The notes under the pieces were generated by a model, which was not told the DNA's origin, ran no database searches, and saw only the letters and a program-made list of their open reading frames with translations. A stretch of DNA of 64,000 bases from Rhodococcus sp. RD6.2 (GTDB lineage Bacteria > Actinomycetota > Actinomycetes > Mycobacteriales > Mycobacteriaceae). Positions within the stretch are counted from its first letter, which is position 1. Each line of letters starts with the position of its first letter. Positions 1 through 64,000 of this stretch are shown here, piece after piece. A program made the translations under genes and the position numbers. The stretch is from the NCBI RefSeq assembly GCF_001040705.1, contig NZ_CVQP01000001.1, positions 62,001 through 126,000 on the forward strand, read 5' to 3'.

Positions 1-764
1 TCTGTGAGGATCGTGCCGCGGTCGTGCCGGATGTCCGCCATCGCAGCGATGATGCGGTCGATCGCCGTTGCGAAGTGGGTCGGGTCGGTGATCTGCGAGC
101 CGAGGTGGCAGTGCAGGCCGATCAGGTTCAGGCGTGGCTGCGAGAGGATGCGCGCAGCTGCGTCCGCGGCATGTCCGTGGGCGAGGGGGACACCGAACTT
201 CTGATCGGCCACGCCGGTCGTGACCGCACGGTGGGTGCGAGCGTCGACCTCGGGCGTCACCCGCAGGAGAACGTTCTGACGGTGGGCGCAGGACGCCGCC
301 AGCATCGGGATCTCGGTGGGAGAGTCGATCACGATCCGCCCCACGCCTGCCGCGCGGGAAGCCGTCAGGTCGGCGGACGTCTTGACGTTGCCGTGCAGGA
401 TGATTCGGCGCGGGTCGACCCCTGCGGACAGCGCGACGGCGAGCTCGCCCGCCGAACAGACGTCGAGCGACAGTCCTTCGCCCGCGACCCAGGTCGCGAC
501 CGCCCGGGTCAGCAGCGCCTTGCCTGCGTACGCGATCTCGGCTTCCGGGAAGAGCTCGCGGTAGGTGCGGCAGCGGTGCCGGACGTCGCGTTCGTCGAGC
601 ACGTAGGTCGGCGTGCCGAACTGGTCGGCGACGTCCGCGAGTGCCACGCCGCCGACGGTGATCCGGCCGAGTTCGTCGACGTGGGTGGTCATCGGCCACA
701 GGGCCGGGTCCAGCCGCGGAATCATCGCCGCGCGTAGCGAGGGCAGGATGTCGAGCAGGGTCAC
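1..764 (-). CDS. lysA: Diaminopimelate decarboxylase, N-terminal 254 aa (runs off left edge)
   Basis: PLP-dependent fold-III decarboxylase converting meso-diaminopimelate to L-lysine, the last step of lysine synthesis. The visible part has the Schiff-base lysine motif YAGKALL near residue 50, a barrel segment ILHGN, and the strand LHCHLGSQ expected in this family. The start is GTG at 764, with AGGAG eight bases upstream. The family is about 450-470 aa, so roughly the last 200 residues lie outside the window. It follows the SDR gene on the same strand after 128 nt. Many actinomycetes keep a main lysA beside thrA, so this may be a second copy; an ornithine or other fold-III decarboxylase is a less likely alternative. 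Confidence 0.88.
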   Translation of the reverse strand, partial: MTLLDILPSLRAAMIPRLDPALWPMTTHVDELGRITVGGVALADVADQFGTPTYVLDERDVRHRCRTYRELFPEAEIAYAGKALLTRAVATWVAGEGLSLDVCSAGELAVALSAGVDPRRIILHGNVKTSADLTASRAAGVGRIVIDSPTEIPMLAASCAHRQNVLLRVTPEVDARTHRAVTTGVADQKFGVPLAHGHAADAAARILSQPRLNLIGLHCHLGSQITDPTHFATAIDRIIAAMADIRHDRGTILT

Positions 765-775
765 GGTGGTCTCCT

Positions 776-794
776 GAAGGTGGATTACACCTTC
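776..794 (-). promoter_or_regulatory. Inverted repeat abutting the lysA ribosome binding site
   Basis: GAAGGTG and CACCTTC, two perfect 7-base arms, are separated by 5 bases and sit just upstream of the AGGAG of the decarboxylase gene. The site could be an operator or an mRNA hairpin that hides the ribosome binding site. No regulator can be named from the sequence. Confidence 0.4.
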
Positions 795-892
795 CGGAGT
801 ACCCGTCGCCCGACGCCGTGTCCGCGTCCCTGACGGGGTCTTGACGCGGCCCGGTTCAGGATTGACGTGTACCAGACGTGCGCGCTTGTTCC

Positions 893-1696
893 TTAGCCGC
901 CCAGCTTCTTGTAGAACGTCCCGACGATCGGGGCGATGACGGCGCGGGGGCTGTAGCCGCCGGCGACGGACATGCCCTTGCTCAGGATGCCGGGGACGAC
1001 GCGCATCTTGTTGTTCGCCAGCCCGTCCAACGACAGCTTCGCGGTGTACTCGCTGGAGATCCACAGGAAGTCCGGGACCAGCTTGTCGACGATCGACGCC
1101 TCGGCGGGGTCGGGGACCTCGGTGCGCACGGGGCCCGGGGCGAGCAGCGTGACGTGCACTCCCGACCCCTTCAACTCGCCGCGCAGCGATTCGGAGAAGG
1201 TGTTCACGAACGCCTTCGTGGCCGCGTAGGTGGCGTTGTTGGGGATCGGCATGTTGCCTGCCGCGGACCCCACCATGAGGATGCCACCGGAGTCGCGCGC
1301 GATCATCCCGGGCAGAACTGCGAGCGTGAGATCGTGCACCGCAACGGAGTTCAGCTCCACCTGCGCGCGCTCGTACGAGGGGTCGAGTTCGGAGACGGGA
1401 CCGAACGTCGCGATCCCGGCGTTGTTGCAGAGGATCGAGATCTCGCGTGCAGTCAGTTCCTCGACGAGCGGTGCCCGCTTGTCCCGGTCGGACAGGTCGA
1501 CGGCGCGTACCTCGACGGTGACGCCGTGCGCCGCGGACAGCTTCTCGGCCAGCGCGTCGAGCAGGTCCTTGCGGCGGGCGACGAGAATCAGCGAGTGACC
1601 GCGGGCGGCGAGTTCGGTGGCGAGCGCCTCTCCGATTCCGGAGGAGGCGCCGGTGACGACGGCGCGGGCATCGGCGGTGGGGGTAGGCAGGCTCAC
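893..1696 (-). CDS. Short-chain dehydrogenase/reductase (SDR)
   Basis: Classical SDR of 267 aa, an NAD(P)-dependent oxidoreductase acting on an unknown alcohol or ketone. The cofactor motif TGASSGIG lies near residue 15, the structural NNAG near residue 91, and the catalytic YAATK near residue 157, preceded by the active-site Ser in MVGSAAG. An arginine pair after the second strand (LVARRKD) suggests a preference for NADP. Translation starts at GTG 1696 with no strong Shine-Dalgarno sequence. It lies 83 nt downstream of fadH on the same strand, so the two may be co-transcribed and act in lipid metabolism; that link is inference. Confidence 0.88.
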   Translation of the reverse strand: MSLPTPTADARAVVTGASSGIGEALATELAARGHSLILVARRKDLLDALAEKLSAAHGVTVEVRAVDLSDRDKRAPLVEELTAREISILCNNAGIATFGPVSELDPSYERAQVELNSVAVHDLTLAVLPGMIARDSGGILMVGSAAGNMPIPNNATYAATKAFVNTFSESLRGELKGSGVHVTLLAPGPVRTEVPDPAEASIVDKLVPDFLWISSEYTAKLSLDGLANNKMRVVPGILSKGMSVAGGYSPRAVIAPIVGTFYKKLGG

Positions 1697-1779
1697 GGCG
1701 TTCAGGCTAGGCGCTGCGCGCTCGTGCGCGGTGTGGGGGTCCCTGCACCCGAGGAACCGCGCACGAGCGGCGGAGCTGC

Positions 1780-4456
<2,677 letters not shown>

Positions 4457-4540
4457 AGTCTCCTGTGTGCATATCGCTGGTGCTCGACACCGGACCCGCG
4501 AACCGTTCGCGCACCCCGTTTCCTGGCCTAGGCTCGCGCC

Positions 4541-5872
4541 ATGAGCACAGCGGTCGACGGCGGCGGTGGGGTGGCCACGCGGAGTCAGGTGTTCGCGTGG
4601 GGACTGTGGGACTGGGGATCCGCGGCGTTCAATGCCGTGATCGTGACGTTCGTCTTCTCCGTCTACCTCACGGACGCGGTGGGCGACGATCTGCCGGGGT
4701 CGGTCTCGGCGAGCAGCTGGCTGGGCTGGTCTCTCGGCGCGGCGGGCCTGGCGATCGCGCTCCTCGCACCGGTCACCGGGCAGCGGGCCGACGCGACCGG
4801 TCACCGCAAGCGGTCACTGGCACTGCTCACGACGATCGTGGTCGGTTGCATGCTCGCGATGTACTTCGTCGAGGACGACCACCACTTCCTGTGGCTCGGC
4901 CTGCTGCTCCTCGGCGTCGGTTCGGTGGTGTTCGAACTCGCGCAGGTCCCGTACTTCGCGATGCTGCGGCAGGTCTCCCGCCCGGACAACATCGGGCGGG
5001 TATCCGGGTTCGGTTGGGCGATGGGCTATTTCGGCGGAATCGTCCTGCTTCTGATCTGCTATTTCGGGTTCATCGTCGGAGACGGCGACACCCGCGGACT
5101 GTTCGGGGTGAGCACGGACGGTGGAGTGAACATCCGCGCCGTGGTCGTCCTGGCTGCGGTCTGGTTCGCCGTGTTCGCGGTGCCGGTGCTGTTCGCGGTC
5201 CCCGAACTGCCGCCCGTCCAGCAGGCCGCCGACGGCCCCGGATTCTTCGCGTCGTACCGCGTGCTGTGGAACGACCTGCGTGCGCTGTGGACCGCGGACC
5301 GCAACACCCTCGGGTACCTGGTGGCCAGCGCACTGTTCCGCGACGGGCTCGCCGGTGTGTTCACGTTCGGGGCGGTGCTCGCGGTCAACGTCTACGGCAT
5401 CGCGTCCGGGGACGTGCTCCTGTTCGGTGTCGCAGCGAACGTCGTGGCCGCGCTCGGTGCGCTCGCCGCGGGCCGCCTCGACGACCGGCTCGGGCCGAAG
5501 ACGGTGATCGTGTGGTCGCTCTCGTCGATGCTGGCGACCGGGGCACTGCTGATGGCGGTGTCCGGTCCGGTCGGGTTCTGGATCCTCGGACTGCTGCTGT
5601 GTCTGTTCGTCGGGCCCGCGCAGTCGGCCTCGCGCACCTTCATGGCACGCCTGAGCCCAGCGGGACGGGAGGGACAGATGTTCGGCCTCTATGCAACCAC
5701 CGGACGCGCCGTCTCGTTCCTGTCGCCGACCCTCTTCGGCCTGTTCGCGTGGATGTTCTCCAGCGACCGTGCCGGCATCATGGGCCTGCTCGTCGTACTC
5801 GCTGCCGGGTTGGCGGCGCTCCTCGCGGTGCGCCCGCCCATCGACACGTCCTATCGCGCGGGTGCGCGCTGA
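4541..5872 (+). CDS. MFS transporter, UMF1/Atg22-like
   Basis: Membrane transporter of 443 aa with about 12 hydrophobic segments. The opening FAWGLWDWGSAAFNAVIVTFVFSVYL is characteristic of the UMF1 (Atg22-like) branch of the major facilitator superfamily, whose members are mostly uncharacterised bacterial permeases. A loop motif ADATGHRKRS follows TM2. It starts at ATG 4541, is divergent from padR, and is probably repressed through the shared palindrome. The substrate cannot be predicted; PadR control would fit export of a toxic compound. Confidence 0.87.
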   Translation: MSTAVDGGGGVATRSQVFAWGLWDWGSAAFNAVIVTFVFSVYLTDAVGDDLPGSVSASSWLGWSLGAAGLAIALLAPVTGQRADATGHRKRSLALLTTIVVGCMLAMYFVEDDHHFLWLGLLLLGVGSVVFELAQVPYFAMLRQVSRPDNIGRVSGFGWAMGYFGGIVLLLICYFGFIVGDGDTRGLFGVSTDGGVNIRAVVVLAAVWFAVFAVPVLFAVPELPPVQQAADGPGFFASYRVLWNDLRALWTADRNTLGYLVASALFRDGLAGVFTFGAVLAVNVYGIASGDVLLFGVAANVVAALGALAAGRLDDRLGPKTVIVWSLSSMLATGALLMAVSGPVGFWILGLLLCLFVGPAQSASRTFMARLSPAGREGQMFGLYATTGRAVSFLSPTLFGLFAWMFSSDRAGIMGLLVVLAAGLAALLAVRPPIDTSYRAGAR

Positions 5873-6426
5873 ATTCCCAGCTTCTCCGGGAACAGTCGAC
5901 GCTGGACGATCCAGCCCGCGACGGAGAGTGCGATCCACGCGAGAGTCGAGGTGATCTGCTGCCAGCCGGCCTCCGGATGTCGAAGGAACTCCAGCGCACC
6001 GTTCAGTCCGGCGAGACCGGTGAGCATCATGCTCGCGCCACCGATCGACGTCAGCCACAGCAGTGCCCGCGCGCGGAACTTGTCGGCGAGGAACGCCGCC
6101 GCGACCGCGACCGCGACGATCACGATCGCGCTCAGTGCCCAGTTGTTGTCGCCGGGTTGGAGCACGTCGGCGACCTTGGCGCCCACCATCGCACCGGTTA
6201 GGCCGCCGATGAAATACGCCGAGAACTTGAAGACCAGCGTGGTGACGACCCACGCGGTGACGGCGCCGATCAGCCCGAACAGGAACAGCGTCGCGAGGGA
6301 CGCGTTGAAGAGGTCGGAGACGAGCCAGCCGACTCCGAATCCGGCGGCGAGCACCGCCAGGTGCATCGACCGGATGCCGTAGAAACACAGCAGTGCACCG
6401 ATCAGCAGGATCGCAATTCCGCTCAC
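5851..6426 (-). CDS. Multi-pass membrane protein of unknown function (DUF4203/TMEM198-like)
   Basis: Protein of 191 aa with about seven hydrophobic helices and small-residue-rich loops (AAGFGVGWLVSDLF, GGLTGAMVGAKVAD), resembling the DUF4203 family. No catalytic motif is seen. GTG 6426 overlaps the stop codon of the upstream hydrolase, so translation is probably coupled. The 3' end overlaps the convergent MFS gene by 22 bases. Function is unknown. Confidence 0.75.
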   Translation of the reverse strand: MSGIAILLIGALLCFYGIRSMHLAVLAAGFGVGWLVSDLFNASLATLFLFGLIGAVTAWVVTTLVFKFSAYFIGGLTGAMVGAKVADVLQPGDNNWALSAIVIVAVAVAAAFLADKFRARALLWLTSIGGASMMLTGLAGLNGALEFLRHPEAGWQQITSTLAWIALSVAGWIVQRRLFPEKLGIQRAPAR

Positions 6427-7262
6427 ACTCGGGCTCCTTCCACGCGGGCGACGATCTCGTCGGCCAAGGCGTCGGGCGCCTCTTCGGGCACCCAGTGGCT
6501 CACTCCGTCGAGTTCGACGAACCGGTACGGGCCGGTGACGAACTCGGCGCACTTCTCGGCGGCAGCGCGGCCGATGGCGTCGTCGGCGGTGGACCAGACG
6601 AAGGTCGTCGGCACCCGAACCGGCGGTACGTCGGTGAACTCGCGGCCCATCGCCCGGTACCAGGACAGTGCCGCGGTGAGCGCCCCCGGTTCGGTCAGGA
6701 CCCGCATGTGCTCGTCGACCAGCGCCGGATCGACGTCGCCGTAGATCGCGCGCAGGCGCTCACCGTCGTCGGCGAGCAGGGCGCGTTCGGCGGAGTCGCC
6801 GTGCCGGAAGATGCTGATGTAGCGCGACCGGGCCTGCTGATCCGCGTCCTCGCGGAGCGCCCACGAGAACGCAGACGAATGCGGAACCGACACCGCCGTC
6901 AGCGACCCCACGCGGTCGGCATGGTTGGCCGCCGTCCACCACGCGACCGCGGCGCCCCAGTCGTGTCCGACCAGGTGGGCGGACGGTAGGTCGAAATGGT
7001 CGAGAAGTGCGACGACATCCGACCCGAGGCGGTCGACGGTGTAGTGCTCCACGCCGACCGGACGGGCTCCGGGGGAGTACCCTCGCTGCGTTGGCGCGAT
7101 CACCCGGTACTCTGCGAGCCGCGGAAGCAGCGGACGCCAGCATGCTGCGGTTTCCGGGAACCCGTGGAGCAGGATCACGGGGACTCCGCCGGATGGTCCC
7201 GCGGTCAGAACGTCGAAGGTGTGCTCGCCCAACGTGATGGCTGACGTGACTGCCGGTTCCAT
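6423..7262 (-). CDS. Alpha/beta-fold hydrolase (epoxide hydrolase/haloalkane dehalogenase type)
   Basis: Hydrolase of 279 aa. It has the oxyanion motif LLHGFPE (about residue 36), the nucleophile elbow VGHDWGAA with Asp as likely nucleophile (about residue 104), and a C-terminal GVSHWVPEEAPD supplying the catalytic His. HGFPE plus GHDWG is the usual signature of epoxide hydrolases and dehalogenases; the natural substrate is unknown. The start is ATG 7262 with GGGAG upstream. It is divergent from the PucR regulator at 7455 and coupled to the membrane protein downstream. Confidence 0.87.
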   Translation of the reverse strand: MEPAVTSAITLGEHTFDVLTAGPSGGVPVILLHGFPETAACWRPLLPRLAEYRVIAPTQRGYSPGARPVGVEHYTVDRLGSDVVALLDHFDLPSAHLVGHDWGAAVAWWTAANHADRVGSLTAVSVPHSSAFSWALREDADQQARSRYISIFRHGDSAERALLADDGERLRAIYGDVDPALVDEHMRVLTEPGALTAALSWYRAMGREFTDVPPVRVPTTFVWSTADDAIGRAAAEKCAEFVTGPYRFVELDGVSHWVPEEAPDALADEIVARVEGARV

Positions 7263-7454
7263 GCGTCTCCCGCTGTCCGTGGCCGCATCGCGGTGTGCGG
7301 CACTTGGTGGTCGGAACACTACCGCCGTAGAGGCAGTTTGGGATTCGGACGTGCCGACGATGTGGTGTCCGAGAAGTGGGGCGCTGTGCTCGACGGCGCG
7401 GCGTCGGGCGAGGACAGTGGCTTCAGGTGTTGCCGAGTTGGCGGGAGGACGATC

Positions 7455-8675
7455 GTGACGGTGGACAACGGCGCTCACCCGCCCCTGAGGATCGCGGGTC
7501 GCGATGTCGCGCGGTCGCTGACCGCCTCCATCGATGACCTGGCCTCGGCGGTGGCCGCCCGGCTGGCCGACGAGATGCCGATCTATCGGGCGCTGCCCCA
7601 GCGGGAGATCGAGGCGATCGCGTTCCGCTGCATCGAACTGTTCACCACGCTGCTCGCCGAGCGCCGACCGGCGCGGGACTCCGAGCTCGCCGAACCTCGT
7701 AACACCGCCGCCCGGCGCGCGGAAGAGGGTGTCCCGCTGGAGGCGGTCCTGCACGCCTACCACATCGGGGTGGAGATGGCGACGGCCTCGCTGTCCGGGG
7801 GTGCGCGACCGGAGGACATCGACGACGTGCTTGTCGTGAACGCGATGGTGCTCGATTTCCTCCGTCGCCTGTCGATCGCCGTCAGCTCGGCGTACTTCGA
7901 CGAACGACAGATCATGGAGAGCCAGAAGAACTCGGGTCGGCGCTCCCTGATGTCGGCACTCGTCGCGGGCGAGGACCTCGATGCGGTCGTGACCCGCACC
8001 GGTCTGCGCCTCGCTCCGAAGTACCTGGTCCTGAGCCTCGCGATCGGCGAGAACGACGACGAACGCAGGCTCGGTGTGAACGGTACGGTCGCCGCGCGTC
8101 GCAAGCTTCGGCGTCTGCAGGGCGAACTGGACCGGATCACCGGGGAGCCGGCACTGACCGTCATCGACAGCAGCGGGGGGTTGGCGTTGGTGCCGTGCCC
8201 GTCGAGTGCACCCGATTGGGAGCAGTTGCGTGCCGTGGTGGACCGCCTCGAGCGGGCACTCGGTGCGCAACTCCACGCGGCCGGGGCGGTCGCCCAGCCC
8301 GCGGACGTTCCGGCCGCAGTGGAGCAGACCACCGACATCCTCGCACTGGTCACGAGATCGAACCGGGCTCCGGGCCTGTACCGCCTCGTGGATGTCCTGC
8401 TGGACTACCAGCTGAGTCGCCCGAGTGCCGCGCAGCGTGAACTGGCCGCGCTCCTCGGTCCGCTCGGCGGCAAGCCGGAACTCATGCAGACGTTGGAGGC
8501 ATACATCGCGTCCGGGCTCAATCGGCGGGCCACGGCCGCGTCGTTGGCCGTGCATGCGAACACAGTCGACTACCGGATGCGTCGGGTGCTGGAGCTGACG
8601 GGTCTGAACCCCACGGATCCCGCGGACCTGCCGTACATCGGTGCGGCGCTGGTGGCACTGCGCTCGGTCGGGTGA
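7455..8675 (+). CDS. PucR-family (CdaR-like) transcriptional regulator
   Basis: Regulator of 406 aa. The N-terminal half (about residues 20-160) is helical and resembles RsbRD-type sensor regions. The middle is a GGDEF-like PucR domain, and the C-terminus (LMQTLEAYIASGLNRRATAASL...VHANTVDYRMRRVLELTG) is the PucR helix-turn-helix. The start is GTG 7455 with GGAGG six bases upstream. Its stop overlaps the start of the next gene (GTGA). It probably regulates the divergent hydrolase/membrane pair, which is inference from orientation. Confidence 0.9.
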   Translation: MTVDNGAHPPLRIAGRDVARSLTASIDDLASAVAARLADEMPIYRALPQREIEAIAFRCIELFTTLLAERRPARDSELAEPRNTAARRAEEGVPLEAVLHAYHIGVEMATASLSGGARPEDIDDVLVVNAMVLDFLRRLSIAVSSAYFDERQIMESQKNSGRRSLMSALVAGEDLDAVVTRTGLRLAPKYLVLSLAIGENDDERRLGVNGTVAARRKLRRLQGELDRITGEPALTVIDSSGGLALVPCPSSAPDWEQLRAVVDRLERALGAQLHAAGAVAQPADVPAAVEQTTDILALVTRSNRAPGLYRLVDVLLDYQLSRPSAAQRELAALLGPLGGKPELMQTLEAYIASGLNRRATAASLAVHANTVDYRMRRVLELTGLNPTDPADLPYIGAALVALRSVG

Positions 8676-9691
8676 CCGTGGCGATCGACGAGGCCCGCCG
8701 CACGGGTTCGGACACCGCGCGCCGCTGGGGCCGCCGCGGGGCAGTGGCGGTCGGGTGGACTGCACTTGCGGGTGCAGCGGTGGGGGTGGCTGCACACTGG
8801 ATCGCCGCGACCTCCCCGCTGGTGGTCGTGGCCGCGTCGGCGGCGCCGTACCTCATGGTTGGGGCGGTGGTGGCGCTGCTGGTGTTTCTCGCGGTCCGAC
8901 ACTGGGCCGGGTTGGCCGTCGCGACGGTGGTGGCGGTGGCAGCGGCGTCGACCCAGGTGCCGCTGTACGTCGGTGGCGGCGCCGCGGAGGGCGACGAGAT
9001 CGTCGTCATGCAGGCGAACATCGAGTTCGGCAAGGGTGATCCGGATGCCGTTGTCGCCCAGGTTCGTTCGCGTGAGGTCGACCTTCTCGCGGTCGACGAG
9101 CTGACGGTGGACGCGGTTGAGGCGCTTGCCGCCGCCGGTCTCGACGACCTGCTGCCGCACCGCTATGTGCGGCCCGCTGCCTCCGGTGCCGACGGCACCG
9201 GGATGTGGAGTCGGTTCCCCCTTGTCGAGCAGGTCGAGTACCCGGACTTCGTGATGGTGGCGCTGTCCGCGCGGGTGATGCTGCCGGGCGACCGATCACT
9301 GACGATGTTCGCTGCTCACCCCCTGCCACCGTGGCCGCGCCATCAGACCCCGATCTGGGCGGACGAACTGTCCCGTCTGCACGGCGTTCTCGACTCGCTG
9401 CGGTCCGAATCCGACACGGTTCTCATGGCCGCGGACTTCAACGCGACGTGGGACCACGCCCAGTTCCGGGCACTGCTCGGCGACGGGGTGCGGGATGCTG
9501 CCGAACAGGCCGGAGCCGGCGTTCTGCGTACCTATCCCACGGACCGGTCGACGCCCCCACTGCTGTCGATCGACCGGATCCTCGTCTCCGGCGCAACCGC
9601 GACTGCGGTCGACGCCGTCGATCTACCGGGGGCCGACCATCGCGGCGTCGTCGCCCGGATCGCGGTCCCCGGGTACGCCGCGGCCGGCTGA
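8672..9691 (+). CDS. Membrane-anchored endonuclease/exonuclease/phosphatase-fold protein
   Basis: Protein of 339 aa with an arginine-rich N-terminus, about three transmembrane helices (residues 28-95), then an EEP (DNase I-like) domain on the outer face. EEP signatures are MQANIEFG, DLLAVDELT, HPLPPWPRHQ, ADFNATWDH and the final GADHRGVVARI, so all metal and catalytic positions seem present. The family cleaves phosphodiester or phosphomonoester bonds in DNA, RNA or inositol phosphates. GTG 8672 overlaps the pucR stop, indicating coupled translation. The substrate is unknown. Confidence 0.85.
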   Translation: MTVAIDEARRTGSDTARRWGRRGAVAVGWTALAGAAVGVAAHWIAATSPLVVVAASAAPYLMVGAVVALLVFLAVRHWAGLAVATVVAVAAASTQVPLYVGGGAAEGDEIVVMQANIEFGKGDPDAVVAQVRSREVDLLAVDELTVDAVEALAAAGLDDLLPHRYVRPAASGADGTGMWSRFPLVEQVEYPDFVMVALSARVMLPGDRSLTMFAAHPLPPWPRHQTPIWADELSRLHGVLDSLRSESDTVLMAADFNATWDHAQFRALLGDGVRDAAEQAGAGVLRTYPTDRSTPPLLSIDRILVSGATATAVDAVDLPGADHRGVVARIAVPGYAAAG

Positions 9692-9810
9692 GCGCGGGCC
9701 ACGCCCGTTATCTCGGTCACGGTCGACGTGGTGGCCGCGTGGCTCACACTGCTGACACAAACATGCGATTGATACTCCTCTTCGTACGTTTACGAGCGAG
9801 GAGTCATCCC

Positions 9811-10530
9811 TTGAGTTTTCACCCTGTCGCGCGCCGGAAGGCCGCGGCGATCGTCGCCACCTTGGCTGTGGTGACCCTGACCGGCTGTTCGTCCGTGACG
9901 GCCGATGCCGATTCCTTCGGTAGCGCCGACGTCGGCAGTTCCGGCGGCCCGCAGCCCGCCGCGGCAGCCGCCCTGGCGACCCTCGACACGATCCCGGTCA
10001 AGGGTCGGGCGCCGAAGACCGGTTACGACCGCGACCGATTCGGCCCCCCTTGGACGGACGACGTCCGGGTCGCGGGCGGCCACAACGGCTGCGACACCCG
10101 CAACGACATCCTGGCCCGCGACCTCGTCGACGAGACCTTCAAGCCCGGCACGCGGGACTGCGTCGTCGCGACCGGGACTCTCGACGACCCGTACACCGCC
10201 AGGCGGATCGACTTCGTTCGCGGGCAGACCACGTCGACGGCGGTGCAGATCGATCACGTCGTCGCCCTGTCCGACGCCTGGCAGAAGGGCGCCCAGCAAC
10301 TCGACGACGCCACCCGCCGCGACCTCGCCAACGATCCCCGTAACCTGCTCGCCGTGGACGGCCCGACCAACGGCAGCAAGTCCGATGGTGACGCGGCAAC
10401 ATGGTTGCCGCCCAACAAGTCCTACCGGTGCACCTACGTGACCAAGCAGGTCGAGGTGAAGTCGGCCTACGGCTTGTGGGTCACCCAGGCAGAGAAGGAC
10501 GCCATCGCCGCGCAACTCGCCACCTGCTGA
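9811..10530 (+). CDS. Secreted lipoprotein with HNH (DUF1524-type) nuclease domain
   Basis: Protein of 239 aa with a signal peptide ending in the lipobox LTGC (Cys26) and a C-terminal HNH-like domain. The key segments are QIDHVVALSDAW (metal-binding His), ANDPRNLLAVDG and NGSKSDGDAATWLPP. Such proteins are annotated as HNH family nucleases or GmrSD C-terminal-like; an extracytoplasmic nuclease role is plausible but unproven. It starts at TTG 9811, seven bases after GAGGAG. A paralogue with similar translation-start sequence lies at 14038. Confidence 0.85.
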   Translation: MSFHPVARRKAAAIVATLAVVTLTGCSSVTADADSFGSADVGSSGGPQPAAAAALATLDTIPVKGRAPKTGYDRDRFGPPWTDDVRVAGGHNGCDTRNDILARDLVDETFKPGTRDCVVATGTLDDPYTARRIDFVRGQTTSTAVQIDHVVALSDAWQKGAQQLDDATRRDLANDPRNLLAVDGPTNGSKSDGDAATWLPPNKSYRCTYVTKQVEVKSAYGLWVTQAEKDAIAAQLATC

Positions 10531-10539
10531 TCCACCGAT

Positions 10540-11157
10540 TCACGATGCCGCCGGACGCCAGCCGCCCATGCCGATGATGATCAGGCGCAGCTGGCGTTCG
10601 GCGCGGCCGATCACGTCTTCCTCGCCGGCGCCCGTGACCTCGAGCAGATCGATGACGGTCGTCATCATCACGCCGACGATGAGGTCCGCCGCCATGTCCA
10701 GGTCGCTCCGCGGCCATCCCGCCAGGGCCGGGTTGCGTCCGAGATCGGTGCTGAGTTCACTGGAGAACAAACGCAATTCGGAGGCGATCGCCTGCCGAAC
10801 CTCGGTGACCCCGCCGTAACGCTCCCGGCTGAGAAACCGGAACTGCCCCTCGTTCGCCCGGACCTGCCGGACCAGGATGTCCAGCGAGGTGCGGGCGTCA
10901 CGCGGCGCCGGGTCACGGCGCGCCTCGCGCAGCATGCGCCGCAGCATCCGCATGCCGTCCTCGACGAGCGCGACCCCGAGTTCGTCCATCGACGCGAAGT
11001 GCCGGTAGAAGGCCGTCGGGACGATGCCCGCGCTGCGGGCCACCTCACGCAGGCTCAGTGCGGAGAGGCTGCGATCGGCGAGCAGGCCGAGGGCGCCGTC
11101 GAGCAGCGCTGCCCGGGTTCTTTCCTTGCGCTCGGCTCGACTCTCGGTTGCGGTCAC
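10540..11157 (-). CDS. TetR-family transcriptional regulator
   Basis: Repressor of 205 aa. The N-terminal helix-turn-helix reads ALSLREVARSAGIVPTAFYRHFASMDEL; the ligand domain contains a region typical of fatty-acid-responsive TetR proteins. GTG 11157 gives the usual family N-terminus; GTG 11190 is an alternative, and neither has a good ribosome site. It is divergent from the reductase/desaturase operon, with a perfect 14-bp palindrome between them, so it probably controls membrane lipid desaturation. Confidence 0.88.
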   Translation of the reverse strand: MTATESRAERKERTRAALLDGALGLLADRSLSALSLREVARSAGIVPTAFYRHFASMDELGVALVEDGMRMLRRMLREARRDPAPRDARTSLDILVRQVRANEGQFRFLSRERYGGVTEVRQAIASELRLFSSELSTDLGRNPALAGWPRSDLDMAADLIVGVMMTTVIDLLEVTGAGEEDVIGRAERQLRLIIIGMGGWRPAAS

Positions 11158-11228
11158 CGAACGAGTGTATGCCTGTGCACCGGAAGTCACCGCGGATCAC
11201 TGTTGTGGCCGTCACAGCGCTCCTGCCC

Positions 11229-11268
11229 TTGACAACTGCCTGGGACTTTCTGTCACACTAATTAGTGT
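11229..11268 (+). promoter_or_regulatory. Promoter with perfect operator palindrome ACACTAATTAGTGT
   Basis: A consensus -35 box TTGACA lies at 11229-11234. The 14-bp perfect palindrome at 11255-11268 covers the expected -10 region, so a bound repressor would block RNA polymerase. The adjacent TetR gene is the obvious candidate to bind it. Confidence 0.65.
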
Positions 11269-11306
11269 ACAACTGTTCACTGAAACCGCGCTGAGGGAGC
11301 TAGCCC

Positions 11307-12383
11307 GTGCCGACCAGGAACCGATCCCGCATGCTGTCGCTGTTCGAGGCGATGGCCACCCCGCACTCGATCGACCGCTATCTCGAGCTCGTCGACCCCA
11401 TGGCGACCGTGCGCGACCTGCGCGCCGAGGTCGTCGCGGTACGACACTCGGCGTCGGGCAGCGTCACGCTGACGTTGCGACCCACCCGGCAATGGACAGG
11501 CCACCGTGCGGGCCAGTTCGTGCAGATCGGCGTCGTGATCGACGGCGTGCGGCACACCCGGTGCTTCTCGCCTGCCGGTGTCGAGGGGGGCTCGACGATC
11601 GAGCTGACAGTCAAGGCACACGAGGGTGGACTGGTGTCCGGGTACCTCCACAGGCATGCCGAAGTGGGCCTGGTGGTGTCTCTGTCCCAGGCGGACGGCG
11701 AGTTCGCCCTGCCGACGCCGCGTCCGCCGATCGTGGTACTGATCAGTGGCGGCAGCGGCATCACGCCGGTGATGTCCATGCTTCGCACGCTGGTTGCCGA
11801 GCGATACGCCGGTGAGGTGACGTTGCTGCACTACGCGGACAGCGCCGAGGCGGTGCCCTACCTCGCCGAACTCCGCGCGCTGGCGGAAGACAACGCCGAT
11901 GTGAAGGTTGTTCTCGCATACACGCATTCGGACGACGGCGACCTGGCCGGACGGTTCGGTGCCGAACATCTCGACGTGGCCGCGCCCTGGCATGCGCAGG
12001 CGCAGACCTACCTGTGCGGCCCGGCGACGCTGATGGCATCGGTGCGTGACCTGTACGAGCGCCGCGGACTCGGCGATCGCCTGCACGCCGAGGAGTTCAC
12101 CCCGACGCTCGCGCCCCCCGCCGAGGACGCCGACGGCACCGTCACGTTCGCCGCATCCGGCACAACTGCATCCCACTCGGGTAGGAGCCTGCTCGAGGAG
12201 GCCGAATCGTCCGGACTGACACCGGACTACGGATGCCGGATGGGGATCTGCTTCACCTGCACCACGGTCAAGACGTCGGGTTGCACCCGCAACTTGCGCA
12301 CCGGCGAGCTCGACAACGATCCAGACAAGCCGATCCAGCTCTGCGTCAACGCGGCGGTCGGCGACGTCACCCTCGACCTCTGA
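11307..12383 (+). CDS. Ferredoxin reductase-type oxidoreductase with C-terminal 2Fe-2S domain
   Basis: Electron-transfer protein of 358 aa. A flavin domain contains RCFSPAG; an NAD(P) domain contains LISGGSGITPVMSML and YLCGP; the C-terminal plant-type ferredoxin domain contains CRMGICFTC and a later Cys in QLCVNAAVG. It resembles Mtb Rv3230c, the reductase partner of the acyl-CoA desaturase DesA3 (Rv3229c), and is followed after 25 nt by just such a desaturase. It starts at GTG 11307 behind GGGAG. Confidence 0.9.
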   Translation: MPTRNRSRMLSLFEAMATPHSIDRYLELVDPMATVRDLRAEVVAVRHSASGSVTLTLRPTRQWTGHRAGQFVQIGVVIDGVRHTRCFSPAGVEGGSTIELTVKAHEGGLVSGYLHRHAEVGLVVSLSQADGEFALPTPRPPIVVLISGGSGITPVMSMLRTLVAERYAGEVTLLHYADSAEAVPYLAELRALAEDNADVKVVLAYTHSDDGDLAGRFGAEHLDVAAPWHAQAQTYLCGPATLMASVRDLYERRGLGDRLHAEEFTPTLAPPAEDADGTVTFAASGTTASHSGRSLLEEAESSGLTPDYGCRMGICFTCTTVKTSGCTRNLRTGELDNDPDKPIQLCVNAAVGDVTLDL

Positions 12384-12408
12384 CATTCGTCACCAGAAGG
12401 AGCACACC

Positions 12409-13581
12409 ATGTTCGGAATGTCCTTCACTCTTCCCTCCCTGCTCGGCGGCCGCTCAGACACCGGAGTCCCCGAGCCGGTCGTCCTCGGCCACGAGCAGGT
12501 CGAGGACATCGGCCGCGAACTCGACGCACTGCGCGACCGCGTCGTCGCCGACCTCGGCGCCCGGGACCGCGAGTACATCTACTCGATCATCAAGGCGCAG
12601 AGAGGGTTCGAGGTGGCAGGCCGCGGCCTGATGTACCTCGGGTTCCTGCCCCCGTTCTGGCTCGCCGCCGTCGGGGCGCTGTCGATCTCGAAGATCCTCG
12701 ACAACATGGAGATCGGCCACAACGTGATGCACGGCCAGTACGACTGGATGCGTGAACCGGGCCTGAACTCGCGGGAGTTCGAATGGGACACCGTGTGCCC
12801 GGCGGACCAGTGGCGGCACTCGCACAACTACATGCACCACACGTACACGAACATCGTCGACCTCGATCGCGACATCGGGTACGGCATCCTCCGCATGGAC
12901 GAGGCGCAGCCGTGGCGGCCGTACTACCTGGGGAACCCGGTGTACGCGACCGCGCTGATGCTCCTGTTCCAGTGGGGCGTGATGCTGCACGACCTCGAGG
13001 TCGAGAACATCATGGCGCGCAAACGGTCCTGGTACGACGTCAAACCGCTCCTGGCGGGCATGTGGCGCAAGGCGGGCCGCCAGGTGCTCAAGGACTACGT
13101 GATCTTCCCCGCGCTGACCGGACCGCTGTTCGTCTCGACCCTGCTCGGCAATGCGACAGCGAACCTGGTCCGCAACGTCTGGGCGTACTCGATCATCTTC
13201 TGTGGTCACTTCCCTTCGGGTGTGCAGAGTTTCACGCAGGAGGAGACGGCCGACGAGACACGGGGGGAGTGGTACGTGCGACAGATGCTCGGCAGCGCGA
13301 ACATCGAGGGCGGCAGGCTGTTCCACATCATGTCGGGCAACCTGTCCCATCAGATCGAGCACCACCTGTTCCCGGATCTCCCTGCGAACCGGTACCCGGA
13401 GATCGCCCCGGAGGTCCGTGCCCTGTGCGCCAAGCACGGACTGCCCTACAACTCCGGCGGCTTCTTCCGCCAGGTCGGATCGGTGTGGGGGAAGATCTTC
13501 TCCCTGGCGTTACCGCCGTTCCTGGCCCGGTCGACACCGCCCGCAAGTGTTATCGTCGACCGTTCCCGAGTTCCGGCCTGA
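12409..13581 (+). CDS. Membrane fatty acid (acyl-CoA) desaturase, DesA3-like
   Basis: Di-iron desaturase of 390 aa that introduces a double bond into acyl chains. Three histidine boxes are visible: HNVMH (residues 104-108), HSHNYMHH (137-144) and QIEHHLFP (about 320). Hydrophobic pairs of helices surround the boxes. It follows the 2Fe-2S reductase that probably supplies electrons, and both would be repressed by the divergent TetR. It starts at ATG 12409 behind AGAAGGAG. Delta-9 stearoyl-CoA activity is likely by analogy with DesA3, but the position of desaturation is not determined by sequence alone. Confidence 0.9.
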   Translation: MFGMSFTLPSLLGGRSDTGVPEPVVLGHEQVEDIGRELDALRDRVVADLGARDREYIYSIIKAQRGFEVAGRGLMYLGFLPPFWLAAVGALSISKILDNMEIGHNVMHGQYDWMREPGLNSREFEWDTVCPADQWRHSHNYMHHTYTNIVDLDRDIGYGILRMDEAQPWRPYYLGNPVYATALMLLFQWGVMLHDLEVENIMARKRSWYDVKPLLAGMWRKAGRQVLKDYVIFPALTGPLFVSTLLGNATANLVRNVWAYSIIFCGHFPSGVQSFTQEETADETRGEWYVRQMLGSANIEGGRLFHIMSGNLSHQIEHHLFPDLPANRYPEIAPEVRALCAKHGLPYNSGGFFRQVGSVWGKIFSLALPPFLARSTPPASVIVDRSRVPA

Positions 13582-13593
13582 GAGCGAGGCACG

Positions 13594-13842
13594 ATGGTGG
13601 GCAAGTTCGAGCGGCGCAAGGACACCGTGCAGGAACTGACGGAGTCCGGTGCCACGCACGTCGGCCGGATCGCGATGATCATCGCCGGAGCCGTCCGCGA
13701 CGTCACCCGAGAGATCGGCGACTGGATCAGCGACGGATTCGAGATGCGGGAGGCCTCCCGCAAGGCGCGCGAGGACGAGGAGCGGAAGTCGCCGCCGCCG
13801 GAGTCCGTCCCGGACGCACCCGAGGACGCGACGGACAGGTAG
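13594..13842 (+). CDS. Small conserved actinobacterial-type protein, unknown function
   Basis: An 82-aa protein beginning 12 nt after the desaturase stop, so probably in the same operon. It has a short hydrophobic stretch (GRIAMIIAGAV, about residues 24-34) inside an amphipathic helix and a charged Pro/Glu-rich tail. No known motif was recognised. Its position suggests a small accessory at the membrane, but this is speculation. Confidence 0.6.
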   Translation: MVGKFERRKDTVQELTESGATHVGRIAMIIAGAVRDVTREIGDWISDGFEMREASRKAREDEERKSPPPESVPDAPEDATDR

Positions 13843-13981
13843 GTCTCCACACCACGGCGGCACACTGCCGAGCTGACGTAATCTGCGTCACCACGGCGGA
13901 TGTCGTCGGCGTGGTGTGCGGTCGCGGGCGGTCGGGCGGGCCATAATACGGCCGCCTTGCCCGCGACTGAGGAGTTGTCCG

Positions 13982-14041
13982 TTGAGTGTCCCATTGGTGT
14001 TCGGCCCCGCTCGTGACGAGTTCGGCGGAACATCGCGGTGA
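13982..14041 (+). CDS. Putative 19-aa leader peptide upstream of HNH gene
   Basis: TTG 13982 lies seven bases after a strong GAGGAG site and opens MSVPLVFGPARDEFGGTSR before TGA at 14039-14041, which overlaps the GTG start of the next gene. The bases from GAGGAG through TTGAGT match 18 of 23 positions at the start of the paralogue at 9811. It is either a translational coupler or the remnant of the original N-terminus. Confidence 0.4.
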   Translation: MSVPLVFGPARDEFGGTSR

Positions 14042-14808
14042 CGCGGCGGACATCGCGCGTGGCTCGTTCCGCGCGCCGGCTTCTCGGGGTGTGCGCGGCG
14101 ATCCTCCTCACCGCGATCATCGCCGTCGGCTATGTCGTGCTCGAGGAATGGACCAAGCCCGATTCGGCGCCGGGCGGCGTCGTCGCAGGCGAACTGGCCG
14201 AACTGCTCGCGCAGGTGCAGGTCGCACCCGAACTGCCGATGACCGGCTACAGCAGGGAGGAGTTCCCGCACTGGGAACCGAACCGGCCCGAGTACGGCTT
14301 CGGTGCCGAGTTCGCGCAGTACGGTCGGTGCACCACTCGTGAGGTGATGTTGCTGCGGGACGCTGTCGGCTCGGTACGGCTCGATCCGAAGACCTGCGAT
14401 CTGTCGGTGGGGTCGAACGGCGGTTGGCAGGACGAGTACGGCTTCCTCGATCGTGAGACCGGCGAGTTGAAGCCGTACAAGTGGATGACGGACTCGTCGG
14501 CCGTCGACGCCGAGCACATTGTCGCGCTGGCCGAGGCATGGCGGTCGGGCGCAGCCGATGCGGACGAGGACACGCGCCGGCGCATCGCCAACGATGCCGT
14601 CAACCTGGTGGCATCGGATCCGTCGGCCAACAGGTCCAAAGGCGACCAGGATGCGGCGAACTACCTGCCGCCGGGGAAGTTTCGTTGCACGTACCTCGAT
14701 CGCTACCTCCGGGTGAAGGTGGCGTACGGACTGACCGTCGATCCCGCGGAGCAGACTGCGCTGCGAACCGCGGTCGCCGCCTGCGTCGACCCGAGTGGGC
14801 TGGGGTAG
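14038..14808 (+). CDS. Membrane-anchored HNH (DUF1524-type) nuclease-like protein
   Basis: Protein of 256 aa with a basic N-terminus and one transmembrane helix (about residues 14-36), then an extracytoplasmic HNH-like domain: AVDAEHIVALAEAW, ANDAVNLVASDPSANRSKGDQDAANYLPP and CTYLDRYLRVKVAYGL. It is a paralogue of the lipoprotein at 9811, with the catalytic-region His in AEHIV. GTG 14038 has a weak ribosome site of its own but overlaps the stop of a 19-codon upstream frame that has a strong one, so translation is probably coupled. Confidence 0.82.
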   Translation: MTRRTSRVARSARRLLGVCAAILLTAIIAVGYVVLEEWTKPDSAPGGVVAGELAELLAQVQVAPELPMTGYSREEFPHWEPNRPEYGFGAEFAQYGRCTTREVMLLRDAVGSVRLDPKTCDLSVGSNGGWQDEYGFLDRETGELKPYKWMTDSSAVDAEHIVALAEAWRSGAADADEDTRRRIANDAVNLVASDPSANRSKGDQDAANYLPPGKFRCTYLDRYLRVKVAYGLTVDPAEQTALRTAVAACVDPSGLG

Positions 14809-14864
14809 GCGCACACTGGGTGGGCGCACATGACAGTGCAGGGCTCCGGCAGAGGAGGGCTGGC

Positions 14865-15128
14865 ATGGACGAGGTGGTCGAGATCTCTTCCGCGGCAGCG
14901 GTGATGACTGTCGAAGAGGGAACCCTGTCCGGATCCCTCGATGTCACGGTGACGTCCGCGGGGCGTGGACTCGTCCGCTACCGCGGCACCGAGACGTGGC
15001 TGACCATCGGCAACCTCGAGGACGCGCCGCCGGCGACGTGGGAGACGGTCGCCGACCTGGCGGCCGCGATCGAGGCCGGCATCGGCGTTCGTGACGCGGC
15101 CGGCAACGCGGTGCCCTTCGAGGCCTAG
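14865..15128 (+). CDS. Hypothetical protein, 87 aa
   Basis: Small acidic protein with no recognised domain. It starts at ATG 14865 with GGAGGG nearby and has typical high-GC codon use, so it is probably real. The alternation of short strands (TLSGSLDVTVTS, GLVRYRGTETWLTIG) and one helix (TWETVADLAAAIEAG) suggests a small alpha/beta fold. It is 56 nt downstream of the HNH gene and ends at a bidirectional hairpin. Confidence 0.6.
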   Translation: MDEVVEISSAAAVMTVEEGTLSGSLDVTVTSAGRGLVRYRGTETWLTIGNLEDAPPATWETVADLAAAIEAGIGVRDAAGNAVPFEA

Positions 15129-15166
15129 GGGAGCCGCCGACGGACACACCGCTACGCCGTCCGTCG

Positions 15167-15201
15167 TTCCCGCCTCGCGTTTTCCGTTCACGAGGCGGGA
15201 A
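15167..15201. terminator. Bidirectional hairpin between convergent genes
   Basis: Perfect 11-base arms (TTCCCGCCTCG / CGAGGCGGGAA) with a 13-base loop lie between the convergent 87-aa gene and the VOC gene. No long T-run follows, as is common in high-GC actinomycetes. Confidence 0.6.
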
Positions 15202-15206
15202 TCGGA

Positions 15207-15560
15207 TCAGCGCTTGAGCGGGCTGTAGAAGACGAGTCCGTTGCCCTTGTTGTCGTACACGACGGCGCGGCGCTCGTGGGCGTCGTCGTACGGTCCCGTC
15301 ACGATGCCTCCGCCCGCCTCCTCGACGGCCTTGGCCGCCGCATCGACATCGGGGGTCTTGATGCCGACGACGACCTGGCCGTGGATGGGGTGATCGACCG
15401 CAGTCGCGAGGGCGATGGTCACCGCGCCTCCGTCGACGGCGGCGAAATGCGCACCGTCGCGGAACTTGAGCGGCAGGCCGAGGGTTTCGGTGTAGAACGC
15501 GATCGACTCGTCCAGATTGTCGGTCGACAGGATGATCATCTTCACTTCATGGTCACTCAA
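15207..15560 (-). CDS. VOC-family (glyoxalase/dioxygenase-like) protein
   Basis: A 117-aa vicinal-oxygen-chelate protein with two beta-alpha-beta-beta-beta modules: the first begins KMIILSTDNLDESIAFYTETLGL, the second VVVGIKTPDVDAAAKAVEEAGG and ends RRAVVYDNKGNGLVFYSP. Members bind metals, isomerise glyoxal adducts, or give antibiotic resistance, and the activity here is unknown. TTG 15560 is chosen because GAAGGAG lies six bases upstream; the open frame extends ten codons further. Confidence 0.85.
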   Translation of the reverse strand: MSDHEVKMIILSTDNLDESIAFYTETLGLPLKFRDGAHFAAVDGGAVTIALATAVDHPIHGQVVVGIKTPDVDAAAKAVEEAGGGIVTGPYDDAHERRAVVYDNKGNGLVFYSPLKR

Positions 15561-15648
15561 CGACGTCTCCTTCGGTGAAAGTGCGGACACCCTAGTGCAG
15601 CACGACCGAGGCGATCGGTCGCGCGGACGCGACGCCGCGTCCGATCGG

Positions 15649-16185
15649 TCACCACGTGGAGGCCTCGACGTTGCCTGCGACGCGGCGGAGCAGTGCCGTC
15701 AGCGTGGCGCGCTCGCCGTCGTCGAGCCCGTCGAGCATCCGCCGGTCGCGCTCGACTCGGGCCGGAAATTCCGCGTCGACGATCGCACGACCAGCGTCTG
15801 TCAGCTGCAGCAGGACGACCCGTCCGTCGCGCTCGAACGGCAGGCGTTCGAGGAACCCCGCGCGGGTGAGCCGGTCGGCATGCTTGGTCGTCGACGCCCC
15901 GCTGGTCATCGTCGCAGTGGTGACCTCCGACGCCCGCAGTGGCCGGTCGCTCCGCGCGAGTGCGCACAGGAACTCGAACTCGGCCCGGGAAACGCCACTT
16001 CCCGCGAGGGCGCGGTCCAGTTGGTGCAGGGCGAGTGAGCTGATCCGGGTGATTCGCCCGAGCACGTCGATCGGGTCGGTGTCGAGGTCGGGGCGGGTGT
16101 CGTGCCACTGCCGGCGGACGTGGTCGATGAAGTCGCCCGTGGCGTTCTCGCCCGGCTCGCTGCTGGCTGTCGGCGGCATCTGCAC
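15649..16185 (-). CDS. MarR-family transcriptional regulator
   Basis: Winged-helix regulator of 178 aa. The recognition region is LRASEVTTATMTSGASTTKHADRLTRAGFLERLPFERDGRVVLLQLTDAGR, with the DGR wing typical of MarR. GTG 16185 or ATG 16179 may be the start. It is divergent from the FUSC transporter at 16243, with an 18-bp near-perfect palindrome between the two. MarR proteins usually repress adjacent efflux genes and are released by aromatic ligands. Confidence 0.9.
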   Translation of the reverse strand: MQMPPTASSEPGENATGDFIDHVRRQWHDTRPDLDTDPIDVLGRITRISSLALHQLDRALAGSGVSRAEFEFLCALARSDRPLRASEVTTATMTSGASTTKHADRLTRAGFLERLPFERDGRVVLLQLTDAGRAIVDAEFPARVERDRRMLDGLDDGERATLTALLRRVAGNVEASTW

Positions 16186-16219
16186 ATGGTAGCGGCATGG
16201 TTCACATCAGTTTCGTATG

Positions 16220-16237
16220 TATTTTACTAGTGAAATA
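16220..16237. promoter_or_regulatory. Candidate MarR operator
   Basis: TATTTTACTAGTGAAATA is an 18-bp palindrome with a single mismatched pair, AT-rich in a GC-rich setting, placed between divergent marR and the FUSC gene. Size and symmetry fit a MarR dimer site. Confidence 0.6.
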
Positions 16238-16242
16238 TTGAT

Positions 16243-17655
16243 ATGGTCGACGGCATGCCCACACTCGCTGCCGACCCGAGCCGGCTCAGTCATGCCCGCG
16301 GCGCCCTCGCGCACTCGGTGTCCGCAGCCGTGTGGCGGCGCTCGTTTCGGGTCAGGTCGGCCGATGCCACCCTCGCGGTGTCGCTGCGGGTCGGCCTCGC
16401 GGCAACGGTCGTCCTGGTCGCGTTCGGGCTTGCCGGGCACGCCTCGATCGCCGGATTCGCGCTTCTCGGTGCGCTGTCGACGGCCTTCTCCCGTCACGAG
16501 CCGCTGCGCCGGACCGCGCAGAAGGTCGGCTTCGTCGGAGTGGCCGTGGTCGCGTCGGTTCTCGCCGGTGGACTCATCGCGCTGAGTGGAATCCCGATGT
16601 GGGCGCAGATCGGCGTCATGGCTCTCGGGTCGGGGGTCGCCGCAGCCCTCCTGCATGCCTTCCGTGTCGGCGGACCGGGACCCGTGATCCTCGTCTTCGC
16701 CGCGACCGCGGCCGTCGGGTTCACGGGAACCGGGACGCAACTCGGCGTCGCGGTGGGCGCTGCTGCTCTCGGCGCCGCCGTCGGGTTGGGTGTGGCGCTC
16801 ATGCCGTTCGCCGTGTTGCCCTGGGGTCCTGCGCGCCTGGCCACCGCCCGCGCGTTGAGCGCGCTCGGCCGGGTCCCGCGCGGCGGCGACGTCGCCGAGG
16901 CGAGAGCTGCGATCGTCACGGCGCGCGAGAACCTCGCACTGACGGCCGGGTCGGCCGCCCGCGACCACGATCTCGCCGCGCTGCTCGCCGAGGCGGACGT
17001 GGCACTCGACCGCTGGCTCCACGACGGCGACACCAGTCGACTCGATGCGGTGGTCGGTCACGAAAGTGAGCTCCGTAAGACGAAGCGGCACAGTCCAATT
17101 CTCGGTCCCGGCATCGAAGCTGCTGCACTGCCCCGGCCCGCGTCCTTCCTGGCATCGGGTGTCGCGGCACTGGGGGCGCGGGCCGTCGCGATCTATGCCG
17201 GACGCGTCGTGCTCGCCGCCGCGGTCGCAGGATGGCTCGCCGCCGGTATCGGACTCGACCACCCGCTGTGGGCGTCGATGGGTGCGATGGCGGCCATGCA
17301 GGGAATCAGCTACACGCACACCGTCGAACGCGGAATCCAACGACTGCTCGGCAACGTTGCGGGAGCAGTCGTCGCGGCGGCGCTGATCGCACTGTCGCTC
17401 GGCTTCTGGCAGACGGCGATCGTCATCGCCGTCCTGCAGATCGGCGCGGAGGTGACGGCTGCGCGCAACTACGGTCTGTGCACCCTTTTCGTGACCCCGA
17501 TGGCGTTGCTCATCGTCGGCCTCGGATCCACCGTCGGCCCCGAGATCGGTGTCAGCCGCGTGCTCGACACCGCCGTCGGTGTGGTCATCGGAATCCTCGT
17601 CGCAGCCGTCACCGTCAGCGTGACCGATCGTGCGCACCTGACATTGCCCGCGTGA
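16243..17655 (+). CDS. FUSC-family membrane protein (aromatic acid exporter-like)
   Basis: Membrane protein of 470 aa with two blocks of five to six hydrophobic helices (about residues 50-190 and 300-465) separated by a cytoplasmic region, the usual arrangement of the FUSC/AaeB family of efflux proteins. The second block contains HPLWASMGAMAAMQG and the conserved ERGIQRLLGNVAGAVVAA. ATG 16243 and ATG 16255 are both possible. Control by the divergent MarR suggests export of an aromatic or toxic acid; the substrate is not known. Confidence 0.85.
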   Translation: MVDGMPTLAADPSRLSHARGALAHSVSAAVWRRSFRVRSADATLAVSLRVGLAATVVLVAFGLAGHASIAGFALLGALSTAFSRHEPLRRTAQKVGFVGVAVVASVLAGGLIALSGIPMWAQIGVMALGSGVAAALLHAFRVGGPGPVILVFAATAAVGFTGTGTQLGVAVGAAALGAAVGLGVALMPFAVLPWGPARLATARALSALGRVPRGGDVAEARAAIVTARENLALTAGSAARDHDLAALLAEADVALDRWLHDGDTSRLDAVVGHESELRKTKRHSPILGPGIEAAALPRPASFLASGVAALGARAVAIYAGRVVLAAAVAGWLAAGIGLDHPLWASMGAMAAMQGISYTHTVERGIQRLLGNVAGAVVAAALIALSLGFWQTAIVIAVLQIGAEVTAARNYGLCTLFVTPMALLIVGLGSTVGPEIGVSRVLDTAVGVVIGILVAAVTVSVTDRAHLTLPA

Positions 17656-17755
17656 ACTGGACCCGACCCCGGGCGTGCAGGTGTCGGCGCGTGATAATTG
17701 TGTGCATGCGACCGGCGTCCAGGCGGCTCGTGACGACGCGGAAGTGGAGACGACG

Positions 17756-17929
17756 ATGAGTGAGGCGGTACACGCGGGCGACCTCGTCCATATTTCGGAC
17801 ACGGCGGGGACCTGGGTGGTCGAGGAGATCCGATCCGGAATCGCGCTGCTCCGCGACGGCGAGGACAGGCGAATCTCCTCACGCGTGTCGAAACTGACGG
17901 TGGTGCGGCGCGGCGGCGGTGCCGCCTGA
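17756..17929 (+). CDS. Small hypothetical protein, 57 aa
   Basis: It starts at ATG 17756 with GGAG upstream. The sequence alternates short strands (GDLVHISDTAGTWVVEEIRSG, IALLRDGEDRRI) and could form an SH3-like barrel. No family was recognised. Three 25-bp-spaced repeats begin at its stop codon. Confidence 0.5.
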   Translation: MSEAVHAGDLVHISDTAGTWVVEEIRSGIALLRDGEDRRISSRVSKLTVVRRGGGAA

Positions 17930-17990
17930 CCGATCGCGGCGGCGGTGCCGCTGAACGATCGGGCGGCTCCACCAACTGAACGATCGGGCG
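17926..17990. repeat. Three direct repeats of CTGAnCGATCG at 25-bp spacing
   Basis: CTGAnCGATCG begins at 17926, 17951 and 17976, exactly 25 bp apart, with flanking bases partly conserved. The first copy includes the stop codon of the 57-aa gene. The even period could reflect protein binding or recent tandem duplication. Confidence 0.6.
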
Positions 17991-18017
17991 ACGGCGCACG
18001 AGCCGTGCGCCGCAGCG

Positions 18018-18695
18018 TCACCAGGGTGTCGCCAGGAACTTCTCCAGTGAAGGGCGGGCCTTCGGGTTGCCCTCGTCGATGCCTGCCACGGCGCCGACAC
18101 CCGCACCTATGAGGTTGCCGAGGATGCAGCCGGCCATGAAGTTCGGGAAGATCGACACGCAACCGATCGCGAGGCCGACGAACGAACCCAGCACCATTCT
18201 CTGCTGGCCGCCGTTGTTCCATCCGACGACGACCTCGTTCGACATGTCGATGAAGGCGTCCCGTTTTACCTGATTGCTCGGCCAGACCTGGTTGGCGAAC
18301 AGCACGGCGGGTGGTTCCGACGGTGGTGGCGGCAGTCCCAGCATGCGCGCCACCTCATCGAGGGTGGGGACCTGTGGCGGCGAGGGAAGTGCCGGTAGAT
18401 CCACCTGAACCGGCGCGGGCAGAGTCATCGTCGGCAGCGGGACCGACATCGGCTCGGGCACGGTCACGGCGGGGAGCTCGAGGTTCGGCAGCTCCGTGTT
18501 CGGCAATTGGACCGCGGCCGGCTCCGGCAGCGACAGCGGTGGCAGTTCCGGAAGTGGGATCGACGGCAGCGGCGGGAGGGCGGGTAGCTCGGGCAGCGGC
18601 GGTGGCGCCGGCAATTGTGCTGCAGCCGTTCCGGTGCCGGAGACGATCGTCGCGACGACGAGCGCGGGCATGACAAGGGTCTTGGCCATATTCAT
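18018..18695 (-). CDS. Secreted Pro-rich protein with glycine-zipper C-terminus (long paralogue)
   Basis: A 225-aa exported protein. ATG 18695 is chosen because GGGGA lies just upstream. A signal peptide (MNMAKTLVMPALVVATIVSG...AAA) is followed by about 90 residues of LP/PxLP repeats. A conserved C-terminal domain contains GGQQRMVLGSFVGLAIGCVSIFPNFMAGCILGNLIGAGVGAVAG, which is hydrophobic and rich in small residues (two Cys), suggesting membrane or envelope association. It is a tandem duplicate of the gene at 18774, which lacks most of the Pro-rich region. Function is unknown. Confidence 0.82.
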   Translation of the reverse strand: MNMAKTLVMPALVVATIVSGTGTAAAQLPAPPPLPELPALPPLPSIPLPELPPLSLPEPAAVQLPNTELPNLELPAVTVPEPMSVPLPTMTLPAPVQVDLPALPSPPQVPTLDEVARMLGLPPPPSEPPAVLFANQVWPSNQVKRDAFIDMSNEVVVGWNNGGQQRMVLGSFVGLAIGCVSIFPNFMAGCILGNLIGAGVGAVAGIDEGNPKARPSLEKFLATPW

Positions 18696-18773
18696 GGAGA
18701 TCCCCATGTGATCAGGCGTTGTTGCACAGGCGAATGGGCGGGGCAGGACCGCGGTGACGGCCCAGCGGGCGTG

Positions 18774-19199
18774 TCACGGCGTCGCGAAGAACTTCTCCAC
18801 CGCAGGCCGTGCATTCGGATTGCCCTCGTCGATTCCGACGACCGCGCCGACGCCTGCGCCGATGACGTTGCCGAGCATGCAGCCGGCCATGAAGTTCGGG
18901 AAGATCGACACGCATCCGATGGCCAGTCCCACGAAGGACCCGATCATCATCCGCTGCTGGCCTCCGTTGACCCAGCCGGTGTTGATCTCGTCGGTCATGT
19001 TGTTGAACGCGTCCTGCTTGGTTTCGTTGCCGGGCCACGTCTGCTCGGCGAACATCGCCGCGACCGGTGGCGGCGGGGGGACCGTCGGCAGCGCGGGGAG
19101 CGGTGGCGGTGCCGGCAACTGGGCTACGGCGGGACCCGCACCTGCGGCGAGGGCGGCGGTGACGAGCACGGGCAGAACAAGGGTCTTGGCCATCTTCAT
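18774..19199 (-). CDS. Secreted protein with glycine-zipper C-terminus (short paralogue)
   Basis: A 141-aa exported protein starting at ATG 19199 behind GGGAG. The signal peptide (MKMAKTLVLPVLVTAALAAG...AVA) is followed by only about 20 Pro-rich residues and then the same C-terminal domain as the long paralogue: GGQQRMMIGSFVGLAIGCVSIFPNFMAGCMLGNVIGAGVGAVVG and DEGNPNARPAVEKFFATP. Both copies lie head to tail 78 nt apart and may be co-transcribed. An envelope role is inferred from export and the glycine-zipper helix. Confidence 0.82.
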   Translation of the reverse strand: MKMAKTLVLPVLVTAALAAGAGPAVAQLPAPPPLPALPTVPPPPPVAAMFAEQTWPGNETKQDAFNNMTDEINTGWVNGGQQRMMIGSFVGLAIGCVSIFPNFMAGCMLGNVIGAGVGAVVGIDEGNPNARPAVEKFFATP

Positions 19200-19305
19200 G
19201 GCGACTCCCACGGTCGGACGGTTCTCGAGAGGGCTCTCGCTGACACGACGGTGATCCGCGCTGCGCGATTGTCCACGAACCGCGAAACGCGCTGGGACGG
19301 TAGGT

Positions 19306-19321
19306 GACCCTCGTGAGGGTC
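19306..19321. promoter_or_regulatory. Palindrome GACCCTC-GT-GAGGGTC upstream of the Pro-rich gene pair
   Basis: Two perfect 7-base arms lie about 107 bases before the start of the short paralogue. It may be an operator; no regulator is assigned. Confidence 0.35.
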
Positions 19322-19411
19322 GGGCGAAGACAGGGACTGACTTTACTCCGCACAGTGGTGCGGTGCAGGCGAATCGCGCCCGGGCATCGGGGATTGTGAA
19401 GGTGCCCTGAG

Positions 19412-19454
19412 ACGAAGCGGGTCCCGGTCACGACGTGACCGGGACCCGCTTCGT
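19412..19454. terminator. Strong hairpin terminator after the 44-aa gene
   Basis: A near-complete 43-base inverted repeat with core GAAGCGGGTCCCGGTCAC and its complement meets around a tiny loop and begins 10 bases after the stop of the small minus-strand gene at 19465. It may also stop transcripts from the opposite direction. Confidence 0.8.
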
Positions 19455-19464
19455 TGGTTGGGGC

Positions 19465-19599
19465 TCAGGAGCCGCCGAGGCTTCCAAGGCTGCCGAGGCC
19501 GCCCATTCCGCCTCCGCCTCCGCCTTGACCGCCCTGCATCTTCTCCATGACTTCAAGGAGGTCGCCGAGCACCGTTACGAGTTCGCTCAAGAATTCCAT
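19465..19599 (-). CDS. Small Gly-rich protein, 44 aa, no signal peptide
   Basis: ATG 19599 to TGA 19465. An amphipathic N-terminal helix MEFLSELVTVLGDLLEVMEK precedes a Gly/Met/Leu/Ser tail (GGQGGGGGG...GGLGSLGSLGGS). A GAAGG sequence lies upstream and a strong hairpin directly downstream, which argues for a real, possibly abundant transcript. Size and lack of signal peptide recall the small helical porins PorA/PorH of Corynebacterium, but sequence similarity is not evident, so no function is claimed. Confidence 0.6.
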   Translation of the reverse strand: MEFLSELVTVLGDLLEVMEKMQGGQGGGGGGMGGLGSLGSLGGS

Positions 19600-19974
19600 G
19601 GCCGTACACCTTCACTGTCGGGACAAGTGGAGCGTGGGGCGACGGACTGGACGCACCGGACTGCGTGCGCAGTGCGTCCGGTCCTCGCCACCTGGTCGGG
19701 GACGATCGTCATGGGGGAGGCGACCGGCAGGGTGCGGTCGGGGAGTTCTCGAGAATGTGCCGACCGCAGCGGTCGATGTGGAGTTCGGGCATTGGACTCA
19801 CCTCAACCCCGTGTATCGGCGCCCGCAACGATAGTGTTTCACACCACACTCGAGGTGGATGCGGGTTTCGTAGCGGAAGTCGCGGATGGCGGCCCGGCGT
19901 ATCTGCGAACAACTCAGCTCGCGCTTCCACCTTGAAACGAGTGGCGAGTTGTCGTCCGGACCGGAGGTGTCGCG
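19600..19974. other. Intergenic 375 bp upstream of both small genes
   Basis: No convincing gene. It carries the leader or promoter of the 44-aa minus-strand gene, with a compound hairpin at 19649-19679, and the upstream region of the 30-aa plus-strand gene. Confidence 0.5.
19649..19679 (-). promoter_or_regulatory. Compound hairpin in the leader of the 44-aa gene
   Basis: GGACGCAC and GTGCGTCC pair around a second stem ACTGCG-TG-CGCAGT; the two stems overlap, so alternative folds are possible. It lies 50-80 bases before the start codon and might control expression. Confidence 0.35.
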
Positions 19975-20067
19975 ATGCTCGACCTGGAGACGTTCGTCGG
20001 TCCGGTACTCGGTTCGATCATCCGCGAGACAGTGAGATGGCTGATCGAGATCGGGGTCATACGCTGA
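19975..20067 (+). CDS. Very small protein, 30 aa, with ideal ribosome site
   Basis: ATG 19975 follows GGAGG by seven bases and opens a 30-codon frame ending at TGA 20067. The peptide (MLDLETFVGPVLGSIIRETV then RWLIEIGVIR) is strongly amphipathic/hydrophobic, consistent with a single membrane-associated helix. It lies just outside the left att site of the integrated element. Function is unknown. Confidence 0.5.
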   Translation: MLDLETFVGPVLGSIIRETVRWLIEIGVIR

Positions 20068-20103
20068 CGGCGTCGTTCGAGCTGGCCTGGCTGTCCAGGA
20101 AAA

Positions 20104-20123
20104 CCCCGGCAGGAATCGAACCT
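20104..20123. repeat. attL, 20-bp direct repeat of tRNA-Arg 3' end
   Basis: CCCCGGCAGGAATCGAACCT, identical to 35114-35133. Only this fragment of the tRNA is present here; the bases on either side do not continue a cloverleaf. Confidence 0.9.
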
Positions 20124-20263
20124 CCCCGGTGGACGAGCGTCGTCGCTAGTCAAGTGGCATGACCTGCCTGGTCGTCCCTTCGGCTCAGTGACGCAAGCGG
20201 ACACAGTTGGTCACGCGCGTAGCCTTGAAGGGAACGCAGAGGGAACACGGAAGTAGTTCGATC

Positions 20264-21355
20264 ATGGCCACCAAGCGGCGATCGTGGGGCACCTGCAAGC
20301 AGTTGAAGTCCAAGAACTACCGGGCGACCTACATCGGGCCGGATGGACGGCAATACGCGGCCCCCCGCACCTTCGCGGCCAAGGTCGATGCGGAGGGCTG
20401 GCTGGCAACCGAAAAGCGCAAGATTGACCTCGACACCTGGCGCCCGCCCGGCACGCGACATGAGCGCAGCCTGACCCTGCGCGCGTACGCGTCGAGTTGG
20501 CTTGAGCAACGGACCTTGAAAGCGCGCACGCGGGGCCTGTACGCCGATCTGCTGCGACTGCACATCTTGCCCGTGCTGGGTGACCTTGCGGTCTCGGCGA
20601 TTACCCCGGCGATCGTACGAGCCTGGTACGCAAGGCTGGAGACAGGCCCTACCCGGACGTCACACTCCTATTCGCTACTGCACGCGATCTGTGCGACCGC
20701 GGTCTCGGACGAAGTGCTCGACGCGAACCCATGCCGGATCAGGTCCGCAATGCAGACGTCGCGTGCGAAAGAGATAGAACTCGTGACTCCGGCTGAATTG
20801 GTCGCGCTCGCGGACGAGATGCCCGAGAATCTCCGCGTCGCAGTGCTGCTAACCGCGTGGTGCGGTCTGCGCTCGGGTGAGCTCAAGGAGTTGCGCCGCA
20901 AGGATGTGGGGCCGAGGGGCGAGACGATCAGGGTAGAGCGCTCGGTCACGTACCGCAGCGGCGTGTATCTGGTCGACACCCCGAAGACGAGGGCCGGCAA
21001 GCGCAGGATCGCGATACCGCCACACATCGTGCCGGTGTTGAACAGGCACCTTGGCGCGGTCGGCAAGGAGGGCGAGGCGCTGCTGTTCCCCGGTAAGAGC
21101 GGCGGGCACCTGTCCGACTGGGAGCTGCGCAATCCGTTCAAGCGTGCCGCGGGTGCGATCGGCAAGCCTGAGCTGACGCCGCATAGCCTGCGCCACGTTG
21201 GCGCCGTTCTTGCGGCCCAGTCTGGTGCGTCGACCGCTGAGTTGATGTTGAGGCTCGGTCACACCACGCCGAATATGGCGATGAAATACCAGCACGTCGC
21301 GGCTGGCCGTGATGCCGAGATCGCAAAGCGACTGAGTGCGCTGGCGGGGGAGTAG
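20264..21355 (+). CDS. int: Tyrosine recombinase (integrase) of the element
   Basis: Site-specific integrase of 363 aa acting at the tRNA-Arg att sites. An N-terminal arm-binding region (residues 1-60) precedes a SAM-like core-binding domain (about 65-160) and the catalytic domain, with Arg203 (GLRSGE), Lys242, His307-x-x-Arg310 (PHSLRHVG), His333 (LGHTT) and nucleophile Tyr342 (KYQH). All catalytic residues are intact, so the enzyme is probably active. ATG 20264 is preferred; an in-frame GTG at 20207 exists. It lies 140 bp inside attL, the usual place. Confidence 0.93.
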   Translation: MATKRRSWGTCKQLKSKNYRATYIGPDGRQYAAPRTFAAKVDAEGWLATEKRKIDLDTWRPPGTRHERSLTLRAYASSWLEQRTLKARTRGLYADLLRLHILPVLGDLAVSAITPAIVRAWYARLETGPTRTSHSYSLLHAICATAVSDEVLDANPCRIRSAMQTSRAKEIELVTPAELVALADEMPENLRVAVLLTAWCGLRSGELKELRRKDVGPRGETIRVERSVTYRSGVYLVDTPKTRAGKRRIAIPPHIVPVLNRHLGAVGKEGEALLFPGKSGGHLSDWELRNPFKRAAGAIGKPELTPHSLRHVGAVLAAQSGASTAELMLRLGHTTPNMAMKYQHVAAGRDAEIAKRLSALAGE

Positions 21356-21556
21356 GTGGCCACGGCGTGCGATGTCGCAACGCGTCGGGGCGTGACACGC
21401 GCTGGGGCCTGTAGAGTGAGGATGTTGCTCCCCGAGGTGCTGTCCTGTCACCGACGACGGGGAGGGAACGTAGAGCCAGGAATTGTGAAGGCATCCCGGC
21501 GCATCACGGAGACGAACGGTCGGAGTCAGGACGGCCAACGCATCTTCGGAGCCGCG

Positions 21557-21581
21557 CCACAGTAGTAGCTCAATACTGTGG
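21557..21581 (+). promoter_or_regulatory. Inverted repeat at the excisionase ribosome site
   Basis: CCACAGTA and TACTGTGG (8-base perfect arms, 9-base loop) end directly at the GGAGG of the next gene. It may be an operator or an mRNA hairpin limiting excisionase translation. Confidence 0.5.
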
Positions 21582-21588
21582 AGGCTTC

Positions 21589-21819
21589 ATGCCCAAGCGT
21601 TATCTGTCCCTGGCACAAGCCACTGACTACACCGGACTGCACGAGCGGACTCTCCGCCGCCGGATCGCAGACGGCACTCTGCCCGCGTTCCGTTGCGGGC
21701 CGCGACTCATCCGGGTCGATCAGGCCGATCTCGACGGGATGTTCGAGCCGGTCACCTGTACTCGCCGCGGGACAATCAAAGCCGTCACCGAGCGCGTCGA
21801 AGGCGGCGAACTGGCATGA
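21589..21819 (+). CDS. xis: Excisionase-like helix-turn-helix protein
   Basis: A 76-aa MerR/excisionase-type winged helix: YLSLAQATDYTGLHERTLRRRIADGTLPAFRCGPRLIRVDQADLD. The order of helices, the R-R-I-ADG turn and the following wing match excisionases of actinomycete integrative elements, which direct excision with the integrase. ATG 21589 follows GGAGG. Its stop overlaps the next start (ATGA), so the three genes through the prim-pol form one translationally coupled unit. Confidence 0.85.
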   Translation: MPKRYLSLAQATDYTGLHERTLRRRIADGTLPAFRCGPRLIRVDQADLDGMFEPVTCTRRGTIKAVTERVEGGELA

Positions 21820-22133
21820 GCAACAACAAGGGGACGACTCCAAGGACGACATCGAGCACCGTTGTGGGCTTGTCCGCCAGCGCACCCACTGAACGAGAAC
21901 TCAAGAAGGCATACGAGGTGGCGGCGGCCGCGTTGATGAACAACGACGCTGCCCGCAGGTGCTCGCGCTGTGACTGGCGTCCGCGCTTCGGCGAACTATG
22001 GACAGTCGAGTGCATGCACGCCCGACTGCGTGGGATGCACCTGCTCATCTACTCGCTCGTGTGCGACCGCTGCCGCACCGAAGTCGAGACCGCCAGCGCC
22101 AACGATCACCTCGTGGCGGTGATGACGAAGTGA
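21816..22133 (+). CDS. Small Cys-rich protein of the element, possible zinc-binding
   Basis: A 105-aa protein with CSRC near residue 49, a lone Cys in VECMHARL, and CDRC near residue 88, suggesting a structural zinc site. The middle is helical (ERELKKAYEVAAAALMNND). It overlaps both neighbours (ATGA and GTGA), so it belongs to the replication/integration module. Function is unknown; a DNA-binding or replication accessory role is inference from position. Confidence 0.65.
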   Translation: MSNNKGTTPRTTSSTVVGLSASAPTERELKKAYEVAAAALMNNDAARRCSRCDWRPRFGELWTVECMHARLRGMHLLIYSLVCDRCRTEVETASANDHLVAVMTK

Positions 22134-24439
22134 GTTACAGCACGGAGGTGATCGACCGGTACTGGCGCGCAGGCTACTGCCACGTCATGCCGCTGCCGAA
22201 GGGCTCGAAGTCCTCGCCACCGAAGGGCTACACCGGCTACGGGGGTGCGGTGCCGTCGCGTGCGGACTGCGAGGCGTGGATCGAGGGATACCCGGACGGC
22301 AACGTGGCGGTGCGGCTTCCGGGTGTGCCCGGTGACGAGTACGCAGTCATCGGCATCGACGTCGACCACTACGGCGACAAGAGCGGTGCGGTGACCCTCG
22401 CTCACGCCGAGAAGGTCTGGGGCGCACTGCCGCCTACGGTGCGGAGCACAAGCCGGGGAACCGGGAACCCGAGCGGCATCAGGTTGTACAGGGTACCGGC
22501 GGGGGTCGGGTTCGTGACGGTGCTCGCCTTTCGGGAACTGGGGCTCGGTCACATCGAGATCATCCAGTGGTTCCACCGGTACATGGTCGTGTCGCCGTCG
22601 GCTCACCCCAGCGGTGGTGTGTACCAGTGGATCGACGCGGACGGCAAGGTGGTCGACGGTCCGCCGAGTGTCGAGTCTCTGCCGATGCTCCCGGACACGT
22701 GGGTCGAGGGCTTGCGGGCAGGTGCCAGGTCATCGGTGACAACGTCGGTCGCGGACGTGCCGGACATCCTGGCCGGACTGCCGGGCGGCGAACCGAGTGC
22801 GAAGGTGCGGGGGCGGCTCGACGAGGCGATGCGGGATCTCCGTGGGCGGGCGGGCTCCCGACATGATTCGACCCTCAGGCACGTGCTGGCGTTGTTCCGG
22901 CTCGCGGAACAGGGCGCTCCCGGCGTCCCAGCTGCTCTCACGGCGCTCAGCCTGGAGTGGATGCAGGTGATGGGGCCGATCCGGGGCGTCGAGGCCGCAC
23001 AAGCGGAGTGGAACCGCATGGTGTGTGGGCAACGCGGGCACGACCTCCTCGCCTCCACGCCGTCCGCCGATCCGGCAGCCGAGACAGCCGACCTGCTGCG
23101 GCTGGCGGACGACGACGTGACGGTGCTTCCCACCGAGGCCCGATTCTGGACCGCCAGGCCGGAACTGGAACGCATCCAACGGCAGGCCCACGCGAGGGTG
23201 GCCGCTCCGTGGGCGGTGCTCGGTGTCGCACTGTGCCGGGTCGCGGCGCTGATCCCGATCACCGTCGAGCTGCCAGCGATCTCGGGCGGGCCGATGCAGA
23301 CCAACCTGCTCGTCGCGCTGGTCGGCAGGCCCGGCGAAGGCAAGGGCGTTGCAGGCAAGGTCGCGAAGGAGATGATCCCGCTCAACACCACGCTTGTCGA
23401 GGAGACCGGCGGACCCGGCTCGGGTGAGGGCATCACACGCTCGTACGGCCACATGGAGAAGGTCAAGGAGGGGTCTACTGTGGTCGGGATGGGGTGGGTG
23501 TGGCGGAATCCGAACCACGCCAGCCTGTTCTGGGTCGACGAGGTCACACAGTTGAAGACCGTGAGCGCGCGTAGCGGCAACACCGTGGTCGACGTACTGC
23601 GGACGGCCGTCACCGGAGGGAGTCTGAAGGTCGAGTACGCGGACCCCGCAAAGCGCAACGGGTGTGGTGACGGCACCTACCGGTTCGCGGGTGTCATGTG
23701 CGCGCAGCCAACCAATCTCGGGTGGGTCATGGACGATGAGGACGGGGGCCTGCCGCAGCGTGTGCTCTTCTTCAAGGTCATCGACCCGACGATCCCCGAC
23801 CTTGCCGATCCGGTACCGGCGTTCGATCTCGCCTGGCCGGAAACGGTGTACGCCGGCGTGTTTCGGTTTCCCAGTCAGATCGTGGCCGAGATCCGCGCCG
23901 AGCAGCTCAGCATCCGCCGGTACGGGGCGCAGGGGCTGGACGGGCACTCGACGGCAACGCGGATGAAGGTGGCGGCGCTGTTGCGGGTGTTCCACGTGCT
24001 GGCGAACCCGTTGGAGTACGCGGGCCGACCGGACAACCATGCCGAATTGTTCGACGTCACCGCCGAGGACTGGGAACTGGCGGGTGTGGTGATGCGTCAC
24101 TCGGACTCCGTGCGTGCCGAGGTGCAGGCGGCGATCGGCTCGAAAGCCGGACGGGACAACGCCAGCCGGGGGAAGGCCGAGGCAGAGCGGGACCTGGCGC
24201 GAGCCGAGCACCTCGAACGCCACTCCGCCAACCAGGTTGAGGCGAAGCTGCGGAAGGTGTTCGACGGCGGGAAGGAGTTCACCCATCGCGACGTGGCAAG
24301 GCTGTTCGACAGCTCCGCCACCGGGAAGGCTCATCGCTCCGCGATCCCGGGCGTGCTCGTCGACATGGTGGGCCGCGAGGTGCTCGCGGCGGTTTCCCGT
24401 AACCGATCCGGCAAGGCGGTGTACCGGTTGGTGGAGTGA
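22130..24439 (+). CDS. Replication protein: N-terminal prim-pol, C-terminal P-loop ATPase
   Basis: Protein of 769 aa. Residues 1 to about 200 form a bifunctional primase/polymerase domain: the metal motif GIDVDHYGDK, then SRGTGNPSGIRLYRVP, then RYMVVSPSAHPSGGVYQW. The C-terminal part has a P-loop VGRPGEGKGVAGK (about residue 405) and an acidic FWVDEV like DUF3987-type helicases. Such proteins prime and unwind DNA for plasmid-like replication of actinomycete elements. GTG 22130 overlaps the preceding stop. The element may replicate after excision, unlike a simple integron or genomic island. Confidence 0.87.
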   Translation: MSYSTEVIDRYWRAGYCHVMPLPKGSKSSPPKGYTGYGGAVPSRADCEAWIEGYPDGNVAVRLPGVPGDEYAVIGIDVDHYGDKSGAVTLAHAEKVWGALPPTVRSTSRGTGNPSGIRLYRVPAGVGFVTVLAFRELGLGHIEIIQWFHRYMVVSPSAHPSGGVYQWIDADGKVVDGPPSVESLPMLPDTWVEGLRAGARSSVTTSVADVPDILAGLPGGEPSAKVRGRLDEAMRDLRGRAGSRHDSTLRHVLALFRLAEQGAPGVPAALTALSLEWMQVMGPIRGVEAAQAEWNRMVCGQRGHDLLASTPSADPAAETADLLRLADDDVTVLPTEARFWTARPELERIQRQAHARVAAPWAVLGVALCRVAALIPITVELPAISGGPMQTNLLVALVGRPGEGKGVAGKVAKEMIPLNTTLVEETGGPGSGEGITRSYGHMEKVKEGSTVVGMGWVWRNPNHASLFWVDEVTQLKTVSARSGNTVVDVLRTAVTGGSLKVEYADPAKRNGCGDGTYRFAGVMCAQPTNLGWVMDDEDGGLPQRVLFFKVIDPTIPDLADPVPAFDLAWPETVYAGVFRFPSQIVAEIRAEQLSIRRYGAQGLDGHSTATRMKVAALLRVFHVLANPLEYAGRPDNHAELFDVTAEDWELAGVVMRHSDSVRAEVQAAIGSKAGRDNASRGKAEAERDLARAEHLERHSANQVEAKLRKVFDGGKEFTHRDVARLFDSSATGKAHRSAIPGVLVDMVGREVLAAVSRNRSGKAVYRLVE

Positions 24440-24450
24440 AGGCCGCTGGG

Positions 24451-24492
24451 GCAGGCAACTGTCGAGGTGTCGAGCGCTCGACAGTTGCCTGC
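24451..24492. repeat. Long inverted repeat with embedded 16-bp palindrome (possible Rep site or terminator)
   Basis: Perfect 16-base arms (GCAGGCAACTGTCGAG and complement) with a 10-base loop start 12 bases after the prim-pol stop. Inside it, TGTCGAGCGCTCGACA (24468-24483) is itself a perfect palindrome, so two folds compete. A related palindrome lies at 24587-24605. Confidence 0.75.
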
Positions 24493-24586
24493 GCGGTCTC
24501 TCGCGTACATGAAGACACAGATTCATTCATTTATGCAGGTCACGGTATTTTCGGGGGTGACTCACGAGAAGATGGATCTCTCGCAA

Positions 24587-24605
24587 GTGTCGAGACGCTC
24601 GACAC
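24587..24605. repeat. Second TGTCGAG/CTCGACA palindrome
   Basis: GTGTCGAG-ACG-CTCGACAC repeats the core of the palindrome at 24468-24483 about 120 bp away. The DNA between the two contains the only AT-rich stretch of this gap (around 24515-24550), an arrangement that would suit a replication origin or a shared operator. Confidence 0.6.
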
Positions 24606-24718
24606 CTCGACGGTTGGTGAAGGCGCAAAAGGTGCTTGCACTTCACGGGTGAAAGCGCACCCGCTGGCTGTCTATCGAGGCACCTCACCCTGCGCTCGGT
24701 ATCGAGTACTTTCTGAAT

Positions 24719-27700
24719 TCACAGCGAGTCGACGATCTTCATCGTCTCAACGGCCACCGTGGTGACACGTTTGATGAGGTCGACGATATAGGTGGGGTCG
24801 TCGTGTTCGTCGCACCAGTCGTTAGGGTCATTGATGATCTCTGACGCCTTGTCGGTCTTGACCTGGTAGCGGTCGATGATCCACGCCAACGCTGAGCGGG
24901 GCCCGAGCATGTAGCGTTCGGCATTCTCGGGGATACCGGCGATGGTGACCTTCGGGTTGTAAACGATCGTGGTGCGGTCGTCGACATTCTTACCGGTGTC
25001 CGGGTCCTTCTTCTTGCCCCACTTGAGCTTCGACAGCCGCCACGTCTCACGATCCTCCGCGGAAGCGCCCTTCTTCAACTGCACGTCGAGGCCGTACGGC
25101 TCGACTGCCTCGTAGTTCACGTGCAGGTCCGCCAACTTCCGGCCAGCGGCAGCGAGCTGCTCGAAACGTTCCCATGTCTCTGGTGTGGGGATGTGCGGGA
25201 GCATCTTCTTCAGATCCGCCGCGTAGGTTTCGCGATAGGCGGAGTCGTGGAGCAGGCCGTACACGTAGTAGAAGATGTCGTCCTTGCTGACCTGCTCGCC
25301 GAGCGCGCTGCGGTACAGCGCGAGGATGCCGTCGGTGATGTTGTCCACACGGCGGTAGCCGTACTTGTCAATCTCGTCCGAATCACTCGATGCGAAGTCC
25401 AACTCACCCTCGGCCGATTCAGACTTGAGATAGATCCAGCGGGGGAAGAACTGGCCGGTATCGAGCAGGTGCAGGTTCGGCAGCAGATCGGTGATGAACG
25501 GCGTGAACTCAAAATGAGACGCCGGCGCTGTCAGCACGATCCCGAGGTTCCGGTGGTGCGGCGTGGGGAACATCACGGGGAGCTGGTAGGTGCAGTTGTT
25601 GAGTTGCTGCCTTTCATCGAAGTAGGCGTGTTGTTTGGTGAATGGCCTGTAGGTGCTGAAGCGGAATCCCGCCTGCTGCGTGACGAGCCGAATGCTTTGG
25701 GCGACTTGCCTCTTGTTGATTCTGTCCCAGCTGAACAGCTTGGGGTTGGTGGAGATGAGTGAGTCAACTGGAGGAAGGGCGGTGGTCGAGGCCCGGATGG
25801 AATCGATGCGATCAACCTCAGAGTTATAGAAGTCAACCGCACGGCCGATGTTGTTTTCGAGCCCGGTGCGCGAGAAGTTGTAGCACCACGCATCGCGGTT
25901 TGTCTTCAGCCCACCGGAATAGGTACTGAACATGGCGTATCGACCGGTGCTCGACTTCTTGTCCCCGATCGCAGGCCACTGCCTAAATTCGTCGTTGCGT
26001 TGGTTGGTCCAGTCGCCGTGCTCATTTGGCACGATGTGGCGCAGCTGTAGCCCGTTGAAGCTGCCAGCGTCCGTGATGGCGCGGATCTTCTGGCCCGCGG
26101 ACAGGTAGTCGCCGACCTGTGCGTAATGAATGGTGCCCGGTTTGGACTCTTTCGAATTCTTGACAAGCAGTGTGATTGCGATGGTGGCGCGGGAGCCGCC
26201 TTTAGTGCTCTTGATCTCGTTGCCGTCAGGGCCCCACCCGCCGAATTCGAAGATCGGTCTGCCTTCCTTGCGGCCGAGCTCGCCTGCGATACGTCCGTTG
26301 CCGCGGAGGTTGTAGATGTAGATGCGGGAGCATTCGTCGGCGAGGGAGAGGCGGATGCCGTCGGCGGTGTTGCCATCGATCCAGCCGCCGTTGGTCACGA
26401 AGGCGACGATCCCGTTGTCGCCGATCCGGTCGGTGGCCCACCTGAAGGCGCGTAGATAGGAGTCGTAGAGGCTGTTCTTAAGTTGCGCGGTGGAGCGTTT
26501 GGCGTAGGTGTCGGCGATCCGCTTGTCCAGGGTCGGGTAGGAGACGTTCGCGTTGAGATCGTTCGCGGAGGTTTGGCCGACGCTGTAGGGCGGGTTGCCG
26601 ATGACGATGTTGATCGGGATCGAGTTCTGGCGGACGATACGGTCGTTGTTCTGGGGGAACATCACCGCGTCGAGGCTGTCGCCGTCCTCGGTGATCTGGA
26701 AGGTGTCGGCGAGCACGATCCCCTCGAAAGGGCTGTATTCAGCTTCGCCTTCGCTGCCGATGATCGCGTGGTAGGTGGATTCGATGTTCACCGCCGCGAT
26801 GTAGTAGGCCAGGAGCATGATCTCGTTGGCGTGCAACTCGCCCGCATATTTCCGGGCCAAGTCGGCCGGCTGGATGAGCCCGGACTGCAGCAGCCGGGTC
26901 ATGAACGTGCCGGTGCCGGTGAACGGATCGAGGATGTGGACGCCTTCGTCGGTCAGGCCGCGGCCGAACGCATCCCGGGACGCCTGGTCGGCAGCGTGGA
27001 GGATGAAGTCGACGATCTCGACGGGGGTGTAGACGATGCCGAGGGCCTCGGACTGCTTCTTAAATCCGATGTGGAAGAACTTCTCATACAGCTCGGCGAT
27101 CACCTTCTGCTTGCCGCCAGCAGTGGTGACCTCTGCGGCCCGCACGCGCACGGATGCGTAGAAGCCGTCGAGCTTCGCTGTTTCGGCTTCGAGGCCTGAG
27201 TCCCCGAGTGTGTCGACCATCGCCTGCATGACCTGAGAGATCGGGTTGTGGGAGGCGAAGTCGTGTTCGACGAACAGAGCGTCGAACACCGGCTTGGTGA
27301 TCAGATGCTGCGACAACATGCTGATCGCATCATCTCGGGTGATGGAGTCGTTCAGGTTGTCCTTCAGGCCCTGATGGAACTGCTCGAACGCCGTCGCGAC
27401 CTCGGGGGTCGAGCCGGCGAGGAGAGCGCGGATGCGGGTGATTTGAGCATTGGCGATGTCGGCGACGTCAGTGGCCCAGTCTTCCCAGTACTTGCGGGTG
27501 CCGACCTTGTCGACGATCTTCGCGACGATCGCTTCCTGCCACTCCGACAGGGAAAACAGCGCCATCTGTTGCGCCATGTGCCCACCGGAATCCGGTGCAG
27601 ACTCGGCAGTTTCGGGTGAGGTGCTGGATGTGCTGGATGTGCCGTCGCTGAAGGTTTCGTCGGAATTCGTGACCGGGCCGATGTGGTCGCCGAGGAGCCG

Positions 27701-29695
27701 GTCGGTTCCCTTGCCTGCCTTCATATCGGACTTGGCGTTGAGGGCGATGGAATTGACCATCGCGTTGAACCGGTCGTCATGCGCGCGCAGGGCGTTGAGG
27801 ACCTGCCAGACCACCTTGAACCGGCGGTTGTCCGAGAGTGCCTGCGACGGTGAGATACCAGCCGGGACGGCGACCGGCAGGATGATGTAGCCGTAGTCCT
27901 TGCCGTCGGCCTTGCGCATCACCCGGCCCACCGACTGCACGACGTCGACCACGGAATTGCGGGGGTTGAGGAACATCACCGCATCCAGAGCCGGCACGTC
28001 CACGCCTTCGGACAGGCAGCGGGCGTTGGTCAGGATCCGGCACTCCCCCTCCGGGACCGGCGCTTTGAGCCAGGCGAGTTCGGCGTTGCGCTGCAGAGCG
28101 TTGAAGGTGCCGTCGACATGGTGGACAGAGCACGCGAGATCAAGGTTCGTCGACGACACCGCGTGCCCGTCGTTCTCGTTCTCCGCGAGCAGGTCACGGT
28201 AGGCGTCCACCACGGAGGGGAACACCTCGGCTACCTGCTTGGAGGCGGCGATGTCCTTCGCGAACACCACTGCCCGCCGCATCGGTGCCTCACCGGGAGC
28301 GAAGCCGGTGCCGTCGGGGGTGCGACCGGCGCGCTTGGCCAGGCCGTTCCAGCAGCCGACGATCTTCGACGCATCATCGAGCCGCAGCTCGGAGAACTCG
28401 CCCGCCAACTGCTGCTGCAGCGGGGAGGCGACGAGGTCCTCGTCGACGGTCAGCACGATCACCTTGTAGTCGGTGAGCAGACCACGCTCGACCGCGTCCC
28501 CGAACGACAGGCGATGAAACTCGGGACCGTAGATGGTTTCGTCGTCCATCGACGACAGTTCCGCCGAATGCTCGTCGGCCTTGTCCTTGACCGTCTCGTC
28601 GAAGATCCGCGGGGTCGCCGTCATGTAGAGGCGGCGTTCGGATTTGAGGTAGTCGGCGTCGTGGACGCGGACGAAGTTCGACTCGTCGTCGCCGAACAGA
28701 GTGACACCGGTGGTGCGGTGTGCTTCGTCGCAGATCACGATGTCGAACGGGTCCACACCCTGTGTCTGCGCCGCCGCGACGACCGGGAGCGACTGGTAGG
28801 TGGTGAATACCACCGTCAACCCTTTGGCGCGTTTGCGGTGACCCATCTCGGCGACCAGGGTCGCGGCATCGGTGGTGACGGGGATGGCGACGTCGTGGAC
28901 CGCGACGTCCTCCGCCGAGCGGGAGACTTTGGTGTCCGAGCAGACCGCGAACGCCCGCAGCTCGAGCTGGGTTTGCGCGGTCCACTCCCGCAGCGTCTGC
29001 GACAGCAACGAGATGGACGGCACCGCGAACAGGACCTTCGCGCTCCCGCCGTTCTCGGCGGCGGTGCGCTCGGCGATCTTCATGGCGGTGAACGTCTTGC
29101 CGGTGCCGCACGCCATGATCAGCTTGCCGCGGTCGTTGCCGGCCTCAAACCCGGCGAACACCGCGTCGATCGCGTCCTGCTGATGGGTGCGCGGCTCGTG
29201 CCGCTTCGCCTCCGACAGGTCGACCTGTAGTTCGCCGGCCGGCCAGGCGATGTCCCAGTCGATCGGCGACTCCGCGATCTCCGCGAGCCCGATCCGCTGC
29301 ACCGGGATCGACTGCCCATCGAGGGCGTCCTCGGCGTTCTTCCCCCACCGGTCGGTAGTGGAGATGATCACCCGGTTCGTGAACGGCTTCTTCCCCGACG
29401 CGGTGAAGAACGAGTCGATGTCGCCCTTGGCGAGGGTGTGGGTCGGCTCGTAGAACTTGCACTGGATCGCGGTATAGGCGCCGGTGTCGCGTTCGCGAGC
29501 GACGAGGTCGATGCCAGTGTCCGGCTTCCCGTCGCGGCCGGGCCAGTCCGTCCACCGCCACACCTGGTCGTACTGCTGCGCGAGCATCGGGTCCAGTTGG
29601 AAGTAGCGGACCATCAGCTGCTCGAACTTGGTGCCCCGTTCCGAGTTCGACGGTGCCTGCCGGAACGCCTCGATGACCTCGTGAACAGAACCCAT
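24719..29695 (-). CDS. Type ISP restriction-modification enzyme (Mrr nuclease, helicase and N6-adenine methylase in one chain)
   Basis: A 1658-aa protein that should both methylate and cut DNA. Domains in order: Mrr-like PD-(D/E)xK nuclease (PDTGIDLV then QCKFY, Asp63/Lys80); SF2 translocase with MACGTGKT (about 195), CDEAH (about 315) and TATPRI; helicase C-terminal part (SVGRVMRK); coupler; gamma-type adenine methylase with DPFTGTGTF and NPPYSVGQ; and a C-terminal target-recognition region. LlaGI and LlaBIII have the same order at about 1570-1580 aa. All key motifs are intact. Being single-chain, it needs no specificity subunit. A 395-aa protein precedes it by 69 nt on the same strand. Confidence 0.92.
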   Translation of the reverse strand: MGSVHEVIEAFRQAPSNSERGTKFEQLMVRYFQLDPMLAQQYDQVWRWTDWPGRDGKPDTGIDLVARERDTGAYTAIQCKFYEPTHTLAKGDIDSFFTASGKKPFTNRVIISTTDRWGKNAEDALDGQSIPVQRIGLAEIAESPIDWDIAWPAGELQVDLSEAKRHEPRTHQQDAIDAVFAGFEAGNDRGKLIMACGTGKTFTAMKIAERTAAENGGSAKVLFAVPSISLLSQTLREWTAQTQLELRAFAVCSDTKVSRSAEDVAVHDVAIPVTTDAATLVAEMGHRKRAKGLTVVFTTYQSLPVVAAAQTQGVDPFDIVICDEAHRTTGVTLFGDDESNFVRVHDADYLKSERRLYMTATPRIFDETVKDKADEHSAELSSMDDETIYGPEFHRLSFGDAVERGLLTDYKVIVLTVDEDLVASPLQQQLAGEFSELRLDDASKIVGCWNGLAKRAGRTPDGTGFAPGEAPMRRAVVFAKDIAASKQVAEVFPSVVDAYRDLLAENENDGHAVSSTNLDLACSVHHVDGTFNALQRNAELAWLKAPVPEGECRILTNARCLSEGVDVPALDAVMFLNPRNSVVDVVQSVGRVMRKADGKDYGYIILPVAVPAGISPSQALSDNRRFKVVWQVLNALRAHDDRFNAMVNSIALNAKSDMKAGKGTDRLLGDHIGPVTNSDETFSDGTSSTSSTSPETAESAPDSGGHMAQQMALFSLSEWQEAIVAKIVDKVGTRKYWEDWATDVADIANAQITRIRALLAGSTPEVATAFEQFHQGLKDNLNDSITRDDAISMLSQHLITKPVFDALFVEHDFASHNPISQVMQAMVDTLGDSGLEAETAKLDGFYASVRVRAAEVTTAGGKQKVIAELYEKFFHIGFKKQSEALGIVYTPVEIVDFILHAADQASRDAFGRGLTDEGVHILDPFTGTGTFMTRLLQSGLIQPADLARKYAGELHANEIMLLAYYIAAVNIESTYHAIIGSEGEAEYSPFEGIVLADTFQITEDGDSLDAVMFPQNNDRIVRQNSIPINIVIGNPPYSVGQTSANDLNANVSYPTLDKRIADTYAKRSTAQLKNSLYDSYLRAFRWATDRIGDNGIVAFVTNGGWIDGNTADGIRLSLADECSRIYIYNLRGNGRIAGELGRKEGRPIFEFGGWGPDGNEIKSTKGGSRATIAITLLVKNSKESKPGTIHYAQVGDYLSAGQKIRAITDAGSFNGLQLRHIVPNEHGDWTNQRNDEFRQWPAIGDKKSSTGRYAMFSTYSGGLKTNRDAWCYNFSRTGLENNIGRAVDFYNSEVDRIDSIRASTTALPPVDSLISTNPKLFSWDRINKRQVAQSIRLVTQQAGFRFSTYRPFTKQHAYFDERQQLNNCTYQLPVMFPTPHHRNLGIVLTAPASHFEFTPFITDLLPNLHLLDTGQFFPRWIYLKSESAEGELDFASSDSDEIDKYGYRRVDNITDGILALYRSALGEQVSKDDIFYYVYGLLHDSAYRETYAADLKKMLPHIPTPETWERFEQLAAAGRKLADLHVNYEAVEPYGLDVQLKKGASAEDRETWRLSKLKWGKKKDPDTGKNVDDRTTIVYNPKVTIAGIPENAERYMLGPRSALAWIIDRYQVKTDKASEIINDPNDWCDEHDDPTYIVDLIKRVTTVAVETMKIVDSL

Positions 29696-29764
29696 GACTT
29701 GGCCAACCTCCGCAGCAGCAACCGATACCGGGGTGACACTACTGTCCTTCCTGCCGATGGGCAG

Positions 29765-30952
29765 TTAGGGTGCGCCTGATATGCCCGTCAGGTCGTTCAA
29801 TGCGGAACTTGTGTCGGTCGCCGTCAATCGATTCGGGGCACGCTTCTCCTCCTGTCGGTCAAGGATCCGATCCGTCAACTCCACTGTTGCGAGGTACCAC
29901 CAGAAGAGCCAGTCGCGGAAGGCAGGATCGTAGTCACCTTGCTGCTTACCGTCTTCATGCCTGACCGCGAACTTGTTCGCAATGTGGAACAGGGCCGACT
30001 CGTCGTCTTTGAGCAGCTCTGCTTTCAACAGTTGCCGTCGCTCTTCGAGCACGAGGGCCAGGGCATTCGCCGCCGAACGCTTGTCGTGATCGGTCGCTCC
30101 GCGAGCGCGGAACAAGGTGATGGCATGCCGTATCCGGCCTCCGGTCCGCGGATCATCCCGGGTGAGCATGTCAGTGACCAGGTCCGTCCGTGCGTCGTCG
30201 GTCACCTCAACAAGCCTGCCCGTGTCTTCGCCGTTGTCGGCGAGCCGGAGATCGATACTGCTGCGGTCGAGGAGTCGGTTGACGCGCCAGATGTACAGTT
30301 GTCGACCGGCCGATCGGGAGAACTCGCTGTAATGCCAGCCGCAGCCCGAGTAAGGGTGAAGGTCGCGGTTGCGTGGCCTGGCGACCAGGTCGTGCAGAAC
30401 TTCGATCAGGTCGAAGAACCTGTCGGTGTCCGCAGCGAGCCGTTTCGGGTCGATCGGCCACATATCCGGAATACCGATGTGCGTCTCAATCAGACCAGAC
30501 GGATCAACGGTTGCCGGATCGTCGACACAGTCCTTCGTGAATGCATGCTCGAAGTATCCCTTTCGGTCGAGTTCGTCGATCAGTCGACCGAACTCACGCG
30601 TGGTTGCCTCGATCGTCAGCGCACGGGGTACGACGCCAGCGTTGCGTTCAGACCAGTACGCCGGCCGCTCTCTCGGCTCCGGAAATGAGTCGAGGTGTCG
30701 GAGGATTTCCGCCATGAACTGCCTTCGCTGATCTACTCTGGCGCCACCAGATCTGTGCCAGCTTTCGCTGGAGATCGAAGCGAAGTGATCACGTGCTGCG
30801 AAGTCGGCGAAGGCATCCTCGAGAAGCAATTCAACGCGTTGTGCCCATTCCTGACTTCCAACGTCAGCATTTATTAGTGCAGAAAGTTCAGATCTGAGCA
30901 GCTCGCGTGGCCAGATCAGCTCGAAATCCAAAGGGTTCACGGTGACGGTCAT
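29765..30952 (-). CDS. Unknown 395-aa protein upstream of the Type ISP enzyme
   Basis: No family was recognised. The protein is acidic, mostly helical and soluble, beginning MTVTVNPLDFELIWPRELLRS. Notable segments are DLVARPRNRDLHPYSGCGWHYSEFS and a C-terminal helical region ELLKDDESALFHIANKFAVRH. It ends 69 nt before the Type ISP start on the same strand, so it is probably co-expressed; an anti-restriction, accessory or separate defence role cannot be decided. ATG 30952 is chosen because the upstream extension has different codon character; no Shine-Dalgarno sequence is visible, so translation may be leaderless. Confidence 0.7.
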   Translation of the reverse strand: MTVTVNPLDFELIWPRELLRSELSALINADVGSQEWAQRVELLLEDAFADFAARDHFASISSESWHRSGGARVDQRRQFMAEILRHLDSFPEPRERPAYWSERNAGVVPRALTIEATTREFGRLIDELDRKGYFEHAFTKDCVDDPATVDPSGLIETHIGIPDMWPIDPKRLAADTDRFFDLIEVLHDLVARPRNRDLHPYSGCGWHYSEFSRSAGRQLYIWRVNRLLDRSSIDLRLADNGEDTGRLVEVTDDARTDLVTDMLTRDDPRTGGRIRHAITLFRARGATDHDKRSAANALALVLEERRQLLKAELLKDDESALFHIANKFAVRHEDGKQQGDYDPAFRDWLFWWYLATVELTDRILDRQEEKRAPNRLTATDTSSALNDLTGISGAP

Positions 30953-31245
30953 AATCGCAAATGATGCCCGACGGCAGGGACATGACCGCGAGGCGGCGCT
31001 CTCGTCCAACTGAAAGAACGACGATGCGAACGCAACCTTCAATCAGTCTCAGGTTCGTGGCGGCCATAGCTTGCTCCGTTTAGGGCGTTCATTTGAACGA
31101 TCCCTGCGGGTGGCTGCGTGTTGGCCATCGGACGGCTTGAGGGTGGGGGGAGGGGCGCGTCCGAACGGCTGGAGTGCGGTGGCCCACCCAGTGTAGGCCG
31201 CTTCTCTCCCTGGTTGAAAATTGAACCAAGGGGGCGGATGCCGCA

Positions 31246-31401
31246 ATGTCAGGGTTTGACGAGTACGTGCAACGGTTCATCGGGATGACCGAGGCGCCGC
31301 CGATGGAAGCTTCGCCCAGTTTCGCCAGTCGTCGCGACCGGACTGGCAGGCGCGGACTGCTGTGGAACGAATCACCGGCGCACGGCCGTCCTGCTACCTG
31401 A
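31246..31401 (+). CDS. Possible small protein or gene remnant, 51 aa
   Basis: ATG 31246 to TGA 31401. The first 20 residues (MSGFDEYVQRFIGMTEAPPM) have coding-like character, then the sequence becomes Arg/Ser-rich. It may be the start of a truncated gene. No family was recognised. Confidence 0.25.
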   Translation: MSGFDEYVQRFIGMTEAPPMEASPSFASRRDRTGRRGLLWNESPAHGRPAT

Positions 31402-31796
31402 TGGGGCGAGCCTGGGCGGGTGTACGACATCAGCGCATTCTCGATTGCGGTGCGCAGGTCCGGGCCGACACGATCGCTTTCCGTGGTTCGGTCGGCGGGA
31501 ACAGGTCAGCGAAGAACGGCCCGTTGGTGATGTTCCAATTGTCCAGGGCGTGGTTGCTCAGTCTCGTTCGGCGTCACATCAGTGCGGATCAAGGTGAGTC
31601 GAAGCGGTGGATACCAACGCGTCGACGGCGAGGAGCCAAACCGGTACCGGGATAGGTGGTCTGCGATCGGCGCGAAGCGCTCGGTCAGGTGATTCGGATC
31701 GCCGCCGCCGCGCCCGAATCGTTGCACCGGTAGGGCGCGTGCCGGTACGCAGCCCCTAAACCCCTCGTTGTGCTGTCGATGGTAGAGAGTGATCCC
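31402..31796. other. Intergenic 395 bp, no clear gene
   Basis: Frames here lack ribosome sites and consistent codon bias. It probably holds the promoter of the AlbA_2 gene at 31797 and perhaps debris from an earlier gene. Confidence 0.4.
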
Positions 31797-33050
31797 ATGG
31801 ACTTCACCGCGATCCACCGCCTGCTCGGTCGGGAACCAGGACCCATCACCGACGAGTTGCTCGACGCCGCCGTCGAGAACGGAGTCAAGGAAACCGACGA
31901 CCTGGACTGGAAGTCCGAACTCCCACCGGCCAAAGCGCTGCAGTCCACGGACTATCCGAAGGACATTGCCGCGATGGCCAACAGTGGTGGTGGCACGATC
32001 ATCTACGGGATCGAGGAGTCGCAGAAGGCGGCAATCAAGCGACTCGACGTCGGGGAGCTCACCGAAACCCACGAACGGGCGCTGCGAAGTGCAGCCGTGA
32101 CAGCGATCAGTCCGCCGATCTTTGGACTGGGTATTCGTGAGGTTGGTAACCCCGGAAGAAGAGCGGTAGCCGTTTTGGTCCCGGCGAGTGCAGACGGTCC
32201 TCACCTCATCTACAGGAACGAGTACTTCGGGGCACCGATCCGCAACGACGCAGACACCGTGTGGATGAAAGAGCGTCAGATCGAAGCCATGTATCGGGCA
32301 CGGTTTGACGAGCGCCGCCACGAGGCAGAAGCGCTCGCGAATCTCTACCGCGACGCGGCCTCTGGCAGAGACACCAACCAGCGCGCCTGGTTCATCGCTG
32401 TGGCGTCCCCACGTCTGCCTGCCTCCCAGCCCGTTCGTCCACCGCGTGGCCAGGCTGGCGAGATTTTCGAGGCGGCACTCGTCCACGGCGTCTACTTCGC
32501 CGGCCGAGGCGGGATCCATCCGCTTGAGGCAGTAGATCGCCTCAATCCACGACCCGGACTGCGCCGTTGGGTCGCAGCGAACACTGCAGAATCGCAACAC
32601 TCTCGATGGAAAGAGTCGTGGGCGAGCTGTCATCACGACGGGGCTGTCACCCTTGCTACCGCCGTTGGCGGGCATCCATCGGGGCCAAACCAAAACAATC
32701 CCGGGGAACGCATCGACTCCTCGGCGATCGAGTGCGCCATTGCCGACCTCATGGGCTTGATCCGTGCGGTGAGCGAACGACGAGGCACGAACGAGTACGA
32801 CGTGAGAATCGGGATTGAGTGGACCGGCGGGGCGCCCATGATCATCCAGACGGTCGACAACTCCGGGTACGTTTACGACGGGACGTCCCTTCCTCTCGCA
32901 CGATACAACCCGGTGGTGGTGACAGTCCGCGCGGACGCCGACAGCCTCGACTACTACCAACAGGTCCACGATCTTGCCGAGGATTGCATCAACCAGGGTG
33001 GACTTACCAATGTTCGGTTGATCAGCCCGCCGTCTCCGAATGACACCTAG
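31797..33050 (+). CDS. AlbA_2/Schlafen-domain protein, 417 aa
   Basis: The N-terminal 140 residues match the AlbA_2 (Schlafen AAA_4) domain: DDLDWKSELPP, then PKDIAAMANSGGGTIIYGIEE, and a later GRRAVAVLVPAS. This domain is found in human SLFN nucleases and many bacterial regulators and defence proteins, where it may act as a nuclease. The C-terminal 270 residues are not recognised and contain no visible helicase motif. ATG 31797 is chosen; ATG 31779 is possible. It is convergent with a second AlbA_2 gene, the stops lying 12 bases apart. Confidence 0.75.
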   Translation: MDFTAIHRLLGREPGPITDELLDAAVENGVKETDDLDWKSELPPAKALQSTDYPKDIAAMANSGGGTIIYGIEESQKAAIKRLDVGELTETHERALRSAAVTAISPPIFGLGIREVGNPGRRAVAVLVPASADGPHLIYRNEYFGAPIRNDADTVWMKERQIEAMYRARFDERRHEAEALANLYRDAASGRDTNQRAWFIAVASPRLPASQPVRPPRGQAGEIFEAALVHGVYFAGRGGIHPLEAVDRLNPRPGLRRWVAANTAESQHSRWKESWASCHHDGAVTLATAVGGHPSGPNQNNPGERIDSSAIECAIADLMGLIRAVSERRGTNEYDVRIGIEWTGGAPMIIQTVDNSGYVYDGTSLPLARYNPVVVTVRADADSLDYYQQVHDLAEDCINQGGLTNVRLISPPSPNDT

Positions 33051-33062
33051 CGTTCAGGCTCG

Positions 33063-34337
33063 TCAGCTCAGCAATTCCTTATGCTGATAGTCGCTGAGTA
33101 CCTCGTCGGTGGCCATGAAGCCGAATCCTTGGAGGAGCGTCTTTGCCATTCGCACGGCGAGTGCGCCTGGATCGGTGAGCAACTCCGATACCGGAAGATC
33201 TATCAAGGTGGTGAGGGTGGAGTCGCTGGTTCGGTAATCGTCGTGGAGGTGGCGTTTGGGATCGTCGGATACGAGGAGGCGGCCGGCAGCGCCGCGCAAG
33301 GTGGCCTGCACGGTCATCCCCATCGGGGTGATCATCGACTGAGACAAGCGTGCTGCGAGTTCGACGACCTCGGTCAAGTAGAACAGGATCTCCCAGACAG
33401 GGATCTGATCAGGCTTCCCGATAAGGTCATATGTCAGCACGCGGCGGTGCAGAAACTGACCGGAGGTAAAGAGCCGCCATTGCTCCTCGTGCGGTGTGTT
33501 CCTCACCGGGATGTCGCAGCCGATATATGACTGTCCGTTGAGCATCTCCGCGTGGCCGATGTAGGGGACTGGCCATCCGCGCAGGCGCACTGTCGATTGT
33601 GCCAACACAGTTTCGAGCGCGTCGCGGTCGAGGCGGTCTGCCTCGTATGGCTGCGGTCGAATGACGATGTCCCAATGGCCGAGCTGGCGCCGGGCGTACT
33701 CGTTTACGGCCAACCAACTCTCGGACTCGCGATCGTAGGCTTCGGTGGAGCGCGTGGCCGCGTCTATGGGCTGCAGCTGGAGTCCGGCGCTTTGTGCTGT
33801 CGCCACGAACTCACGAAGCGCGTTCTGGGTGGCGATTGTGAGGACTTCGCGCATCTCCACATGGGAGGCCACTTCGCTGGTCTCCGGCTTGCTGCGATTG
33901 CGAACGTATAGAGCACCTTTTCGCAATACTTCTTCCTTGCCTTCGTTGTACGCCTTTGCACAAAGGTGCGGCAGGTCGGTAAAGCTGTGGAGTTGGAGCA
34001 CCGTTACATGCGCGCCGCTGGTCAGCTCCACAGCAGCGACATCGAAGCTCAACGGTGGATCGGCGTAGGTCGCAAATTTGCTCGACAGGTCGTCGAAGTT
34101 GGTCCACTCGGAAACCTGATCTTCCGTGAGCCCCCGGAGGATTAGCGTGTCGTTCACCTCGCCGACGCCGAGCACGACATATCCGCCGTCGCGCAGATTT
34201 GCCATGCTCAACGCTGCTCGGACAATCTTCGCGAAGTAGTATTTATTCGTCGCGCTGCCGGGACCCTTGAACTCGACACTGCGAGTCTCGTGTCCGATGT
34301 CTGCAATGTGCTGCTCGATTTCGGTCGCTGTCAACAT
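33063..34337 (-). CDS. Second AlbA_2/Schlafen-domain protein, 424 aa
   Basis: The N-terminal domain has ETRSVEFKGPGS, the helix KIVRAALSMANLRDGGYVVLGVGEV and a VTVLQLHSF strand, all expected for AlbA_2. The rest (residues 170-424) is unrecognised. It differs from the protein at 31797 outside the domain, so the two are not recent duplicates. It is less GC-biased than the core genes, consistent with acquisition. The role is likely regulatory or antiviral; neither can be shown from sequence. Confidence 0.75.
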   Translation of the reverse strand: MLTATEIEQHIADIGHETRSVEFKGPGSATNKYYFAKIVRAALSMANLRDGGYVVLGVGEVNDTLILRGLTEDQVSEWTNFDDLSSKFATYADPPLSFDVAAVELTSGAHVTVLQLHSFTDLPHLCAKAYNEGKEEVLRKGALYVRNRSKPETSEVASHVEMREVLTIATQNALREFVATAQSAGLQLQPIDAATRSTEAYDRESESWLAVNEYARRQLGHWDIVIRPQPYEADRLDRDALETVLAQSTVRLRGWPVPYIGHAEMLNGQSYIGCDIPVRNTPHEEQWRLFTSGQFLHRRVLTYDLIGKPDQIPVWEILFYLTEVVELAARLSQSMITPMGMTVQATLRGAAGRLLVSDDPKRHLHDDYRTSDSTLTTLIDLPVSELLTDPGALAVRMAKTLLQGFGFMATDEVLSDYQHKELLS

Positions 34338-34433
34338 GCTCGATGACGCTACCGGCGACCATCCTCCGCTCTCCCCCTATACCGGGCTGCCTGCTCAGAT
34401 CAGAACCCATCCATCCCGGACCGGGGGACGAGA

Positions 34434-34776
34434 TGGGGCAGGCGGTGTGCCCGCGCTCGGGACTTGATTTCGGGGTGGGCCGCCCGGCGATCGTGGATTT
34501 CGAGGCGGCCGTCAACGCGGCTATCGACGAAGCCCCTCGAACATTGATCGTCGACGTGGCCCGCGTGGACTTCGTGCGCATGTCGGGTGTCCAGGCCCTG
34601 GCGGAGGCGCACATCGCGCCGACCGCATGGGGGTGGCGACGCTGCTCGTGCCGGGCGGGCGGACGTTCCGTCGGGTGATTAGGGCCGCAGGCTTGGCGAA
34701 CCACTTCCCGGTTCCCAGTCCATACAGGCGGCGGTGGAGGCGCGTCGAGCCGGGTTGGCCGCGCATGTCGACCTAG
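34434..34776 (+). pseudogene. STAS-domain (anti-sigma antagonist) pseudogene with two frameshifts
   Basis: Three fragments together spell one STAS domain. Frame 1 gives VDFEAAVNAAIDEAPRTLIV...VRMSGVQALAEAH; the next frame from about 34615 gives RMGVATLLVPGGRTFRRVIR and AAGLANHFPV; then the first frame resumes at about 34719 with SIQAAVEARRAGLAAHV. The two shifts compensate each other. Phosphorylatable Ser of the STAS fold is in RMSGVQAL. The upstream part looks degraded too, so the gene is probably dead or assembly-damaged. Confidence 0.65.
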
Positions 34777-35110
34777 AGGTACAGATAGGTGAACGACGCA
34801 ATTGGTGGTGCTATCGGGTGTGTTGAGATTTAACGTTGCGGAACGCCAATTTCGCGAGATGATCCGCGTGCGTCGTGGTGACACACTGACGTCGAAGGCG
34901 TCCAGTGGATGTCCTGCTGCCAGCTTTGATCGCGACGCTCCGATGGCTGAGTCAGGGTGGAATGCCTGCGCCTCGCTGAGTGAGCGACGGGTTCCGTACC
35001 TCGGGCGAGACACTCTCCGCGGTGTCGGATCTCTTAGTTGGAGGGAATCTTGAGGGAACGGCTGTCTCGCGTTTTCGGCAAACTGCCCTGTTGAGCTGCT
35101 AAAACTACCG
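34777..35110. other. Right-end intergenic region of the element, 334 bp
   Basis: No gene could be supported. Short frames have no ribosome sites. It contains the DNA next to attR, where integrase arm sites might lie. Confidence 0.4.
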
Positions 35111-35184
35111 TGCCCCCGGCAGGAATCGAACCTGCGACCTAGAGATTAGAAGGCTCTTGCTCTATCCAACTGAGCTACGGAGGC
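35111..35184 (-). tRNA. tRNA-Arg (anticodon TCT)
   Basis: A full cloverleaf: acceptor GCCTCCG/CGGGGGC with one G-T pair, D stem GCTC/GAGC, anticodon loop CTTCTAA, and T arm GCAGG-TTCGATT-CCTGC. One C-T mismatch closes the anticodon stem. The 3' CCA is not encoded. Its 3' end is the attachment site of the 15 kb element and remains intact after integration. Confidence 0.95.
35114..35133. repeat. attR, 20-bp direct repeat within tRNA-Arg
   Basis: Identical to 20104-20123; it covers the T loop and 3' acceptor strand of the tRNA. Confidence 0.9.
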
Positions 35185-35309
35185 GTGACCCCTGTCGGGA
35201 TCGGGTCAGGAGTCTACCGGCTCGGGTTCGCGCGTCACGCCAGGCTGCGCGACGACGCTGCGTAGTACCTGGGCGTGGCTCACACGCGCCCGCCTCCTAC
35301 CCTGGTGGC

Positions 35310-37340
35310 ATGGCATCACCCGAGCTCGCCCACGCCGACACGCCGCCGACCCGGACGGCACGCAGCAGCGTGGTTCCCGTCTTCGTCGCCCTCGGTCTGA
35401 TCGCCGGACTGGTCGCAGCGTTGGTTGTGGGACTGTCGGCGTCCGAGGCGCTGGTGCGACTCGGCATCCCCGACCCCGGCCCGCTCACCACGTACGGGCT
35501 GCCCGCGGTCAAGGCGATCGGTGAGGTCGCGGCGATCATCTCCATCGGGTCGCTGCTGCTCGCGTCGTTCCTGGTGCCGCCGCAGAAGAGCGGCGTCCTC
35601 GACGTCGACGGATACCGGGCGGTGCGGACGGCGTCGAACGCGGCGATCGTGTGGGCTGCGTGCGCGCTGGTGCTCGTCCCGCTGACGGTGTCCGACACGT
35701 CGGGGCAGCCGTTCGGTGAGGCGCTGCAACCGGAGAACCTGTGGCGGGCGATCCCGCAGATCGAGCTCGCGGAGGCGTGGCGGAACACGGCGATCCTGGC
35801 GATGATCCTCGCGATCTGCTCGCGGATGCTGCTGCGCTGGAACTGGACGCCGGTGGTGCTCGGGCTCGGCGTCGTGACGTTGATCCCGCTCGCGCTCACC
35901 GGCCACTCGTCGGCGGGCGGATCCCACGACATGGCGACCAACAGCCTCCTGTGGCACCTGGTCGCGGCGTCCCTGTGGGCCGGTGGCCTGTTCGCGCTCT
36001 TCGTCCACGCCCGCCGCGGCGGCGCCCACACGGACCTCGCCGCGCGCCGCTTCTCGAAGGTCGCGACCGCAGCGTTCGTCATCATGGCGATCTCCGGCGT
36101 CATCAACGGCCTCGTCCGGCTGCCGCTGAGCGACCTGTTCTCCAGCACCTACGGCTGGCTGCTGGTCTCGAAGACGGTCGCACTCGTGATCCTCGGCGTG
36201 TTCGGTTTCCTGCAGCGCAGGCAGGCGCTGCCCGCGCTCGAAGCGGACCCGACGTCGCGTGGTGCTTTGATCCGTTTCGCGGGCGGAGAGGCGATTATCT
36301 TCGCGGCGACGATCGGACTGGCGGTTGGACTCGGACGCACGCCGCCGCCGCCCACGGACATTCGCCCGACGCCCGCCGAGGTGCAGCTCGGCTACAACCT
36401 CGACGGCCCGCCGACCCTGGCACGCCTGATGTTCGACTGGCGCTTCGACCTGATCTTCGGCACCGCCGCGATCATCGCCGCCGTCTGGTACGTCATCGGG
36501 GTGCGGCGACTGCGGCGACGTGGCGACAGCTGGCCCATCGGCCGGACCATCGCCTGGCTCCTCGGCTGCGCGACCCTGCTGATCGGCACCTCGTCGGGTC
36601 TCGGCCGATACTCGCCGGCCGTGTTCAGCGTCCACATGGGCGCGCACATGGCGTTGTCGATGCTCGCGCCCGTGCTGCTCGTCCTCGGCGGACCGATGAC
36701 GCTGGCACTGCGCGCACTCAAGCCCGCGGGCCCCGACGGCGCGCCCGGGCCGCGCGAGTGGCTGCTCGCCGCACTGCACAGCAGGTACTCGCGGTTCATC
36801 ACGCATCCGCTGGTGGCGTCGTTCCTGTTCGTCGGCGGCTTCTACGCCCTGTACCTCGGCGGCATCTTCGGTGCGACCCTCGATTCGCACGGCGCGCACC
36901 TGCTGATGAACGTGCACTTCATCCTCAGCGGTTACCTTTTCTACTGGGTGGTCATCGGCATCGACCCCGCGCCGCGTCAGATCCAGCCCGTGACGAAGCT
37001 GGCGATGGTGTTCGGATCACTGCCGTTCCACGCTTTCTTCGGCATTGCCCTCATGAGCACCATGGAGGTCATCGGCGGCTGGTACTACCGGTCGCTGGGA
37101 CTCGGCTGGAACGACGACCTGTTCAACGACCAGAAGGTCGGTGGCGGCATCGCCTGGGCGACCGGCGAGATCCCCCTCGTGCTGGTGATGCTCGCCCTAC
37201 TGGTGCAGTGGTCGCGGTCCGACCAGAAGACCGCCAAGCGCATCGACCGTGCCGCCGACCGCGACGACGACGCGGAGCTCGCCAGGCACAACGCGATGTT
37301 CGCCGAGCTCGCGCGCCGCGACAAGGAAGGCTGGAACTAA
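35310..37340 (+). CDS. CopD domain fused to cytochrome c oxidase assembly factor CtaG
   Basis: A 676-aa membrane protein. The N-terminal half (about residues 20-330) has eight helices with a CopD copper-resistance core (LTGHSSAGGSHDMATNSLLWHLVAASLWAGGLFAL). The C-terminal half (about 380-640) is a Caa3_CtaG domain with FSVHMGAHMALSMLAPVLLVLGGP and HFILSGYLFYWVVIGIDPAP. The His/Met clusters fit copper handling on the outer face and delivery to cytochrome oxidase. The same fusion is known in mycobacteria (Rv0102-like). It starts at ATG 35310. Confidence 0.9.
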   Translation: MASPELAHADTPPTRTARSSVVPVFVALGLIAGLVAALVVGLSASEALVRLGIPDPGPLTTYGLPAVKAIGEVAAIISIGSLLLASFLVPPQKSGVLDVDGYRAVRTASNAAIVWAACALVLVPLTVSDTSGQPFGEALQPENLWRAIPQIELAEAWRNTAILAMILAICSRMLLRWNWTPVVLGLGVVTLIPLALTGHSSAGGSHDMATNSLLWHLVAASLWAGGLFALFVHARRGGAHTDLAARRFSKVATAAFVIMAISGVINGLVRLPLSDLFSSTYGWLLVSKTVALVILGVFGFLQRRQALPALEADPTSRGALIRFAGGEAIIFAATIGLAVGLGRTPPPPTDIRPTPAEVQLGYNLDGPPTLARLMFDWRFDLIFGTAAIIAAVWYVIGVRRLRRRGDSWPIGRTIAWLLGCATLLIGTSSGLGRYSPAVFSVHMGAHMALSMLAPVLLVLGGPMTLALRALKPAGPDGAPGPREWLLAALHSRYSRFITHPLVASFLFVGGFYALYLGGIFGATLDSHGAHLLMNVHFILSGYLFYWVVIGIDPAPRQIQPVTKLAMVFGSLPFHAFFGIALMSTMEVIGGWYYRSLGLGWNDDLFNDQKVGGGIAWATGEIPLVLVMLALLVQWSRSDQKTAKRIDRAADRDDDAELARHNAMFAELARRDKEGWN

Positions 37341-38281
37341 CCGGCCTGGCGCAGCCGATCCCGGGCCTCGGCCGGGGTGACGGTCTCGGGGTTCTCCGCG
37401 ACGGGATTGGCGAAGTGCCATTTCAGGACCGATCGCGTCACCGGCAGGGTGCCACGGAGGACGGCCTGCATCGCCGCGGGTGACCGGGTGGCACGCACCG
37501 CCGCCCTGGCAGCGGGTGCGACGGCGCGGTCGAGAGCCGCGGGCTGGTCGAAGTCGCCGAGGACGCGCATCCACTTCGGGAGGGTCGCGATGGCGGCGGG
37601 CGCGATCAGCCGACTCGACGCCCACAGTGGCCACCGTCCCGCGCCGCCCTCGGTGCGCAGCAGATAGTGCATGCCGCGCTGCGCCCGTTCGGACGTGCAC
37701 AGACGAGGTCGGACCTCGGCGAAATACTCGCGGACCGCCGCCCGTGACGCCGGGACGTCGGATGTCGCGCAGGTCTGCAGTTCGGCGGCGACGACGCAGT
37801 CGGCCCAGTACCGGTCCTCGTCCTCGGGCGTGAGCGGTCCCGGCCCGAACATCTCGTATGCCTTGAGCACCGAGTGCCAGCCGGTGACGTGGATCCACAG
37901 CTGGCTGTCCGGGTTGTTGGCCGCGTAGCGCTTGCCCGAGACGGGCTCGATTCCGGTAATGCGGGCGTGGACCCGCATAAGCAACTCCGACGTCTCGATG
38001 GCGGTGCGGCTGTCGCCGACCGCGATGACGAGGAAGTATGAGAGGGTGCCGTCGAGGCGGCCGCGCGGGTCGGTATAGATCCCGTCGGCGTCTGCGACGG
38101 CGGCCGCGAGCATGGGGTCGAAGTGCTCCAGCGTGACGGCGCGCTGGAATCCGATGAGGGCGGTCGGATGCGTCCACACCTTCCACGTCGGGGAGCCCGG
38201 GCCGAAGAACCCGTTGTCGCGCCGGGGGAGTGTCGGGTCGAACGGCCAGGTGCGGGTCGCCATCATGCGGGAGTCGGTCAT
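37337..38281 (-). CDS. DUF2236 (MpaB/latex-clearing-like) oxygenase family protein
   Basis: A 314-aa protein with DUF2236 features: FGPGSPTWKVWTHPTALIGFQRAVTLEHFDP, DPRGRLDGTLSYFL, HARITGIEP, and NNPDSQLWIHVTGWHSVLKAYEMFG, which holds conserved His residues. Relatives include the haem-dependent rubber oxygenase Lcp; whether this copy binds haem is unknown. ATG 38281 follows AGGGG. It is divergent from a TetR gene with paired direct repeats between, so it is probably its target. Its stop overlaps the end of the CopD-CtaG gene by four bases. Confidence 0.85.
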   Translation of the reverse strand: MTDSRMMATRTWPFDPTLPRRDNGFFGPGSPTWKVWTHPTALIGFQRAVTLEHFDPMLAAAVADADGIYTDPRGRLDGTLSYFLVIAVGDSRTAIETSELLMRVHARITGIEPVSGKRYAANNPDSQLWIHVTGWHSVLKAYEMFGPGPLTPEDEDRYWADCVVAAELQTCATSDVPASRAAVREYFAEVRPRLCTSERAQRGMHYLLRTEGGAGRWPLWASSRLIAPAAIATLPKWMRVLGDFDQPAALDRAVAPAARAAVRATRSPAAMQAVLRGTLPVTRSVLKWHFANPVAENPETVTPAEARDRLRQAG

Positions 38282-38311
38282 CGTGTGCCCCTGTCGGTGT
38301 CCTGCGTCCAT

Positions 38312-38363
38312 GAATACAACGCGACCGTAGCAATGTGTAAGGGCGAATACAACGGTTGCGTAG
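38312..38363. promoter_or_regulatory. Two direct repeats GAATACAACG-N5-GTAG, 33 bp apart
   Basis: The sequence occurs at 38312-38330 and 38345-38363 between the divergent DUF2236 and TetR genes. The 33-bp spacing is about three helical turns, placing both on one face of DNA, as expected for a repressor occupying two sites. Confidence 0.55.
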
Positions 38364-38404
38364 GATTGGTGACCGTAGGGTGAGCCGGAGGAGGTGGCGA
38401 CCAC

Positions 38405-39079
38405 ATGACGAGAGCCGACGCCGAACGGCCGCGACGCAAGTACGCGCCGCGACTGCCGCCCGAGCAGCGGCGTGAGCAACTGCTCGACGCGGCGTTCGAG
38501 GTCACCAGGCGACACGGCCTCCACGACTTGAGCATGGAAGCGGTCGCGACCGAGGCCGGTGTGGGAAAACCCGTGCTGTACACGGTGTTTCGCACCCGAG
38601 CCGACCTGGTGGCGGCGCTGCTCGAACGCGAGCACGGACGTGCCGTCGCGCAGGTGCTGGCGACGATGCCAACCGACCTCGCCGCTTCCGGACCCACCGT
38701 GGCGTACACGGCCACCGTCACCGGATTCGTCGGTGCCGTCCTCGACAACCCGACTCGATGGCGACTCATTCTCACCGCACCCGACAGTGCGCCGGGGGAG
38801 TATCGCGACCACCTGCGGTCGGCCCGCTCCGCGGTGCTCGCCCGCGCCGTGGAGCTTGCGCATGCGGGCATCGCTCTGGAGCCGGCGCTGGCGGAACTCG
38901 ATGCGGAACTGCTCGCCCACACGATGCTGTCCTTCGCCGAGATGCTCGGACGCCTGGCCGTCAGCGATCCCGACCGCTACACCAGTGATCGGCTTGCCAA
39001 CTACGCGGCTTCCCTTGCAGGCCTCATCGCCGATCCGACTAGCACGCGCCGTAGACACCGGTCGGATCCCGGGCGCTGA
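38405..39079 (+). CDS. TetR-family transcriptional regulator
   Basis: A 224-aa repressor with a conventional N-terminal HTH (HDLSMEAVATEAGVGKPVLYTVFRTRADLVAALLERE) and a helical ligand domain. It starts at ATG 38405 behind GGAGG. It is divergent from the DUF2236 gene, with two direct repeats in the shared promoter, so it probably represses both. The inducer is unknown. Confidence 0.9.
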   Translation: MTRADAERPRRKYAPRLPPEQRREQLLDAAFEVTRRHGLHDLSMEAVATEAGVGKPVLYTVFRTRADLVAALLEREHGRAVAQVLATMPTDLAASGPTVAYTATVTGFVGAVLDNPTRWRLILTAPDSAPGEYRDHLRSARSAVLARAVELAHAGIALEPALAELDAELLAHTMLSFAEMLGRLAVSDPDRYTSDRLANYAASLAGLIADPTSTRRRHRSDPGR

Positions 39080-39206
39080 ATTCGCCCACCCTGTGGACGG
39101 TTTCACGAACCGTCCACAGATCGTGTGCGGGTACTCCCGTCGCCTCCGTGGACCGGACACGATCGGGGTGTGACGCCGACCGGCGTCGGACGAGGAGTTC
39201 GCAGAC

Positions 39207-39665
39207 ATGTACGAAACCCACACGGCCGTGGTCGGCACCGTCATCACCAACCCGGTCAAACGATCGACCGTCGGTGGCGAGGAAGTCATCAGCTTCCGAA
39301 TGGCCAGCAACGCCCGAAGGTTCGACCAGGCGGCAGGGGAGTGGACGGACAGCGGCACTCTCTACCTGACCGTCAGCTGCTGGCGCCGACTCGTCGACGG
39401 CGTCGCCGCGTCCCTGATGAAGGGTGATCCGATCGTTGCGTACGGACAGTTGCGGACCAGCGAGTACACCACCAGGGACGGCGCCTCGCGGTCGGACCTG
39501 GAGATGCGTGCCACCGCGGTCGGGCCCGACCTCGCCCGATGTGTCGCGAAGCTCGAACGCGGACAGAAGAGTTCGAGCGCGTCGGACATACTCGACGGCA
39601 GTGCAGCCTCCGATTGCGAGAGCGATGTGACAGGTGCCGAACTCGAGACGGTCGCGACCGGGTAA
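39207..39665 (+). CDS. ssb: Single-stranded DNA-binding protein paralogue
   Basis: A 152-aa OB-fold protein: TAVVGTVITNPVKRSTVGGEEVISFRMASN, LYLTVSCWRRLVDGVAASLMKGDPIVAYGQLRTSEYTTRDG. The tail (AKLERGQKSSSASDIL...) is acidic/Ser-rich but lacks the DDIPF end that binds partner proteins in main SSB, so this is probably the second, less well understood SSB, as Rv2478c is in Mtb. ATG 39207. Confidence 0.85.
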   Translation: MYETHTAVVGTVITNPVKRSTVGGEEVISFRMASNARRFDQAAGEWTDSGTLYLTVSCWRRLVDGVAASLMKGDPIVAYGQLRTSEYTTRDGASRSDLEMRATAVGPDLARCVAKLERGQKSSSASDILDGSAASDCESDVTGAELETVATG

Positions 39666-39789
39666 CGCGCACATCACATCTCGATGGTGTCCGGTCACAG
39701 GAGTGACGAAATGCGGTGTCCCCCAGGCGAGAGCGCATACGGTGAACTCGCTCGCACGATCACGTCTGTAGCGGATCTGGGAGGCGCTG

Positions 39790-40908
39790 ATGAGGTGGAC
39801 GACGGTTCTGTCGACAGTGCTCGTCACGATCGCGGCGGGTGTCGCCGGGACACCCGGCGTCGCCGGCGCGGCGGAGGGTCCACCGGGCTCGGTCGTCCAG
39901 GTCGAACCGATCTCCGCCGCGGCAGCACTGCCCGGTGCCGCCGACGGATATCGGGTCGTCTATCGCACCACCGACCATCATGGCGCCGGGCGTCTGAGCT
40001 CCGGTGCCGTGTACGTGCCACCGGGCGAGGCGCCCGCGGGTGGCTGGCCGGTGGTGTCGTACGCGCACGGCACCATTGGCCTCGCCGACGGGTGCGAACC
40101 GTCGACGGTCGGTGGACTGGGCCAGGAAGCGACGTACATGGACCGGTGGCTGCGGAAGGGCTACGCGGTCGTCGCCACCGACTACGCGGGCCTCGGCACT
40201 CCGGGGGAACTCGCCTACCTGGACGGCGTCGCGGCCGGCCACGATGTCGTCGACATGGTCCGAGCCGGGCGTTCGGCGGTGCCGGAGCTCTCGTCGCGGT
40301 GGGTGGTCGCCGGACTGTCGCAGGGCGGGCACGCGGCGCTGCACACCGCGCGCCTGGCGACCACATACGCACCGGAACTCGACTACCGCGGAGCCGTCGC
40401 ACTGGGTCCACCGACCAACCTCGACCAGGTGTTCGCGCTCGGCATGCCAGGGATCCCGAACTTCGGACTCGCGGGCCTGACCAAGTTCACCCTGTTCACG
40501 ATGGCGGGCCTGCGCGCAGCGCGGCCCGACCTGAACATCGACTCGTATCTGTCGACGCGAGGTCTCGAACTCGTCCGGATCTCGACGCAGGTGTGCACGC
40601 GCGAGGTCGACAAGTACGTCGGCGGTGCATCCGTGGGCGACCTGTTCGTCAGGCCCCTCCACGACCTTCGCCCGGCGTTGACGGACTACCTCGGCGTGCC
40701 GACGTCGGGATATGACCGCCCGCTACTCCTCGGGCAGGGAGCAGTCGACCGGGTCGTCCCATTGCCGTTGACTGTCGTGTTCGCCGGCCAACTGGCCGCG
40801 TCGCGGACCGGTGTGGACTTCCGGGTGTATCCGACCGCCGACCACATCGGCACTCTCGCGGCGGCGTTCGACGACTCCGCTCGGTTCGTCGACGCGGTGA
40901 CGCGGTGA
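39790..40908 (+). CDS. Secreted lipase (LIP family), copy 1
   Basis: A 372-aa exported alpha/beta hydrolase with signal peptide ending AGA-AEG. The nucleophile elbow AGLSQGGHAA holds the catalytic Ser; Asp is likely in GQGAVDRVVP and His in TADHIGTL. YAHGTIGLADGCEP is the oxyanion region of the secretory lipase family, which includes fungal LIP and mycobacterial-type secreted lipases. It starts at ATG 39790. The following gene is its paralogue, suggesting a tandem duplication. Confidence 0.88.
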   Translation: MRWTTVLSTVLVTIAAGVAGTPGVAGAAEGPPGSVVQVEPISAAAALPGAADGYRVVYRTTDHHGAGRLSSGAVYVPPGEAPAGGWPVVSYAHGTIGLADGCEPSTVGGLGQEATYMDRWLRKGYAVVATDYAGLGTPGELAYLDGVAAGHDVVDMVRAGRSAVPELSSRWVVAGLSQGGHAALHTARLATTYAPELDYRGAVALGPPTNLDQVFALGMPGIPNFGLAGLTKFTLFTMAGLRAARPDLNIDSYLSTRGLELVRISTQVCTREVDKYVGGASVGDLFVRPLHDLRPALTDYLGVPTSGYDRPLLLGQGAVDRVVPLPLTVVFAGQLAASRTGVDFRVYPTADHIGTLAAAFDDSARFVDAVTR

Positions 40909-40972
40909 GCCGCCCGCGGTGAACAATTGCCGATTCGTTCCGGACACGGGCCGAATGCGGTATTCACATCGT

Positions 40973-42175
40973 ATGGGACATACCTGGGGGTTTGATTTTT
41001 TCAACGAGGTGGCGGGACGGAGGCAGCGAATTCTCCCGACACGAACTGTGCTGGCACGGGTGGCTGCAGCTGCGGTAACCCTGGCGACGGGCGCAGGGCT
41101 GCTGGGGCCCGCGACCGCGACCGCAGCACCGCCTGCTCCCGGCACCGTGATCGGAACGGACGCGCTGCCGCCGATGGCGCAGCTTCCCGTGGCCGCGTCG
41201 CAGAGCCGGATCACGTACTGGACCGAGGGGCCGACGGGCGCCCCCGCACTCAGCACGGGCGCCGTCTACCTTCCGAGTGGCACCCCGCCGGCCGGTGGGT
41301 GGCCGGTGATCTCGTCGGCGCACGGCACCACAGGTGTCGGTGACTCGTGTGCGCCCGCGCACGGGTACGACACCACCTGGCTCACTCGGGACTACCTGTC
41401 GGCGTGGCTGGCGCAGGGCTACGCGGTGGTTGCCACGGACTACGTGGGACTGGGCACCGAGGGAACCCATGCGTACCTGCACGGACGCAGTGAGGGCCGG
41501 GCCGTGATCGACATGGTCCGGGCGGCGACCTCCGTGACCCCGGAGCTGTCTCGCACATGGGCTGTGGTCGGCCACTCGCAGGGCGGGCACGCGGCGATGC
41601 TCGCCGCCCACCAGGCCACGGACTACGCACCCGAGCTCGACTACCGCGGCGCCGTTGCCACCGGCACACCGGCGAATCTGGAGTTGCTCCTGCCGTTCGG
41701 CGGACCCGGATTCCCGAACCTCGGGCTCAACGGACTGACCATGTTCGCCGCCTACATCATCAACGGTCTGGAGGTTGCCCGACCCGACCTTCCGATCGCC
41801 GACTACCTGACACCGGTCGGAGCTGCACTCGTCAAGGATTCCGAGTCGCTGTGCTACACGGAGCTGCGCGATCGTGCGGGCGCCATCGGCGTCGGCGAGA
41901 TGTTCAGCCGGCCGCTGAACGAGCCCCGGATCAGGGATGCTCTGCGTGACTATCTCGCGGTCCCCACCACCGGCTACGACAGGCCCGTTTTCATCGGCCA
42001 GGGACTGCGCGACCAGACGGTGCCGTTCCCGCTCGCCACGAAGCTCGCACTCGACATGGAGGCGGCAGGCGAACCCGTGACCTTCCGGACGTACGACGCC
42101 TTCCACGGTTCCTCGATCGAGGCCTCGCTCCCCGACACGACCGCCTTCGTCCGGTCGCTGTTCGAGACCCGCTGA
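40973..42175 (+). CDS. Secreted lipase (LIP family), copy 2
   Basis: A 400-aa paralogue of the preceding lipase: SSAHGTTGVGDSCAP, VGHSQGGHAAM (nucleophile), IGQGLRDQTVPF and DAFHGSSIEASL. A hydrophobic export segment ending ATATAA lies about 45 residues in, so the true start may be later, for example GTG 41048; none of the candidates has a strong ribosome site. A hairpin at 42185 follows the stop. Confidence 0.85.
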   Translation: MGHTWGFDFFNEVAGRRQRILPTRTVLARVAAAAVTLATGAGLLGPATATAAPPAPGTVIGTDALPPMAQLPVAASQSRITYWTEGPTGAPALSTGAVYLPSGTPPAGGWPVISSAHGTTGVGDSCAPAHGYDTTWLTRDYLSAWLAQGYAVVATDYVGLGTEGTHAYLHGRSEGRAVIDMVRAATSVTPELSRTWAVVGHSQGGHAAMLAAHQATDYAPELDYRGAVATGTPANLELLLPFGGPGFPNLGLNGLTMFAAYIINGLEVARPDLPIADYLTPVGAALVKDSESLCYTELRDRAGAIGVGEMFSRPLNEPRIRDALRDYLAVPTTGYDRPVFIGQGLRDQTVPFPLATKLALDMEAAGEPVTFRTYDAFHGSSIEASLPDTTAFVRSLFETR

Positions 42176-42184
42176 CCCTTCACT

Positions 42185-42221
42185 CCGACCTGCGTCGGGC
42201 GGTGCGCCCGGCGCAGGTCGG
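42185..42221. terminator. Hairpin terminator after the lipase pair
   Basis: CCGACCTGCG pairs with CGCAGGTCGG and an inner CGGGCG with CGCCCG, giving a stem of about 17 pairs with one internal mismatch and a GTG loop, just before ettA. Confidence 0.7.
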
Positions 42222-42286
42222 TGAGGATCGGGTCCTCGACCCGTGTGGATTGGGGCGGCGTCTGCGCTGCCGATACCCTGGTGCAC

Positions 42287-43966
<1,680 letters not shown>

Positions 43967-43977
43967 GTGCGAGTGCG

Positions 43978-44406
43978 TTGACGAAGCTCTACACATGCGA
44001 GGTTCACGTGCGCTGGGGCGATTCCGATCGCCTCGGCCACGTGAACAACGTCCTGTACGCGGAGTACGCGCAGGAGGCTCGCGTGCAGTTCTTCCGTGAC
44101 TGCATCATCGGGGCGGGCGCGTTGCCCACCCCGATGGTGGTGCGGAAGATGACGTTCGACTACCTGCGGCCCGTGACGGACGAGACCGCTCCGATCACGG
44201 TCGAGATCGTGATCCCGCACGTCGGTACGTCGTCGTTCGTGGTGCATCAGTTGATGCGTGACCGCAACGGCGAGGTGTGTGTCCGCGCAGAGGGCGTGAT
44301 GGTCGGATTCGACCCGGAAACCGAGAAGTCGGTTCCGCTGCCCGAGCGGACGCGCGAACTGTTGAAGGAGTACGCGCCTGTCGAGGTGTCGGCTCCCGCG
44401 CGGTAA
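43978..44406 (+). CDS. Acyl-CoA thioesterase (hotdog 4HBT)
   Basis: A 142-aa hotdog-fold protein with VRWGDSDRLGHVNNVLYAEYAQEARVQFF, the 4HBT active-site signature (Asp in GDSD). TTG 43978 lies eleven nt after the ettA stop and has AGGTG upstream. It is a paralogue of the 151-aa thioesterase at 49352, on the other side of gdh. Confidence 0.88.
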   Translation: MTKLYTCEVHVRWGDSDRLGHVNNVLYAEYAQEARVQFFRDCIIGAGALPTPMVVRKMTFDYLRPVTDETAPITVEIVIPHVGTSSFVVHQLMRDRNGEVCVRAEGVMVGFDPETEKSVPLPERTRELLKEYAPVEVSAPAR

Positions 44407-44462
44407 ACCCGGCTAGGCTCAGCGGTGCACACCTGTCCGTGAGATCAGGGGGTGACCGCGAG

Positions 44463-47400
44463 GTGACCGTGTCTGCAGATCGATTCGGCTCGGAGTGGAC
44501 GGCGGGCCTGCCATCCGCCGTCTCCGAGCATCTCCCCGAGGTGATCGGCGCCTATTTCCGAGGAACCGACGCCGACACGACGGACGGGGTCGTCACCGAC
44601 GAGGCGATGGCGGCGTTCCGCGCGCACATCGAGTTCGCATCCGTCCGCGAGCCGGGGCGGTCGGCTGCCCGCGTCGTCGTCCCCACCGACGGAGCTCCCG
44701 CGGTCCAGGTGGTCACCGACGACATGCCGATGCTCGTCGAGTCGGTGACGGCGCTGCTGGCGCGGTTCGGTGTCACCGTCGTCGAGATCGTGCACCCCGT
44801 GCTGAGGGTGCGCCGGGACTCCGCCGGCCGCCTGGCCGACGTGCTGGTCGACGGTGCGCACCACGAGAAGTCGACGCACACCGAATCGTGGATGCACCTG
44901 CGACTGCATTCGGCCACGGATCCCGCGCTGTTCGACCCCCTCGCCTCCGCGGTCGGCGATGTCCTCGACGACGTCCGGCAGGTCATCGCCGACACCGACA
45001 CGATGCGGGCGGTGCAGCGGGATCTCGCGGATCGCCTGGACGTCCTCGCCGACGGCGGACCGATCGGCTACCCCGAACACGAGATTCGGGACACCGCGTC
45101 CCTGCTGCGCTGGTTCGCCGGGGGCAACTTCGCGCTTCTCGGCTACCGCCGGTACGAGTTCGGCGATGCGGCCGCGCGCGATGGGGCGGTCGCTCGAATC
45201 GTTCCCGGCAGCGGACTCGGGGTGCTCGGCGCCGAGATCCGCACCGACCACCGGATAGACCTGCCTGCACCGCAATTCGACGCCGACGGACCACTGCTGA
45301 CGTTCGCGCAGGGGCCGCTGCCCGCGACCGTCCACCGTTCCGTGTACCCGTCGTTCGTGCGTGTGCTGGATCTCGACGACACCGGTGCGGCCGTCGGTGA
45401 GCATCGATTCCTCGGCGTGCTCACCGTGACCGGCGTCCACGAGAACATCCTCGACATCCCCGTCGTCGCGGCCAGGGCTCGGGCCGTTATCGCCCGGTCG
45501 GGCTGCGACCTGCACTCGTTCTCCGGTCAAGCGATGCTGGAGGTCATCCAGTCGTTGCCGCGTACCGAACTGTTCTCGATCGGCACCGCCGAACTGTTCG
45601 ACACGGTCTCGGCGGTCGTCGCGATCGGGGTCCGCAGGCAGGCTCGGCTGTTCCTGCGCGACGACCACGACGGTCGATTCGTGTCCGCGCTGGTGTATCT
45701 GCCGCGGGACCGCTACAACACCCGGGCGCGCCTGGCGATGCAGTCGATCCTGCTCCGCGAGCTCGGTGGCGGCACCCTCGACTACAGCGCCCGGGTCACC
45801 GAATCCGACTTGGCGATGGTTCATTTCACGATCCGGACCTCGGCGACGGACCCGGCGCCGAACGTGGACACCTCCGCGGCGAATCGCGAGCGGATCGAGA
45901 CGTTGCTCGCTGCGGCGACCCGCTCCTGGGACGACGACCTGGCCGATGCGGTCGTCGGGGATCAGGACGTGACGTCGCTGACCGCGCAGCGCTACGCGTC
46001 GGCGTTCCCGGAGAGCTACAAGGAGGACTTCGGTGCCGCGCGCGCTGTCCGCGACGTCGCCAGGCTCGAGGCTCTCGGTGTCGACGGGATCGACCTGCAG
46101 TTGTATCGCAGGCGCGGCACACCGCCCGGGCGTTGGCGCTTCACCCTGTACATCACGGGGGAAGGCGTCTCACTGAGCCAGGTGCTGCCGGTGCTGCAGT
46201 CGCTCGGGGTCGAGGTGGTGGACGAGCGTCCGTACGACGTCACGCGGCCCGACGGAACCCTGTGCTGGATCTACGATTTCGGTCTTTCGGCGGCGCCGGA
46301 ACTCGTCGATGCCGCGGTGGAGGAGAATCTGGAATCCGAACTGGGTGAGCGGCTACCCGCCGCTCGCGACCTCCAGCGCCGCTTCACCGAGGCGTTCACC
46401 GCGGTCTGGCTCGGGTTGTCCGAACCCGACAAGTTCAACGAGTTCGTGCTCCGCGCCCACCTGGAGTGGCGCGAGGCCGCGATGCTGCGTGCGTACGCGA
46501 AGTACCTGCGGCAGGCCGGTTTTCCGTACAGTCAGTTCCGCATCGAGTCGGTGCTGCTCGAGCACGCGGACACCACCCGTCTGCTCGTCGACCTGTTTGC
46601 GGCGATGTTCGATCCGGACGCGGCGGATTCGTCGCGCGCCGAACGACTCGTCGTCGAGGTGCGACGCCGAATCACCGAGGTGGTCAGCCTCGACGCCGAC
46701 CGGATCCTGCGGGCGATGCTCTCCCTCATACTCGCGACCCTGCGCACCAACGCCTACGTGCGCGGTCCGGGTGGCGAGCGGCGGGACGTGCTCGTGTTCA
46801 AACTCGACGCCGAGCAGGTCACCGAACTGCCCAGGCCGCGGCCGCGTTTCGAGGTGTTCGCCTACTCGCCGCGGGTGGAGGGCGTGCATCTGCGATTCGG
46901 ACCGGTTGCCCGAGGTGGGCTGCGCTGGTCGGATCGCCGGGAGGACTTCCGCACCGAGATCCTGGGCCTGGTGAAGGCGCAGGCCGTCAAGAACGCCGTC
47001 ATCGTGCCGGTCGGGGCGAAGGGCGGCTTCGTCGTGAAGCGGACTCCTGCTCCGACGGGTGACGCGGCATCCGACCGGCAGGCGACACTCGCCGAAGGCC
47101 GCGCCTGCTACCGCCTGTTCATCGCCGGGCTCCTCGATGTCACCGACAACGTCGACCCGGCAACCGGCGCGGTGCTGCCCCCGGCCCGGGTGGTCCGGCG
47201 CGACGGCGACGACACCTACCTCGTCGTGGCAGCGGACAAGGGCACCGCCACCTTCTCTGATCTCGCGAACGAGGTTGCTGCCGAATACGATTACTGGCTC
47301 GGCGACGCCTTCGCGTCCGGCGGATCGGTCGGCTACGACCACAAGGCCATGGGTATCACCGCCCGCGGTGCGTGGGAATCGGTGAAGCGGCACTTCCGGG

Positions 47401-49355
47401 AACTCGGTGTCGACGTGCAGGAACAGGACTTCACGGCCGCCGGTGTCGGAGACATGAGCGGCGACGTCTTCGGCAACGGCATGCTGCTCAGCAGACACCT
47501 CCGCCTCGTCGCCGCCTTCGACCACCGGCACGTCTTCCTCGATCCGAACCCGGACGCCACGCGGTCGTTCGCGGAGCGCGAGCGCCTGTTCCGCATGTCG
47601 CGGTCGTCGTGGGCGGACTACGACACCGCCCTGATCAGTGCGGGCGGCGGCGTGTGGGATCGCTCGGTCAAGTCGGTGCCGCTGAGCGACCAGGCGCGCA
47701 CAGCGCTCGGCCTGGACGCCTCGGTGTCCGAGCTGTCACCGCCCGAACTGGTCCGCGCGATCCTGCGCGCACCGGTCGACCTGCTGTGGAACGGCGGCAT
47801 CGGCACCTACGTGAAGGCGTCGACCGAATCTCAGGCCGATGTCGGGGACAAGGCGAACGACCTGGTCCGGGTGAACGGTAACGAGGTCCGGGCCAAGGTG
47901 ATCGGCGAGGGCGGGAACCTCGGTGTCACCCCGCGCGGACGCGTCGAGTACGACCTCTCGGGCGGCCGGATCAACACCGATGCTCTCGACAACTCGGCAG
48001 GCGTGGACTGCTCCGACCACGAGGTCAACATCAAGATCCTGCTCGACACGGCAGTCGGGAGCGGAGCGCTTGCCCCCGCCGAACGCAACGGCCTCCTCGC
48101 GTCGATGACGGACGAGGTCGCCAGACTCGTGCTGCGCGACAACATCGATCAGAACACCCTGATGGGCACCTCCCGGGCCGATGCCGTGGGAATGCTCGGC
48201 GTGCACACCCGGCTGCTCGCCGACCTCGAGACGTCACACGGGCTCGACCGTGCGCTCGAGGCACTGCCCACCGACGAGGAGATCGTGCGACGTCAGGAGA
48301 TCGGACGCGGCTTCACCTCGCCCGAGCTCGCGACCCTGCTCGCGCACGTGAAGCTGTCCGTCAAGGACGACCTGCTCGCCAGTGAACTACCCGACAGCCC
48401 CACCTACGCGGTCCGGCTGCCGCACTACTTTCCGCGGCCGCTGCGCGAGCGGTTCGCGCCGCAGATCGGCGGGCACCGTCTGCGCAGGCAGATCGTCGCG
48501 ACGATGCTCGCCAACGAGGCCGTCGACTTCGGCGGCATCAGCTACCCGTACCGCCTCGCTGAGGAGGCAGGGGCCAGCAGCACCGACGCGATTCGCGCGT
48601 TCACCGCTGCCACCGAGATCTTCGACCTGCGGCAGCTGTGGTCCGACATCGGCAGCGCCGCCGTGCCCGCGTCCGTCGCGGACGACCTGGTCCTGGAGTC
48701 GCGGCGGATGCTGGACCGGGTGTCGCGCTGGCTGCTGACCAACCGACCGCAGCCGATCGCCGTCGGCGCCGAGATCAACCGTTACGCAGGTCGGGTCCGC
48801 GCACTGATGCCGCGGGTCCACGGCTGGCTGCGGGGTCACCACCTGACCGAACTGGAATCGCGGACGGCGTCGGTCACCTCGCGTGGCTGCCCGCGCGACC
48901 TGGCGCTGCGGGTGTACGGGCTGCTCGACGCGTTCCCGGTCCTCGACATCATCGACATCGCGGACATCACCGAACGCGACCACGACGAGGTCGGGCCGCT
49001 CTACTACACTCTCGACGCGCACCTCGGGATCGACGAATTCCTCACCGCCATCTCGGGACTCGAGCGCGGCGACCGGTGGCATTCGCTGGCCCGCCTGGCG
49101 CTGCGCGAGGACCTGTACGGGTCGCTGCGGTCGCTCACGATGGACGTCCTGTTCGGCGGTGAACCCGACGAGAGTCCGTCCGAGAAGATCGAGGACTGGG
49201 AGTCGACGAACGCCTCCCGGCTCGCGAGGGCGCGGGCGGCGCTCACCGAGATCGGGGAGTCTGGAACGCTTGACCTCGCGACGCTGTCCGTGGCGGCGCG
49301 TCAGGTACGGAGCATGGTGCGCGGAGCGGGCACCCGAGCAGAAGGAGCACGGTGA
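44463..49355 (+). CDS. gdh: Large NAD-specific glutamate dehydrogenase
   Basis: A 1630-aa member of the L_180/L_GDH class, deaminating glutamate to 2-oxoglutarate with NAD. The N-terminal ~700 residues hold ACT-like regulatory regions; the catalytic core includes [42 protein letters not shown], and [21 protein letters not shown]; the C-terminal helical part follows. Mtb Rv2476c is 1624 aa. GTG 44463 and GTG 44469 are both plausible starts. The 3' end overlaps the next gene (GTGA). Confidence 0.95.
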   Translation: [1630 protein letters not shown]

Positions 49356-49807
49356 GCGGGGTTCTTGCAGAGACGGCCCAGCAGGGGAGCCAGGTGGGGT
49401 TCCACACCAAGGTCGGGGTCCGCTGGTCCGACATGGACGTCTTCCAGCACATCAACCACGCCCGGATGGTGACGCTCCTCGAGGAGGCCCGCATCCCGTG
49501 GCTGTTCGAGGACGGTGTCCCGACGGTGACGCTGCGTGACGGTGCCGTCATCGCGGACCTGCACGTCCGCTACCGGGGTCAGCTCCGGCACGACGACGGA
49601 CCGCTCGACGTGTTGATGTGGATCGACCAGATCCGGGCCGTCGACTTCACCATCGGCTACGAGGTGCGTGCAGGCGGCGCCGACCCGGCGTCCGCGCCGT
49701 CGATCGTCGCGTCCACCCAGATCGCGGCGTTCGACATCGACACGCAGCGCCTGCGCAGGCTCACCGCGGCCGAGCGCGAGTACTTGGAGCGCTGGCAGCG
49801 TGGCTGA
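49352..49807 (+). CDS. Acyl-CoA thioesterase (hotdog 4HBT)
   Basis: A 151-aa hotdog protein with VGVRWSDMDVFQHINHARMVTLLEEAR, the 4HBT signature. GTG 49352 overlaps the gdh stop, and its own stop overlaps the next start, showing tight coupling. It corresponds to the position of Mtb Rv2475c. The natural acyl-CoA substrate is unknown. Confidence 0.88.
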   Translation: MSGVLAETAQQGSQVGFHTKVGVRWSDMDVFQHINHARMVTLLEEARIPWLFEDGVPTVTLRDGAVIADLHVRYRGQLRHDDGPLDVLMWIDQIRAVDFTIGYEVRAGGADPASAPSIVASTQIAAFDIDTQRLRRLTAAEREYLERWQRG

Positions 49808-50462
49808 TCGCGCACTGGTCCTGTCCGGGCCGGGGGAGCGGGCGAATCTCGCGGCCTTCCTCGGCCGTGTGGTCCGACTAGACGAGGCCGCCGTCGTTCG
49901 GTTGAGGCGCCGCGACGACGACCATCTCGTCGTGTGGGCCCCGACCGGGTTCGACGCGCTGGCGGCGCGCGTGGTCGCCGGACGTGTACGTCCGGACGAC
50001 CTGACGGCCGCTGCCGACAGCCTTCTCCACGCACTCGGTGCAGACGTCGCCGGCGGCGAGATCGATCCCGGCTTCGCGATGGACTCGGCGTGGCGCGGCG
50101 CGCTTCCACCCGATCCGGGTTGGGTGCACGTCGACGACGTTCCGGCGGGTGTGCTGATCGACCTCGCCCGGCAGGGCACCCAGGTGGCCGCCGAGCACGG
50201 CGGTCACGGCCCGCCGGCCTCGCTGCTCGACCAGGAGGTGCTCGCCGTCGACGGCGGAGGCGACGCGGTCGCAGTCACCATGCGGACCGTGTTCGCATTG
50301 GCTGCAATGGGATTCGTTCCCGGAGGCGACGTCGAGGGCGCGACCGTCGACCCGGCCGAACTGGTTCGGGTCAGGGCGACACGCACCTGGCTGCGACTCG
50401 ACGCGCGTTACGGGTCGGTCTTCGCTCGCCGCGGCGGGGACATCCCGCTGTCTGTGGTGTAG
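49800..50462 (+). CDS. Conserved protein of unknown function, 220 aa (Rv2474c-position)
   Basis: The frame opens at GTG 49800, overlapping the thioesterase gene by eight bases. It is a soluble alpha/beta protein; DRALVLSGPGERANLAAFLGRVVRLDEAAVVRLRRR is its most distinctive segment. No catalytic motif is apparent. It closes the core run that begins at ettA; gene order matches Mtb Rv2474c, also of unknown function. Confidence 0.7.
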   Translation: MADRALVLSGPGERANLAAFLGRVVRLDEAAVVRLRRRDDDHLVVWAPTGFDALAARVVAGRVRPDDLTAAADSLLHALGADVAGGEIDPGFAMDSAWRGALPPDPGWVHVDDVPAGVLIDLARQGTQVAAEHGGHGPPASLLDQEVLAVDGGGDAVAVTMRTVFALAAMGFVPGGDVEGATVDPAELVRVRATRTWLRLDARYGSVFARRGGDIPLSVV

Positions 50463-50727
50463 GCGGCAGCGGCGGGCACGGCGGCGGGTGGTGAGTCGAA
50501 CCTGCCCACGCCGCCCGCTGACCTCGTGAATTCGCGAGTACTGCGCCGAAATAGCTGCATGGTGAGGGGCGGATCGGGAAGCTGTGTGGAACTCGTATCT
50601 CGGCATTATGTTCGGGTAGGAAACATTTTCGCAGCTTCCTTGTGCTCTATATCGATAACCTAACGTTCCGAACAGCTGTCCAAGTACGGTGAGAGAGTTC
50701 TGTGAACTTTGCTTAACATTCGCTGGC

Positions 50728-52008
50728 ATGGCGACTTCTTCGAAAGCAAAGCAGCGCGTTGTTTTTCGTGATGTTCGGATTTTCGACGGTGTGTCCGACA
50801 ACCTCGTTTCCGGGGACGTCCTGATCGACGGTGACCGGATCGTCGGGGTGTCCGAGTCCCCGGTCGGGGACGAGCCCGGCCGCGAGACGGTCGCCGTCGA
50901 CGGCGGTGGGCGCGTTCTCATGCCGGGCATGAGCGACGCACACGTGCACCTGGTGGGTAACGCCAACACGATGGTCGACATGGTGGCCGGCTCGGAAAGC
51001 CATATCGCTCTCAACGGCCTCGCAGAGGCGGGCAACATGTTGTTGCGCGGCTTCACCGCCGTGCGGGACATGGCCGGTGACACCGGCAGTCTCAAGTCGG
51101 TCATCGACCGCGGACTGTTCCCCGGCCCCCGCATCTACCCGTCCCAGGCGGCGATTTCGCAGACCAGCGGACACGGCGACTTCGGTTTCGTCTACGAGAC
51201 GCCGACCGCGTTGGGCGGGGCGCAGTCCCGGGCCGAGCAGATCGGATTCATGCGAGTCGCGAACGGTGAGGCGCAAGTCCTTGCCTCGGTGCGCGAGCAG
51301 TTGAAGAAGGGTGCCTCCCAGATCAAGGTGATGGTCGGCGGTGGTGCCGCGTCGATGTACGACCCGCTGTACACGGTGCAGTTCACGGATGCGGAGTTGC
51401 GGGCAGCGGTGGACGCGGCCACCGACTACGGCACCTACGTAGCCACGCACGTCTACAACGTCACCGGCATTCGCCGGGCGGTCGAGGCAGGTGTGAAGTC
51501 GATCGAGCACGGACATCTCGCCGACGAAGAGACCATCGCGATGCTGGCGGAGCGCGGTGTCTGGCTTTCGATGCAGCCGTTCGCGCTCGGCGACCACCAC
51601 TACCCCGACCCCGACCGCGCGGGGAAGGACCGCGAAATCTGCACCGGCACCGACCAGGTGTACGAGTGGGCGACGAAGCACGGGGTGAAAGTGGCGTGGG
51701 GCACCGATCTACTCCTCGAACCGCAGCTCGCCGCCCGCCAGAGCGAAATGGCGGCCCGCCTGGGCGATCACTACAGCAACCTCGACGCACTGCGGATGCT
51801 GACCTCCGGCAACGCGGAGCTGTTCCGGCTCTCGGGCGACCGTGACCCCTACCGGCAGGCACCGTTCGGTGTCGTCGCCGAGGGCGCCTGGGCCGACGTC
51901 CTGCTCGTCGACGGCAACCCTCTCGAGGACCTGAACCTTCTGGCGGACCCGGGGAAGAACCTGTCGGTCATCGTGAAGAACGGCGAGATCGTCAAGAACG
52001 GTCTCTGA
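50728..52008 (+). CDS. Metal-dependent amidohydrolase
   Basis: A 426-aa amidohydrolase-superfamily enzyme. Metal ligands appear in MSDAHVHL (HxH), the Lys in SQIKVMVGGGA, His in VATHVYN and IEHGH, and Asp in WGTDLL. It resembles Xaa-Pro dipeptidase/imidazolonepropionase-like amidohydrolases that cut cyclic amides or small peptides. No signal peptide. ATG 50728 is chosen; an in-frame GTG lies at 50689. It begins the operon that also encodes glutamate decarboxylase. Confidence 0.87.
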   Translation: MATSSKAKQRVVFRDVRIFDGVSDNLVSGDVLIDGDRIVGVSESPVGDEPGRETVAVDGGGRVLMPGMSDAHVHLVGNANTMVDMVAGSESHIALNGLAEAGNMLLRGFTAVRDMAGDTGSLKSVIDRGLFPGPRIYPSQAAISQTSGHGDFGFVYETPTALGGAQSRAEQIGFMRVANGEAQVLASVREQLKKGASQIKVMVGGGAASMYDPLYTVQFTDAELRAAVDAATDYGTYVATHVYNVTGIRRAVEAGVKSIEHGHLADEETIAMLAERGVWLSMQPFALGDHHYPDPDRAGKDREICTGTDQVYEWATKHGVKVAWGTDLLLEPQLAARQSEMAARLGDHYSNLDALRMLTSGNAELFRLSGDRDPYRQAPFGVVAEGAWADVLLVDGNPLEDLNLLADPGKNLSVIVKNGEIVKNGL

Positions 52009-52090
52009 CACCGCTCGCCGAGTTCTCCACCGAACACCAAACACTGTCGAAGGCACGCGCCGCCGGTCGGCGCGGGATGAGAGGTGTGAT

Positions 52091-52825
52091 TTGGTCGAAG
52101 TCACCACGGCGGAACCAGAGAAATTCTGGGAGCCGGTCCCTGGTTCCCTGGTATCCGCGATGGCAATAGAACTCCACGGGCCGTGGGGCCACGTGTTCGG
52201 CCCCCTCGACCTCGACATCGACGAGGGTGGGGTGACGGTACTGGCGGCGCAATCCGGTGCGGCCCGGACCGCCTTGCTCATGGCCTTGTGCGGCAGGATG
52301 CGCCTGTCGGGCGGCACCCTGACCGTGCTGGGCAAGACGAACCGACCACAGAAGGTGTTCGCGCAGTCTGCGGTCGCCTGCATGAACGAACTCGACGGCG
52401 TCAGCCCGTCGGTCACCGTCCGGGACATCGTCACCGAACAATTACGCTGGGACTCAGCGTGGTTCAAGTTCGTGCCCCGCGTCCACGAGGATGGCGTGGA
52501 ACGGATGTGCGCGGAGGTCTTCGGCGACATTCCACTGCCGCCGTTGAACGGCTTCGTCGACGACCTCCCCGAGATCCAGCAGATGCTGCTCCGGATCGCG
52601 GTGGCCAACACGCACCGGCCCCCGCTGCTCGTCGTCGGGCGGCTGGACAAGGTCGCCGACGACGACGAGCGACGTATCCTCCTCGACCGCCTGGTGGCAT
52701 TGGGGGAGAAGCAGTCGGTGATCACTGCCGACGTGAACCCCCTCCCGCCGGACAGCGGGGTCCGTGCGGTCGTCGAACTCGAACTCGGTGCCGGCGACGT
52801 CGGTGTGCTGACAGAGGGGAGATGA
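52091..52825 (+). CDS. Degenerate ABC ATPase-like protein
   Basis: A 244-aa protein with the fold order of an ABC ATPase but with its key residues lost: the P-loop reads AAQSGAARTALL (Lys replaced by Arg, second Gly absent), the signature region reads LPEIQQMLLRIA instead of LSGGQ, and Walker B ends VVGRLDKV without the catalytic Glu. It probably cannot hydrolyse ATP normally. TTG 52091 has GAGAGGTG upstream. It ends three bases before the YhgE/Pip gene, its likely partner. Confidence 0.8.
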   Translation: MVEVTTAEPEKFWEPVPGSLVSAMAIELHGPWGHVFGPLDLDIDEGGVTVLAAQSGAARTALLMALCGRMRLSGGTLTVLGKTNRPQKVFAQSAVACMNELDGVSPSVTVRDIVTEQLRWDSAWFKFVPRVHEDGVERMCAEVFGDIPLPPLNGFVDDLPEIQQMLLRIAVANTHRPPLLVVGRLDKVADDDERRILLDRLVALGEKQSVITADVNPLPPDSGVRAVVELELGAGDVGVLTEGR

Positions 52826-52828
52826 CTC

Positions 52829-54811
52829 GTGCTGGCAGGAGTGTCTCTCGGCAGCGATTCGAAGCGCTACTTCCGCGGCACCATGCCGCGGATCGCGATC
52901 ATCACGATCATCCTCATGCCACTGCTCTACGGGGCGATGTACCTGTGGGCGTTCTGGAACCCGTTCGGCGCGGTCGACAAGATCCCGGCCGCGATCGTCA
53001 ACAGCGACACCGGCCGCACCGCCACCGGGCAGCAGCTCGATGCCGGTGAGCAGGTGGTCAAGTCGCTCGTCGCCTCCGGCCAGCTGGACCTGGCCGAGGT
53101 GTCTGCGGACGAGGCCGCTCAGGGACTTTCGTCGGGAAAGTACTACTACACGATCACCCTGCCGGAGAACTTCAGCGCCGCAGTCGAATCGCCGAACGGC
53201 GACGACCCGCAGAAGGCGGAGTTGATCTTCACCTTCAACGATGCCAACAACTACCTCGCGACCATCATCGGGCAGGACGCCTCCGAACAGGTCATCAACC
53301 AGGTCAACACGACCATCGGTGCGCAGGGCGTCGGGCAGGTGCTCACCGGGCTGCAGAGCGCCGGCGCCGGCCTGAAACAGGCTGCCGACGGCGCCGACCA
53401 ACTCGCCGCCGGGATCGACACCGCCAAGGCCGGCGCAGACCAGCTCAGCTCGGGCGCGAACGAGTTGGCGACGAACATGGTCACCGCTGAGGCCGGTTCG
53501 GCGCAACTGGCCAGCGGTGCAGATCAACTCGCGACTGCGATCGACGGTGCCACCACGCCGCTGATCAACGCGCTGGGCAGCGGCGCAGTCCCGAACATCG
53601 GCGGTCAGGTGTCCGAACTCCGACGGTCTCTGGAGGCCTTGGGGAGCAGAATTCCCGAGGGGACGCCACCGCCGGTCACCGCAGTTTCACGAGCCCTCGA
53701 AATCCTCGGTCAGAGCAACGATCCCCTGGTCGAGCGGGCCGTGGCGGTGCTGTCGCCGCTCGCCGCCCAGCAGGTGAGTGGCGACGCCGCACAGTTGCAG
53801 GCGGAGATCGGGCGACTCAGCGGTGACGCCCGCGCGGTCGAGTACCAACTGACGGACCCGGGCAGCCCCCTGCAATCGGGTCTCGCGGTGCTGCAGAACG
53901 GGGGGATCGCGTCGGATCTCCAGCAGTTGCGCAGCGGCGCCGACGAACTCAGTAGTGGCGCAAGCGCGCTCAACTCCGGTTTGGTTCAGTTGACCGACGG
54001 CAGCCGGCAGCTCGCCGGGGGTGCCGGGCAGCTCGCGTCCGGGATGGTCGAACTGCAGACCGGCTCTCACGAACTCGCCGGTGCCCTCGAGCAGGGCGCC
54101 GGGCAGGTGCCGAGCTGGTCCGACGAGCAGAAGACCGCGACGGCGGACACGTTGTCGACTCCGGTCGCCCTCAAGCAGGACTACACGAACGTGGCTTCCA
54201 CGTTCGGCACCGGATTCGCGCCGTTCTTCCTCTCGCTGGCACTGTTCGTCGGCGGCATCATCACGTGGATGCTGCTGACCCCCTTGCAGTCCCGGCCGAC
54301 GATCGGCGGTGTCGGCCTCTATCGCACGGTGCTGGCGTCGTACTGGCCGGCACTGCTGGTGGGGATTCTCCAGGTGGCCGTCATGTACACCGTCGTGCAC
54401 TTCGGTGTCGGGCTCGATGTGAAGCACGTGCTGGGCACGATCGCGTTCCTGATACTGGTCTCCGCCACCTACCTTGCGATGATCCAGGCGTTCAATGCGC
54501 TGTTCGGGGTAGCGGTCGGGCGCGTGGTGACGCTCGCCTTCCTGATGCTTCAACTGGTCTCTGCCGGCGGAATCTACCCGGTCCCCACCACCGCCAAGCC
54601 GTTTCAGTACATCCATCCGTTCGACCCGATGACGTACACCGTCAACGGGCTGCGGCAGCTCACCATCGGCGAACAGGTCGACTCGCGGCTGTGGATCGCC
54701 ATCGCGGTACTCATCGGCATCCTGCTGGTGAGCCTGAGCGTCAGCGCGTTGTCCGTGCGCCGCAACCGGCAGTACACGATGGAACGGCTCTACCCGCCCA
54801 TCGAAGTGTGA
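52829..54811 (+). CDS. YhgE/Pip-type ABC-2 membrane protein
   Basis: A 660-aa membrane protein with one N-terminal helix (IAIITIILMPLLYGAMYLWAFW, residues 22-43), a long outer region (about 45-430) rich in heptad-like GADQLASGA repeats, and five to six C-terminal helices. This is the YhgE/phage-infection-protein architecture, related to ABC-2 permeases and to the ESX/Lactococcus Pip receptor. GTG 52829 follows the pseudo-ABC gene by three bases. Confidence 0.88.
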   Translation: MLAGVSLGSDSKRYFRGTMPRIAIITIILMPLLYGAMYLWAFWNPFGAVDKIPAAIVNSDTGRTATGQQLDAGEQVVKSLVASGQLDLAEVSADEAAQGLSSGKYYYTITLPENFSAAVESPNGDDPQKAELIFTFNDANNYLATIIGQDASEQVINQVNTTIGAQGVGQVLTGLQSAGAGLKQAADGADQLAAGIDTAKAGADQLSSGANELATNMVTAEAGSAQLASGADQLATAIDGATTPLINALGSGAVPNIGGQVSELRRSLEALGSRIPEGTPPPVTAVSRALEILGQSNDPLVERAVAVLSPLAAQQVSGDAAQLQAEIGRLSGDARAVEYQLTDPGSPLQSGLAVLQNGGIASDLQQLRSGADELSSGASALNSGLVQLTDGSRQLAGGAGQLASGMVELQTGSHELAGALEQGAGQVPSWSDEQKTATADTLSTPVALKQDYTNVASTFGTGFAPFFLSLALFVGGIITWMLLTPLQSRPTIGGVGLYRTVLASYWPALLVGILQVAVMYTVVHFGVGLDVKHVLGTIAFLILVSATYLAMIQAFNALFGVAVGRVVTLAFLMLQLVSAGGIYPVPTTAKPFQYIHPFDPMTYTVNGLRQLTIGEQVDSRLWIAIAVLIGILLVSLSVSALSVRRNRQYTMERLYPPIEV

Positions 54812-54881
54812 CGGTTCACCGCACAACAGATTTCGCTCCACGAACATCCACCGAGTGTCGGAAACGAGTATTGGAGAGAAG

Positions 54882-56258
54882 ATGTCTGATTCCTTTGCAG
54901 TGCCCACCGAAACCCTTGCCCCGGCCTACACCGGACGACTCGGAACCGATGCGGTGCCGGCACTCCGGCTGCCGAAGTCCGAGACCGACCCGGAGGCCGC
55001 CTACCGGTTCATCCACGACGAACTGATGCTCGACGGAAGTTCCCGGTTGAACCTGGCGACCTTCGTCACCACGTGGATGGACCCGCAGGCGGACCGGTTG
55101 ATGGCCGAGACGTTCGACAAGAACATGATCGACAAGGACGAGTACCCGCAGACCGCGGAGATCGAGACCCGCTGCGTGAACATGGTTGCGGCCCTGTTCA
55201 ATGCGGACGGGCTCGACGAGTCCGATCCGTCGTCCGCCACGGGGGTGTCCACCGTCGGCTCCTCGGAGGCGGTGATGCTCGCCGGACTCGCCCTCAAGTG
55301 GCGCTGGCGGGCGGCGCGGGAGGCGGCCGGAAAGGACAACACACGCCCGAACCTGATCCTCGGCAGCAACGTCCAGGTCGTGTGGGAGAAGTTCTGTCGC
55401 TACTTCGACGTCGAACCGAAGTACCTCCCGATGGCGAAGGGGCGCTACGTCATCACCCCGGAGCAGGTTCGAGAGGCCGTGGACGAGAACACCATCGGTG
55501 TGGTCGCGATTCTCGGGACCACGTTCACCGGTGAGCTCGAGCCGGTCGCCGAGATCTCCGACGTTCTCGACGAGATCGCGGCGCAGGGTGGACCGGACGT
55601 CCCGCTGCACGTCGACGCGGCGAGCGGCGGCTTCGTGGTGCCCTTCCTGCATCCCGAGCTGAAGTGGGACTTCCGTCTCCCGCGTGTCGTGTCCATCAAC
55701 GTCAGCGGCCACAAGTACGGCATGACCTATCCGGGTATCGGATTCGTCGTGTGGCGGTCGAAGGAGTACCTGCCCGAGGACCTCGTCTTCCGCGTCAACT
55801 ATCTGGGCGGGGACATGCCCACCTTCACATTGAACTTCTCCCGACCGGGCAATCAGGTGGTGGGTCAGTACTACAACTTCATCAGGCTGGGTGTCGCGGG
55901 GTACACCCAGATCATGGAGTCGTTGCGGGACACCGCGCTGATGATCTCCTCGGAACTGTCGGCGATGCAGGACATGCACGTCATCACGGACGGCACCGCG
56001 ATTCCGGTGCTGTCGTTCGAGGTGGTCGGCGATCCCGGGTACACGGTGTTCGACATCTCGCACGAGCTGCGGGCCCGCGGCTTCCAGGTGCCCGCCTACA
56101 CCATGCCCGCGGATGCGGAGGACGTGGCCGTCCTGCGAATCGTGTTGCGGGAGGGCTTCAGTCGTGACATGGCATACAAGCTCGTGCTGGCGATGAAGGA
56201 CGTGGTGGCGCGACTGAAGTCCGGTGCCGGGCACACTGCGAGTGGCTTCGCGCATTGA
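54882..56258 (+). CDS. gad: Glutamate decarboxylase
   Basis: A 458-aa PLP enzyme converting glutamate to GABA and CO2 with proton consumption. The PLP lysine is Lys278 in SINVSGHKYG; HVDAASGGFVVPF holds the Asp that pairs with the pyridine nitrogen. Length and N-terminus match bacterial GadB. ATG 54882 follows GGAGAG. It lies 70 nt after the YhgE gene and ends at a strong hairpin. No GadC-type antiporter was recognised nearby; the YhgE/pseudo-ABC pair might substitute, but that is speculation. Confidence 0.93.
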   Translation: MSDSFAVPTETLAPAYTGRLGTDAVPALRLPKSETDPEAAYRFIHDELMLDGSSRLNLATFVTTWMDPQADRLMAETFDKNMIDKDEYPQTAEIETRCVNMVAALFNADGLDESDPSSATGVSTVGSSEAVMLAGLALKWRWRAAREAAGKDNTRPNLILGSNVQVVWEKFCRYFDVEPKYLPMAKGRYVITPEQVREAVDENTIGVVAILGTTFTGELEPVAEISDVLDEIAAQGGPDVPLHVDAASGGFVVPFLHPELKWDFRLPRVVSINVSGHKYGMTYPGIGFVVWRSKEYLPEDLVFRVNYLGGDMPTFTLNFSRPGNQVVGQYYNFIRLGVAGYTQIMESLRDTALMISSELSAMQDMHVITDGTAIPVLSFEVVGDPGYTVFDISHELRARGFQVPAYTMPADAEDVAVLRIVLREGFSRDMAYKLVLAMKDVVARLKSGAGHTASGFAH

Positions 56259-56325
56259 CACTGGTCTCCCAGTCCGGCTTTCGTGCACCGAGTCGGGGAT
56301 CGAGTGGCACTACCTGGTTTGGCGG

Positions 56326-56369
56326 CCACCAGCGGCGCAGGTGTGGCTACACACCTGCGCCGCTGGTGG
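56326..56369. terminator. Long hairpin terminator after gad
   Basis: Perfect 20-base arms (CCACCAGCGGCGCAGGTGTG and complement) with a four-base GCTA loop. It closes the amidohydrolase-gad operon; no U-tract follows. Confidence 0.8.
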
Positions 56370-56465
56370 TACCCGATGGCGCCCGATATCGGTGCCGCAC
56401 AACATCGCGACTTCCGTGGGCGGGAGGTCGGACAATCCTCCCTTCTCTCGATTGGGCTGTGCATC

Positions 56466-57113
56466 ATGCTGATTCACCCGACTCTACGAATGCAGTCGTG
56501 GGGTTTTGTCATCGGCTCACTGCTGTTCGCGCTCGGATCCGCCCCCTGGATCTCCACGGCCATGGGTGCGGCCGCCGCCAACACATCCTTCTTCGTCGGC
56601 TCGTGGTTCTTCACCGCTGCTGCGTTCATCCAACTGGTGCTGAGCGGGGCAGCGACCACCACCGACCAGGGCAAGCCGGCGATTCGGGCCGAATGGCTTT
56701 CCGCCGCGATCCAGTTCCTCGGAACGATACTGTTCAACATCAGCACGGGTGCTGCCCTGCACGCACACACGGTCGAGGGTGAGATGCACCTCGTGTGGAA
56801 TCCCAACGCCGAGGGATCCGTCGCCTTCCTGCTCAGCAGCGCCTTGGCCGTCCTGATGCTCGTGCGGGCCAACCAGATCTGGGAACCCGGGTCGAAGGTC
56901 TGGCAGAGCGTGTGGCTGAACCTGCTGGGGTCGATCGCTTTCGGGGTCTCCGCTGTGGGAGCTTTCATCACCCGGAACGGCACAGTGATGGACGACGTCC
57001 TGGCGATCGGAGGAACCTTCGTAGGTGCGTTGTGCTTCTTCGCGGCCTCTGCGCTCTTCCTCGGCGAGCCGGACCGGCCCGCAGTCGAGGAGTTCGCCGC
57101 AGCGACCGAGTAG
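56466..57113 (+). CDS. Six-helix membrane protein of unknown function
   Basis: A 215-aa protein with six hydrophobic segments and short loops, beginning MLIHPTLRMQSWGFVIGSLLFALGSAP. No transporter motif was recognised; it resembles small YrhK-like or DUF-type membrane proteins. ATG 56466 is chosen because the open frame upstream runs through the gad terminator. It may be transcribed independently of gad. Confidence 0.7.
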   Translation: MLIHPTLRMQSWGFVIGSLLFALGSAPWISTAMGAAAANTSFFVGSWFFTAAAFIQLVLSGAATTTDQGKPAIRAEWLSAAIQFLGTILFNISTGAALHAHTVEGEMHLVWNPNAEGSVAFLLSSALAVLMLVRANQIWEPGSKVWQSVWLNLLGSIAFGVSAVGAFITRNGTVMDDVLAIGGTFVGALCFFAASALFLGEPDRPAVEEFAAATE

Positions 57114-57116
57114 CGC

Positions 57117-57186
57117 GTCAGATCAGCCAGGCCGCCGCGTTGGAAGGAAGCGCGCCGTCGACGAGCGGGGCGCTCGCGAGCAGCAG
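57117..57186. repeat. 70-bp direct repeat, copy 1
   Basis: Identical to 58226-58295. The second copy is the 3' end of the alpha-glucosidase gene including its stop; this copy is a detached duplicate immediately after the six-helix gene. Confidence 0.9.
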
Positions 57187-57304
57187 GCGTGCCACGACCA
57201 CCTCTATTTCCGGCTCGGAGACAGTCTGCGGCGCAGTTCACAAGACTCTGGGATTTACCCGGTCAACGATCCGTGACGAGCCACTAGCTCGGCAGAATGG
57301 GTTC

Positions 57305-58219
57305 ATGACCACCCTCGTCGCCATTCACGGCGATATCACCACCCAAACCACCGACGCCATAGTCAACGCCGCCAACAACGCGATGCGCGGAGGAGGTGGA
57401 GTGGACGGTGCGATCCATCGCGCTGGCGGCCCCGAGATCCTGAGGGAGTGCATCGCACGGTTTCCACACGGGCTCGCAACCGGCGCCGCAGGGTGGACTC
57501 CCGCAGGCGCGTTGGACGCGCGCTGGATCGTCCACACTGCTGGTCCTGACTATCGCGCAGGCCAGCGCGACCGGGCGCTGCTGGAGTCCTGCTACCGGCG
57601 GTCACTCGCGGTGGCCGACGAGGTGGGTGCGCGCAGCGTTGCCTTCCCGCTCATCAGCGCCGGCTCGTACGGATGGCCGCAGCGGGAGGCGATCGTCGCG
57701 GCGATCGACACGATAGCCACCACCCCGACGGTCGTCGACGAGGTGCGCCTCGTCGCCCGCGACGAGGAAACCTACCGAGAGGTCTCGTCGACGCTGGCGA
57801 TGGCGACGTCTGTACGCATCCTGCAGGGTGTGCGGGAACTACATCGCCGTGGCTACCACCGCCTGCGGATGCACCCCGGCATCGCACCCAGCGGGATGCA
57901 CTGGCGGATCGCGCTGTGGGACGCCGCCGAGCCCGATGCCAAGGTCTGGTACACGTCTGGCGCCGGCTCCGAGTTCGCGGATGGCGTCGTGGATGCGATG
58001 ACGCCACCGACCGTCGTTGCGGACCTGATCCTGCGAGCGATCGCGACTCTGACATCGACGGCGGACGAACCCGGTTACGGCGCTTGGTTGGCGGGGCTCC
58101 TGGCTCTCGTCGAACCGGAGCACCAACTGCCTGTGGCGTACGCGGAGTATTTCAGCCCTTCCGCCGGCTGGGAGATCGGCTGGGGCAGCGGGGTTCGGTA
58201 CCCGGTCCCGCCACGGTGA
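57305..58219 (+). CDS. Macro-domain protein with C-terminal unknown domain
   Basis: A 304-aa protein. Residues 1-170 are a macro domain: GDITTQTTDAIVNAANNAMRGGGGVDGAIHRAGG and GSYGWPQREA are the ADP-ribose-binding loops, and it resembles O-acetyl-ADP-ribose deacetylases and mono-ADP-ribosyl hydrolases. Residues 175-304 (LHRRGYHRLRMHPGIAPSGMHWRIALWDA...) are not recognised and contain many aromatic residues. It lies between two 70-bp direct repeats and breaks the expected core gene order, so it is probably a recent insertion. Confidence 0.85.
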   Translation: MTTLVAIHGDITTQTTDAIVNAANNAMRGGGGVDGAIHRAGGPEILRECIARFPHGLATGAAGWTPAGALDARWIVHTAGPDYRAGQRDRALLESCYRRSLAVADEVGARSVAFPLISAGSYGWPQREAIVAAIDTIATTPTVVDEVRLVARDEETYREVSSTLAMATSVRILQGVRELHRRGYHRLRMHPGIAPSGMHWRIALWDAAEPDAKVWYTSGAGSEFADGVVDAMTPPTVVADLILRAIATLTSTADEPGYGAWLAGLLALVEPEHQLPVAYAEYFSPSAGWEIGWGSGVRYPVPPR

Positions 58220-58225
58220 CGACGG

Positions 58226-58295
58226 GTCAGATCAGCCAGGCCGCCGCGTTGGAAGGAAGCGCGCCGTCGACGAGCGGGGCGCTCGCGAGCAGCAG
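58226..58295. repeat. 70-bp direct repeat, copy 2 (3' end of alpha-glucosidase)
   Basis: Identical to 57117-57186, 1109 bp away. It contains the stop and last 22-23 codons of the alpha-glucosidase gene. Confidence 0.9.
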
Positions 58296-59843
58296 CTGTC
58301 CCGGAGGCAGGGGGATCGGGCCGTCGGTGGCGTTGAGCGCACAGATGAGCCCACCGCGCCGGCGGAACGCCAGGCAGCCGGGAGGACTGCCGTACCAGTC
58401 GAGGCCGTCGCCCGAGAACTCCGGGCGCTGCGAGCGCAGTTCGATCGCGGTGCGGTACAGCGACAGCATCGACCGGACGTCCTCGAGCTGTGCCTCGACC
58501 GTCAGCGGAGCCCAGTCCGCAGGCATCGGCAGCCACGTCGACTCGGCGGTGGTGAACCCGAACGGCGGCTCGGTACCTTGCCACGGCAGCGGCACGCGGC
58601 AGCCGTCGCGGCCGCGCTCGGTGTGACCGGAACGCTCCCACACCGGATCCTGAAGCGCGTCCTCGGGCAGATCGTCGACGTTCGGCAACCCCAGCTCGGC
58701 GCCGTTGTAGACGAAGACGGCCCCGGGCAGGGCGAACTCGACGAGCGTCATCGCCCGCGCCCGCGCCCAACCGAGGGCGCCGCCGCCGTACCGCGTCACC
58801 TCCCGCTCCACGTCGTGGTTCGACAGCGTCCACGTCGGCGTGCCACCCACCGCCGCGACTGCGGCGAGCGAGTTGTCGACCGCGGCCCGCACCTGCTCGG
58901 CGCTGAACTTCGCCTCGGCGAGCCGGAAGTTGAAACCCAGATGCAGCTCGTCCGGCCGGATGTACTCCCCGAACCGCTCGTTGTCGCGGACCCAGATCTC
59001 GCCGACCGCCATCGTGCCGGGGAACTCGTTCATCACCTTGCGGATACCGCGGTGGATCTCGTGCACGCCCGGATTGTTGAACCGCGGATCGTCGTCGTCG
59101 TTGCGCATCAATTCGTTGAGATCCCAGTCGTGGTCCGGGAGGCCCTCCGGCTTCGCCATCCCGTGCGCGACGTCGATCCGGAACCCGTCCACGCCGCGAC
59201 TGAGCCAGAACCGCAGCGTCGTGTACAGATCCTCCGCGACCTCCGGGTTCTCCCAGTTCAGGTCGGGCTGCTCACGCGCGAAGATGTGCAGGTACCACTG
59301 TCCTGGCGTGCCGTCCGCCTCGGTGATCCGCGTCCACGCAGGACCGCCGAAGATGGACGGCCAGTTGTTCGGCGGCTCGTCGCCGTTCTCGCCCTTGCCG
59401 TCACGAAAGATGTATCGGGACCGCTCGGGGCTGCCGGGCGCCGCGGCCAACGCCGCGACGAACCACTCGTGCTGATCGCTGGTGTGGTTCGGGACCAGGT
59501 CCATCGTCACCTTGATGCGGCGTGCGTGCGCCTCCTCGATCAACGCGTCCATCGTTGCGAGATCACCGAACAGGGGATCGATGTCACGCGGATCGGACAC
59601 GTCGTACCCGTGGTCCGCCATCGGGGAGCGCATCACCGGGCTCAGCCAGATCGCGTCGATCCCGAGCAGCTCCAGGTAACCGAGACGCTCCCGGACCCCA
59701 CCGAGATCACCGACACCGTCCCCGTTGCCGTCGGAGAACGAGCGCGGGTAGATCTGGTAGAACACCCCGTTCGTCCACCACCGGTCGGACTCCGCCTGCC
59801 CCGCAACCCCCTGCGGGCTCTCCACGCTGCTCACGCCCGCCAC
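58227..59843 (-). CDS. aglA: Alpha-glucosidase (GH13)
   Basis: A 538-aa GH13 enzyme releasing glucose from alpha-glucosides. Catalytic residues: nucleophile Asp224 (GFRIDVAHG), acid/base Glu282 (VGEIW), and Asp344 (LSNHDVER); DLVPNHTSDQHEWF is conserved region I. The sequence matches actinobacterial oligo-1,6-glucosidase/alpha-glucosidase like Mtb Rv2471. It starts at GTG 59843. Its last 68 coding bases are duplicated 1.1 kb away. Confidence 0.92.
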   Translation of the reverse strand: MAGVSSVESPQGVAGQAESDRWWTNGVFYQIYPRSFSDGNGDGVGDLGGVRERLGYLELLGIDAIWLSPVMRSPMADHGYDVSDPRDIDPLFGDLATMDALIEEAHARRIKVTMDLVPNHTSDQHEWFVAALAAAPGSPERSRYIFRDGKGENGDEPPNNWPSIFGGPAWTRITEADGTPGQWYLHIFAREQPDLNWENPEVAEDLYTTLRFWLSRGVDGFRIDVAHGMAKPEGLPDHDWDLNELMRNDDDDPRFNNPGVHEIHRGIRKVMNEFPGTMAVGEIWVRDNERFGEYIRPDELHLGFNFRLAEAKFSAEQVRAAVDNSLAAVAAVGGTPTWTLSNHDVEREVTRYGGGALGWARARAMTLVEFALPGAVFVYNGAELGLPNVDDLPEDALQDPVWERSGHTERGRDGCRVPLPWQGTEPPFGFTTAESTWLPMPADWAPLTVEAQLEDVRSMLSLYRTAIELRSQRPEFSGDGLDWYGSPPGCLAFRRRGGLICALNATDGPIPLPPGQLLLASAPLVDGALPSNAAAWLI

Positions 59844-59902
59844 AGTGCCACACGCCGACGACGGTCACGACTCGTGGCGGCGCCGACCGCAGGTCCTGTC
59901 GA

Positions 59903-60298
59903 TCAGATGGGCGAATTGACGAGTGAGTTCGCGGCCATGTCGATGTAGTCGACGAGCGTGCGGCGATGTTCGGCGTCGAGTGTCTGCTCGTCGATCGAGT
60001 CGATCGCGATGTGCATGCACCGCAGCCACGCGTCCCGTTCCAGCGGACCGATCTTGAACGGGTTGTGCCTCATCCGCAGGCGCGGATGGCCACGCTCCTC
60101 CGAATAGGTCCGCGGCCCACCCCAGTACTGCTCGAGGAACATCCGCATCCTGCGCTCAGCGGGACCCAGATCCTCCTCGGGATAGAGCGGACGCACGATC
60201 TCGTCCTTCGCGACCTCCTCGTAGAAACGGGAGATCAGTTTGCGGAACGTCTCGGCTCCGCCGATCGCTTCGTAGAAACTCACTTCGGAATCACTCAT
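59903..60298 (-). CDS. glbO: Group II truncated haemoglobin (trHbO)
   Basis: A 131-aa globin binding haem and O2, linked in Mtb to respiration and peroxide protection. [22 protein letters not shown] is the B/A region with conserved Phe/Tyr; the proximal His is in [10 protein letters not shown] and the Trp of position G8 in DAWLRCM, both diagnostic of trHbO. It starts at ATG 60298 and lies 59 nt before the alpha-glucosidase gene on the same strand, matching Rv2470-Rv2471. Confidence 0.93.
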
Positions 60299-60354
60299 GG
60301 CGCCACCATTGTGCCCTCAGGTCGGCGCCGCGTCGACGTGCGCCAGGGCGCTGC

Positions 60355-60413
60355 GTCGATGGGCGCCGGAGGCGCGGTGTCGATGGGCGCCGGAGGCGCG
60401 GTGTCGATGGGCG
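60355..60413. repeat. 2.5 copies of a 24-bp tandem repeat
   Basis: Units at 60355-60378 and 60379-60402 are identical (core GATGGGCGCCGGAGGCGC), with a partial third to 60413. It lies in the gap between glbO and the HNH gene and is likely to vary in copy number between strains. Confidence 0.85.
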
Positions 60414-60527
60414 TGAGAGTCGCGGTTGCCTCCCGTTCACCTTCCTGCCCGCAAACCGTCGGGAAAATGCACGTGCGTCGACGCGTAATCCGTGGTCAAC
60501 TGGGACAGGTCGTCCTCCGGAGGTCGC

Positions 60528-61187
60528 ATGAAGCACCGACACAGCGCCCGAGCGCACCGACAACTCGAGCCCGCCGACGCCCGTCACCCACCGGGCTCGG
60601 GGGCTTCCCCGCTCTATGCGATCGACGAGGGCAACAAACCCTCCCACCCAGGCGATGATGCGGTTCCCGCCTGGGTGAAGCGCCGGGTGCTGCTGCTCAA
60701 CGCCACTTACGAACCGCTCACCGCCCTCCCTGTCCGCCGCGCAGTCGTCCTCCTGGTCTGTGACAAGGCCGATTCTGTCCACGAGGATCCGCTCGGACAG
60801 GTCATCCACTCCGCCGGTTGTTCGATCCAGGTTCCATCAGTGATCCGGCTCCGAACCTATGTGCGTGTGCCGTACCGCGCCCGAATTCCGATGACCAGGG
60901 CCGCACTCATGCACCGCGACCGCTTTCGCTGCGCCTACTGCGGCGACAAGGCCGAGACCGTCGACCACGTCATCCCACGCAGTCGCGGAGGCGAGCACTC
61001 GTGGGAGAATTGCGTCGCCTGCTGTGCCCCCTGCAACCATCGAAAAGCGGACAAACTTCTCAGCGAGCTCGGATGGACGCTCCGCGCAGCCCTCGTTCCT
61101 CCGAAGGGTCAGCACTGGCGCCTGCTTGCCGCGACGAAGGAACTCGATCCGCTGTGGCTCCGATATCTGGGCGAGGGCGCGGCGTAG
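60528..61187 (+). CDS. HNH endonuclease-family protein
   Basis: A 219-aa protein with a C-terminal zinc-bound HNH domain: CAYCGDKAETVDHVIPRSRGGEHSWENCVACCAPCNHRK, which has both CxxC pairs, the DH and the N-x8-H. The N-terminal half binds unknown partners. Conserved in actinobacteria (Rv2469c position), where it is cytoplasmic and of unknown role, so it is unlikely to be a simple phage HNH. ATG 60528 follows GGAGG. Confidence 0.88.
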   Translation: MKHRHSARAHRQLEPADARHPPGSGASPLYAIDEGNKPSHPGDDAVPAWVKRRVLLLNATYEPLTALPVRRAVVLLVCDKADSVHEDPLGQVIHSAGCSIQVPSVIRLRTYVRVPYRARIPMTRAALMHRDRFRCAYCGDKAETVDHVIPRSRGGEHSWENCVACCAPCNHRKADKLLSELGWTLRAALVPPKGQHWRLLAATKELDPLWLRYLGEGAA

Positions 61188-61242
61188 GAAATTCCTGTGC
61201 CCCAGCGGCACAAATCCGCCGCCCCTGGGCTACCTTTGGCGG

Positions 61243-61503
61243 GTGAGCATTCTCGAGACAACGCTGATTTTCGTCGGGATTCCCGTCGTCATCACGGCCA
61301 TCCTGGCGGGGCTGAGCTACCTGGCTCCGCGAACCGCCGGTGAGACCCCCGCCCACTACTCGCTCGACAAGGAGTGGAACCACAAGCCGGTGCTGTGGTC
61401 CGCCGTCGACGAGGTGACGACCCGCCCCGGCCACCACAGTGGTCACGCGGAGATCGAGGGTTCGGCAGATCTGATCGGAGGTTCCGCAAGTGGCCGGTGG
61501 TAG
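61243..61503 (+). CDS. Small single-span membrane protein, 86 aa
   Basis: GTG 61243 starts SILETTLIFVGIPVVITAILAGLSYL, one transmembrane helix, then a soluble tail PAHYSLDKEWNHKPVLWSAVDE, a conserved motif in related actinobacterial proteins. It overlaps the DUF5130 gene by 14 bases, so the two are coupled. The role is unknown. Confidence 0.75.
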   Translation: MSILETTLIFVGIPVVITAILAGLSYLAPRTAGETPAHYSLDKEWNHKPVLWSAVDEVTTRPGHHSGHAEIEGSADLIGGSASGRW

Positions 61504-61963
61504 CAAGTTCCCCGCAGTCGTCGAAGCCGACCTCCCCGTCGGTTACGCCGTCACCCCCAGCGGTCGCGTCTCGGGCGTGCACCGCATTGGCGAGCCGTTC
61601 GTCGACGACCTTCCGTTCACGGTCGACGAGCTCGTCGCCCTCGACGACGCACTGACCGACGCGACGCGGGCCACGAAGGTTCGCTTCAATCTCTACGTCG
61701 GTGCGCTCGGCGAAGACCCGGCAGCCGGTGTCGCCGCACTGTTCCCGACCACCCCCGAGGCCGAGCGGTCCGTGCTGATCGCGGTGTCGCCCAACCAGCG
61801 GGTCATCGAGGTCCGCTCGGGCAAGGCGGTCGCCGACCGCGTCACCGACCGTGTCGCGCAGCTCGGCGTCACGGCCGCGGTGTCGTCGTTCGCCGAGGCC
61901 GACCTGATCGACGGCCTGATCTCCGCGATCCGCGTGATGAGCGCGGCGATCGCGCAGCCGTAA
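61490..61963 (+). CDS. DUF5130/TPM-like protein (Rv2468c position)
   Basis: A 157-aa protein with LDDALTDATRATKVRFNLYVGALGEDP and AERSVLIAVSPNQRVIEVRSGKAVADRVTD, a TPM-like alpha/beta fold. It starts at GTG 61490 within the preceding gene. Function is unknown, but the pair is conserved between the HNH gene and pepN. Confidence 0.8.
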   Translation: MAGGSKFPAVVEADLPVGYAVTPSGRVSGVHRIGEPFVDDLPFTVDELVALDDALTDATRATKVRFNLYVGALGEDPAAGVAALFPTTPEAERSVLIAVSPNQRVIEVRSGKAVADRVTDRVAQLGVTAAVSSFAEADLIDGLISAIRVMSAAIAQP

Positions 61964-61980
61964 GCACCACTCCAGCTGCT

Positions 61981-62029
61981 CCCGAATGGCGCATTCGGTC
62001 ACTCAACGTGACCGAATGCGCCATTCGGG
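61981..62029. terminator. Bidirectional terminator with perfect 22-bp stem
   Basis: Arms 61981-62002 and 62008-62029 are perfectly complementary (outer CCCGAATGG, inner CGGTCAC) with a TCAAC loop. It separates the convergent DUF5130 and pepN genes. Confidence 0.85.
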
Positions 62030-62041
62030 GTTAAGGGGAGG

Positions 62042-64000
<1,959 letters not shown>

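Follow-up and report, generated by a model that had tools for sequence, protein, structure and literature searches.

The 64-kb window analysed here (the whole stretch of 64,000 nucleotides from Rhodococcus sp. RD6.2) carries a 15-kb insertion at a tRNA-Arg gene, and the question that it raises is what kind of mobile element this is and how its DNA would pass from cell to cell. A preliminary description, made from the sequence of the window, took it for a complete integrative element that replicates after excision, either a satellite or a mobilisable island, and chose the AICEs as the comparison.

Ends and insertion site

The element is bounded by two identical 20-bp repeats (CCCCGGCAGGAATCGAACCT), whose spacing gives a length of 15,010 bp, and this core occurs only twice in the window even when up to three mismatches are allowed. 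The right copy (attR, 35114 to 35133) lies within a tRNA-Arg gene of anticodon tct (UCU) on the reverse strand (35110 to 35184), and the left copy (attL, 20104 to 20123) perfectly repeats part of the 3' end of that gene. In the congener G001 the counterparts of 18015 to 19856 and of 35110 onward adjoin with 66 bp between them; this near-empty site, together with the perfect repeats, bears out the earlier claim of an element integrated at tRNA-Arg. The 247 bp left of attL (19857 to 20103) have no counterpart in G001 and, besides themselves, gave matches of at most 56 bp in 8 of 200 other genomes and no match among phages. G+C content in 1-kb bins is 0.59 to 0.68 in the element and mostly 0.66 to 0.71 outside it, where a few bins are as low as 0.64. 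The gene content comprises int, xis, a small gene, a prim-pol/ATPase gene and cargo that takes up about two-thirds of the length.

The int gene (20207 to 21355, forward strand, with its start at 20207 or 20264) encodes a tyrosine integrase without internal stop (PF00589, 3.8e-16; phrog_1, 6e-55), and xis (21589 to 21819, forward) encodes an excisionase-like HTH_17 protein (TIGR01764), and both recombination genes are open, in line with the earlier description. Just inside each end of the element lies one copy of the motif RRGGAAYN4RRGGAAY, on the left at 20229 to 20246 (AGGGAACGCAGAGGGAAC) and on the right at 35042 to 35059 (AGGGAATCTTGAGGGAAC), both on the forward strand. These are the only copies in the 64-kb window, where 0.03 would be expected, and two copies were found in none of 100 shuffles; judging from the sequence, the pair are likely arm-type sites of the integrase. 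A lone copy stands in the congener G003, 70 bp from the core of the same tRNA, and both this copy and the paired end motif are new here. The pair is also found at both ends of a Nocardia acidivorans element and at neither end in the 20 other att-bounded elements tested.

The description of the element as complete holds for its open int, xis and prim-pol genes and its perfect repeats, but not for attL, where AAAA replaces the GTGC next to the core and the tRNA 3' end that other tRNA-Arg elements duplicate is lacking. When the flanks were joined in silico, the acceptor end of the resulting tRNA contained C-U, G-U and a U discriminator. Because attL lacks the tRNA 3' end, excision would give a mispaired acceptor stem, and this copy may have lost the ability to leave cleanly and restore the tRNA. 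The altered attL therefore argues against current mobility of the element. From the att geometry, it seems that the present 3' end of the tRNA-Arg gene comes from the element.

We consider it unlikely that the element is a fixed defence island, that is, a former satellite whose attL has decayed and which is now immobile and kept solely for phage defence. The missing GTGC and the defects of the joined-flank tRNA would suit such an island, as would the 247 bp without counterpart and a weak STAS-like ORF (34343 to 34678, forward; below the Pfam cut-off) that by eye is probably a broken remnant; the open int, xis and prim-pol genes, the perfect 20-bp core and the arm motifs at both ends speak against it. 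A further and quite doubtful idea is that the element holds the tRNA hostage: it would supply the 3' end of the apparently sole tRNA-Arg(UCU), the spare copy at attL being gone, and precise excision by Int and Xis would break the acceptor stem. If this were true, element-free cells would die, yet copying and packaging of the element could go on, which would amount to addiction that needs neither toxin nor antitoxin. How such islands become fixed can be tested directly on the altered tRNA end.

Replication module and defence cargo

Between xis and the prim-pol gene lies a 105-aa Cys-containing orphan gene (21816 to 22133, forward), for which profile comparisons gave no family match above cut-off. 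It overlaps both neighbours, through ATGA at 21816 to 21819 and GTGA at 22130 to 22133, exactly as first reported. The replication protein of 769 aa (22130 to 24439, forward) matches PF09250 (1.2e-15) and phrog_11515 (1e-100), and its second half matches phrog_28894, in agreement with its naming as a prim-pol/ATPase. It aligns with gp57 of Gordonia phage TinyDot at 38.8% over 91%, and it matched 268 phage records versus 4 plasmid records, none of the latter covering more than 53% of its length. Within the family, 71 of 401 genomes have a homologue (E <= 1e-20), with the best matches to the N-terminal half at 47%, a point against the satellite reading. Replication after excision, which had been read from this prim-pol/ATPase, is, like the completeness of the element, less supported than the other parts of the preliminary description.

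The intergenic inverted repeats after prim-pol (24451 to 24616) may be an origin or a two-way terminator. Copies of TGTCGAG after prim-pol were considered as iterons of an origin and rejected, since such a density is not peculiar to this spot: of 3192 bins of 160 bp in the window, 17 hold a 7-mer four times, and two of the 17 lie here. The shuffle test of this motif required five copies, against four non-overlapping ones here, and its result of 0 in 1000 is uninformative.

Most of the element, about 10 kb from 24719 to 34337, is defence-type cargo, which the preliminary description had left out. Its largest gene (24719 to 29695, reverse) encodes a Type ISP restriction-modification enzyme of 1658 aa, in which an Mrr nuclease, a helicase, a coupler, a methylase and a C-terminal specificity domain follow the Type ISP plan of a single chain. 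PF13156, PF04851, PF22240 and PF18135 scored above cut-off and the methylase families PF07669/PF02384 slightly below, and the PADLOC model REase_MTase_IIG matched the entire chain with 2428 bits. Relatives on plasmids reach 74 to 76% in the best eight plasmid records, from Nocardia and Rhodococcus. The candidate defence protein at 29765 to 31042 (reverse; 395 to 425 aa) matches phrog_20667 and, weakly, PDC-S32; neither it nor four homologues of it gave a Pfam match, and it has no meaningful solved relative. Two Schlafen AlbA_2 domain proteins (PF04326) complete the cargo, protein A (31770 to 33050, forward), with 63% to Streptomyces plasmid genes, and protein B (33063 to 34337, reverse).

Relatives and route of transfer

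The searches for capsid and transfer genes agree with the absences reported at first. The capsid family PF05065 and the large terminase family PF03354 had no match at E <= 0.01 in the entire genome, a capsid-profile search of the element had none, and no redirection or packaging gene was recognised in it. FtsK (PF01580) and the relaxases TrwC (PF08751) and PF03432 had no match inside the element; the six-frame relaxase searches covered PF08751 and PF03432, ORF-free gaps in the element measure at most about 730 bp, and the nine proteins in the Pfam scan contained no relaxase domain.

The nearest integrase belongs to the 10,085-bp Nocardia acidivorans element, a single locus that entered our set twice (L112 and L053). 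This integrase is sister to the window integrase (69% identity; support 100/99 in the integrase tree), and Xis (54%) and the N-terminal half of prim-pol (43%) are also shared. Among the genes of the Nocardia element is one for a protease-capsid fusion (phrog_10, phrog_80); its ATPase has no match in the window, the ATPase halves being different. Capsid-profile matches were found in 14 of the 21 other att-bounded elements (3.7 to 11.0 kb, mostly 7 to 11 kb) and in none of the remaining 7. The 14 favour the satellite reading; the 7, like the plasmid-borne relatives of the cargo, speak against it. PF05065 lies within the int element in 9 of 22 relatives and is absent from 7, and in 6 the contig ends too soon; on the integrase tree the capsid label did not cluster significantly (66 of 500 shuffles equally low). 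Proteins of 404 to 407 aa in two relatives (L095, L124) looked capsid-like by eye and were rejected on profile comparison. In Phycicoccus, a Type ISP gene (51%) has close by it the gene of a related integrase (47%) and one that resembles xis; because no att repeats were found there and prim-pol is missing, we treat this locus as a parallel only. Integrase homologues among viral contigs reach 57% at best, and IMG/VR single-protein queries returned no relative.

We may conclude, with a probability of about 0.6, that the element is a capsid-less, defence-carrying relative of the phage-satellite-like elements (candidate PICIs) of Mycobacteriaceae. The earlier label of satellite is apt, the closest integrase being that of a 10-kb element with a capsid gene. 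We infer excision, replication, packaging and defence activity along the following lines. Int would bind the paired AGGGAA motifs and recombine the tRNA core, Int and Xis together would excise a 15-kb circle, and the prim-pol/ATPase would copy it. The DNA would then travel in particles of a helper phage from outside, since PF05065 and PF03354 have no match in the element or elsewhere in this genome. In the host, the restriction-modification enzyme, and perhaps other cargo too, would block phages and so pay for the upkeep of the element. As genes for capsid, terminase, redirection and packaging all went unrecognised, it is kinship that suggests this satellite life cycle.

It is rather improbable that the element is instead derived from an AICE or is an island mobilised by conjugation, in which TraB was lost or never present, a co-resident conjugative plasmid or chromosome transfer provides carriage, and the prim-pol replicates the excised form. 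A TrwC relaxase does exist elsewhere in the genome (contig C13), the cargo resembles plasmid genes, and 146 plasmid records contain an integrase homologue, the best at 40.5% among the matches listed; one at 39.6%, NC_006910 of Micromonospora rosaria, is presumably the AICE pMR2. Against this stand the absence of FtsK and the tested relaxases from the element, an integrase closer to phages (45%) and to capsid-bearing elements (69%), and a prim-pol on the phage side. A defective prophage that has lost its structural genes is very improbable: int and prim-pol are of phage type, and PHROG families of unknown function are hit by the 425-aa protein and by a stretch of the ISP enzyme, but the att-bounded relatives, at mostly 7 to 11 kb, fall short of a full prophage, and the nine scanned proteins include no structural or lysis family.

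Comparison with known systems

Like LlaGI and other Type ISP enzymes, the window enzyme joins nuclease, helicase-like ATPase, coupler, methylase and recognition domains on a single chain, and unlike LlaGI it is carried on an integrative element (PMC4666363). The element shares integrase, Prim-Pol and tRNA integration with AICEs and differs in lacking FtsK/TraB and in the phage-side affinity of its integrase and prim-pol (PMC3218068). Integrase and Rep/Prim-Pol are thus present and the FtsK/SpoIIIE-type Tra is absent; because of this absence and the phage-side kinship we do not accept AICE membership, and AICEs are not the nearest comparison.

Two systems are likened to it by description. P4-like satellites with defence hotspots also combine a satellite core with variable anti-phage cargo, but their hosts are enterobacterial (PMC9122126); PICMIs likewise lack capsid-remodelling genes, but their hosts are Vibrionaceae (PMC10803314). 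Unlike in either system, cargo makes up most of the window element. Helper-satellite systems have been reported in Streptomyces (PMC10690885), and for defence genes in Actinobacteria experimental validation lags, according to one survey (PMC10023795).

The Mycobacterium candidate PICIs, which include phiRv1 and phiRv2, were chosen by integrase and major capsid (PMC10654092). The element resembles them in its tyrosine integrase at a tRNA gene (in some of them), att junctions and replication genes (in some), and its int, xis and att constitute the PICI integration machinery named in that source; its integrase is moreover sister to that of the capsid-bearing Nocardia element. Unlike them it has no major capsid gene and carries about 10 kb of defence-type genes, and it also lacks the capsid and terminase module of its own that marks a cfPICI. 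The integrase kinship and the shared end motifs indicate that the lineage also includes a capsid-less form full of restriction and defence-type genes, which an integrase-plus-capsid selection rule misses, and through this element the spread of defence genes in Actinobacteria is tied to phage satellites.

Insertion site and ends of the element

The element is bounded by two identical 20-bp partial copies of a tRNA-Arg gene (the att cores), which start at 20104 and 35114 with a spacing of 15,010 bp, and the right core lies within tRNA-Arg(tct) on the minus strand (35110-35184). These are the perfect att repeats of the preliminary description, and no further copies with up to 3 mismatches occur elsewhere in the 64-kb window. 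The empty tRNA-Arg site that it proposed to seek was also found in near-empty form: in the congener G001, both flanking chromosome sides are joined with 66 bp between them (identity of 82.8% and 89.5% in the site-adjacent pieces). The right-hand chromosomal neighbour of the tRNA is identical in kind across 5 congeners, and the prim-pol gene is present in one of 6 genomes of the genus, that of the window alone. Just left of the element, two adjacent similar Pro-rich ORFs with signal-peptide-like starts (18018-19211) were noted, and congeners have similar DNA there.

Inside the cores, the paired motif RRGGAAY-N4-RRGGAAY occurs twice in the 64 kb, at 20229 and 35042, 105 bp from the left core and 72 bp from the right one. 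Only 0.03 occurrences were expected in the window and 0 of 100 shuffles gave two copies, a figure that is post hoc because the motif was first spotted by eye at these same ends. We infer that the pairs would be arm-type sites of the integrase. The Nocardia acidivorans element L112 (also L053), nearest by integrase (69%), carries such a pair at both ends, while it is absent from both ends of the 20 remaining att-bounded elements tested. Six further relatives lack the motif around their tRNA. In the congener G003, one copy stands at a distance of 70 bp from the tRNA core and a second core is lacking, so that it is likely a relic of a related element; here about 4.6 kb without window match, with this lone motif pair, adjoins the same tRNA-Arg (L016:13645-18291), which may thus be a hotspot for insertions within the genus. 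Scanning 258 loci gave matches in 12, of which 8 are copies of places already named (the window, L112/L053 and G003); the other four, more distant relatives (L157, L159, L164 and L169), have one copy each on the opposite strand, 0.1-0.7 kb before the integrase.

The left end is altered. In 11 other tRNA-Arg elements, the duplicated stretch extends to the tRNA 3' end, which reads GTGC before the C-run in 10 and TGCGC in the relative L095, and the left copy of the window has AAAA at this position. When the flanks were joined as by excision, ARAGORN still predicted tRNA-Arg(tct), with C-U and G-U at the acceptor-stem end and a U discriminator. Searching the genome with the tRNA region returned 4 other matches: two tRNA-Arg (ccg and cct), one at tRNA-Thr/Met genes and a fourth in the portion of the query beyond the tRNA. 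With 15 of the 284 first-look candidates scored, a second tRNA-Arg(UCU) gene is unlikely. The altered end would reflect either decay of the site or remodelling after insertion, and 247 bp beside the left core have no counterpart. The altered end predicts a costly excision, in which the joined tRNA would presumably fail.

Gene content and relatives of the integrase

The int, xis, 105-aa and prim-pol/ATPase genes run rightward in this order with the last three overlapping; overlaps in the cassette had also been read in the preliminary description. The rest of the element is mostly cargo, including a 1658-aa Type ISP restriction-modification enzyme, two Schlafen AlbA_2 proteins and a candidate defence protein of 395-425 aa (the 425-aa protein below), which occurs in 16 of 401 family genomes (this one included) and, like all 4 homologues scanned, shows weak similarity to PDC-S32. 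A weak STAS-like ORF near the far end seems by eye to run on in another frame; at the int (51%) and prim-pol locus L057:6640-9047 (genome G212), a STAS-like match (34%) precedes the integrase by about 1 kb, on the opposite strand.

The integrase was matched in 107 of 401 family genomes (E <= 1e-40). At 17 of 18 loci examined, window included, there are repeats that overlap a tRNA and are spaced by 2.7-15.0 kb; the window element is the longest of them and 11 others sit at tRNA-Arg. Among the elements of 22 relatives, 9 contain a PF05065 capsid, 7 lack one and 6 are on contigs ending too soon; one of the 7 (L103) holds a capsid of a different type (phrog_1650) together with a scaffold protein. 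Of 23 genomes, 6 have a PF03354 terminase match, within one of these elements only (G222). In a second, overlapping set of 54 loci (44 of 80 and 6 of 43 from two relative lists, 3 others and the window), att repeats bound 22, counting that of the window, and profiles self-built from chosen seeds (E <= 1e-5) gave capsid hits in 14 of the 21 others, leaving 7 without. A tree of 50 integrases places the window as sister to L112 (support 100/99). The capsid label changes twice on it; since 66 of 500 shuffles were equally low (30 rows unlabelled), the label is not significantly clustered.

L112 spans 10,085 bp and carries a regulator-like gene besides int, xis, prim-pol, ATPase and a protease-capsid fusion. 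Homologues of prim-pol were matched in 71 of 401 genomes (E <= 1e-20). The preliminary description had proposed a search for related cassettes; among 12 of these prim-pol places inspected, an integrase at least 50% identical accompanies the gene at L053 and L057 only. At L142:9971-19074 (Phycicoccus elongatus), a related integrase, a xis-like gene and a Type ISP gene of 51% identity stand close together, with a protein resembling by eye an Mrr-type nuclease and no prim-pol; this is a parallel pairing of the integrase family with Type ISP. A 6.9-kb tRNA-Arg element in Mycobacterium sp. GA-0227b (L137:9789-16761; G+C 0.57) has int, xis and cargo of unassigned kind, including a DUF6414 protein, with no capsid recognised, and is perhaps another cargo-type member.

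Kinship of core and cargo, and the proposed mode of life

Prim-pol matched 268 phage records versus 4 plasmid records. For the integrase, 1417 phage records matched, with identities up to 45%, as did 146 plasmid records, with 40.5% as the highest among the matches listed. Against plasmid records, the Type ISP enzyme reached 74-76% in the 8 best-ranked of 852 matches, with 4 records in the 80-90% band, one AlbA_2 protein (A) 63% in the best-ranked rows, and the 425-aa protein 39-44% in the best 8 of 35. The last fits phrog_20667 despite matching no phage record, and the Type ISP enzyme has two full-length phage-record matches (39%), in OR846882 and OR848216, short records of about 11 kb each named Listeria phage; instead of phages, these may represent satellites or islands. 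From these matches, the element seems to be a phage-type core with cargo such as plasmids commonly carry. An unannotated 14.4-kb 'Bacteriophage sp.' contig from human faeces (L061, MT835972), with an integrase 46% identical to that of the window, is perhaps a small satellite-like element.

We propose that Int and Xis would integrate and excise the element, the prim-pol/ATPase would copy it, an outside helper would package it, and its cargo would defend the host against phages; what is shown of this is the presence of the genes. In line with the reported lack of capsid genes, the whole genome has no match to PF05065 capsid or PF03354 terminase, and a resident helper of either type therefore seems to be lacking. 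Conjugative mobilisation may be an alternative, given a TrwC-type relaxase in an open frame of 1877 aa elsewhere in the genome, on contig C13 (74746-75978), which is perhaps a plasmid.

Candidate PICIs of Mycobacterium are in print, some at tRNA genes and phiRv1/2 among them, and were selected by integrase plus capsid (PMC10654092). Defence cargo of P4-like satellites has also been published (PMC9122126). A limited literature search, by title and abstract start, listed no report from this actinobacterial lineage of a member that lacks a capsid and is loaded with defence genes.
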